This document shows positions 1 through 37,624 of a DNA stretch of 37,624 bases, piece by piece (the stretch's first letter is position 1; each line of letters starts with the position of its first letter). Origin of the DNA: Lachnospiraceae bacterium. GTDB lineage: Bacteria > Bacillota > Clostridia > Lachnospirales > Lachnospiraceae. The notes under the pieces are model-generated. The model was not told where the DNA came from. It was given only the letters and a program-made list of their open reading frames with translations, and searched no databases. The stretch lies in NCBI GenBank assembly GCA_017521605.1, contig JAFXCD010000039.1, forward strand, positions 1-37,624, read 5' to 3'. A program made the position numbers and the translations under genes.

Positions 1-141
1 CTTCAAATTCTCCAGATTGCCTGCATATGTTAATGCATCCACATTAATAATACGGATGTCATTATCATACTTCTTAAACATGTAATGAATATAGTTGGAG
101 CCGATAAATCCGGCACCGCCTGTTACTAAATATGTTCTCAT
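1..141 (-). CDS. rmlB: dTDP-glucose 4,6-dehydratase, N-terminal fragment (runs off left edge)
   Basis: Only the first 47 codons are inside the window. The translation opens with the Rossmann dinucleotide-binding signature TGGAGFIGSNYIHYM and continues with VDALTYAGNLENL, which is characteristic of RmlB/RfbB, the enzyme that turns dTDP-glucose into dTDP-4-keto-6-deoxyglucose in the cytoplasm. The ATG is preceded by AAAGGAGC at good spacing. It has its own promoter and a leader hairpin, so it is not simply the tail of the GH25 gene before it. A second rmlB, of which only the C-terminal part is visible, lies at the opposite edge of the window. The two visible pieces do not overlap, so they cannot be compared with each other. 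Confidence 0.93.
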   Translation of the reverse strand, partial: MRTYLVTGGAGFIGSNYIHYMFKKYDNDIRIINVDALTYAGNLENLK

Positions 142-162
142 CTTAAGCTCCTTTAAGTTTCC

Positions 163-221
163 TTTTTGCGAAGCAAAAAACAAATATCACCTGCAATATC
201 GCTTGTTTTTGCTTCGCGAAC
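163..221 (-). other. Long inverted repeat in the rmlB leader
   Basis: On the minus strand the arm GCGAAGCAAAAACAA pairs with TTGTTTTTTGCTTCGC across a loop of about 20 bases that has a further short ATAT/ATAT pairing. The predicted rmlB start site (about 215) lies inside the 5' arm, so the transcript would begin with a hairpin that ends shortly before the ribosome binding site. No T-run follows the second arm, which argues against an ordinary terminator for the upstream GH25 gene. It may be a 5' stabilising or regulatory hairpin. Confidence 0.6.
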
Positions 222-250
222 ATTATATCACTTTTTTCTTCATCTGGCTA
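222..250 (-). promoter_or_regulatory. Predicted sigma-A promoter of the left rmlB
   Basis: On the minus strand TAGCCA (245-250, 4 of 6 matches to TTGACA) is followed after 17 bases by a perfect TATAAT (222-227). The -10 box is preceded by TGA, giving an extended -10 (TGnTATAAT). It starts only 12 bases past the stop codon of the GH25 gene and leads into the rmlB leader hairpin. Confidence 0.6.
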
Positions 251-261
251 GTACTATTCTA

Positions 262-3168
262 TTAATACCCTAAATAGCTACTATTTAAATCAACCATTCC
301 ACTAATACCATTTACTTTACCTGTATCCTTATACTGCCATAAATCATATCTGCCCTGATAAGTAGGTTCTGAAGCATATTGAGCCAACCATACCTTATAA
401 ACACCCAATATGTTCATATCCAGTTTCCCCTCTAACCAGTTTTTGTTAGCATATATACCGGGTGTATAACCATACTGTTTAATGGTTTCACAAAAGGTCT
501 TGCAAATCTCTGTTCTGGTAGACTTATCTAATGCATCTGCCCTGCCGCCACTCGGTTCCACATCTAAAAATACAGGATAAGAAATCTTATAATCTTTAAT
601 CAATTCCAACACCATAGATGCTTCTTCCAAAGCTTCATTCTTATCAATTGCCTGAGTAAAGAAGTATACACCAACCTTTAATCCTGCCGCATTGGCACCT
701 TTGATGTTTTCTTTAAACTTGGAATCTACAATTAAAGCTCCTTGTGAAGACCCTCTGTATCCGCAACGGATAATCACATAAGAAACTCCCGAATTCTTCA
801 CTGCATTCCAATCAATATTACCATTCCATTTAGATACATCAATACCCATAGTACCTGTGCCTGTCACAAGAGAACCATCACTGGCAAATTGATATTTCAC
901 ACCTTGAATGACCTGTGCTCCGGTAACAAATTTTCCTGTAGCATCAAAATACATCACTTTACCATTTAGGGTCTGCCAGCCTGTATACTTGGGTTCATTT
1001 TTAATGTAAAACTGAGTAAAAGTAAAATAATCTGCATAATATGCATTTCTATACTGATTATTTTCAATGACAAAAACCTCACGTCCCTGGTTATCTTTTA
1101 ACAAGGTCTGCATATCATCTTTGGGGCTTGTTCTTACACGAACAGTACAAACATCCTGCTTAGTAATTTCTCCCCAATTAGCCGTTACGGTAATGGAAAT
1201 ATTTTCTCCTTCTTTTAGACCGGTAATCACTAATTTACCATCTTTAATTTGTGCTGTAGCAACACTTTCATCAGAGGATATTGCGCTCAAAACTATCTGT
1301 TCCTGATTTTCCGGTAATACTCTTACCGCAATCTCCACCATATTTCCCTCTCCAACATAAACTGCAACACTCTTTTTCTCTAATTCTACCAGCTCAATTT
1401 GCGGAACAACTGTAGGTTCCGGAGTTGGGGTTGGCGACTCTGTCGGCTCAGGTGTGGGCACTTCTGTAGGTACCGGTGTGGGCACTTCTGTAGGTACCGG
1501 TGTGGGTACTTCTGTAGGTACCGGTGTGGGTACCTCCGTAGGCGTCGGTGTGGGTACCTCTGTAGGTACCGGTGTGGGTACCTCCGTAGGTGCCGGTGTG
1601 GGTACCTCCGTAGGCGCCGGTGTGGGTACCTCCGTAGGTGCCGGTGTGAGTACCTCCGTAGGTGCCGGTGTGGGTACCTCTGTAGGTGTCGGTGTGGGTA
1701 CCTCCGCAGGGGGCTCTACAGATGGTTGTTCTATTACACCATTATCAACTGATAAACGTGCAAACGTTCCACTCATTATCAATGTTAAAGGATTGGGAAT
1801 ACTATCCATAGTAATTTCTTCAAAACTTTCAGCTAATGTTGTACTTTCTACCCATGTAACAGTATCCTGCATATACTCTTCTGTTATATTATTATTATGC
1901 TTGGTATCCTCCTTATTAACATCTACCTGAGACTCTGTTTTTATCTCAGCTGTTACATCTACCTTTTCATATACTAACTTTGATTTTACTTCTACCTTAG
2001 ATTCTTCTGACGGAATCCCATAAGACTTATATTTATCATCCTCAGGCAATCTTATTTTTACGCCATATTTACCCGGTGTCAGATTCTTTTTATAAATGAT
2101 ACCATCCATATCATCATCTGACCAAAATGAGGTTTTTCCGTCTGCATCGGTTATCTCTATTCCAAAAGGTACATTTCCCACCAGTTTCCCTGTATCCTGA
2201 TTCAAGAATTTAATTTTCAAATCCTTTTCTATGGAGGTCAAACTAAGTTTAACATTAACATTAATATGATAATCCTCTTCTTCATATTCCGGTTCTTGGA
2301 TTTCCTCCTGTGGTGGTTCTGTATTCTGCGGTAACTGTGCCAATGCCTGCATTGCTTTTTGAGCATCCGATATGGCCAATAAGCCTTCTTCACCAATTAC
2401 TTCAATATCCAACAGCTGGTTTCCAACCTGTTGGATCTGCTCATTACCATCACCCTTATCCTTAAGCAAAAAGCCGCCTCCCAGAATAATGGCAATCAGT
2501 AGCATGGCTGCTGCTGCAAATATTATCATATAATCCATCCACTTAGCTAAAGGTTTTTGGGGGGCTCCACTCTCTTCATCCTCTAAATAATTTTCTTCTG
2601 TATAACCATCCCGCTGATAATATTCCTCAGCATCTTCTCCAACATATTCTTCATAATCTTCTTCGTAGTACTTTTCATCTGCCTCTGTGTATAATTTATC
2701 ATCCGGCTGCGAACTATCCTCTTCACTATAGTACTGTTCCTCATATGCTTCCTCTGAGTACTCTTCGCAGTTACCTTCTCCATAGGATTCTTCTTCATAG
2801 TATTCACTATCCTCTTCCCTGTCGTCACCTTCGTAGGACTCTTCCTCGAATTCTTCATAATACCCATCGTCACTCTCTTCGTAGTATTCCTCTTCATAGG
2901 ATTCTTCTTCGTAGTATTCACTATCCTCTTCATAATACTCCTCTTCTACATCTTCACCATAATACACATCCTCATAGTCTTCTTTGTAGCCGGCCTCCTC
3001 ATATACTTCTGCCTCTTCATCCTCTTCACAAACTTCTTCTATGTACTCTTCAATTTGGTCATAATCTTCCCAAAAATCATCCTCCATATCTTCCAAATCA
3101 TGAACAATAAATTCTTTTTTCTTTTTATCTGTAAGCGATTTTCTCTTGAAATCAAATAACATTTTCAT
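262..3168 (-). CDS. Membrane-anchored GH25 muramidase-like protein with acidic Tyr-rich cytoplasmic tail and Pro-Thr stalk
   Basis: 968 residues. Residues about 25-205 are extremely rich in Glu, Asp and Tyr (YYEE-type runs). One hydrophobic segment follows at about 212-237 with no signal peptide, so the acidic part should be cytoplasmic and the rest extracellular. Outside come a charged beta-rich region, a Pro-Thr stalk of 11 eight-residue units, a Big-type Ig-like domain, a cell-wall-binding-like repeat ([20 protein letters not shown]) and a C-terminal GH25 domain from about residue 773 ([14 protein letters not shown]). The GH25 acidic pair is visible in FLDVEPSGG near residues 869-871, so peptidoglycan muramidase activity is plausible. 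The ATG follows GGAAGGTG. It is transcribed divergently from the gene at 3351. A structural surface protein with a weak or inactive GH25 domain is the alternative. Confidence 0.9.
1441..1704 (-). repeat. 11 tandem 24-bp units encoding the Pro-Thr stalk
   Basis: Eleven in-frame 24-base units, each encoding E-V-P-T-P-x-P-T with x being T, A, V or E (one unit has L for the first P). The phase is exact from 1441 to 1704. A degenerate [10 protein letters not shown] unit follows in the protein. This is an extended, wall-spanning linker of the kind seen in Gram-positive surface proteins, and its copy number is likely to vary by slippage or recombination. Confidence 0.95.
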
Positions 3169-3206
3169 AGTTTGTTCACCTTCCTATTGCATAAAACACT
3201 AATGTC

Positions 3207-3235
3207 AGTATAACATTTTGACCTATATGGTGCAA
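3207..3235 (-). promoter_or_regulatory. Predicted sigma-A promoter of the GH25 gene
   Basis: On the minus strand TTGCAC (3230-3235) and TATACT (3207-3212) are separated by exactly 17 bases. The start site would be near 3200, about 32 bases before the ATG at 3168. It lies back to back with the plus-strand promoter at 3282-3310 in the 182-base divergent gap. Confidence 0.6.
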
Positions 3236-3281
3236 GCCAATCTGTGTTTCTTCAGCAATTCTTAAATTTTTCTAAGTATTA

Positions 3282-3310
3282 TGGACAAAAAAAGCATATA
3301 ATAGTAAAAT
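3282..3310 (+). promoter_or_regulatory. Predicted sigma-A promoter of the SGNH-like gene
   Basis: TGGACA (3282-3287, 5 of 6) and TAAAAT (3305-3310, 5 of 6) are spaced by 17 bases, upstream of the gene starting at 3351. A perfect TATAAT at 3297-3302 lies in the spacer but has no acceptable -35 box at the right distance. Confidence 0.6.
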
Positions 3311-3326
3311 AAGTGAGTATCACTTA
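3310..3326. promoter_or_regulatory. Perfect 17-bp palindrome at the predicted start site
   Basis: TAAGTGA and TCACTTA flank a GTA centre, giving a perfect dyad with 7-base arms. It begins at the last base of the predicted -10 box and covers the predicted transcription start of the plus-strand gene. This is the position and size of a classical repressor operator. No regulator gene is visible in the window. Confidence 0.45.
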
Positions 3327-3350
3327 AACTATACAAAAAGAGGATTTAAA

Positions 3351-4523
3351 ATGAAAAGAGAAATTAACTCCGGCTTGGATTCATCAAAGGACAAAAGTCT
3401 TTCCCAAGTTGACATTATTGACTTAGATAAATTAGACGATGATGCTATTATTGATTATGATAAGTTTTCAAAAGAAAACTCCTTAAAAATGGAAAACACA
3501 CCTCAATCAGGTTCGCAATCCTCCAAGCAGGAGTCATCCGGTATTATGGATTGTATTTTAAGAATCAACTGGCATTTAGTACTTCTTATTGTATTTGTAT
3601 TATCCGTCATATTTATTATATACCGCTTCAAAAACTGGGGCACCAAAGTGGATTTGGATAAATTAGGAATCGTTGATGATACTAATTATGATATAGAAGA
3701 CGTCGATGACATAGTACCAAATCTTTACGAGGGTGATGCTCCCGCTCTTACCGATAGCATTACAAAGGTGGTTTTATTCGGTAATGATACTTTTGCTCAA
3801 AATAAGGGTACCAGTGATGATATGGCCAATATGATAGCAGAACTGTCCGGTGCAACAGTATACAATTGTGCTTTCACAGGCTCTTACCTATCCTCCACCA
3901 ATTATTATGTCAATCTGGAATCCGACCCTATGGATGCCTTTAATTTATATTGGTTAACCGCCTCTTATGCAGTTGACAATTTAGGTCCTTATGAAATCAT
4001 TTTTGATGACTATAAGGATAAAATTCCCACTGATGCCAAAGAGACCTTTGATACACTTTGCTCTATTGACTTCGACACAGTGGATGTCATCGGTATTATG
4101 TACGATGCCCATGATTATTTGGCAGGAAAGCCATTAACTAACCTTGATAAAAATGACGATGTTCATTATTACACCGGTAATTTAGAGGCCAGCATTGATT
4201 TGATTCAGGATTATTATCCGCACATCCGGATTATTGTAATGTCACCCACATATGCCTATGCCATTAATCCGGATGGCGATTATGTAAGTAGTGATTTATA
4301 TTGTTATCTGAATGATTACAAGCTTTCCACCTATGCACTTATGTTAGCAGATTCTGCTGCTGCACAGGGTGTTTCCTTTGTAGATAATATTTATGGAACC
4401 ATTAACGAAAACAACGCAGACCAATACCTATTAGACCACATTAATCTGAATGTGGAAGGCCGCAAAAAATTGGCAGAACGTTTTGTTTATGCCTTAGAAT
4501 ATTATGACGAAAAAGAAGAGTAG
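3351..4523 (+). CDS. Membrane-anchored SGNH/GDSL-hydrolase-like protein with altered catalytic positions
   Basis: 390 residues. The first 70 or so are polar and acidic (DIIDLDKLDDDAIIDYDKF), then one hydrophobic anchor (HLVLLIVFVLSVIFIIY, about 76-95), then an extracellular domain. The domain resembles Lachnospiraceae SGNH-like proteins: a block-I-like VVLFGNDTFAQ, a block-II-like CAFTGSYLS, a block-III-like MYDAHDYLAG and a block-V-like DHINLNVEGRKKLAERF. At each key position the usual residue seems replaced: GDS reads GND, the GxND Asn reads His or Ala, and the DxxH His reads Asn. It may therefore be a non-catalytic binding protein. The start has AGAGGA upstream. It is the only plus-strand gene here and ends in the shared hairpin at 4513-4540. 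The family assignment is by eye. Confidence 0.75.
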   Translation: MKREINSGLDSSKDKSLSQVDIIDLDKLDDDAIIDYDKFSKENSLKMENTPQSGSQSSKQESSGIMDCILRINWHLVLLIVFVLSVIFIIYRFKNWGTKVDLDKLGIVDDTNYDIEDVDDIVPNLYEGDAPALTDSITKVVLFGNDTFAQNKGTSDDMANMIAELSGATVYNCAFTGSYLSSTNYYVNLESDPMDAFNLYWLTASYAVDNLGPYEIIFDDYKDKIPTDAKETFDTLCSIDFDTVDVIGIMYDAHDYLAGKPLTNLDKNDDVHYYTGNLEASIDLIQDYYPHIRIIVMSPTYAYAINPDGDYVSSDLYCYLNDYKLSTYALMLADSAAAQGVSFVDNIYGTINENNADQYLLDHINLNVEGRKKLAERFVYALEYYDEKEE

Positions 4524-4540
4524 GGCAACCTACTCTTCTT
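4513..4540. terminator. Shared bidirectional terminator hairpin between convergent genes
   Basis: AAGAAGAGTAGG (4513-4524), a GCAA loop (4525-4528) and CCTACTCTTCTT (4529-4540) form a perfect 12-bp stem. On the minus strand the stem runs into a TTTTT tract, a good intrinsic terminator for the long minus-strand operon. On the plus strand the following tract is pyrimidine-rich but weaker. Both stop codons lie within the stem, so the hairpin also encodes the last residues of both proteins. Confidence 0.8.
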
Positions 4541-5282
4541 CTATATTAAGTCCAAAATTCATTGTATTATCTCTATATAACAAATAATCGCCAATCTCTT
4601 TTATCATTATATAGTCATTGGCTTCCATGCTTCCTATCAGCTTTTTCGCCTTATTCAGAATCACATAGTGACATCCATGTTCCTTAGAAATAACCGCCAA
4701 TTCTTTTGCAACAATTACATCCTGTTCCATCAGCCAAAAGAAACTGTCTCCGTCTTCAAATGCTTCTCTTCCGTACGGCATACATACATAAGGTGAATAC
4801 TGCCTCACATATAACAAAAACTCCCTAGGAAATACTGCCATAACTTCTCTGCCTTCCACTTTTATGGAATCACAGATTTCTACCACTTCCCAAGGAATAT
4901 GATAGAGATTATCCGCTCTCTCAAAAAGAGGATTCGTATAAACTAATTTTCCGGAAATCATAATTATTCCTGCAGCAATAACGCCAAATATTATTTTTTT
5001 CTTCCCACGCAATTCATTTACTATAGATATCACCGAATATGCAATAACAACTGATATTGGCAAAATCCATAAAAACCGAAAATAAATAGCGTCTTCTGTA
5101 ATATCCACAAAAATGCGATAAAAAAGAGGATTAAAGAACAGCAACAGAATACATGCCGGCATATATACAAAGATTACCCGATTCTGCTTCTTCTTTTCCT
5201 TCAGCAATAAATAAAACCAGGCCACCAAAAACCAACTGACAATCAGACCGGTACCGCTATACTTTTGAAATGTTTCTACCAT
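4530..5282 (-). CDS. C-terminal half of a DUF6077-like membrane protein (probable frameshift product)
   Basis: 251 residues from the ATG at 5282, which has GGAGG seven bases upstream; the open frame itself extends to 5351. It holds about four hydrophobic segments (ending near FLWILPISVVIAYSVISIV) followed by a soluble domain of about 120 residues. It appears to be the second half of the protein encoded at 5303-6373. Adding one A in the CAATAG at the junction would read VVQIDGPEET and join the two frames into one 614-residue protein. It is either a disrupted gene, a sequencing error, or two genuinely separate chains, since the internal ribosome binding site is good. It is the last gene of the long operon, and its stop codon lies in the shared terminator. 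The role is unknown; a GT-C-like or polysaccharide-processing function is inferred from context. Confidence 0.7.
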   Translation of the reverse strand: MVETFQKYSGTGLIVSWFLVAWFYLLLKEKKKQNRVIFVYMPACILLLFFNPLFYRIFVDITEDAIYFRFLWILPISVVIAYSVISIVNELRGKKKIIFGVIAAGIIMISGKLVYTNPLFERADNLYHIPWEVVEICDSIKVEGREVMAVFPREFLLYVRQYSPYVCMPYGREAFEDGDSFFWLMEQDVIVAKELAVISKEHGCHYVILNKAKKLIGSMEANDYIMIKEIGDYLLYRDNTMNFGLNIEEE

Positions 5283-5302
5283 AATTGTTTCCTCCGGTCC
5301 AT

Positions 5303-6373
5303 CTATTGAACAACAAAATACAAAAGCGCCATTCCTACAGGAACCACACAACTAAACACCATAGGAATCAAGACCTTCCAATTACGATAACTGACTGCCG
5401 TACATAACCCGGTTACTCCTATCAGCATACAAGTTAATATAGTTCCCAATGTACTACACAAACAGCCTGCCATGGTAGTCATTATCATTAATATCCAAAA
5501 ATGTAGGCTACATGGGGTTGCATTCTGTAAATGCTCTACTAAAAGCATAAACAAATATAGTAAAAAGGGAATAATTATTGCAGCTATAACCGCTTTTCCC
5601 TGAGAAGCCCTGACCAACAGAAAATTTTCAGCCGAATATACGGAATACCCACCAAATATATTCAGTAACCCTATTAGTATCATAAAAAAGGGAATATTCC
5701 CTCTATTATCTTTACATAAATGCTCAGCCACCAGATAATAAATACCATAAGCCATCCCTATGAGCGACAAGGGCAAAAATACTTGTGCCACTGAAATCGT
5801 CTCAATTCCCGATAATCTTGCCAAATAGGCAATCCATATGGGAAATGGTGCCAACCCATGTCTTGCATCCAATCCGGTAGAAACACCATAATATGGTAAC
5901 ACCAGATACATAGTATTGGACTTTTCTGTAATCGTGGCTGTAGCCAGATAAAAAGCATCATCACCTTCTTCATATGCAAGGATGATAGTTAAAACCAATT
6001 GCATCAACAACAAACATACAAATATTCCCCACATAAGTACCTGACATTTGGATATTGGAATTTTACCATTAACTGCCACTATATCTCTTCTGTAACCACC
6101 TCTTTTATATCTCCTTAACCCAATCAATACTGCTATCAATAGCAATACCATTGTATATCCAAAAAATATATTGGTTACCAGAACAAATGATTTTCTCAAC
6201 AAAATCATGGGGACACAAATCACCAGAAATCCTGCCCACAATGTCATCTGTCCACTAATCCAGCAAAATATCCATTTCTGCCCATTCTGTTTTTCCCGAG
6301 TAAACAATGTTCCCACAAGAATTGGAATAATTATCAATATAATACCTAAAATCAGTAATTGTACTCCCAACAT
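5303..6373 (-). CDS. N-terminal half of a DUF6077-like polytopic membrane protein
   Basis: 356 residues with about nine to ten hydrophobic segments. The extracytoplasmic loop after the fourth or fifth segment contains YEEGDDAFYLATATI and DARHGLAPFPIWI, a layout like the first loop of GT-C glycosyltransferases and typical of DUF6077 proteins of Clostridia. That assignment is from memory. The frame stops abruptly after a transmembrane segment (MALLYFVVQ) without the usual polar tail. The missing part is found in another frame immediately downstream, which suggests a one-base deletion near 5303. The start ATG follows GGGAGCAGG. It lies 49 bases after wecE in the same operon. Confidence 0.75.
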   Translation of the reverse strand: MLGVQLLILGIILIIIPILVGTLFTREKQNGQKWIFCWISGQMTLWAGFLVICVPMILLRKSFVLVTNIFFGYTMVLLLIAVLIGLRRYKRGGYRRDIVAVNGKIPISKCQVLMWGIFVCLLLMQLVLTIILAYEEGDDAFYLATATITEKSNTMYLVLPYYGVSTGLDARHGLAPFPIWIAYLARLSGIETISVAQVFLPLSLIGMAYGIYYLVAEHLCKDNRGNIPFFMILIGLLNIFGGYSVYSAENFLLVRASQGKAVIAAIIIPFLLYLFMLLVEHLQNATPCSLHFWILMIMTTMAGCLCSTLGTILTCMLIGVTGLCTAVSYRNWKVLIPMVFSCVVPVGMALLYFVVQ

Positions 6374-6422
6374 GCCTGCTCCCTATTACTACCTGCTATT
6401 AAAGTACGACCTTGTATAGTTC

Positions 6423-7550
6423 TTATTTATAAAAACTATACATCTGCTCACAAATATAATCCACCTGTTCCAATGTCAGGCCATAGAACATAGGCAATCT
6501 GGTAAGTCTTTCACTTTCTCTTGTTGTAAACTTATCCTCACCATGAAAACGACCATACTTCTTACCTGCCGGTGCTGTATGAAGAGGAATATAATGAAAT
6601 ACTGACATAACTTCCTTTTTCTTCAAAAAGTCAATTATTTTAGTTCTTTCTTCAATATCCCCGGTCTTAATATAGAACATATGAGCATTATGAACACATT
6701 CCTTCGGAACAACCGGCAATTCAATCTTTCCCGCTTCTGCCAATGGCTTCAGCTTCTCATAATACCTGTTCCAGCAAGCCAATCTGGAATCATTAATCTC
6801 TTCTGCCATTTCTAACTGCGCATACAAATACGCTGCATTCATATCACTGGGCAGATAGGATGAGCCAAAATTTACCCAGGTATATTTATCGATTTGTCCC
6901 CGGTAGAACTTACTGCGATTAGTACCCTTTTCCCGGATGATTTCTGCATCTTCCACATACTCTTCTTTTTGAATTAATAATGCACCACCCTCTCCCATGC
7001 TGTAGTTCTTGGTTTCATGAAAACTGAAACAACCAAAATCTCCAATGGTTCCTAAGGCTTTTCCCTTATATGTGGACATAATTCCCTGTGCAGCATCTTC
7101 AATTACATACAAATTATATTTCTTTGCCAGCTGCATAATTTTTTCCATTTCGCAGGCCACTCCCGCATAATGCACAGGTACAATGGCCTTGGTTTTTTCT
7201 GTAATCGCTGCTTCAATTAAGTTTTCATCTATATTCATGGTATCCGGGCGTATATCCACAAATACCGGCACTGCGCCTCTCATTACAAAAGCATCTGCAG
7301 TAGACACAAAGGTAAAGGCGGGCATAATTACTTCATCTCCCGGCTGTATATCTGCAAGAAGTGCCGCCATCTCCAATGCATGGGTACAAGATGTTGTCAA
7401 AAGACATTTGAAAGTTCCTGTCTTTTTTTCAATCCACTCATTACACTTTCTTGTGTATGCACCATCTCCACAAATCTTCTGATTCTCCACACACTCTTTA
7501 ATATACTCCATTTCCTTCCCTGTATAGGGAGGTACATTGAAATGAATCAT
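6423..7550 (-). CDS. wecE: dTDP-4-amino-4,6-dideoxygalactose transaminase (copy 1)
   Basis: 375 residues of the DegT/DnrJ/EryC1/StrS aminotransferase family, closely matching E. coli WecE (RffA) along its length: SCTHALEMAALLADIQPGDE, FVDIRPDTMNIDE, PVHYAGVACEM, REKGTNRS and a PLP lysine in FHETKNYSMGEGG near residue 180. It should aminate dTDP-4-keto-6-deoxyglucose (the RmlB product) to dTDP-Fuc4N. The ATG at 7550 is chosen because AGGAGGA precedes it and the protein then begins MIHFNVPP, like the family. An upstream in-frame extension would add 16 unrelated residues. It starts two bases before the stop of the upstream gene is reached. A second copy is at 35751-36878; 75 of the first 100 residues are identical by my count. 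Confidence 0.93.
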   Translation of the reverse strand: MIHFNVPPYTGKEMEYIKECVENQKICGDGAYTRKCNEWIEKKTGTFKCLLTTSCTHALEMAALLADIQPGDEVIMPAFTFVSTADAFVMRGAVPVFVDIRPDTMNIDENLIEAAITEKTKAIVPVHYAGVACEMEKIMQLAKKYNLYVIEDAAQGIMSTYKGKALGTIGDFGCFSFHETKNYSMGEGGALLIQKEEYVEDAEIIREKGTNRSKFYRGQIDKYTWVNFGSSYLPSDMNAAYLYAQLEMAEEINDSRLACWNRYYEKLKPLAEAGKIELPVVPKECVHNAHMFYIKTGDIEERTKIIDFLKKKEVMSVFHYIPLHTAPAGKKYGRFHGEDKFTTRESERLTRLPMFYGLTLEQVDYICEQMYSFYK

Positions 7551-7551
7551 T

Positions 7552-9396
7552 TTATTCCTCCTGCGCTGCTTCAAACAGCATAAATTTGTCATTTTCAAAT
7601 GTCAACCGATAGTTCTGCCGCTCAATCATTCTACTCAACAACTGTAGCTTCTTATCTGATTCCAAGACAGTTATAACCTTATCTTCATAAGATAATTCTT
7701 TCAATCCTTCTTTCCCGGACACAACATAGGTTCCCTGCTTCTTCTCCAGTAATATTATAGGTAACTCCCTATTTCCTTGTACAGCCCCATCCTCAATGGC
7801 CTGTAAGTCAGCTTCCATTACTGTATAGTTATAGGAACGCATATCCGGCCATGCGGACAATGCAAAGGGCATCTGCAAAATATAGGACATCACCGGAATA
7901 TCTCCATACAGTATAATTTCTCCACCTTGTAAATCATTCTCCTTAACATACGCAGAAATCTCAGAAATTATCTGTGCTCTTTCCTTTTCCATCCGCATAC
8001 CTTTTAGAATATCATTATTCTCTACTTTGGTATCTAAACTCTTTCGACTGTTTATGCCACCATTTGCCTCCAGAAACACAAACTCGTTACCAAACATGGT
8101 CGTCTGTGCCAAAATCATAAACAGTATACATCCTAACATCGCCTTTAAAGTATAAGTGGAAATCTCCCACTTTTTCACCTTCCACACATCCGGAATCCAT
8201 TTGAAAAAACGGTATATCATCCATAATGTGAATGGTGCCACCAAAAATAAATTATTCATGGCAAGGTATAAATGATTATTACTTCCCAGTGGTGTAATCA
8301 GAATCACCAATACATTTAACCCGCTTACCAGCTTCTCCTGTTCTGTAAAGCCTTTGCCGAAAATAATCACCACACCGGCTGTCAGTGTCGCAGTAAGTAA
8401 CATGGCTGCCCACTGAAACATGCTCATATAGGTATTATACTCCAGGTTAAACATGTTTTTTGCCCAAAGGAAGTAGAAACCACAAAAAACAGCCCCTACA
8501 TAACCAACATTCTTAATCCATTTCCATGATTTGGGTAATATCTGATACACAATCGTTCCCAACAGCATAAACAATGCCAGATAGCCTAACCAGATAATAT
8601 TCTGCCAATAATTCTGGATTTGTTGCATTACCATGGATACTACTGTATAATCTTCCGCTTCTGATGGCATGGACAACAAACGGATAATTCCCTGCACATA
8701 ATTTCCCGCACCATATTTCAGACTAATCAGTCCCAAACAGCCACCCAGACCAATCAAATACCCTAAAATACATAATCCGGTCTGCCTTAATATAGTAACC
8801 ACCTTTTCCTTGCGGATAATACCCATAGCCCATACTGCCACAATCAGAGCCATATTGGTCAAATTAGGAAAACGTACAAAAACATTTACTCCTAAAGCCA
8901 CTCCTGCCAGCACAAAAAACAGGGGACTCCTCTTGCTTTTCATCAGCCCAAAATATAATAACACAACTCCGGTTCCCAATAAAGCATAGCTTAAATAATT
9001 ATACAAAAGAGCTGTAGGGCACCAGCACAGATTAACAGCTATAAATTCTCCTACAAAAGTAATATACATGGATAATTTAATTACTTTAACAAAGAAAAAA
9101 TATCCTGCCACCGCAAGACCACTAATAAATAAACCGGTATACAGGTTCAGCCCCAACATTGTATTCCCCAAAGGCAGCTTTGTAAACAAATTCCCCAATC
9201 CGTTAGACAGATAGGTACTAAAAAGCCACATGGGATCCATATAGTCCATGTAAACAAAATTACCATAGTTATATCCGGTATCTGTCCACCCCATACCAAA
9301 ACAAATATGTCTCAAGGGGTACAAAAACAAAAATACCGGAAACACAAACTGCAATATTTTATTTATTTTCTGTTTCTTTTCTAACTGTATTGCCAT
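7552..9396 (-). CDS. Polytopic membrane protein, GT-C glycosyltransferase-like
   Basis: 614 residues, about 11-12 hydrophobic segments, then a soluble C-terminal domain of roughly 170 residues that would face outside. The first outer loop holds DTGYNYGNFVYMDYMDPMW, with acidic residues where GT-C enzymes carry their catalytic Asp. No domain is recognised with certainty. It sits between an acyltransferase-3 and wecE with gaps of a few bases, and AGGAGC precedes the ATG. A polyprenyl-phosphate-sugar-dependent transferase is an inference from topology and neighbours. Confidence 0.75.
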   Translation of the reverse strand: MAIQLEKKQKINKILQFVFPVFLFLYPLRHICFGMGWTDTGYNYGNFVYMDYMDPMWLFSTYLSNGLGNLFTKLPLGNTMLGLNLYTGLFISGLAVAGYFFFVKVIKLSMYITFVGEFIAVNLCWCPTALLYNYLSYALLGTGVVLLYFGLMKSKRSPLFFVLAGVALGVNVFVRFPNLTNMALIVAVWAMGIIRKEKVVTILRQTGLCILGYLIGLGGCLGLISLKYGAGNYVQGIIRLLSMPSEAEDYTVVSMVMQQIQNYWQNIIWLGYLALFMLLGTIVYQILPKSWKWIKNVGYVGAVFCGFYFLWAKNMFNLEYNTYMSMFQWAAMLLTATLTAGVVIIFGKGFTEQEKLVSGLNVLVILITPLGSNNHLYLAMNNLFLVAPFTLWMIYRFFKWIPDVWKVKKWEISTYTLKAMLGCILFMILAQTTMFGNEFVFLEANGGINSRKSLDTKVENNDILKGMRMEKERAQIISEISAYVKENDLQGGEIILYGDIPVMSYILQMPFALSAWPDMRSYNYTVMEADLQAIEDGAVQGNRELPIILLEKKQGTYVVSGKEGLKELSYEDKVITVLESDKKLQLLSRMIERQNYRLTFENDKFMLFEAAQEE

Positions 9397-9402
9397 AAGC
9401 TC

Positions 9403-10476
9403 CTATGCCTTCTGTAACACTCTGCGCAACAACTTGGAAACCCATTTAAATAATACATTTCTCAAAGCATCCACTAATGTTCCTACTACATATACAATAA
9501 ACACTGCCAACAGACAGCGCGCAATCAGCATTATCACATTTCCCTCCGAACTTGCACCAAGCCAATGGGGCCATAAATAGCGCACGTCAATCTGCTCATG
9601 CAACAGATAGACCCCCAAAGAATAAGGGGCTACTTTATAAACCGCCTTGGCCAACTTCCCTTCCGTAGATAAATCCATATTCAGGAAAGCATAAAACAAT
9701 CCTACTGCTGCCAATAAGTTCAATACATGATTATAATGAAATGCTGTCTGAATAAAATGATCCAGGCTGCCTGTTTTCAAGTATACGGCTCTTACCAAAA
9801 AGGTTAGTGTTAAAATCCCCAACACACCTGCAATATAGCAGAATACTCCACTTTTCTTTCCTTTTGCCAACCAGGGAATCCCATAAAGTCGTATATACGC
9901 TGCCACCAAAAATACACAGATAAACCATATCCCATCATATCCCTTATTATCAATTGCCAGCTGTACAGGCAAAAAGGACTTGCTAACAGCAAAGAAAATT
10001 AACAGGCCAATAATCGTATTCCGTAATTGCTTTTGTTCCATATGATGCACTGCCGTACTAAGTATAGGACTAAATAAATACATAATGATATACGCTGTAA
10101 TAAACCAGTAATGCTCCATTTGTAAAGGAAATATCAACTCCAGTATCCGGTTAAAGGTGATAACCTCTATACTGACAATTCCCGTTGCTATCAAAACCAA
10201 TTCTACCAGTATGCTGTAGAATAATACCTGACATACCAATTCTATCAATCGAGATACTTTAAAATGGGTATTTACCAGAAAATATCCGCTGATAAGCATG
10301 TACACATTTACTGCCACTATACTAAGCGCTTCTATAGTCCATGCCACAAAACCATTTAGCTTTACTTCTCCCGTCAAAGCAGGCAAAATTTCTCCTTTAC
10401 CCAAATAATGCAACATTACAACCATCATCATGGCTATTACTCGCAATAATTCAATACTAACTACTCTTTTCTTCAT
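9403..10476 (-). CDS. Acyltransferase-3 family membrane O-acyltransferase
   Basis: 357 residues with about ten hydrophobic segments. The N-terminus KRVVSIELLRVIAMMMVVML followed by HYLGKG is the hallmark of the acyltransferase-3 (PF01757) family, with the conserved Arg and the active-site-region His in and after the first segment. Members such as OatA and WecH move acetyl or other acyl groups across the membrane onto sugars. GGAGG lies 11 bases before the ATG, slightly far. It probably O-acylates the glycan made by this cluster; the acceptor is unknown. Confidence 0.88.
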   Translation of the reverse strand: MKKRVVSIELLRVIAMMMVVMLHYLGKGEILPALTGEVKLNGFVAWTIEALSIVAVNVYMLISGYFLVNTHFKVSRLIELVCQVLFYSILVELVLIATGIVSIEVITFNRILELIFPLQMEHYWFITAYIIMYLFSPILSTAVHHMEQKQLRNTIIGLLIFFAVSKSFLPVQLAIDNKGYDGIWFICVFLVAAYIRLYGIPWLAKGKKSGVFCYIAGVLGILTLTFLVRAVYLKTGSLDHFIQTAFHYNHVLNLLAAVGLFYAFLNMDLSTEGKLAKAVYKVAPYSLGVYLLHEQIDVRYLWPHWLGASSEGNVIMLIARCLLAVFIVYVVGTLVDALRNVLFKWVSKLLRRVLQKA

Positions 10477-10492
10477 GGAGTTTTCATCCTCC

Positions 10493-11446
10493 TTATTTTT
10501 TCCAGGTACCCAGTGCCTCTCCCTGTATATTCTCCGTCACTTCACTGATAATATATTTTGGCCGTCCCTTTACCTCTTCATAAATTCTGGCAATATAATG
10601 ACCAATGATACCCAGACTCAGCATAATAAATCCACCAATAATCAAAATCAGCAAGATTACTGTAGTGAAGCCTTCTACTGAACTGCCACACAAGTATTTC
10701 ACCATAGTCTGAATAGCCAGAATGACACTAAACAATATAGATACCATACCCATGATGGTCACCAATTGTAACGGTAATGTACTAAAAGAAGTTGCATTGG
10801 TAATAGCATAACGCATCAGACTAATCAGGGACCATTTGCTGGTTCCATATGCTCGCTCCTGTACCTCATATTCCACCGTAGTAGTACGAAAGCCCGCCCA
10901 AAAGGTAAGTGCACGGAAAAAGGTATTTCTCTCCGGTAATCCTAACAGCACATCCACAACCTTACGGTCCAATAACTTATAATCAGAAGAGGCATTCATA
11001 TCTACCTTTATCAGCTTGCTCATAATCTTATAAAAAAGTCCTGCAGAAAGCTTATATGCCAGACCTTCCTTACCACGACTGGATTTTACACCTTCTACTA
11101 CTTCATATCCTTCCTGCCACAATTTCCACATCTCACAAATCGTCTGTGGCGGATGCTGTAAATCACAATCCATAACGATTACCGCATCACCGATTGTCAA
11201 ACGAAGCCCCGCAAAGATACAAGCCTCCTTACCAAAATTACGGCTGAATCTGGCACCCTTTATTTTAGGGTTTTTTTCTGCTACCTTCTGAATCTCTTCG
11301 TAAGTGGCATCCTTGGAGCCATCACTGACAAATACCAACTCATAATCTATTTTTTCCTGCTCTAAAAGGTCGGTCAAAACCTGAGCCGTATTTGCAATAT
11401 TCTGTTCTTCATTGTATGACGGAAGTACAATCGACAATAAAGCCAT
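10493..11446 (-). CDS. GtrB-like polyprenyl-phosphate glycosyltransferase (GT2)
   Basis: 317 residues. A GT-A domain begins LLSIVLPSYNEEQNI and contains VFVSDGSKDAT and MDCDLQHPP (the DXD-like metal site), then KWSLISLMRYA and two C-terminal hydrophobic hairpin segments ending in GIIGHYIARIYEEVKGRP. This is the architecture of GtrB/DPM-type enzymes that load a sugar from a nucleotide donor onto undecaprenyl phosphate on the cytoplasmic face. AGGAAGG precedes the ATG. It follows the GtrII-like gene at 11464 by about 17 bases, and the two probably form a donor/transferase pair. No GtrA-type flippase gene is seen. Confidence 0.88.
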   Translation of the reverse strand: MALLSIVLPSYNEEQNIANTAQVLTDLLEQEKIDYELVFVSDGSKDATYEEIQKVAEKNPKIKGARFSRNFGKEACIFAGLRLTIGDAVIVMDCDLQHPPQTICEMWKLWQEGYEVVEGVKSSRGKEGLAYKLSAGLFYKIMSKLIKVDMNASSDYKLLDRKVVDVLLGLPERNTFFRALTFWAGFRTTTVEYEVQERAYGTSKWSLISLMRYAITNATSFSTLPLQLVTIMGMVSILFSVILAIQTMVKYLCGSSVEGFTTVILLILIIGGFIMLSLGIIGHYIARIYEEVKGRPKYIISEVTENIQGEALGTWKK

Positions 11447-11463
11447 AAATGACCTTCCTTTCT

Positions 11464-13008
11464 CTATTCTTTATTCTCTGTCTTAATATACATGATACCA
11501 TTAATGATTCTGATAGAATCCTGTGCCGGGAAGCTTTCCATTTCCCGATATTCAGGACTATAATACATTTCCTCCATACTATCAGGGGGCAAAATATTCA
11601 AAGTGGCTCCCAAATAATGTTTCATAAACAATTCATAATTATTGCCTGTATAAAGCAGATATTCTCCATTCATTCCAATCAGATTTGAAGTCACATTCTG
11701 CGTGATATCTGTACTGGGATATGATTCTTTTCCTATCACTCCAATCATAGCAATGGGAATCCCCTGATAATATCCCTCTGTCTGTTCAATACGATCTAAG
11801 AGTCTTACACAATAACTATAAGTCTTTTCGTACTTCTTCTGTAAATTAGAATAAGCAATCTGGTCTGTTACGGTAAAATTCCAAATCAATACCCCTGCCG
11901 TAATCAGCACAAACCATTCCCTGCGTTTATCCCCCAGCAGTCCTTTATTGTACCGGCTTACAAACCCTACCATCAAAATAGGATACAACACCCACTGAAA
12001 CCGCATTAACAAATGGTATGTAACACCGGGCAGTAGTAGCAGCATTATATTTGTTGCTATAGGCAAACCAATCATTAATAAAATACCAATAATATAAAAC
12101 CAAAAATTTTTCCACCAATCCGTATATCCCACCAGTCGAATCAGGGTAATCAAAGTAACCAGTCCTAACAAAATCAACGCAGTAATAGAAAACAGATTGT
12201 TCATCAGCACATTGCCTTTAAAAGTAAATGCCAGAAAATCCAAATAAATATGCTTAAGAGTTTCCACCAGACTGGCTTCTCCCAATAATCCCAGATTACT
12301 TCCTTCCTGATAAGTACCAATTTCTTTCCCCTGAAGTTTCAGCATAATCTGCAAAATCACATAGTACCCCAGACTGCCTATAAGTCCCATATACAGGTAA
12401 TGAAAACTATTCAGTATTTTCTCTTTAACCTCACCCTTTTCCATGGCAATCATCAAGATACCATAAATGCATAAAAGTACGGCAAAAGGAAGATATGCCT
12501 GATAAATAGCCATACTTAAGGCCAACAAAACCGCACCGGGAATAAATCCCAGACGTTTTTTCTTAGTAATCCATACTGCTAATACCGCCAGAAAAACAGC
12601 CATCATATAACCATCCATGGTAAATACATAGGCAAAGGTTGAGGCGAGTGCAGGAAAGGATACCAGCAAGCCACTAATAAGTACCGCAGATATGGTATCC
12701 TCCACCTCCAGAAAATCCACCAAAAGTACACTGGTTAATCCAAGATAGACCATCGCTAATAATCCGATCAGCCATGGTATGGTATAATAGGAGGATATCC
12801 CACAAGCTATGGACAGAAACCAACGACCGGACACAATCATATTCTGGTCAAAATGAATACTGTCCAAGCCATCATGATTGGGTATATCCCGAAGCATCAT
12901 GGGGGCATGAAGCAGCACACCTAACAGGAATGCCGAAAGGAATGCTACCTTCCACTCTTTCTTCATATGTTTTTTTAGGTAAGCCAAAATCTCTGAAGGA
13001 CTCTTCAT
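11464..13008 (-). CDS. GtrII-like membrane glucosyltransferase
   Basis: 514 residues, about ten hydrophobic segments and a C-terminal outer domain. The first outer loop contains NHDGLDSIHFDQNMIVSGRW and a later loop FTMDGYMM, features I associate with the GtrII (PF14264) family of O-antigen glucosyltransferases. These move a sugar from undecaprenyl phosphate to a polymer outside the membrane. A TTG further upstream (13032) is in frame, but the ATG at 13008 with AGAAAGG upstream is the better start. The gene begins after a 166-base gap from proA that holds a -10-like box inside an inverted repeat, so it may be partly independent. Its partner is the GtrB-like gene immediately downstream. Confidence 0.8.
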   Translation of the reverse strand: MKSPSEILAYLKKHMKKEWKVAFLSAFLLGVLLHAPMMLRDIPNHDGLDSIHFDQNMIVSGRWFLSIACGISSYYTIPWLIGLLAMVYLGLTSVLLVDFLEVEDTISAVLISGLLVSFPALASTFAYVFTMDGYMMAVFLAVLAVWITKKKRLGFIPGAVLLALSMAIYQAYLPFAVLLCIYGILMIAMEKGEVKEKILNSFHYLYMGLIGSLGYYVILQIMLKLQGKEIGTYQEGSNLGLLGEASLVETLKHIYLDFLAFTFKGNVLMNNLFSITALILLGLVTLITLIRLVGYTDWWKNFWFYIIGILLMIGLPIATNIMLLLLPGVTYHLLMRFQWVLYPILMVGFVSRYNKGLLGDKRREWFVLITAGVLIWNFTVTDQIAYSNLQKKYEKTYSYCVRLLDRIEQTEGYYQGIPIAMIGVIGKESYPSTDITQNVTSNLIGMNGEYLLYTGNNYELFMKHYLGATLNILPPDSMEEMYYSPEYREMESFPAQDSIRIINGIMYIKTENKE

Positions 13009-13067
13009 ACACGTTGTTACCTTTCTTATCAAGTTATGTTGACAGTATTATCTTTCCTAAGCATTGA

Positions 13068-13095
13068 CTAAACTATTATATACTATTCAGTTTAG
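13068..13095 (-). promoter_or_regulatory. Inverted repeat enclosing a -10-like box
   Basis: CTAAACT (13068-13074) and AGTTTAG (13089-13095) are perfect 7-base arms. On the minus strand a TATAAT lies between them (13075-13080), about 67 bases before the GtrII-like start. No good -35 hexamer is present at 16-18 bases, so any promoter would be weak or activator-dependent. The gap of 166 bases is the largest inside the long operon, and this is its only notable element besides a short GC-rich TACCG/CGGTA stem. Confidence 0.35.
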
Positions 13096-13174
13096 CACTA
13101 CCGCCCCCGGTAAGCAACACATTCGTATATCTTCTATACAATCTATATGGTAAAGCGAAACTTTCCTTAGGTCT

Positions 13175-14458
13175 TTACAAATCCATATGATTAAATTTCT
13201 TCTTTCCACCGGAATAATCCGCCACAATATGACCATTTCCGTTCAGTACATATTTATAGGTAACTAAACCTTCTAAACCTACCGGTCCTCTGGCATGGAG
13301 CTTACCCGTGCTGATACCTACCTCCGCTCCAAAACCATAACGGAATCCATCCGCAAATCTTGTAGAACAATTTCTGTAAACTCCTGCACTGTCAATCATC
13401 TGAATAAAGAAATCAGCAATTTCATCATTTTCAGTCAAGATACAATCTGTATGATGAGAACCGAAATAATTAATATGCTGTATTGCTTCATTTACATCGG
13501 ATACCAACTTTATAGAAATCACCATATCATTGTATTCCATGGCAAACTCATCTTCTTTCATGATATCAATATCTGTTCCCAAGATTCCTTTTACTTCTTC
13601 TGTTCCGTTAATCTTCACAGATTCCTCAACAAACATCGCAGACAGAAGCGGCAAAAACCAAGAAGCTATTTCTCTGTGAACAAGCAAGGTTTCTACTGCA
13701 TTACAAGCTGCAGGATAGTTCTTCTTGGCATCCAGAATCACCGATAATGCCAGTTCCTTATCCACTTCCTTATCTACATAAATATGACAAATACCACTGG
13801 AATGTCCCATCACCGGAATCTTTGTATTCTCCATAATGTATCTTACAAACTGATTACTTCCTCTGGGAATCAGTAAATCCACCTCATTATCACACTTTAA
13901 CAATTCGTCTATTTCATTATGCTGCTCTGCCTGTAAAAGGCACTCTGCCGGAAGTCCCGCTTCTATTACTGCATTCTTAATAATTTCAAATAATACCTTA
14001 TTGGTATTGGCTGTTTCCTTACCGCCCTTCAAAATAGCACAATTACCACTCTTTATACAAAGGGAAGCTACCTGAATCATGGCATCCGGACGTGCCTCAA
14101 ATATGACACCGATTACACCAATGGGCACACTGATTTTCTTCAATACAAGTCCCTCATCCAGCTGCCGGTTCATAATAACCTTGCCGATAGGATCTGCCAA
14201 TTCCTTCAATTCCAATACACCGCTAATACTGTCTGCCAGCTTCTTTTCATCATACTTCAGTCTCTTTTGAATGGACTGTGCCACCCCATTGTTAGCAGCA
14301 TATTCCATATCTTTATGGTTTGCTTCAAAAATAACTGTTTTATTCTTCTCCAAAGCACCGGCAATCAAATCCAGTGCATGATTTCTCTGTTCCATGGTAG
14401 AAGCCGCCAATACAGGGGCACTCTTTTTCATCTTAATTGCTTCTGTTCTAATTTCCAT
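13175..14458 (-). CDS. proA: Glutamate-5-semialdehyde dehydrogenase (gamma-glutamyl phosphate reductase)
   Basis: 427 residues, the normal ProA length. Diagnostic stretches include GVIFEARPDAMIQVASLCIK, ILKGGKETANTN, LLIPRGSNQFVRYI, MGHSSGICHIYVD and the catalytic cysteine in YPAACNAVETLLVH near residue 252. ProA reduces gamma-glutamyl phosphate with NADPH in proline synthesis. No proB or proC is nearby. It lies 18 bases after pseG and is co-directional with it, so it is co-transcribed with the glycan genes. The sequence looks like an ordinary intact ProA, so it could be a housekeeping gene captured in the operon or an enzyme recruited to make a glutamate-derived group. TGAGG lies upstream of the ATG. 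Confidence 0.93.
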   Translation of the reverse strand: MEIRTEAIKMKKSAPVLAASTMEQRNHALDLIAGALEKNKTVIFEANHKDMEYAANNGVAQSIQKRLKYDEKKLADSISGVLELKELADPIGKVIMNRQLDEGLVLKKISVPIGVIGVIFEARPDAMIQVASLCIKSGNCAILKGGKETANTNKVLFEIIKNAVIEAGLPAECLLQAEQHNEIDELLKCDNEVDLLIPRGSNQFVRYIMENTKIPVMGHSSGICHIYVDKEVDKELALSVILDAKKNYPAACNAVETLLVHREIASWFLPLLSAMFVEESVKINGTEEVKGILGTDIDIMKEDEFAMEYNDMVISIKLVSDVNEAIQHINYFGSHHTDCILTENDEIADFFIQMIDSAGVYRNCSTRFADGFRYGFGAEVGISTGKLHARGPVGLEGLVTYKYVLNGNGHIVADYSGGKKKFNHMDL

Positions 14459-14476
14459 ACTCTCAACCTCACATAT

Positions 14477-15511
14477 CTATTCATTAAACAGTTTCATTAA
14501 TATTTCTGCAATTCTTACTGCACCTTTACCATCTACTGCCATTCCCATCTTGTCTGCTATTTCCTTACGTATACAATGGGGTTTCATATACTCCAGTCTT
14601 TCCAAAATTCTCTCTATTACTTCCTTCATACCATCTCGGACATCTCCCGCATAGTATAAAGCACCCAAATCATGAAACCGCAACACATTGGTTATCTGAT
14701 TGTCTGCAACGGCATAGGAAATGGCCGGTGTTTTACAGGCACAGGCCTCATACAAAGTAGTCCCTCCGGCAGACACAATACAATCTGCCTGTTTCATAAG
14801 CCACCCCATATTGTTGGCATCTACAATAATCTTCACTCTATCTGATTTCCCGTATGCAGTAAGAATATATTCTTTATCTATGCTTTTACTACCTACTACC
14901 ATAGTGACTTTACAGTTTGAGAAACGTTTATCTGCCAAAATTGCCTGCAGAAACCCTATTCCAAAATGATACCTATCTGCACCACCGGTGGTCACCATTA
15001 TTGTCTGCAGGTTCTCTTCTATCTTTCCTTCTGTTTCGGAAAACTCAGTTCTTAAGGGTACATACAAAGAACCGGTATACAATTCTCCCCCAAAACCCGC
15101 ATACGCCTCTCCTGTCTCACCTATTACATAATTGATAAGCACTTTGCAGGAATATGGAAAGGCCTTTAAATCATCTATGTACACAAGTCGTGTCATCTTA
15201 GAAAGTGTATCCATATACTCCGGTGTTACATAATAAGAATCCAGCAACAAACAACCTATATTCTGTTCCCTGATTAGTTGTTCCATCACAGCTATTTCAC
15301 TATTCAAGTCATCCCATACTGTTCCCAAACAGATGGCTGTAAACCCTCTCTCAAGGATTTTTTCATGCCCTTGATTATCTGCTGTAATAAAACAACATTC
15401 ACCACCAACTGCCCTAACGGCTTCTGCAATGGAAAGGGTTCGCATCAGATGTCCCATAGCTATATGTTCATTTGCATCTACTCGAATATAGATTATCTTA
15501 TTATCTTTCAT
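14477..15511 (-). CDS. pseG: UDP-2,4-diacetamido-2,4,6-trideoxy-beta-L-altropyranose hydrolase
   Basis: 345 residues. The N-terminal IIYIRVDANEHIAMGHLMRT carries the conserved GH pair (His about 21, the catalytic His of PseG), and the C-terminal half has the GT28-like nucleotide-binding loop SAGGTTLYEACACKTPA. PseG removes UDP from UDP-6-deoxy-AltdiNAc, the fourth step to pseudaminic acid. I chose the ATG at 15511, with AAGG six bases upstream, over the ATG at 15526, because the protein then starts MKDNKIIYIRVD, like the family. It overlaps the end of the MaoC gene by 11 bases, which suggests translational coupling. It is somewhat longer than the Campylobacter enzyme but shows no extra C-terminal acetyltransferase domain. 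Confidence 0.9.
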   Translation of the reverse strand: MKDNKIIYIRVDANEHIAMGHLMRTLSIAEAVRAVGGECCFITADNQGHEKILERGFTAICLGTVWDDLNSEIAVMEQLIREQNIGCLLLDSYYVTPEYMDTLSKMTRLVYIDDLKAFPYSCKVLINYVIGETGEAYAGFGGELYTGSLYVPLRTEFSETEGKIEENLQTIMVTTGGADRYHFGIGFLQAILADKRFSNCKVTMVVGSKSIDKEYILTAYGKSDRVKIIVDANNMGWLMKQADCIVSAGGTTLYEACACKTPAISYAVADNQITNVLRFHDLGALYYAGDVRDGMKEVIERILERLEYMKPHCIRKEIADKMGMAVDGKGAVRIAEILMKLFNE

Positions 15512-15902
15512 ACAAAACCTTGGCATTCCCCTCCACCAGACATTTTCCTTCTGTATCCCATACAGAAGTACTTAAATAAATCAAATTACGTTCTTCCTCT
15601 ATTTGTGTTATTTCTACCTGTATTATAACTTTTTGATTTACATATACAGGTTTCTTAAATCTGACATCCTGTCCCAGATAAATGGTTCCGTTACCGGGCA
15701 AAACCGTGCCCAGAATCTTAGAAATCACTCCCATTACAAACATCCCATGTACAATATTATCTCCAAATCTACTTTCCTTAGCATACTCAGGATTTACATG
15801 TAACGGATTATTATCCCCTGTCAGCTTGGCATAAGCAATTACATCCTCCAAGCTGAATATCTTTTCTATCTGAGCCTTCTGTCCTACCACAAAATCAGCC
15901 AT
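15501..15902 (-). CDS. MaoC-like (R)-specific enoyl-CoA hydratase
   Basis: 133 residues, a single hot-dog domain. The hydratase-2 signature is visible as AYAKLTGDNNPLHVNPEYA (catalytic Asp and His) followed by GDNIVHGMFVMGV, and ends with NLIYLSTSVWDTEGKCLVEG. Enzymes of this kind add water to an enoyl-CoA to give an (R)-3-hydroxyacyl-CoA. A TTG at 15920 is also in frame, but the ATG at 15902, with AGGATAGGG upstream, gives a normal family start. It overlaps both neighbours, a hexapeptide acyltransferase upstream and pseG downstream, so it is wired into the pseudaminic acid genes. It may supply (R)-3-hydroxybutyryl-CoA for N-acylation, an acyl group known on nonulosonic acids; this is inference. 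Confidence 0.85.
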   Translation of the reverse strand: MADFVVGQKAQIEKIFSLEDVIAYAKLTGDNNPLHVNPEYAKESRFGDNIVHGMFVMGVISKILGTVLPGNGTIYLGQDVRFKKPVYVNQKVIIQVEITQIEEERNLIYLSTSVWDTEGKCLVEGNAKVLYER

Positions 15903-16467
15903 TTGCCCTATCCTCTTCAAACTGCTTTTCCAACTCTAAAATATCTTTCTTACGATCCTTCATTTTCATAGCCGGAATACCGGAATAAATAGACCATTCT
16001 TCTGTAGTTTTGGTACATAACGCCATACTTCCCACTGCAGTTCCTTCTGCGATTGTCACTCCCGGTAACACCACAGAATTACACCCTACAATGGCATGCT
16101 TCTTTATATGCACGGGTGCGTTAATAGCCCTTGGCTTATACTTCGCCGGCACCATGGGATTGGTCATAGAGGCACCTGTATAATCATCTGAAGTAGCATA
16201 TATGGAACATTTGGATGATAATCCGGAATAATCCTCCATTATAATACCTGCGCTACCACCATACAAACCACAAAACTGAGAAATATGAATATAATCATGC
16301 AACTCCACATTTCCACTAATAATAGTAAAATCATCAATTCTAACATGATTACCGATACGTAATGTCCCGGGGCTGTATAATACCGCATATCTTCCGATTA
16401 AAACATCTTCACCATATTCTGCCAATCCCAGCTGCGCAAGCTCCTCTTCTGACAAAAAATTGCTCAT
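15895..16467 (-). CDS. Left-handed beta-helix (hexapeptide repeat) acyltransferase
   Basis: 190 residues. Isoleucine-patch hexapeptide repeats run from about residue 20 to 160 (DVLIGRYAVLYSPGTLRIG, ISGNVELHDYIHISQF, INAPVHIKKHAIVGCNSVVL), with a His-rich middle and an extended loop ATSDDYTGASMTNP, as in the WbbJ/galactoside acetyltransferase group. The likely reaction is acyl transfer from acyl-CoA to a sugar hydroxyl or amine in the cytoplasm. GGGAGGAA precedes the ATG, which is one base past the pseI stop. The MaoC gene starts inside its 3' end. Because it lies between pseI and pseG, a role in acylating the pseudaminic acid or its precursor is likely. Confidence 0.85.
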   Translation of the reverse strand: MSNFLSEEELAQLGLAEYGEDVLIGRYAVLYSPGTLRIGNHVRIDDFTIISGNVELHDYIHISQFCGLYGGSAGIIMEDYSGLSSKCSIYATSDDYTGASMTNPMVPAKYKPRAINAPVHIKKHAIVGCNSVVLPGVTIAEGTAVGSMALCTKTTEEWSIYSGIPAMKMKDRKKDILELEKQFEEDRANG

Positions 16468-16468
16468 A

Positions 16469-17512
16469 CTATTCCTCCCTTAACATTCCAAAACGCAACG
16501 GTGTTCCTCTCTCTATGTCCACTGTAGCCACCATCCCTAATACCTGTTCATAATACTTCGGTTCCAAACCTTGTCCCGGTCGGATAACCCGTACATTTTT
16601 CTCTGTAAGCTTTTCACCCTTTTTGATATTCTCCACACAAAAGATAGAACGTCTGAAGGCCAGATTATGTTTCTCCTGTTCTGCCGCTCCATATTTAACT
16701 TGCCCTATTGCAACCTCTGCCTGTCGGATATTTCTCACCATTTGTGCAAATTCATCCGGGTTCATGGAAAAACTGGAATCCGGATTCTCAATGGCTCTAT
16801 CCAGGCAAAAATGCTTTTCAATAATACTGGCTCCCAATGCCACTGCCGTAATTGCTCCTACATCCCCCATGGAATGATCCGACAACCCCACAGGCACATT
16901 AAACACTTCTGCCATATTCTGCATGGTTCGTAAATTCATGTCATCTGTTATTGCCGGATAAGCACTGGCACATCTGAGAAGTGCTACCTGTCTGTTTCCA
17001 CACTCATATGCTGCATTTACTGCTGCTTCTATTTCCCCTAAGGTTGCCATACCGGTGGACATAATAATGGGCTTACCCTTGGACGCTATATATTTAATCA
17101 AAGGAATATCAATCAACTCAAAGGAAGCCACCTTATAAAAGCCTACACCGATTTCCTCCAATAAATCTACTGCTGTATTATCAAAAGGAGAGGAGAAAAA
17201 ATCTATCCCCACTTTTTCCGCTTCATCCTTTAAAGCCTGATGCCATTCCCAAGGTGTATACGCCTTTTCATATAACTGATATAAGTTCTCACCTTCCCAT
17301 GTTCCTGTATCTATATGAAAATAAGCATTGTCACAATTCATGGTAATGGTATCCGGTGTATAGGTCTGTATCTTCACACAATCTGCACTGGCTTCTTTTG
17401 CGGCATGAATAATGGCTTTTGCATTTTCTAAGCTACCTGCATGATTTGCAGACATTTCTGCTATGATATATGTGGGATGTCCCGGTCCGATAATTCTATC
17501 TCCTATTTTCAT
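16469..17512 (-). CDS. pseI: Pseudaminic acid synthase
   Basis: 347 residues. The NeuB TIM-barrel domain occupies about 1-280 (YIIAEMSANHAGSLENA, ADCVKIQTYTPDTIT, PIIMSTGMATLGEI, VGLSDHSMGD, IIEKHFCLDR) and ends with ENPDSSFSMNP. The SAF antifreeze-like domain follows at about 290-347. The ANHAGS and ENPDSSFS motifs fit PseI better than the sialic acid synthase NeuB. It condenses 6-deoxy-AltdiNAc with phosphoenolpyruvate to give pseudaminic acid. The start ATGA overlaps the pseF stop by four bases. Confidence 0.93.
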   Translation of the reverse strand: MKIGDRIIGPGHPTYIIAEMSANHAGSLENAKAIIHAAKEASADCVKIQTYTPDTITMNCDNAYFHIDTGTWEGENLYQLYEKAYTPWEWHQALKDEAEKVGIDFFSSPFDNTAVDLLEEIGVGFYKVASFELIDIPLIKYIASKGKPIIMSTGMATLGEIEAAVNAAYECGNRQVALLRCASAYPAITDDMNLRTMQNMAEVFNVPVGLSDHSMGDVGAITAVALGASIIEKHFCLDRAIENPDSSFSMNPDEFAQMVRNIRQAEVAIGQVKYGAAEQEKHNLAFRRSIFCVENIKKGEKLTEKNVRVIRPGQGLEPKYYEQVLGMVATVDIERGTPLRFGMLREE

Positions 17513-18219
17513 GCATTTTCTCCCTTTTCATTTCTTTCCACCATCAAGCGGTACTTCATTTCTGCAATCTGCCAGTCCGTCAGATTATCAATATCCTGTA
17601 CTTCTAATTCTGTACAAACCAAGGCATAGGTTTTATCCGTATATACCTTTTTGCTCTCCATAAATCGCGAAGCCTGCATAATATAAAACTGCCCGCAATC
17701 ATGATACATGGGCTCTAAATCCTGAGAACGTTTTAACATATTTTCCGGCCACTTATATGCCAGATTCCCTTCATTTATAACAAAGCTTCTCTGTGGAGGA
17801 AAACCATACCTCACTACAGGAACCAAAGAATCCGAGTCGCTTTCACGTATAAGCTCCATAGCCTTACTTAACTTTTCAGCTGTCACAAAAGGAGCTGTAG
17901 GATAAATACAGCACATGTATTCAAATTCTTGCCCCCTCTTTTCATATTCTTCCAAAACTTCTGTCAGTACATCCACAGTAGTTGCATAATCATCAGATGT
18001 CTTCTCACTTCTCATAAAAGGAACCTTTGCACCACAACTTTTTGCAATCTTGGCAATCTCTTCATCATCCGTGGAAACCATAACTTCATCAAAACAGCCT
18101 GACTCCAATGCCGCTTCAATAGAGTATGCTATTATAGGCTTTCCCAAAAAAGGTTTTATATTCTTACCCGGAATACGCTTACTGCCTCCCCTGGCTGTAA
18201 TAATTGCCACATTGCTCAT
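17509..18219 (-). CDS. pseF: Pseudaminic acid cytidylyltransferase
   Basis: 236 residues. The N-terminal AIITARGGSKRIPGKNIKPF is the nucleotide-binding loop of CMP-sugar synthetases, followed by VSTDDEEIAKIA, CCIYPTAPFVTAEKL and the PseF-like YHDCGQFYIM and VQDIDNLTDWQIAEMKYRLM. It activates pseudaminic acid with CTP to CMP-pseudaminic acid. AAGGAAGT precedes the ATG. It is flanked by the ABC transporter upstream and by pseI, with a four-base overlap, downstream. Confidence 0.93.
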   Translation of the reverse strand: MSNVAIITARGGSKRIPGKNIKPFLGKPIIAYSIEAALESGCFDEVMVSTDDEEIAKIAKSCGAKVPFMRSEKTSDDYATTVDVLTEVLEEYEKRGQEFEYMCCIYPTAPFVTAEKLSKAMELIRESDSDSLVPVVRYGFPPQRSFVINEGNLAYKWPENMLKRSQDLEPMYHDCGQFYIMQASRFMESKKVYTDKTYALVCTELEVQDIDNLTDWQIAEMKYRLMVERNEKGENA

Positions 18220-18224
18220 TTTGA

Positions 18225-19979
18225 TTACTTCCTTTCTTTATCCCGTTCAATGATTGCCTTGCCATTCTCAACCCGATATACCATGTCACATTTTTCAATT
18301 GTTTGTAATCTGTGAGCTATGATAATCAAGGTCTTCTTACCGTGAAGACGATTGATGGATTCCATTATAGCAGTTTCTGTATCATTATCCAATGCAGAGG
18401 TCGCCTCATCCAGAATCAATACCTCCGGATTGTTATACAAAGCTCTGGCAATACCAATACGCTGTCTCTGACCACCTGACAATCGTATTCCTCTCTCACC
18501 AATACCGGTATCCAAACCATCCAGCAATGTTTTTATGAATTCATCCAACTGTGCTTCTTTTAATACTTCCCACACTCGTTCCTCATTAATCTTGTCCTTA
18601 GGCACACCAAATGCCACATTATTACGAATGGTATCATCCAACATAAAAATCATCTGAGGAATATATCCGATATTCTTTAGCCATGCACGATAGTTTTCAT
18701 TAATATCCTTACCATCTGCCAATATTTTTCCACTCTTTACTTCCAAAAGTCCCAGCAAAATATCCACTACTGTACTTTTTCCGGCACCGGAGGTTCCCAC
18801 AATACCTACACTCGCTCCTATGGGAACTGTCAGATTTGCCTTATCAAAAATCAACTTATCCGTATTGGGATAGGCATATACAACATCCTGCAATTCAATC
18901 TGATGTTTGATGGGAAGCTTTTCATCTGTATCAGTAGCATAAGACATATCTACCTTGGAACCACTGATTTCATCCTGCAAATGATCCGTTACTCCCATAA
19001 AAAAGGGTTCAAAATATGCAATATTATTGATCTGATTATTAATACGATTCACACAAGGTAAAAGCACAAGGGCTGCTGCCGCAAAAGCGGTCAGAGTCTG
19101 CATCATATCCTCGGAGCTGACTCCCATCAGCATCATAATTAGCAGATACCCTATCATACATACTACGCATATGGATTCGATAAATAATTTTGGGATATTA
19201 TTGTATAAACTATACTTCTGTACAGCATCTACATACCCTTTTCCACACTTAACATATTCGGATATAAAGTATTGCTCTTTACATGAAATCTTAACCTCTT
19301 TAATTCCCAGAACAGTCTGTGAAATCCACTTAAACAATGAACTATAATAATCCTGATTATCCTTGCCTGCCTTTTGCAGGATGGGTTTCAATATTTTCTT
19401 GATTACAAATAATAACAGTAACATTACACTTGCCAGCAACAAACTCATGCCCACATCCTGTTGCAAACAATATAATACCAAAAACACAAAAATGATACTG
19501 TCGGATACCAATTGCAACAAGGCTAAAATCATGGCATACATATTATTAACATCCGATGTAATATTTCTCTGTACTATTGCAGTGTCTGCATTTAAATAAA
19601 ACTCATAACCTCTTCGTAAATAATTCTTCATCATTTGCTCGGAAGTGCGGAACTGATTGGTATAAACAAAAGCAAAGGTGGCCTTCTGTTGAAAATACAA
19701 GAAAACATTCTTTATGATAAAAATCATAATAAGTCCCAGCATAATAATAATTGCAAAGCGCTGGGTAGAGCCTTCTCCAAGCATTAAATACAATGTTCTT
19801 ACCAGCCCTTCCTTTTCTACTGACTCCGGATTCATAACAATACTCACCACAGGTACAATCATACCCACACCTGCCACCTGAAGACCTGCTCCGATAATCA
19901 TCATAATTACCAACAGCCACATGGTTCTTTTTTGCTTTTTATCTAACAAAACATTCAGTTTCTTTATGATTTTCTTCAT
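18225..19979 (-). CDS. ABC half-transporter (PglK/MsbA-type), predicted lipid-linked glycan flippase
   Basis: 584 residues. The type IV exporter membrane domain has about six hydrophobic segments in residues 20-320. The ATPase domain has Walker A GTSGAGKST near residue 395, signature LSGGQRQRIGIARAL near 498, Walker B VLILDEATSALD near 520 and the switch His in IIIAHRLQTI. All catalytic motifs are intact. The order of domains and the length match PglK, which flips undecaprenyl-diphosphate oligosaccharides, and no Wzx is visible. The position, between a GT2 and pseF, supports export of the pseudaminic-acid-containing glycan. Substrate assignment is inference. Confidence 0.88.
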   Translation of the reverse strand: MKKIIKKLNVLLDKKQKRTMWLLVIMMIIGAGLQVAGVGMIVPVVSIVMNPESVEKEGLVRTLYLMLGEGSTQRFAIIIMLGLIMIFIIKNVFLYFQQKATFAFVYTNQFRTSEQMMKNYLRRGYEFYLNADTAIVQRNITSDVNNMYAMILALLQLVSDSIIFVFLVLYCLQQDVGMSLLLASVMLLLLFVIKKILKPILQKAGKDNQDYYSSLFKWISQTVLGIKEVKISCKEQYFISEYVKCGKGYVDAVQKYSLYNNIPKLFIESICVVCMIGYLLIMMLMGVSSEDMMQTLTAFAAAALVLLPCVNRINNQINNIAYFEPFFMGVTDHLQDEISGSKVDMSYATDTDEKLPIKHQIELQDVVYAYPNTDKLIFDKANLTVPIGASVGIVGTSGAGKSTVVDILLGLLEVKSGKILADGKDINENYRAWLKNIGYIPQMIFMLDDTIRNNVAFGVPKDKINEERVWEVLKEAQLDEFIKTLLDGLDTGIGERGIRLSGGQRQRIGIARALYNNPEVLILDEATSALDNDTETAIMESINRLHGKKTLIIIAHRLQTIEKCDMVYRVENGKAIIERDKERK

Positions 19980-20000
19980 AATTATCTATGTTTGCTCCTT

Positions 20001-21026
20001 TTATCTTTTCCCATACCGTATCTTTCGATAAAGATAAAGCATTTTGTAATATGTCAGAAATACAAGGACATTTTTACTATGCATCTTAATTAATTTTTTG
20101 TTTTCCTCATCCATAAAACGATTGTAATAAGTGTTCTTTTCAAAATCAGGAGTATATTCCTTTAGAAATTTCTGCATCTGAACCACAAATTTATAATTAG
20201 GAATGGAAGTCTCCTGAAGATGAGAAAACAATGTGTTGCGGTATCCCAACTCAAATACCTTATACTCTATTTCTTCCTGAAATTGTTCATAAAAACCTCT
20301 GCTCTTACATTCATCCATATAAATCTGAGCAGCCTTCACTCTGTCTTTACAGCGTTCAATACTGATAGTATGCACTGTAGATTCCGCATGCTGATAATAA
20401 AAATATAAATCTTCTTCTACTCTCTCAAATCTCTTTGCATACAATAAAGGCAATACGCCAACTGCATTATCCTCATAAAACATTTTTTCAGGGAATCTGA
20501 TTTTGTTATCTTCAAATAGTTCTCTACGATATATTTTTATAACCATACTGCCCGGCTTAATAATCAGGTTCTGATACTTTTCCTTTGTTAACAATCCTGT
20601 CTGTTCTGATGTATTATTCAGCACAGAAATACCTTCTGTTACGCCGGTCTTCTCTGTTTTTCGATAATCACATCCCACTACATCCGCACCGGTTTCTTCT
20701 GCCTTCCTTATCAGCTTTTCATACATATCTGTTGCTGCCCAATCGTCACTGTCCATGAAACCAAGCCATTCACCTCGGGCAATATTTAGCCCCAGATTTT
20801 TAGCACCACCCTGGCGCCTGTTTTCCGGTGACGCAATCACCTTTACTTTATCGGGATACTTCTCTTCATACTCCCTCAGGACCTCCAAAGAATCATCTGT
20901 AGACTTATCATCCACTGCAATGATTTCAAAATCTGTAATAGTCTGATTCAGCAAAGAATCCAGACAATATCGCAGCTTACCATCCTTATTCATATTAAAT
21001 ACCGGTACAATAATACTCAGTAACAT
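20001..21026 (-). CDS. Glycosyltransferase family 2, soluble
   Basis: 341 residues. The GT-A domain starts LLSIIVPVFNMNKDGKLRYC, has IIAVDDKSTDDSLEVL, NRRQGGAKNLGLNIARGEW and the DXD-type MDSDDWAA, and is followed by a helical C-terminal region with YRKIRYGKR at the end. There are no membrane segments, so it should act at the cytoplasmic face on a nucleotide or lipid-linked acceptor. TAGGAGTAG precedes the ATG. It is placed between the GT52-like transferase and the ABC transporter. Donor sugar unknown. Confidence 0.88.
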   Translation of the reverse strand: MLLSIIVPVFNMNKDGKLRYCLDSLLNQTITDFEIIAVDDKSTDDSLEVLREYEEKYPDKVKVIASPENRRQGGAKNLGLNIARGEWLGFMDSDDWAATDMYEKLIRKAEETGADVVGCDYRKTEKTGVTEGISVLNNTSEQTGLLTKEKYQNLIIKPGSMVIKIYRRELFEDNKIRFPEKMFYEDNAVGVLPLLYAKRFERVEEDLYFYYQHAESTVHTISIERCKDRVKAAQIYMDECKSRGFYEQFQEEIEYKVFELGYRNTLFSHLQETSIPNYKFVVQMQKFLKEYTPDFEKNTYYNRFMDEENKKLIKMHSKNVLVFLTYYKMLYLYRKIRYGKR

Positions 21027-21055
21027 TACTCTACTCCTAGCAATTGTGGAATTTC

Positions 21056-22126
21056 CTATAAATTATCATTATATCTGTGGACAGTCGGGTCTTCATAATT
21101 ATCCATAAAGTCCGGGCCTAAACGCACCTTCTCTTTAGCAAAGGATAAGCCTGACAGCTCCGTAAACACAGCCACCACCTTCTTAAACATCAACCCCGGA
21201 ATAAAATTCATTAATTCCATAGGTGCTCTACGTTCAATAACAATATTCTCCGGGAAAACACTTTTATAATCCAGAAAATCGTTGGGATGTGGCTTAAATA
21301 CAATGGTTCCTTCCCCTTCGTACTGTGCAACTATATCCTTGAAAATCTTTTCTCTTGTCTCCATATCACAAAGAGGTTCTGTTAATACAAGTAATACATC
21401 TCCTTGTGTTACCAATCGTTGCAGCTCGTCGCAATCCTCTATAAACACCTTCAAAAGAAGTTGTTTTTGTTCTTCCGATAAATGGTCAACCAACTTCTGT
21501 CTGGGCACTTCTACGTATTTTTTATGGGTATACTTTAAGCAGGATATATCGTTTACTTCCATATCCAGACAGTACTTTCCATAGCCGTTCTGAATAAATA
21601 TCAAATTCATAGAAGATAACCAGACTTTTAACTTGAAAAAACGTTGGTTACGATATCTTGCTGCATCACAGTGCTTCAAGGTATTTAACCCATCCTCCAC
21701 TGCATGATAATATATCTTTTTATAATTCAGATAATAACCGATTGGATCGGAATCACAATATACATATATATCTTTATATTCCTTAAAATCCACCGGAATA
21801 TAGGGTTCCTGAAGCTTTCCAAACAACTTGGTATATTTCATACGCCCCAGCATAATCTTAATCTGGTTACCGGTCATATTCATATAGGGCGCCAGTTGCG
21901 GAAAGAATACATCCCTCTTTTCATCAAACATAATCACCATATGAAATATACCACTTTCTTCAATACGACTCTTAATCGTTTCAAAAGCAGTTGTCATTGT
22001 ACTCAAAATGATATCCGCTTTTCCTCTTTCTTCATCGGGAAGATTCAATTCCTTCAAAAAGCTTACATATACATGATAGTAGGTATGACAAACATACACT
22101 CTAGATATCGCTGGTGCTTTCTTCAT
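21056..22126 (-). CDS. GT52/sialyltransferase-like glycosyltransferase, candidate pseudaminic acid transferase
   Basis: 356 residues, no membrane segments. It opens VYVCHTYYHVYVSFLKELN, as GT52-type enzymes do, and has the HP motif of bacterial sialyltransferases in TIVFKPHPNDF near residues 277-283, followed by VAVFTELSGLSFAKE. The HP histidine is a conserved functional residue in these families and binds the CMP moiety. Because the operon makes CMP-pseudaminic acid, this is the best candidate for its transferase. The start overlaps the end of the DUF4910 gene by 26 bases; an internal GTG close to VYVCH is an alternative start. A teichoic-acid-type or uncharacterised transferase remains possible. 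Confidence 0.75.
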   Translation of the reverse strand: MKKAPAISRVYVCHTYYHVYVSFLKELNLPDEERGKADIILSTMTTAFETIKSRIEESGIFHMVIMFDEKRDVFFPQLAPYMNMTGNQIKIMLGRMKYTKLFGKLQEPYIPVDFKEYKDIYVYCDSDPIGYYLNYKKIYYHAVEDGLNTLKHCDAARYRNQRFFKLKVWLSSMNLIFIQNGYGKYCLDMEVNDISCLKYTHKKYVEVPRQKLVDHLSEEQKQLLLKVFIEDCDELQRLVTQGDVLLVLTEPLCDMETREKIFKDIVAQYEGEGTIVFKPHPNDFLDYKSVFPENIVIERRAPMELMNFIPGLMFKKVVAVFTELSGLSFAKEKVRLGPDFMDNYEDPTVHRYNDNL

Positions 22127-23390
22127 CTAATAATCCACTTTCCTTTAACTTGTCAATGTGATGAATCAATTCCCAAACCGGCTCTCCGATTTTATTACTG
22201 ATATCAAGCAAGTCTCTCTTTCCATCCGCATAAGCAATGAAATTTGTTAATTTACGAACCTCTGCATAAATCCCCTTTCTGCTTACAGTAGGATAGAGAC
22301 CCCTTTTCCCCAACTGGGGTTCACATAGACACTTAATCCTATAATATTTGTTATACTCTAATGCCATAATCACCTTCTGCATTACATCATAGGCTCCCTG
22401 CAAGCCTTCCGGTGAAATCACGCTCATATCATCTGCAGAAGTATGGTATTCCGGATATTCCCCGTATTTTGTACGGCAGAATCCGCATACCGGCAAATCC
22501 ACTCCCGGGGCATTATATTGCCGTTCATCTGAACCACGCTCCAAAAAGCTGTATCTCTTATACTCCGGATCCACATGCTTTAAAACATTCTGCATCACCT
22601 TATCCGCCAGAGTATCTGCTTCTCTGGTTTCTATGTAGGAGTAAGCCCGATTATCTCCTACACAGCTTAATACAAAGCCTGCTATCATATTCTCCTTCAG
22701 CATCTGCAGATTTTTTGACAAATATGTAATGGAACCTATGGTTTCCGGCACAATCACCAAACGGTATGAGAGGTTTCTGTCCAGAGTTTTCAACCAACGC
22801 ATCAGCTGTGTTGCCAAAACCGGTCCGGACAATTCATTATTTGCCATGGAAGGGTGGCAGATATAGGTTGACAATAACACTTCCTTTTTACTTTTACCCG
22901 GCAAATACAATTCTGCATAATTTAACACGCCGTCAAACAAACGGCTCTTTATCACCATATGATACTTACCCGGCTTTAGGGAATCCCGCATATTACGGGA
23001 CATACAAAAACCGCTTCTTGGCACATAATAGGATGTTACATATGGTATTACATCCGGTTGTCCTTCTTCCACCCGAATGTATGTATATAACTCTTCTAAA
23101 TCCACATATTCATCCAAAGGCATGGAATACCCCATCACATGCAGATTATTTTGGGCATAATCAATAATTCTGTTGCCCTCTTCATCCTCTATATACCCTT
23201 CCGTAATCTCCCACTCTTTGGGTACTTCCCAATCAAAAACCTGAGTTTTGCTGGGCACCTCACAAATTTCCAATTCAGGAATTTGCTCTTTGATTATTTG
23301 TAAGCTTTTTCTTACTCCTGCACCGGTCAGACTTCTTCCTATAGGAAATAGTCTTTCCGCCAAATCATACATCCATTTTCCGGCTTCCAT
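22101..23390 (-). CDS. DUF4910 / M28-like zinc aminopeptidase homologue
   Basis: 429 residues. After an N-terminal RLFPIGRSLTGAGVR, typical of the family, the peptidase core has TYICHPSMANNELSGP (putative zinc ligands near residues 179-186), a Glu in VIVPETIGSITYLS and a His in EYHTSADDMSV near 315. The last 70 residues look like a winged-helix domain (LLDISNKIGEPVWELIHHID). Family members recur in surface polysaccharide clusters, but their substrate is not settled as far as I know. Its ATG abuts the AAC(3) stop codon (TAA then ATG), so the two are coupled. It may trim or edit an aminoacyl or peptidyl group on the sugar; that is inference. Confidence 0.85.
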   Translation of the reverse strand: MEAGKWMYDLAERLFPIGRSLTGAGVRKSLQIIKEQIPELEICEVPSKTQVFDWEVPKEWEITEGYIEDEEGNRIIDYAQNNLHVMGYSMPLDEYVDLEELYTYIRVEEGQPDVIPYVTSYYVPRSGFCMSRNMRDSLKPGKYHMVIKSRLFDGVLNYAELYLPGKSKKEVLLSTYICHPSMANNELSGPVLATQLMRWLKTLDRNLSYRLVIVPETIGSITYLSKNLQMLKENMIAGFVLSCVGDNRAYSYIETREADTLADKVMQNVLKHVDPEYKRYSFLERGSDERQYNAPGVDLPVCGFCRTKYGEYPEYHTSADDMSVISPEGLQGAYDVMQKVIMALEYNKYYRIKCLCEPQLGKRGLYPTVSRKGIYAEVRKLTNFIAYADGKRDLLDISNKIGEPVWELIHHIDKLKESGLLDEESTSDI

Positions 23391-24182
23391 TTATTCATCC
23401 TGACCTTTATATGTATACATATTTCTACATTTATTGCATTTGATTTCCACCTCTTCTACCTGTGCCAGTTCCTTCAGTAGCACTGTAGATACCGGTTCCC
23501 CGTTAATTTCCTGTGTATTAAGCACCTTCAAATCCCTCAGAATTCTTGAGAATACTGTCTGGGGCTCCACATATTGAGGATCCATGTCATAATCCCGCAC
23601 ATTCATGGAATATGTTTTCATACTTGTATTTCCGTCTTCATCGGTATAAGGTGCAGTAAAATCCTTAATATATCGATAAGGCACTCCTACCACCTGTTCA
23701 TTGTGTAGCTTAGATGTTAATCCCTTGGTATTCTCCAAACCTATAATCAGCGCTTTACCTTCCTTTTCCTGCATATAGGAAAAAGGTGTTCCATCTCCCC
23801 AGGCATCCTTATTTTCCATGGCACAGAGTTCTTCACAGCCCTTGCCCCATACAGCAAAGGAATAGATAGGGTGCTTGGTACGCTTAAAATCAGCTCTTTT
23901 CAGTGCCACATTTCCCAATGCTCCTGTTTGACTTTTACTTTTCTTATAATCAAATCCTTTACCGGAACAAAAGTCCCAATTGAAGGTAGGCACCAATAAC
24001 GTCCCCTCCGGACCGATTCTTTCCATCAACTTTTCCAATAGTATATTTCCATCATACACATCTTTTTCCTTCAAAGCATTTAGCGCCAATTTTGTAACAT
24101 CCGAAACCAGGTAGATAATATCACCTTTTTCAATCCGCTCTATTCTATCTATGATATTTTCCCACTTGATATAATCTCCCAC
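23391..24182 (-). CDS. AAC(3)-family N-acyltransferase
   Basis: 263 residues. It shows the aminoglycoside 3-N-acetyltransferase fold signatures EGTLLVPTFNWDF, KHPIYSFAVWGKG, DAWGDGTPFSYMQ and the conserved His/Glu stretch SKLHNEQVVGVPYRY near residues 155-170. A short CNKC pair sits at the C-terminus. In polysaccharide loci, family members are thought to acylate amino sugars rather than antibiotics, so resistance is not implied. It begins with GTG, seven bases after GGAGG. It lies between the adenylation enzyme and the DUF4910 gene, so the acyl donor could be an activated amino acid; this is inference. Confidence 0.85.
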   Translation of the reverse strand: MGDYIKWENIIDRIERIEKGDIIYLVSDVTKLALNALKEKDVYDGNILLEKLMERIGPEGTLLVPTFNWDFCSGKGFDYKKSKSQTGALGNVALKRADFKRTKHPIYSFAVWGKGCEELCAMENKDAWGDGTPFSYMQEKEGKALIIGLENTKGLTSKLHNEQVVGVPYRYIKDFTAPYTDEDGNTSMKTYSMNVRDYDMDPQYVEPQTVFSRILRDLKVLNTQEINGEPVSTVLLKELAQVEEVEIKCNKCRNMYTYKGQDE

Positions 24183-24208
24183 AAGTTTTCCTCCAATACT
24201 AACCTAAA

Positions 24209-25720
24209 TTACCCATTCTGATATTTTTTCTTCAAAGTAACTCTGTCGATTTTACCGTTTGCGGTAAACGGCATCTTATCAATGTGTATAATATTATTGG
24301 GTACCATATATCTTGGCAATCTGTCCTTTAACAACTGTGCCAATGTCTTCTCATCAATATTACCCACATAATAAAGTACAATACGTCCCTTTATTTCATC
24401 ATAAATACAGCAGGATATCTTGATTTCCTCCAAAAGATTCACATTGACTTCTATCTCGCCCAATTCAATTCTGTGTCCCATATGTTTAATTTGATAATCC
24501 TTACGGGATACAAAAATCAATTCTCCGTATTCATTATATTTGCCCAAATCACCGGTTTTATAAATCAATTCCGGATAAGCTTTATTTAACGGATTCTGCA
24601 CAAACACTTCATTGGTTTTTTCCCAGTTATTATAATATCCCAGAGTCACCGAAGTACCCCTGATACAAATCTCACCCACTTCACCCGAAGGTGCTTGCTT
24701 TCCATCCTCTGTCAAAAGCAATATCTCAGTATTCTTAAAGGGTCTTCCTATAGGAATCACTTCATCCACCGCAAATTCTCTATTTACCTTATAGTAACAG
24801 CACATACCGGTGCCCTCAGTAGGACCATAGAGGTTTGTAAACTTTGCCTCCGGCAATACTTCCTTCCAACAATTAAATTGCTTAATAGGAAATACTTCAC
24901 TACCAAAAGCAATAACCTTCAAAAACTTCGGTTTAATAGTTTTGAATGTACCAAATGCCGATATCATGGTTAATGCTGATACTACCCAGCAAATAGTGTT
25001 AATCCGATGCTCATTTAAAAATTCCACCAGTTTCACCGGAAACATAAATAAGCTTCTGGGAATCAAATACGTAGTGGCACCAAACTTAAGTGTAGGATAA
25101 AGCTCCTTTAAGCAGGCATCAAAATACAATGGAGTCTGATTACCAAACACAGTATCCTCATTAAACTCCAATGTTTCCGACAATTGCTCTATATAATCAA
25201 TTACCGATCTGTGACATGCTGCCACTCCCTTGGGAACACCTGTGGAACCGGATGTAAATACAATATAAATAGGGTCCGTATCAATCGAAGAATCATATGC
25301 CTTATTTAACAATTCCTTATTTATTGGTGTATTCTTAATTTCATCATATACTACAATCTCACCTTCAAAGGTAAACTTCTTTGCAATTTCCTTGGTTTCC
25401 TCATCACATATGATGATTTCCGGCTGTACATTTTCCAGAATTAACTGTATTCTTGTGCCCGGCATCTCTTCATCAATAGGTACATAAAAATTCCCGCCAC
25501 GAATTACTCCAAAAAAAGCCGTGACTTCTTTTGGGTGCTTATTCATAAATACCACTACCGGTTTACGATAAATATTCTTTTCCAACAAATAGGTACCAAT
25601 GGCATTACTTTGGTCAAATACTTCTGAAAATGTCATATGGTCCACACCATTGGAAAAAGCCACCTTGTCCGGTTTCTTTAGCACAATATTATTCAAGTAA
25701 TCCAATACATGATTCTGCAT
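24209..25720 (-). CDS. Stand-alone amino-acid adenylation enzyme (DltA/NRPS A-domain-like)
   Basis: 503 residues, the length of DltA. The core motifs are in order: A3 FTSGSTGVPKGV near residue 153, A4-like FDACLKELYPTLKFGA with the Asp that normally holds the substrate amino group, A5 NLYGPTEGTG near 295, A7 YKTGDLGKYNEYGEL, A8 GHRIELGEIEVN and A10 FTANGKIDR near the end with the catalytic Lys. It should form an aminoacyl-AMP. No carrier protein, thioesterase or DltB/DltD partner is in the window, so where the aminoacyl group goes is open. AGAGG precedes the ATG. It lies between the Asp/Glu racemase and the AAC(3) gene. Side-chain specificity cannot be read reliably by eye. Confidence 0.88.
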   Translation of the reverse strand: MQNHVLDYLNNIVLKKPDKVAFSNGVDHMTFSEVFDQSNAIGTYLLEKNIYRKPVVVFMNKHPKEVTAFFGVIRGGNFYVPIDEEMPGTRIQLILENVQPEIIICDEETKEIAKKFTFEGEIVVYDEIKNTPINKELLNKAYDSSIDTDPIYIVFTSGSTGVPKGVAACHRSVIDYIEQLSETLEFNEDTVFGNQTPLYFDACLKELYPTLKFGATTYLIPRSLFMFPVKLVEFLNEHRINTICWVVSALTMISAFGTFKTIKPKFLKVIAFGSEVFPIKQFNCWKEVLPEAKFTNLYGPTEGTGMCCYYKVNREFAVDEVIPIGRPFKNTEILLLTEDGKQAPSGEVGEICIRGTSVTLGYYNNWEKTNEVFVQNPLNKAYPELIYKTGDLGKYNEYGELIFVSRKDYQIKHMGHRIELGEIEVNVNLLEEIKISCCIYDEIKGRIVLYYVGNIDEKTLAQLLKDRLPRYMVPNNIIHIDKMPFTANGKIDRVTLKKKYQNG

Positions 25721-25762
25721 AACTCTTAACCTCTTTATATAAATATAGCTGCTTCAAACCAA

Positions 25763-26473
25763 CTAAAACAGCTCATCATATTCTGTTTTTAATTTCCCAC
25801 AGGTAAGTACTGCCTTGCGAGCCAATACCTCCATAACATCCAAATAGGGATATCCTATAGAAAAATCCCTTTTAATCAAAGAAAGCTCCGTGCAACCCAA
25901 AATAATCACCTGGGCACCACGCATCAGCAGTTCACGACCGATTTCATCAAACATCTGCTTGTCCAGTTTTTTGCCGGCCTTTACATTCTCGTAAATCAGG
26001 TGCATCACCTTCTTCTGCTTATCCTTTGAGGGAACGATAACTTCCATCCCTAAGCTTTCCAATTCCTTCTGAAAAATTCCGCTTTCCATGGTACCATCTG
26101 TAGCCATAATGCCTACCTTGGTAACCCCATGTTTCTCTAAATATCTCGCAGTTTCTTCTATAGCATTGATAACGGGTACATTGATAGCTTCCGTCAATTC
26201 TTTTTGAAAATAATGTGCTGTGATGCACGGAATTGCCAGCACTTCTGCTCCCTGAGCCACCAGTCCGTTTCCGGTCTTTATCATTTCTGTAACGGGAGTT
26301 TCCTGACTCTGCCCCAAAATATATCTGGTTCTGTCCGGAATCTGGGGCTTACTGTGTATTACTATCTCTATATGCTCCTGATCTATGTCCGCATCAGTCA
26401 TCTGGGTAACCAATTGCAAAAAATATGCTGTTGCCATGGGTCCCAGACCACCAATTATTCCTAATACGCTCAT
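25763..26473 (-). CDS. Aspartate/glutamate racemase family protein
   Basis: 236 residues. The N-terminus VLGIIGGLGPMATAYFLQL is diagnostic of the aspartate racemase branch, and both catalytic cysteines are present: AIPCITAH near residue 82 and ILGCTELSL near residue 193. It should interconvert L- and D-Asp or Glu in a PLP-independent way. GAGGAT precedes the ATG. It is the first gene behind a consensus promoter inside the operon and directly precedes the amino-acid adenylation enzyme. This suggests that a D-amino acid is made for activation. Sequence alone does not separate Asp from Glu. Confidence 0.9.
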   Translation of the reverse strand: MSVLGIIGGLGPMATAYFLQLVTQMTDADIDQEHIEIVIHSKPQIPDRTRYILGQSQETPVTEMIKTGNGLVAQGAEVLAIPCITAHYFQKELTEAINVPVINAIEETARYLEKHGVTKVGIMATDGTMESGIFQKELESLGMEVIVPSKDKQKKVMHLIYENVKAGKKLDKQMFDEIGRELLMRGAQVIILGCTELSLIKRDFSIGYPYLDVMEVLARKAVLTCGKLKTEYDELF

Positions 26474-26523
26474 TTTGTATCCTCATTTAACCTCTATTGT
26501 ATCAGCCAAACTATCTACTCGCA

Positions 26524-26551
26524 ATTATACCACGTTGATTTTCCATGTCAA
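26524..26551 (-). promoter_or_regulatory. Consensus internal sigma-A promoter before the racemase gene
   Basis: On the minus strand a perfect TTGACA (26546-26551) and a perfect TATAAT (26524-26529) are separated by 16 bases. The start site would be near 26517, about 45 bases before the racemase ATG. It falls in a 93-base gap, one of the few in the operon. It is the strongest-looking promoter in the window, and no terminator lies before it, so it would add to read-through from the pseB promoter. Confidence 0.8.
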
Positions 26552-26566
26552 TCTTACGTCCCCGCA

Positions 26567-27751
26567 CTATTTCAGCATAAAGTAGGTCTCTCCTCCCAAT
26601 AAGCGCAGGAAGAAATATACACCACAATACAACTGATAAAAAAGTACCAGACCCGCCACTAGAAACAGGATTTTCCATACTGTTGAATACTTCTCCCTTT
26701 TCCAAATATCCAGCCATTTTACAAAGCTTACTACATAAATATAAAAAATGGCAAAGCAATAGCCCCACAGGAAATTACCGTCATTGGCACGACTGCCGGT
26801 TTCAGCCAGCAACAAAGCTTCCATAAAGCCTATACCCGTTATTAACCAGGCAAAAAAGTATTTTCTATCCTTCCACAATTCCTTTATGGAAAAAAGAAGT
26901 ACTACCAATGGAAAAGCAATGGAACAAAGCACTGCCAGCTTAGGCCTGTCTGCATGCAAGGAAAAAGTAAACCAAGGCTTTAAGGCAAATCCCTGTCCGG
27001 TTTCTTCCCCGAACAACACTGCATTTTGCCACAGGACTACCCCACATGCCGGTAGCACTGCGCATCCAAACAGAAAAATCTGTTTAAAAGGCACCTTGTG
27101 ACACAAATCCCACAACAGTTTCAATGCCATGGCAGGTGCAAACACTGTCAAAAAGCTGGGCTTAATTCCTGTGGCAACTACCAATAACAGGGCAAACTGT
27201 AACCATTGCTTCCATTCTATCTTTTCCCTGTATTTTTCTTCTATTTTCATATAAGCCAATATACTTGCCACAGCAAACAAACGCATGCACAGGTATGTGG
27301 AATTATGCCACAAATTACCGGACTGGTAGCTCACATATCGATAAACACCTGCTAACTCCATAAAAAAGGGCATTACCAGATTGAGCATTAACGCTCCCCC
27401 CAGTGTAAGAGCTGTTCGTTCTTTTTGCCCCATCAACACACGAAGTAATTTATCTGTCAAAAATACATTCACAAAGCTTACCACTGCCAAAAGCACTGCA
27501 ATTAACCAGGTATTTTTTCCGGCCATCCAGTATAACAACTGATAGGCATAAGCAGTAAAACTATAATACCACCCATCATCTATGATCATACTGATGTGAT
27601 AGGGTAAATCCGACTGAAAATATCGATTATTATAATCCAGCGGCTGTACGGCCTGCTGTAAATACAGATACAAACAGGCAATACCATATAAACTTGTCAT
27701 GCACACTATTATCGGTAGACCCACTCGTCTCCATTGGAACTTTTTATCCAC
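26567..27751 (-). CDS. Polytopic membrane protein, GT-C-like, unknown
   Basis: About 394 residues with ten or so hydrophobic segments. The first outer loop holds NRYFQSDLPYHISMIIDDGW, with the Asp/His arrangement often seen in the catalytic loop of GT-C transferases. I prefer the GTG at 27751, which has GAGG eight bases upstream; an in-frame TTG at 27793 is the alternative. It lacks the large C-terminal outer domain of its neighbours. It follows another GT-C-like gene by a short gap. The role is an inference from topology. Confidence 0.65.
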   Translation of the reverse strand: MDKKFQWRRVGLPIIVCMTSLYGIACLYLYLQQAVQPLDYNNRYFQSDLPYHISMIIDDGWYYSFTAYAYQLLYWMAGKNTWLIAVLLAVVSFVNVFLTDKLLRVLMGQKERTALTLGGALMLNLVMPFFMELAGVYRYVSYQSGNLWHNSTYLCMRLFAVASILAYMKIEEKYREKIEWKQWLQFALLLVVATGIKPSFLTVFAPAMALKLLWDLCHKVPFKQIFLFGCAVLPACGVVLWQNAVLFGEETGQGFALKPWFTFSLHADRPKLAVLCSIAFPLVVLLFSIKELWKDRKYFFAWLITGIGFMEALLLAETGSRANDGNFLWGYCFAIFYIYVVSFVKWLDIWKREKYSTVWKILFLVAGLVLFYQLYCGVYFFLRLLGGETYFMLK

Positions 27752-27812
27752 TAAATATGCCTCATTTCTTTCCTTGCTTACGACTATACCCAAAGCCTAT
27801 ATTCTCTTTGTG

Positions 27813-29375
27813 TTACCGCAACTCGTACACACATACACTTTCATCCTGCCCAAGCATACGCAGACCTTTTTCTTCGCAAATGCTCTGAATGTCACCACCT
27901 GTAGGAATGGTAATATATTTACTCTTTAACTGCTCAAAATTTTCAAGCACATAGGTGTCATAACAACAGCTGACACCAAAACCGGCGGGCAATCCATAGA
28001 GCACCTGCCAATCCGTGATGACTACTTTCCGGGAGGCTCCTTCTCCTACAGTATCCGAGAACACCCAAATCACTACATTATCATAATTAGGTACCTCTTC
28101 TATATCCAAATGAAGTTCTTTTTCAAAAATCCCTGCCCAGCAATCCACTTTTGCCACCCTCTCTGAAGTCGCAAAACAAATCTGGTAATCTATGGGATTG
28201 GTAGCTTTCATACTATACAAATACACACAGAGTGCTGCAAAAAACATAGGTTTTTTATAAAATTTGGTAGGCATTGCGCTAAGCACAAAAATACCCATGG
28301 CCATAAAGGTCAGCAAATGCTTACTTCCCTCTTTCATCTTGTACATCAGAATCAAAGCTATTGTCATAGCAAAAAAGCAAAATGCAAAATACAGATACTT
28401 CCACGCCTTCTCTTTATTCTTTTGTGTCCACTCTGACACGCCCTGCCAGACAAAAAGAAGCATCAATGCCAGATATCCGGCGAAAAAAGCCCCTTCCGTA
28501 AATCCACTCTTAAGTCCCTCCACTGTCAATGCCAAAAATCTCTTCCCATCATGGAACATACGACTAAGGATTCCATGGATTCCTCCCCAAATATCCCCAT
28601 GTAAAAAAGGCTCCAACCAATCGGTTTTAAACAAGGGCGTAAAATACTCTGCAGCAAGATAATGATTAATGGCCCAATAAGAGGCACCAACCACAGCCAT
28701 CAAAAGTATGGAACCAATAATACCCTGTTTTTTGTCCTTTTTAATCCACAGCACTACAGGGTAGATAAGAAACAGCAGCAAATAGGGGCGCATAAGCGTC
28801 ATTATCCCTGCCAGAAGCAACAGCCATACAACACCTCGGAACTTCTTCTCTCTCTCATACCACTCCATCACTGCATAATAAATAATAAGCATACTAAAGC
28901 AGATACACTCCGGCATTCCCCGTAGCATATAAAGAGAAAAAGGGCGAAACACACAGAATAATATAGTCAATAAAAACAATTGCTTCCATTTGGGTTTCAC
29001 CAACAATACAAAAACAGCACATGCCAATGACATTAATAGAATATTGCAATATATAGGAGACATCATGTTCCAGCCAAAGATAGCTCCAAACAAAAGCCAT
29101 GGAAAAACCAGCACCGGACTCCAGGCTGCAAAGGATAGCTTCAATGCATGACTTTCATTGAAACCAAAATACCCCTGGGGATAACCAAACTGTAGCATGC
29201 TCTCTACCTGCTTATAATAAAACAATTCATCATTCCAATCCGAAGCCGGCAGATAAATATCACCAAGCTGATACCCATAAATGGCACAGGTAAGTACACA
29301 ACACAAAAGAGGCAGTAATCCCATCATTACTGCCTTAGCGTACCACATTCCGTTACGTTTCAGTCTCTCCTTCAT
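27813..29375 (-). CDS. Polytopic membrane protein, GT-C glycosyltransferase-like
   Basis: 520 residues with about eleven hydrophobic segments and a C-terminal outer domain of around 110 residues. The first outer loop carries DIYLPASDWNDELFYYKQVE, an acidic cluster resembling the GT-C catalytic loop. Several Arg-rich cytoplasmic turns follow (LMRPYLLLFLIYP, MLRGMPECIC). It is directly downstream of a GtrB-like polyprenyl-phosphate glycosyltransferase (29405), which makes the pair a plausible donor/transferase unit. The acceptor is unknown. Confidence 0.72.
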   Translation of the reverse strand: MKERLKRNGMWYAKAVMMGLLPLLCCVLTCAIYGYQLGDIYLPASDWNDELFYYKQVESMLQFGYPQGYFGFNESHALKLSFAAWSPVLVFPWLLFGAIFGWNMMSPIYCNILLMSLACAVFVLLVKPKWKQLFLLTILFCVFRPFSLYMLRGMPECICFSMLIIYYAVMEWYEREKKFRGVVWLLLLAGIMTLMRPYLLLFLIYPVVLWIKKDKKQGIIGSILLMAVVGASYWAINHYLAAEYFTPLFKTDWLEPFLHGDIWGGIHGILSRMFHDGKRFLALTVEGLKSGFTEGAFFAGYLALMLLFVWQGVSEWTQKNKEKAWKYLYFAFCFFAMTIALILMYKMKEGSKHLLTFMAMGIFVLSAMPTKFYKKPMFFAALCVYLYSMKATNPIDYQICFATSERVAKVDCWAGIFEKELHLDIEEVPNYDNVVIWVFSDTVGEGASRKVVITDWQVLYGLPAGFGVSCCYDTYVLENFEQLKSKYITIPTGGDIQSICEEKGLRMLGQDESVCVYELR

Positions 29376-29404
29376 AGCGCCTTGTACTCCTATATAAGCA
29401 CCCT

Positions 29405-30358
29405 TTATACTTCATCCTGATTTTCTACATTCAATCGTTCTTTGATAACATATTGGGGAGAATTGTTCATACTGATATATATTCGACCGATATATTCACC
29501 TATCAATCCCAACATAATCATAATCATACCACCCAAAAAAACCAGTACAGCCATCATAGAACTAAAGCCCATAGGCACATCCGGATTAATAAACTTTTTA
29601 ATTATGGTATAGATGCCATACGCGAATCCTACCACCGCACTGAATCCACCCACACAGGTAGCAATTCGCAGCGGCTTTACAGAGAATGCCGTAAAACCAT
29701 TAAACCACAAACTTAACAGCTTCTTAAGAGTATACCCGGAAGTTCCTTCCTCACGTTCCCTATGCTGTACTACCACATTAGTAATACTTTTGGTAGCACG
29801 AAGCACCAGTCCGATAACATAAGGATAGGAATTCTCATAACGTATCATATCCTCTACCACAAATCTTTTTACGGCAAAATAACTGGATATATATAGTTCT
29901 TTGGGCTTTCCCAGCATCATTCTGGTCATCAGTTCATTGACCTTACTGCCCAGATTTCGAAATCCGGAATGTTGCTTATGTTCATATTTAGCATATACTG
30001 CGTCAAAACCTTCTTCCAGCTTTTCCAACAATTTCCCCACTTCATCTGCCGGTGTCTGTCCGTCATCATCCAGACAAACCACATAATCACCGTTCGACTG
30101 ACGCAGTCCTGCCATCAGTGCTGAATGTTGACCAAAATTTCTGGAAAACCCAATTCCCTTAATATAGTTTTTTTCCTCACACAGCTTTCGTATTGTTCCC
30201 ATAGTGTTATCCGGTGAACAGTCATTTACTAAAATAATCTCGTAGGAATAGTTCTTTTTAACTCCCGGTTCATCCATGGTAGTCTCTATTTCTTTCACAA
30301 CACCTTCCACCGTATGCTCTGAACGATAACAAGGTATTACAAAACTAACTTTCTTCAT
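29405..30358 (-). CDS. GtrB/ArnC-like polyprenyl-phosphate glycosyltransferase (GT2)
   Basis: 317 residues. The GT-A domain begins KKVSFVIPCYRSEHTVEGVV, with IILVNDCSPDNTMGTI, GFSRNFGQHSALMAGLRQ and CLDDDGQTPADE as donor and metal-binding motifs. Two hydrophobic segments at the C-terminus end in GLIGEYIGRIYISMNNSPQY, a hallmark of enzymes that glycosylate undecaprenyl phosphate. I chose the ATG at 30358, with GAGGA five bases upstream; an ATG four codons earlier (30370) is possible. It lies between the GNAT gene and two GT-C-like genes. Confidence 0.88.
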   Translation of the reverse strand: MKKVSFVIPCYRSEHTVEGVVKEIETTMDEPGVKKNYSYEIILVNDCSPDNTMGTIRKLCEEKNYIKGIGFSRNFGQHSALMAGLRQSNGDYVVCLDDDGQTPADEVGKLLEKLEEGFDAVYAKYEHKQHSGFRNLGSKVNELMTRMMLGKPKELYISSYFAVKRFVVEDMIRYENSYPYVIGLVLRATKSITNVVVQHREREEGTSGYTLKKLLSLWFNGFTAFSVKPLRIATCVGGFSAVVGFAYGIYTIIKKFINPDVPMGFSSMMAVLVFLGGMIMIMLGLIGEYIGRIYISMNNSPQYVIKERLNVENQDEV

Positions 30359-30390
30359 ACTCTTCCTCATTTCCGTAAACCTTTAGTTTC

Positions 30391-30915
30391 TTACTTATTA
30401 ATGATTCCCATTAATACGATATCCCGATATCTTCCATCCACATATACATCATCATGGAGATAGGCTTCTTTTACAAAGCCTGCTTTTTCATAACTGCGAA
30501 TCGCCTGTGTGTTCTCAGCATATACCCGCAAAAACAATCGATGTAGCTCCAATTCCTCAAAACAATACTTTATCATAAGCTTTGCCGCGGAAGTACCATA
30601 ACCTTTCCCCCTAGCATCATCTTCTCCTATGAAAATACCATATTCTGCTTTATGATGGGTGGTATCTATATCACGAATATACACACTGCCCACTGCTTTA
30701 TCCGTGGCAGTCTCACAAATCATCAGCTGTACTACCTTTCCGGTGTCTATCATGGTTCTTATCCAGTTTTCATGACTCTCCCTGGTAAACAAAGCCTGAT
30801 AGATAAAATTCTTTCTGACTCCGTCACTGTTTCTCCAATTCACAATCCGGTCTGTATCATCTGCTGTCATTAAACGCAGATAAATACCAGCCACCTCATC
30901 CTCATATCTCTTCAT
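30391..30915 (-). CDS. GNAT acetyltransferase, candidate PseH
   Basis: 174 residues of the RimJ/RimL-type GNAT fold. It has a WRN motif (RIVNWRNSDGVRKNF) as in PseH, then AEYGIFIGEDDARGKGYG (the acetyl-CoA-binding loop RGKGYG) and ENTQAIRSYEKAGFVKEAYL. PseH acetylates the 4-amino group of UDP-4-amino-4,6-dideoxy-AltNAc, the third step to pseudaminic acid and the only one otherwise missing here. Its start overlaps the preceding GT2 by 14 bases, with GGAG eight bases upstream. The assignment rests on fold, length and position close to pseB and pseC; another sugar N-acetyltransferase is possible. Confidence 0.72.
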   Translation of the reverse strand: MKRYEDEVAGIYLRLMTADDTDRIVNWRNSDGVRKNFIYQALFTRESHENWIRTMIDTGKVVQLMICETATDKAVGSVYIRDIDTTHHKAEYGIFIGEDDARGKGYGTSAAKLMIKYCFEELELHRLFLRVYAENTQAIRSYEKAGFVKEAYLHDDVYVDGRYRDIVLMGIINK

Positions 30916-31858
30916 TTACTTTCTCCAGCTTTCTTTTCATCTCTGTATTCACACAATTTCTTCGGTATTCAAAATCTCTTCTGTCCTTTGCCACTGTTAC
31001 ATCCAAAATAACCCCTGCAAAGAAAGATAACATACCTCCCAATGCCATAAAGCCACAGACAATTAAGGTAGGGAATCTGGGTACCAGTCCTGTTTGTATA
31101 TACTCCAGCAGAACAGGTGCAAAGAAAATCACTGCTGCCAAAATAAAGAACAGCGCAATCAGACCAAAACACTTTAATGGCTGATAGTTTTTATAAAGCT
31201 GTAACATCTTGCGAATCACACGTATACCATCCGGAATGGTATTCAACTTGGATTCACTGCCTTCCGGGCGATCCCTGTATTGTACTACTACGTTTTCCAC
31301 CTGCAGATTATAGTTTACTGCATGTATGGTCATCTCTGTTTCAATTTCAAAGCCTGCAGAAAAGACCGGAAATGTCTTTACAAATTCATAGGAAAAGGCT
31401 CTGTAGCCGGTCATGATATCCTTAATATCCGTGTGAAATAAACGATTGATACTTGTTCGCATCAATGTATTTCCAAAGTTATGAAAAGGACGCTTGTTCT
31501 CTGTAAAGTAGGTAGAGGACAATCTGTCTCCTACCACCATGTCCGCGTTGCGCAGCAATACCTTATCTACCAGTTCCTTGGCACAATCCAGCGGATAGGT
31601 ATCATCTCCGTCTATCATAAGATAACACTGGGCATCGATTTCACGAAACATTCTACGAATTACATTTCCTTTTCCCTGCTTGTATTCATGACGCAGTATG
31701 GCACCTGCCTTTACAGCAAGCTCAGCAGTTTTATCTGTAGAATTATTATCATACACATAAACTACCGCTTCCGGTAATGCCTGTTTTACATCCTTAACTA
31801 CCTTTTCAATTGTCTTTTCCTCGTTATAGCAAGGAATCAATACTGCAATCTTATCCAT
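30902..31858 (-). CDS. DPM1-like polyprenyl-phosphate glycosyltransferase (GT2)
   Basis: 318 residues. Its N-terminal GT-A domain reads KIAVLIPCYNEEKTIEKVV, VYDNNSTDKTAELA, YKQGKGNVIRRMF and MIDGDDTYPLD (DXD site), with DIMTGYRAFSYEF and YRDRPEGSESKL later. Two C-terminal hydrophobic segments follow (about 235-255 and 270-295). This subgroup is close to dolichyl/polyprenyl-phosphate mannose or glucose synthases. It is the first glycosyltransferase after pseC. GAGGAA precedes the ATG. Donor unknown. Confidence 0.87.
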   Translation of the reverse strand: MDKIAVLIPCYNEEKTIEKVVKDVKQALPEAVVYVYDNNSTDKTAELAVKAGAILRHEYKQGKGNVIRRMFREIDAQCYLMIDGDDTYPLDCAKELVDKVLLRNADMVVGDRLSSTYFTENKRPFHNFGNTLMRTSINRLFHTDIKDIMTGYRAFSYEFVKTFPVFSAGFEIETEMTIHAVNYNLQVENVVVQYRDRPEGSESKLNTIPDGIRVIRKMLQLYKNYQPLKCFGLIALFFILAAVIFFAPVLLEYIQTGLVPRFPTLIVCGFMALGGMLSFFAGVILDVTVAKDRRDFEYRRNCVNTEMKRKLEKVNEEI

Positions 31859-31873
31859 ATGTCAACTATTCCT

Positions 31874-33067
31874 CTATTTACGATAGTATGCTACCAGCTT
31901 CTTAACAGCAGCTATAACATCCTCCACATCACTGTCTGTCATAGCATAAAACAAAGGTATACTCAAAATCTCTTCATATAATTTCTCAGCCTGTGGGCAA
32001 ATTCCTTTCTCGTAACCCAGCCTCTCATAATAGGAATGCCAATAAACAGGAATATAATGTACCTGAGTACCAATATTCTCTGCATGCAGTGCATCAAAAA
32101 ACTCACGCCTGTTACAATTCAGCAATTCTGTATTCAAACGCAGGATATATAAATGTCTCGTGGTATCCGATTCTTTGATTTCTTCCTGTACTATGATTTC
32201 CGGCATTTGACGAAACTCTTCGTCATACCTCTTTACAATCTCTTTTCTTCTTACGGAGAAAGCCGGAAGCTTATCCAGCTGACTGATTAGCAAAGCTGCC
32301 TGTATATCCGTCATACGATAGTTGTATCCCAGTTCTACCTGCTCATAATACCAGCCTGCATCCGAAGGATTGCACATCTCCTCCATCCTGCGGGTTATAC
32401 CATGGGTAGGATATAATCGAAGCTTGCGATACAATTCTTCATCATTAGTCGTTACTGCACCACCTTCTCCGCTGGTAACAGTCTTTACCGGATGGAAACT
32501 AAAGGTAGTCATATCTGCTATACTGCCCACCCCTTTACCATTGTACTTCGTACCGATGGAATGCGCCGCATCCTCAATTAATATCAAATCATATTCTTTA
32601 CATATTGCTCGGATCTCATCCAGCTCTACTGCCTGACCGGTAAAATCCACTGCCACTATAGCTTTGGTCTTATCTGTAATCTTTTCCCGGATGGAAGCCG
32701 GGTCTATATTGTAGGTCTTGGGATTGATATCCGCAAACACCGGCGTACCGCCACAGTAGAGTACACAATTGGCTGATGCTGCAAAGGTAATGGGACTGAC
32801 AATCACTTCATCTCCGGGGCCAATCCCTGCTGCCATAGCAGCTATATGAAGAGCTGCCGTGCCGTTACTGACCGCCACAGCATACTTTGCACCGGTAACT
32901 TCACAAAGCTTTTTCTCAAGCTCTGTAATCTTAGGTCCACAGGTTAAAGCCGGGCTTTTTAAGGTTTCCACCACTGCTGCAATATCGGCTTCATCAATAT
33001 ATTGTCTTCCGTATCCGATGACTGTATCACGCACAGGCACACCACCATTTTTAGCCAATCTTTCCAT
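31874..33067 (-). CDS. pseC: UDP-4-amino-4,6-dideoxy-N-acetyl-beta-L-altrosamine transaminase
   Basis: 397 residues of the DegT/DnrJ/EryC1/StrS family. GYGRQYIDEADIAAVVETL and SPALTCGPKITELEKKL near the start, DEVIVSPITFAASANC, IEDAAHSIGTKYNG and the PLP lysine in FSFHPVKTVTSGEGG (about residue 193) match PseC rather than WecE. It aminates the 4-keto sugar made by PseB. TTGGAGG precedes the ATG. It follows pseB by 32 bases, the standard pairing. Confidence 0.93.
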   Translation of the reverse strand: MERLAKNGGVPVRDTVIGYGRQYIDEADIAAVVETLKSPALTCGPKITELEKKLCEVTGAKYAVAVSNGTAALHIAAMAAGIGPGDEVIVSPITFAASANCVLYCGGTPVFADINPKTYNIDPASIREKITDKTKAIVAVDFTGQAVELDEIRAICKEYDLILIEDAAHSIGTKYNGKGVGSIADMTTFSFHPVKTVTSGEGGAVTTNDEELYRKLRLYPTHGITRRMEEMCNPSDAGWYYEQVELGYNYRMTDIQAALLISQLDKLPAFSVRRKEIVKRYDEEFRQMPEIIVQEEIKESDTTRHLYILRLNTELLNCNRREFFDALHAENIGTQVHYIPVYWHSYYERLGYEKGICPQAEKLYEEILSIPLFYAMTDSDVEDVIAAVKKLVAYYRK

Positions 33068-33099
33068 AATACCTCCAAGTGCTTTTATTCACACTTCAA

Positions 33100-34095
33100 T
33101 TATTTTTCTAAATCTACAGTCTTAATCAACTCACGAATCTCTTCCACAGTTAACCATTCTGTATTATTACCTGAGCTGTAAGAGAATCCTTCCGGAACCT
33201 TCTTGCCGGTAGGAATTGCCCTACGGCTTTCGCTCCAAACCATCTGAGGATATACTATAAAATGCTTATCGTACTCATAAGTAGTCATGGAATCCTCTAC
33301 CGTTACCATAATCTCATGCAACTTTTCACCTTCACGAATACCTATCTCGGGCATCTTACATCCGGGAAGCATTGCTTCTGCCAAATCAGTAATCTTAAAA
33401 GAAGGAATCTTGGAAATAAAGGTTTCTCCACCCTTAGCTTCTTCCAAAGCCTTGATTACCAGCTCTACACCCTGACGCAAGCTAATCCAGAAACGGGTCA
33501 TACGATAATCAGTGATGGGAAGCTCTGTTCCTCCATTCTTTATAATATTGTGAAATAACGGAATGATTGAACCACGGCTGCCTGCTACGTTACCATAGCG
33601 AACAATGGAAAAATTAATATCCTTATCTCCTGCATAGGCATTGGCTGCAATAAACAATTTATCGGATACCAATTTGGTTCCACCATATAAGTTTACAGGG
33701 TTTACTGCTTTATCTGTGGACAAGGCTACTACCTTCTTTACATTAGAATCCAATGCTGCATCAATGATATTCTGTGCACCATGAATATTTGTCTTTATCG
33801 CTTCAGACGGATTGTATTCACATGCCGGCACCTGCTTCATAGCAGCTGCATGAATTACATAATCCACACCATCAAATGCACGTGTCAGTCTTTCCTTATC
33901 TCTTACATCGCCGATAAAGAAACGCAATTTACTTTTATACTCCTTAAACTCATTCTGCATAATATACTGCTTAAACTCATCTCTGGAATAAATAATGATT
34001 TTCTTTGGATTGTAGTTCTCCAAAACATACTTGGTAAATGCTTTACCAAAGCTGCCTGTTCCACCTGTAATTAATATTGCTTTATCGTTTAACAT
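33100..34095 (-). CDS. pseB: UDP-N-acetylglucosamine 4,6-dehydratase (inverting)
   Basis: 331 residues, an extended SDR. The NADP-binding loop is LITGGTGSFGKAF (residues 9-20), followed by YSRDEFKQYIMQ, FIGDVRDKERL, HAAAMKQVPACEYNP and ALSTDKAVNPVNLYGGTK, which carries the catalytic region (Thr-Asp-Lys and Tyr/Lys near 135-141). RMTRFWISL and REGEKLHEIM are shared with C. jejuni PseB. It makes UDP-2-acetamido-2,6-dideoxy-arabino-hexos-4-ulose, the committed step to pseudaminic acid. AGGAG precedes the ATG. It is the first gene of the long operon, with its own promoter. Confidence 0.95.
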   Translation of the reverse strand: MLNDKAILITGGTGSFGKAFTKYVLENYNPKKIIIYSRDEFKQYIMQNEFKEYKSKLRFFIGDVRDKERLTRAFDGVDYVIHAAAMKQVPACEYNPSEAIKTNIHGAQNIIDAALDSNVKKVVALSTDKAVNPVNLYGGTKLVSDKLFIAANAYAGDKDINFSIVRYGNVAGSRGSIIPLFHNIIKNGGTELPITDYRMTRFWISLRQGVELVIKALEEAKGGETFISKIPSFKITDLAEAMLPGCKMPEIGIREGEKLHEIMVTVEDSMTTYEYDKHFIVYPQMVWSESRRAIPTGKKVPEGFSYSSGNNTEWLTVEEIRELIKTVDLEK

Positions 34096-34140
34096 ATATA
34101 CTCCTCACTTTCGGACATAATCCTGGACATTATCTATAGT

Positions 34141-34169
34141 ATTTTATCACAATTCAAGCAGAAAGGCAA
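34141..34169 (-). promoter_or_regulatory. Predicted promoter of the pseB operon
   Basis: On the minus strand TTGCCT (34164-34169, 4 of 6) and TAAAAT (34141-34146, 5 of 6) are 17 bases apart, and a TGA directly before the -10 makes it an extended -10 promoter. It is downstream of a terminator and about 45 bases upstream of the pseB ATG. It should start the transcript of nearly 30 kb. Confidence 0.65.
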
Positions 34170-34178
34170 ATTGTAAAT

Positions 34179-34197
34179 AAAGCATGTCTGATGCTTT
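34179..34197. promoter_or_regulatory. Inverted repeat immediately upstream of the pseB promoter
   Basis: AAAGCAT and ATGCTTT are perfect 7-base arms around a five-base centre (GTCTG on the plus strand). It lies ten bases upstream of the -35 box, the position of an activator or repressor site. There is no T-run next to it, so it is unlikely to be a terminator. No cognate regulator is seen. Confidence 0.35.
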
Positions 34198-34217
34198 CAA
34201 TTATTTTAAGAAACTCT

Positions 34218-34261
34218 AAAAAAATTATCTCCAAATCATGACTTCCATCATAATTTGGAGA
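34218..34261 (-). terminator. Intrinsic terminator after the rmlB-wecE-membrane protein unit
   Basis: On the minus strand TCTCCAAATTATGA pairs with TCATGATTTGGAGA (one mismatch) around a short loop, followed after three bases by seven Ts (34218-34224). It lies 36 bases past the stop codon of the membrane protein gene and before the pseB promoter, separating two transcription units. Confidence 0.8.
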
Positions 34262-34296
34262 CAATTAGCAACTTCTTAATTATTACTATTATTCTA

Positions 34297-35721
34297 TCAG
34301 AAATCTATTAAAACGCTACTTGGATTAATTGCATTTCCATCATACAATGTGGCTATATGTACAAAACAAACGCAAATAAAAATGATATATAGCAAAACCG
34401 GATATGGAATATGTGATAAGGACTTTAAGCTTTTACTCCTCCAACACTCCTTTACTGTTTCTATTAATTTCTTTGCCCCTTCTCTGAAAGTTGTTCCACA
34501 AATTGCCAATGCAGCAATTAAGCCTTGAATCTGCATACATGTACGTGCTTCAATGTTCATTACCAACATTGGAACGGTTGCCCAGACAAATGCAAATCCC
34601 ACCCAGAATAATGGCGAAAAAAACTTCTTCCAGGTATCACATCTTTTAACTCCTTCATACAAAGCCAAATAAATCATAGAATAGAAGAAAAATAACGGCC
34701 ATGCATTAAATGCCCCGCCATCCGGGCTCAAAATCAAGAAAAAGCTATTCAAATAGTTTATAATACTGTCAGCCGGATATTTAAAGAAAATAGCCATATA
34801 CTCTTCTACCGTCAATGCCGCAGGTATTTGCTCTTCGCCGCCAAAATATTCAACCAAAATTGCAGCCTTTCTATTTGAAGAAATCTCTAATTCTCTATCA
34901 GCCCTATAATTATATCTAAAACGAACTAAACCGGATTTCAACCAGTCGTCCCCAGAAGGTATCCATGCCCCTTCCTGACGTGCCTCATCTACAACTTCCT
35001 TTTCAAAGTTTGTATTGCATAGCAGAACAACACCTATACACAAAATACATGGAAGTAAATATGTGGCAGCCATTCCAAATCTCTTAATACCGGTTTTCTC
35101 ATTTTTCAACGAACAGCAAACTAACAATATCACTACGCAAATAGCCGGTATCGTATATTGTCCGCTTGCTGACATACATAATCCGCACAACAAACCGCAC
35201 AATGCAAATAAAATCCTATTATTTTTATTTCGATATAGTGTTAATGCCAGGTTTATCAACAATACAAAATATGCCAAACATGGCAAATCAATCATTAATT
35301 GCGTAAACGCAAACGATGTATCCCACAAATCCCAAAGAACCACTATCATTATACAACGGGGTACTATTGATACTTTATTCTTTAACAGCTTCTCTACAAT
35401 ATTGGGAAATCCCACTCCTGACACATAAGCAAAACAAATACCATAAAACATTTTAACAAAGAACCATTCATTCAGATGAAAAAGCATCGCTAAATGATAC
35501 AACCATACATAAGGATATACCGCATTAATCCCTTTATACAATACATATGATGGATACATTTCATCTGTATAAAAGCTCGTTATAGTTTGCCAGATATCCT
35601 TTGCATCATAGCTCGCCATATTCATTTCCATAGTTCCGTGAGTGGCAATATAATAAAATATCAATCCACCAAAAAAAGCTATAACATTTACAACTACCTT
35701 CTTATTGTTCTCTATTTTCAT
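34297..35721 (-). CDS. Polytopic membrane protein, unknown, GT-C-like
   Basis: 474 residues with about ten hydrophobic segments. The first outer loop has MNMASYDAKDIWQTITSFYT and WLYHLAMLFHLNEW; a large outer loop in the middle (EEVDEAR-type charged stretch, EYFGGEEQIPAALTVEEYMA) separates the two membrane halves. I do not recognise a named family. GAGGTGAT precedes the ATG, and the gene follows wecE copy 2 by 29 bases, so it may use a Fuc4N-containing donor or acceptor; this is inference. It is the last gene before the terminator at 34218-34261. Confidence 0.7.
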   Translation of the reverse strand: MKIENNKKVVVNVIAFFGGLIFYYIATHGTMEMNMASYDAKDIWQTITSFYTDEMYPSYVLYKGINAVYPYVWLYHLAMLFHLNEWFFVKMFYGICFAYVSGVGFPNIVEKLLKNKVSIVPRCIMIVVLWDLWDTSFAFTQLMIDLPCLAYFVLLINLALTLYRNKNNRILFALCGLLCGLCMSASGQYTIPAICVVILLVCCSLKNEKTGIKRFGMAATYLLPCILCIGVVLLCNTNFEKEVVDEARQEGAWIPSGDDWLKSGLVRFRYNYRADRELEISSNRKAAILVEYFGGEEQIPAALTVEEYMAIFFKYPADSIINYLNSFFLILSPDGGAFNAWPLFFFYSMIYLALYEGVKRCDTWKKFFSPLFWVGFAFVWATVPMLVMNIEARTCMQIQGLIAALAICGTTFREGAKKLIETVKECWRSKSLKSLSHIPYPVLLYIIFICVCFVHIATLYDGNAINPSSVLIDF

Positions 35722-35750
35722 TTATTTATCACCTCATATCTAAACGAAAT

Positions 35751-36878
35751 CTAACGATAGAACTTATTAATTAACTCTACTATTTTTTCAATTTCATCTT
35801 TTTTAAGACCATAATACATAGGTAGTCTCAATAAACGTTCGCTCTCTTTTGTTGTATATCTGTCTTCTCCATAGAAACGCCCATATTTAATTCCGGCAGG
35901 TGCCGAATGTAGAGGTACATAATGAAATACAGACAATATGTCATGGCTCTTCAAGTAATCAATTAATCGTGTTCTTTCTTCAACATCCTTTGCTTTCAAA
36001 TAGAACATATGAGCATTATGAATACAATCCTTTGGTATATACGGGAGCTCTATCTTTCCTGCATTCTGTAATTCCACTAAACCTTCTTTATAGCTTTGCC
36101 ACGAATCCAATCTGTTGTTATTTATTTCCTCTGCCAACTCTAACTGGGCATACAGATATGCAGCATTCAAATCACTTGGCAAATAAGACGAACCCTGTTC
36201 AACCCAGGTATATTTATCAATCTGTCCACGGAAAAACTTGCTACGATTAGTTCCCTTTTCTCGAATAATCTCGGCAGGTTCAACATCCTTTTTATCCCTA
36301 ATCAGCAATGCTCCTCCTTCTCCCATGGAATAATTCTTTGTTTCATGAAAACTATAACAACCAAAATCACCTATAGTTCCTAATGCCTTGCCTTTATACG
36401 AGCTCATAACACCTTGAGCTGCATCTTCCACAACTTTCAGACCGTGTCTACTCGCTATATCCATTATGGTATCCATTTCACATGAAACTCCTGCATAATG
36501 CACCGGAACAATCACTTTCGTTTTAGGTGTAATAGCTTCTTCTATTAATGACTCATCAATGTTCATTGTATCCGGTCTGATATCAACAAAAACTATTTTA
36601 GCCCCTCTCAACACAAAAGCATCAGCTGTTGAAACAAAGGTAAATGATGGCATAATAACCTCATCTCCGGGACGAACATCGGATAATAAAGCTGCCATTT
36701 CCAACGCATGTGTACAAGATGTTGTCAATAATGCTTTCTCTGTTTTTGTATTATTCTCAATCCATTCGTTACATTTTTTAGTAAAGCACCCATCTCCACA
36801 AATCTTACCTTCTGAAATGGCAATTTTCATATACTCTAACTCTTTCCCTGTAAATGGGGGAACATTAAATTTTATCAT
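35751..36878 (-). CDS. wecE: dTDP-4-amino-4,6-dideoxygalactose transaminase (copy 2)
   Basis: 375 residues, a second WecE/RffA homologue: SCTHALEMAALLSDVRPGDE, FVDIRPDTMNIDE, PVHYAGVSCEM, FHETKNYSMGEGG with the PLP lysine near residue 180, and REKGTNRSKFFRG. It is the same length as copy 1 and clearly paralogous (75 of the first 100 residues identical), but its DNA is more AT-rich. The ATG at 36878 has GGAGAG five bases upstream; a GTG one codon earlier is also in frame. It follows rmlB by 15 bases, the natural order for making dTDP-Fuc4N. Confidence 0.93.
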   Translation of the reverse strand: MIKFNVPPFTGKELEYMKIAISEGKICGDGCFTKKCNEWIENNTKTEKALLTTSCTHALEMAALLSDVRPGDEVIMPSFTFVSTADAFVLRGAKIVFVDIRPDTMNIDESLIEEAITPKTKVIVPVHYAGVSCEMDTIMDIASRHGLKVVEDAAQGVMSSYKGKALGTIGDFGCYSFHETKNYSMGEGGALLIRDKKDVEPAEIIREKGTNRSKFFRGQIDKYTWVEQGSSYLPSDLNAAYLYAQLELAEEINNNRLDSWQSYKEGLVELQNAGKIELPYIPKDCIHNAHMFYLKAKDVEERTRLIDYLKSHDILSVFHYVPLHSAPAGIKYGRFYGEDRYTTKESERLLRLPMYYGLKKDEIEKIVELINKFYR

Positions 36879-36893
36879 CACTTCTCTCCGCTC

Positions 36894-37624
36894 TTACTTT
36901 TCGTACATATCAGTATAGTATTTCTGATAGTCACCACTGGTTACATTCTTCATCCATTCCTCATTCTCAAAGAACCAGCCAATTGTTCTCCTGATACCTT
37001 CCTTAAACATGGTCTCCGGATACCAGCCGATTTCTGACTTAATCTTATCCGGTGCAATGGCATAACGACGGTCATGACCCTTACGGTCTTCCACGTAAGT
37101 AATCAAATCCTTGCTTACCAATGCCTTTCTGGGATCTCCCTCCGGCAACATCTCCTGCAGGGTCTCTATGATAATGTTAATAATTTCTATATTCTGCTTT
37201 TCATTATGTCCACCCACATTGTAGGTTTCAAACAATCTGCCCTGTTCCTGTACCATGTCGATTGCCTTGGCATGGTCTTCTACAAACAACCAGTCACGTA
37301 CATTCTTACCATCGCCGTATACAGGAAGCTTCTTGCCTTGTAATGCATTGTTAATAATCAGTGGTATCAGCTTCTCAGGGAACTGATAAGGACCATAATT
37401 ATTGGAACAGTTGGTAATATTGGCAGGGAACTTATAAGTATCCATATAGGCCTTTACCAGCATGTCTGAGCTGGCCTTACTTGCAGAGTAAGGACTGTGA
37501 GGATCATAAGGGGTGGTCTCATAGAAGAATGCATTTTCATCATCCGGCAAGGAACCATATACCTCATCTGTGGAAACATGGAGAAATTTCTTTCCCTCCT
37601 TAAAGCTTCCATCCTCAAGTTCCC
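36894..37624 (-). CDS. rmlB: dTDP-glucose 4,6-dehydratase, C-terminal part (runs off right edge)
   Basis: About 243 codons of the 3' end are visible. The fragment includes KFLHVSTDEVYGSL, the SDR active-site stretch PHSPYSASKASSDMLV (Tyr and Lys), NCSNNYGPYQFPEKLIPLII, DGKNVRDWLFVEDHAKAID and DRKGHDRRYAIAPDKIKSEI, all diagnostic of RmlB. It provides the 4-keto substrate for wecE directly downstream. Its start lies beyond the right edge, and no overlap with the left-edge rmlB fragment exists for comparison. Confidence 0.95.
   Translation of the reverse strand, partial: ELEDGSFKEGKKFLHVSTDEVYGSLPDDENAFFYETTPYDPHSPYSASKASSDMLVKAYMDTYKFPANITNCSNNYGPYQFPEKLIPLIINNALQGKKLPVYGDGKNVRDWLFVEDHAKAIDMVQEQGRLFETYNVGGHNEKQNIEIINIIIETLQEMLPEGDPRKALVSKDLITYVEDRKGHDRRYAIAPDKIKSEIGWYPETMFKEGIRRTIGWFFENEEWMKNVTSGDYQKYYTDMYEK

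Follow-up and report, generated by a model that had tools for sequence, protein, structure and literature searches.

Four contiguous genes in a pseudaminic acid locus of a Lachnospiraceae bacterium are best explained as a nonulosonate N-acyl module combined with the carrier-loading part of a dlt-like aminoacylation system. In this reading, to which we assign a probability of about 0.42, a racemase and an adenylation enzyme would load, in trans, a carrier protein encoded on another contig of the same genome (C38), the MBOAT encoded beside that carrier would pass the aminoacyl group to an envelope hydroxyl, and an AAC(3)-like and a DUF4910 protein would act as an N-acyl exchange pair on pseudaminic acid. 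The DNA itself shows the gene families, the catalytic residues that the racemase and the adenylation enzyme have, the clade, the pocket code, the lack of a local carrier and the fact that C38 encodes a carrier and an MBOAT; we infer the substrate, the loading in trans and the acceptor. The window, i.e., the whole stretch of 37,624 nucleotides that was analysed, belongs to a fragmented draft genome (125 contigs, 92.9% complete, 6% contamination) and contains the following features:

33100-34095, minus strand: PseB, above its NCBIfam cut-off
31874-33067, minus strand: PseC, above its NCBIfam cut-off
30391-30915, minus strand: PseH (GNAT), barely above its NCBIfam cut-off (93.7 vs 93.1)
26524-26551, minus strand: promoter-like site of sigma-70 type, TTGACA-16-TATAAT with TG ahead of the -10, a consensus match only
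25763-26473, minus strand: amino acid racemase, Asp/Glu/cysteate type
24209-25720, minus strand: stand-alone adenylation enzyme of the dlt-like clade, pocket code DAKSIFLGMK
23391-24182, minus strand: AAC(3)/Antibiotic_NAT-like protein with a GTG start and Leu in place of the catalytic His (TSKLHNE)
22101-23390, minus strand: DUF4910-DUF2172-HTH_47 protein, relative of CA_C2195 (3k9t), kinship to Cj1295 by literature
21056-22126, minus strand: GT52 glycosyltransferase, 26-base overlap with the DUF4910 gene
17509-18219, minus strand: PseF, above its NCBIfam cut-off
16469-17512, minus strand: PseI, above its NCBIfam cut-off
14477-15526, minus strand: PseG, above its NCBIfam cut-off

Profile matches confirm the four genes and the GT52 gene that a preliminary description of this DNA had named, all on the minus strand, and its pseudaminic acid setting agrees with the complete set of Pse proteins listed above. 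The four genes are separated by 42 (racemase/adenylation enzyme), 26 (adenylation enzyme/AAC(3)) and 0 bases (AAC(3)/DUF4910). The promoter-like site matches the consensus at 12 of 12 positions, lies ~50 bases upstream of the racemase start and is the only one above 10/12 between 19900 and 28000; its first base, 26551, is the end coordinate of the unit in that description. Because the genes form one same-strand run under a promoter-like site of their own, the arrangement would suit a joint task, which counts against our division of the unit.

The racemase matches TIGR00035 at 230 bits (cut-off 93.1) and has the catalytic cysteines reported earlier, C83 and C194, which are kept in 35/35 aligned rows including the window (all 35 distinct), as well as Arg48 and Lys165. 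Its best solved match is the aspartate racemase 1jfl (192 bits) and it also passes the cut-off for cysteate racemase (214 vs 190); a second racemase of the same family is encoded on contig C99 of the window genome. The adenylation enzyme scores 318.3 bits against TIGR01733 (cut-off 317.4) and has, as described, the Asp that binds the amino group (D201) as well as the Lys of A10 (K490). The unit apparently produces a D-amino acid and activates it. The earlier proposal to this effect is supported in part, by an amino-acid-activating enzyme (Asp201 kept) accompanied by an acid-type racemase.

Both enzymes have their closest kin in a dlt-like operon that is common in Lachnospiraceae and comprises a racemase, an adenylation enzyme, a 76-aa carrier, an MBOAT and an SGNH-like protein. 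In a quick tree of a 29-row set, the window adenylation enzyme falls inside the dlt-like clade with a support of 99. Its pocket code is identical in 21 of 31 dlt-type enzymes, and all 31 have Lys at the third code position, a residue known from Glu codes. Among the 31 dlt-type loci, clustering finds a racemase in 24 (27 by phmmer), a carrier in 19, an MBOAT in 28 and a member of the SGNH-like/lipoprotein group in 28. In the pse locus of genome G184, an entire dlt-like operon, with a reversed PseC gene after it, lies between memA and GT52 and thus occupies the place where the window carries its unit. The kin, the clade and the pocket code indicate that the racemase-adenylation pair derives from a dlt-like operon, which weakens the earlier reading of the four genes as one set. 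A single adenylation gene was found in the window genome at E ≤ 1e-60 (5/8 candidates scored).

The AAC(3)-like protein matches PF02522 at 76.9 bits (cut-off 25) and its AlphaFold2 model is confident (pLDDT 93.2, pTM 0.90). According to excerpts of PMC8956665, the Antibiotic_NAT/AAC(3) family has a TxPhiHPhiAE motif whose His and Glu are catalytic, and the donor of AAC(3) enzymes is acetyl-CoA. Within an alignment of 86 rows, corresponding to 78 distinct sequences as some loci were fetched twice, this His is present in 75 of the 78 and replaced by Leu in the window, L113 and L155 (3/86 rows), and the Glu is found in 86/86 rows. The family assignment behind the suggested AAC(3) transfer to an amino sugar is sound, but the transfer itself is weakened by the absent His.

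The DUF4910 protein (PF16254, 339 bits) is surrounded by the full pse set. When the M28 residues are mapped through excerpts of PMC4000134, the catalytic Asp and Glu are found replaced by Ser181 (Ser in 47/49 rows) and Pro215 (49/49; the 49 rows are 44 distinct sequences). Because both M28 catalytic residues are missing, the editing step envisaged for this protein is unlikely, and we rejected the role of an editing aminopeptidase. The published idea for Cj1295 of Campylobacter jejuni is a different one, namely that the 5-acetyl group is removed ahead of substitution; Cj1295 is required there for the 5-N-dimethylglyceroyl (2,3-di-O-methylglyceroyl) form of pseudaminic acid (excerpts of PMC3068675). 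A structure and one genetic phenotype are on record for DUF4910 proteins, with no demonstrated reaction in the excerpted texts (PMC4000134, PMC3068675).

Surface-glycan loci, several of them with pse genes, do repeatedly carry an AAC(3)-like gene beside an adenylation enzyme, in most cases together with DUF4910, so that a class-level objection of missing co-occurrence fails. The best 80 of 186 relatives were scanned with distances measured from the AAC(3) match itself and a limit of 6 kb; many contigs are short and the neighbour counts are lower bounds. DUF4910 is near AAC(3) in at least 49 of these 80 and a carrier or ACP lies within 6 kb in at least 64, and twelve scan loci have an adenylation gene, 11 of them counted as having a carrier (not all 12, because the L189/L268 carrier is more than 6 kb away). 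A racemase within 6 kb of AAC(3) was found in 0 of the best 80 of 186 relatives, again a lower bound given short contigs. On this count we rejected the idea that the four genes have long formed one unit, and the four-gene set of the preliminary description was seen in the window alone. A GT52 gene is close to the module in several relatives.

Within the genus, the AAC(3) gene occurs in 12 of 138 genomes, the window genome included (G422/G437, represented by L113, treated as one genome). The other 11 comprise eight with an adenylation enzyme of another code, one with an FkbH loader and ten with a carrier anywhere in the fetched locus (that of L267 counted from L180, which is the same locus). 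In 8/11, AAC(3) has an adenylation gene no more than 6 kb away, vs ~0.09 expected when two adenylation genes per 3-Mb genome are assumed. DUF4910, adenylation enzyme, carrier, AAC(3) and GT52 occur together in L230, L231, L265, L267, L268 and L270, and an FkbH-ACP pair takes the loader's place in a congener (L271). The 14 Asp-keeping adenylation genes of the scan loci (of 25 rows >440 aa) have the codes DAPSIFYYAK, DNL-type or DIQSIFVVNK, none equal to that of the window. Judged by gene neighbourhood, the AAC(3)-like and DUF4910 genes are a conserved surface-glycan module. The window copy is atypical, with no local carrier and an AAC(3) that lacks the catalytic His. Its nearest relative, L113, shares both features, whereas 10/10 other genus loci have His and carrier. 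L113 keeps AAC(3)-DUF4910 without racemase, adenylation enzyme or carrier at the locus, and the search of its genome yielded a single adenylation gene (E ≤ 1e-30) and a single carrier (E ≤ 0.001), both in its dlt-like operon.

No carrier was found in the window by two carrier profiles run against 372 stop-to-stop frames (best E 3; controls scored 107-120 bits, these carriers or their twins having been built into the profiles). The search bears out the carrier-less window described previously and rules out a carrier missed within it. The accompanying suggestion of a carrier encoded elsewhere also holds, as a carrier of matching clade is present on contig C38. It is the one dedicated carrier found in the window genome (E 2e-37), is ≤76% identical to dlt-type carriers and lies near a DltB-like MBOAT. 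PF00550 alone was discarded as a carrier search, having given no report of this carrier, which the A1 profile detected. Two further ACPs of the genome are, from their neighbour genes, probably fatty-acid ACPs. The C38 MBOAT is not of dlt type (30% identity to that MBOAT), so a separate system may be encoded on C38; the genome has four further MBOAT genes. Given the fragmented draft with 6% contamination, C38 could also be foreign and further genes could be absent. An orphan carrier-MBOAT pair occurs in a congener, G414, in which no adenylation gene reaches E ≤ 1e-30.

In the preferred reading, the racemase would supply an acidic amino acid in D form, with Asp likeliest and Glu or cysteate possible, which the adenylation enzyme would activate and load in trans onto the small C38 carrier. 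The C38 DltB-like MBOAT and its DHHW/AlgX-like partner would transfer the aminoacyl group to a glycan or polymer of the envelope, at a hydroxyl. Acting on pseudaminic acid, the AAC(3)-like protein and DUF4910 would form an N-acyl exchange pair of Cj1295 type, which may or may not draw on the C38 carrier. Clade and code, the make-up of the 31 loci, the one adenylation gene and one carrier of the genome, G184 and the His/carrier pattern count for this reading; the type of the C38 MBOAT, the orphan pair of G414, the second racemase on C99 and the draft quality count against it. A plausible but less probable alternative, which corrects the reading of the preliminary description, is that the C38 carrier, loaded in trans, serves the sugar itself, with DUF4910 stripping N-acetyl from pseudaminic acid or a precursor and the AAC(3)-like enzyme substituting the D-aminoacyl group. 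It would fit the genus modules of the same composition bar carrier and racemase, the FkbH-ACP pair of L271, the need for the DUF4910 kin Cj1295 in C. jejuni (excerpts of PMC3068675) and L113, where AAC(3)-DUF4910 is likewise without local loader or carrier and the sole adenylation gene and carrier are in the dlt-like operon. Strong purifying selection on AAC(3) and DUF4910 between window and L113 (pN 0.19, pS 0.82 and 0.88) also speaks for it. Against this alternative stand the Leu in place of the catalytic His, the absent local carrier, a pocket code that is dlt-like and unlike all 14 Asp-keeping scan-locus enzymes, and the sister locus L113, which has AAC(3)-DUF4910 but neither racemase nor adenylation enzyme.

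We consider it improbable that the pair is a stranded remnant of a dlt-like operon formerly situated here, with no present role. The pair does sit at the same spot as the whole operon in G184, and carrier, MBOAT and SGNH-like genes are absent from the window, but its frames are intact, every checked catalytic residue is kept, the promoter-like site is perfect and pN is well under pS relative to congeners, although these ratios are averages over all of the divergence rather than over the period following the move. Least probable of all is a carrier-free route, in which the adenylate would react directly with the amino sugar or an aminoacyl-CoA would be made for AAC(3). The carrier-less window and the acetyl-CoA donor of AAC(3) enzymes (excerpts of PMC8956665) would suit such a route, but the frequency of carriers or ACPs beside AAC(3) (at least 64 of the best 80 of 186 loci), the carrier-loading kind of adenylation enzyme (TIGR01733, DltA-like) and the matching-clade carrier on C38 argue against it.

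A broader combination of these readings is doubtful: one carrier charged with an acidic D-amino acid would feed two routes, in which an MBOAT O-aminoacylates an envelope polymer and the His-less AAC(3), with DUF4910, N-aminoacylates pseudaminic acid, and genus-wide, cassette-like swapping of the glycan-locus loader (several adenylation codes, FkbH) would change the sugar's acyl group. The loci link DUF4910 to interchangeable acyl loaders and a carrier, which may make the sugar's acyl group predictable from the neighbouring loader. From the dlt-like operon with its own acid-type racemase (MBOAT 28/31, racemase 24-27/31), we predict that the envelope is modified with a D-aminoacyl group that is not D-alanine; our literature search found no description of it. 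DUF4910 loci and dlt-like operon could thus be relevant to surface variation and surface charge of gut commensals.

With the Antibiotic_NAT/AAC(3) enzymes, the window protein shares the Pfam family and the Thr and Glu of the motif but not the catalytic His, and the genes neighbouring its relatives suggest donors that are bound to a carrier, in place of acetyl-CoA. CA_C2195 of Clostridium acetobutylicum (structure 3k9t) has the same DUF4910-DUF2172-HTH_47 make-up (351 bits to the window protein) and, in excerpts of PMC4000134, likewise has both M28 catalytic residues replaced; where it has the Zn ligand Asp195, the window protein and 49/49 aligned rows (44 distinct) have Asn. The locus table excerpted from that paper lists a NulO synthase, N-acetyltransferases and an acyl carrier gene, which qualifies the earlier statement that no enzyme set of this composition is described; that table lacks an adenylation enzyme and a racemase. 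Cj1295, by literature description kin to the window DUF4910, is a 435-aa 'aminopeptidase-like' polysaccharide protein of a pseudaminic acid locus that also lists the N-acetyltransferase gene Cj1296/7, and its family includes a C. acetobutylicum protein (excerpts of PMC3068675). The window shares DUF4910 in a nonulosonate locus and an abutting AAC(3)-like transferase (gap 0). A loader plus carrier in the locus is our own additional criterion (carrier in 10/11 other genus loci); the window has the loader locally and the carrier on C38. The acyl group of the Cj1295 system is di-O-methylglyceroyl, and the same excerpts describe no racemase or adenylation enzyme, in contrast to the amino-acid-activating loader of the window. 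Aminoacyl-decorated nonulosonic acids do exist, i.e., the alanyl-bearing legionaminic acid Leg5Ac7AcAla of Vibrio vulnificus (PMC7371886) and N-acetylglutamine-substituted Pse of C. jejuni (PMC3068675), described in the excerpted texts without an enzyme set of the window's kind.

The parent operon resembles the Dlt system (DltA/DltB/DltC/DltD) in its DltA-type adenylation enzyme, small DS-motif carrier, MBOAT and SGNH-like partner. The window adenylation enzyme is far under the DltA equivalog cut-off (286.6 vs 559.85), the C38 proteins are under those of DltB (154.6 vs 375) and DltC (26.5 vs 68), and the pocket code differs from that of DltA (D L M S F C T V A K). The Dlt system D-alanylates teichoic acids; the dlt-like operon differs from it in having a racemase of its own.

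The racemase, adenylation enzyme, AAC(3)-like and DUF4910 genes and the GT52 gene behind them were all found on the minus strand where the preliminary description had placed them, with gaps of 42, 26 and 0 bases within the unit and an overlap of 26 bases between the DUF4910 and GT52 genes. A promoter-like site (TTGACA-16-TATAAT with TG, a perfect match) lies about 50 bases upstream of the racemase gene. The racemase has both catalytic Cys residues attributed to it, and the expected amino-group Asp and A10 Lys of the adenylation enzyme are present as D201 and K490. Around the unit the pseudaminic acid (pse) set is complete, with PseB, C, H, G, I and F above their NCBIfam cut-offs, PseH barely so. 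Further features of the same locus are:

13175-14458 (-): aldehyde dehydrogenase gene, identified as ProA, glutamate-5-semialdehyde dehydrogenase (511 bits, cut-off 289), flanked by PseG and a GtrII-like gene
15501-16467 (-): MaoC-like hydratase and hexapeptide transferase, between PseG and PseI
35751-37550 (-): WecE (dTDP-4-amino-4,6-dideoxygalactose transaminase, 649 bits) and a 218-aa neighbour

In L113, the sister locus in the genus that holds the nearest AAC(3) relative, the 20.8 kb covered showed no ProA-like gene. The hydratase and hexapeptide transferase may be the source of another acyl group of pseudaminic acid. WecE and its neighbour would point to a second amino sugar, another possible acceptor.

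Of 299 genomes belonging to the same family, 128 hold relatives of the adenylation enzyme at E <= 1e-60. Most of the 31 closest loci (L033-L063, window excluded; 57-75% identity) represent a different operon from that of the window, a Dlt-resembling set in the order transglutaminase-like membrane protein, racemase, adenylation enzyme, 76-aa carrier, MBOAT, SGNH-like protein and lipoprotein. By clustering, the racemase is present in 24/31 loci (27/31 by phmmer), the MBOAT and the SGNH-like/lipoprotein group in 28/31 each, the transglutaminase-like protein in 27/31 and the carrier in 19/31, a count that leaves out seven further loci where an antisense frame was picked near the carrier position. 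Operons of this kind, which bring their own Asp/Glu-type racemase along with carrier, MBOAT and SGNH-like protein, are common in the family (e.g., L034:5198-12575), and their composition predicts that the envelope would be aminoacylated with an acidic D-amino acid. In a quick tree (71 rows, 69 different) the window's adenylation enzyme falls inside the dlt-like clade, nearest to that of genome G440 and to those of congeners, and its pocket code, DAKSIFLGMK, is that of 21 of the 31 dlt-like enzymes. Lys at the third code position, known from glutamate codes, is kept in all 31. Together with the closeness of the racemase to aspartate racemase 1jfl, this Lys points to an acidic D-amino acid as substrate; aspartate itself is not firm, since the racemase also scores above the cysteate racemase cut-off.

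For the AAC(3) protein, 186 relatives were found among 84,980 species genomes, and the neighbours of the best 80 were counted. Within 6 kb of AAC(3), 49 loci have DUF4910, 64 have a carrier or ACP, 12 an adenylation enzyme (accompanied by a carrier in 11), seven an FkbH-like protein and none a racemase; a pse gene occurs anywhere in the locus in 21. In a sample of 397 genomes of the family, 13 carry the AAC(3) gene (window's counted), and three of them (G049, G176 and G190) have DUF4910, AAC(3), adenylation enzyme and carrier alongside nonulosonate genes. Within the genus the gene is found in 12/138 genomes at E <= 1e-40, again including the window's. Eight of the 11 others have an adenylation gene within 6 kb of it, compared with about 0.09 expected if there are two adenylation genes per 3 Mb and genomes are independent, and for ten the fetched locus includes a carrier or ACP. 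The codes of these adenylation enzymes, DAPSIFYYAK (5), DAPSVFMYAK (1) and DNLSVFLDAK (2), differ from that of the window, and so should the amino acid activated. In one congener (L271, G512:C15) an FkbH-like protein, presumably a glyceryl-type loader, and an ACP replace the adenylation enzyme and carrier at the same glycan locus, apparently a swap of acyl loaders. Another locus, L269, shows a carrier only and is cut by the contig end; L113 has neither loader nor carrier.

The missing carrier noted in the preliminary description is indeed absent from the window. The one dedicated carrier found in the genome, of the dlt-like clade (E 2e-37), is encoded on another contig, C38. Downstream of it come genes for a lipoprotein, an MBOAT and a DHHW/AlgX-like protein, and the 20 kb fetched contain no adenylation gene. 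A second profile, built from carriers of AAC(3) loci, recovered the same C38 protein; its other matches were only two ACPs, read as fatty-acid ACPs, and one at E 0.7. As the genome assembly is a draft whose contamination is put at 6%, and as the window makes up a complete contig (C35), any linkage of C35 to C38 is presumptive.

The AAC(3) His described in PMC8956665 as catalytic and completely conserved is Leu in the window. It is kept in 83/86 aligned rows (75/78 distinct); the three exceptions, the window, L113 and L155 (Spirochaetia bacterium), all have Lys-Leu there. Within the genus, the loci whose AAC(3) lacks the His and the loci without a carrier are the same two, but as the window and L113 are close kin, both losses count as one event. 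L155, equally His-less, does have an ACP: in this locus (9995-12499) ACP and AMP ligase genes come directly after AAC(3), and the ligase pocket has no amino-group Asp. A comparison of the window with L113 shows purifying selection on both AAC(3) and DUF4910 (pN 0.19; pS 0.82 and 0.88), so the variant does not appear to have decayed.

For the class as a whole, we propose that a loader would charge the carrier, DUF4910 would free an amine and AAC(3) would transfer the acyl group to it; in the window, racemase and adenylation enzyme would load the C38 carrier in trans. The genome of L113 has AAC(3)-DUF4910 in a pse locus, and the only adenylation gene and only carrier found in it lie in a dlt-like operon, a layout that suits one carrier shared by a route to an envelope polymer and one to pseudaminic acid. 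Trans loading as a rule is weakened by genome G414, where a dlt-type carrier adjoins an MBOAT (L224, contig C68) and no adenylation gene is found at E <= 1e-30. The acceptor in the window is uncertain: an envelope polymer is favoured by the pocket code, the clade and the closeness of an MBOAT to the carrier, pseudaminic acid by the operon.

Nonulosonic acids that carry aminoacyl groups are already known, as are N-acyl variants of pseudaminic acid that depend on DUF4910. The open-access literature searched yielded no description of an adenylation-carrier version of the AAC(3)-DUF4910 module, of a loader swap within one genus, of a dlt-like operon with its own acid-type racemase or of a His-less AAC(3). 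The DUF4910 protein, described as M28-like beforehand, has neither of the M28 catalytic residues, which are also missing from CA_C2195 of C. acetobutylicum (structure 3k9t; PMC4000134), while His179, Glu216, Asp288 and His316 persist in 49/49 rows (44 distinct). The Zn ligand Asp195 of 3k9t is Asn in all 49 rows (44 distinct). In PMC3068675, Campylobacter jejuni Cj1295 is placed in the same 'aminopeptidase-like' family as a C. acetobutylicum protein, is required for the 5-N-dimethylglyceroyl form of pseudaminic acid and is supposed by the authors to remove the 5-acetyl group. Such a role fits loci in which AAC(3) and DUF4910 are accompanied by an FkbH-ACP or adenylation-carrier pair.
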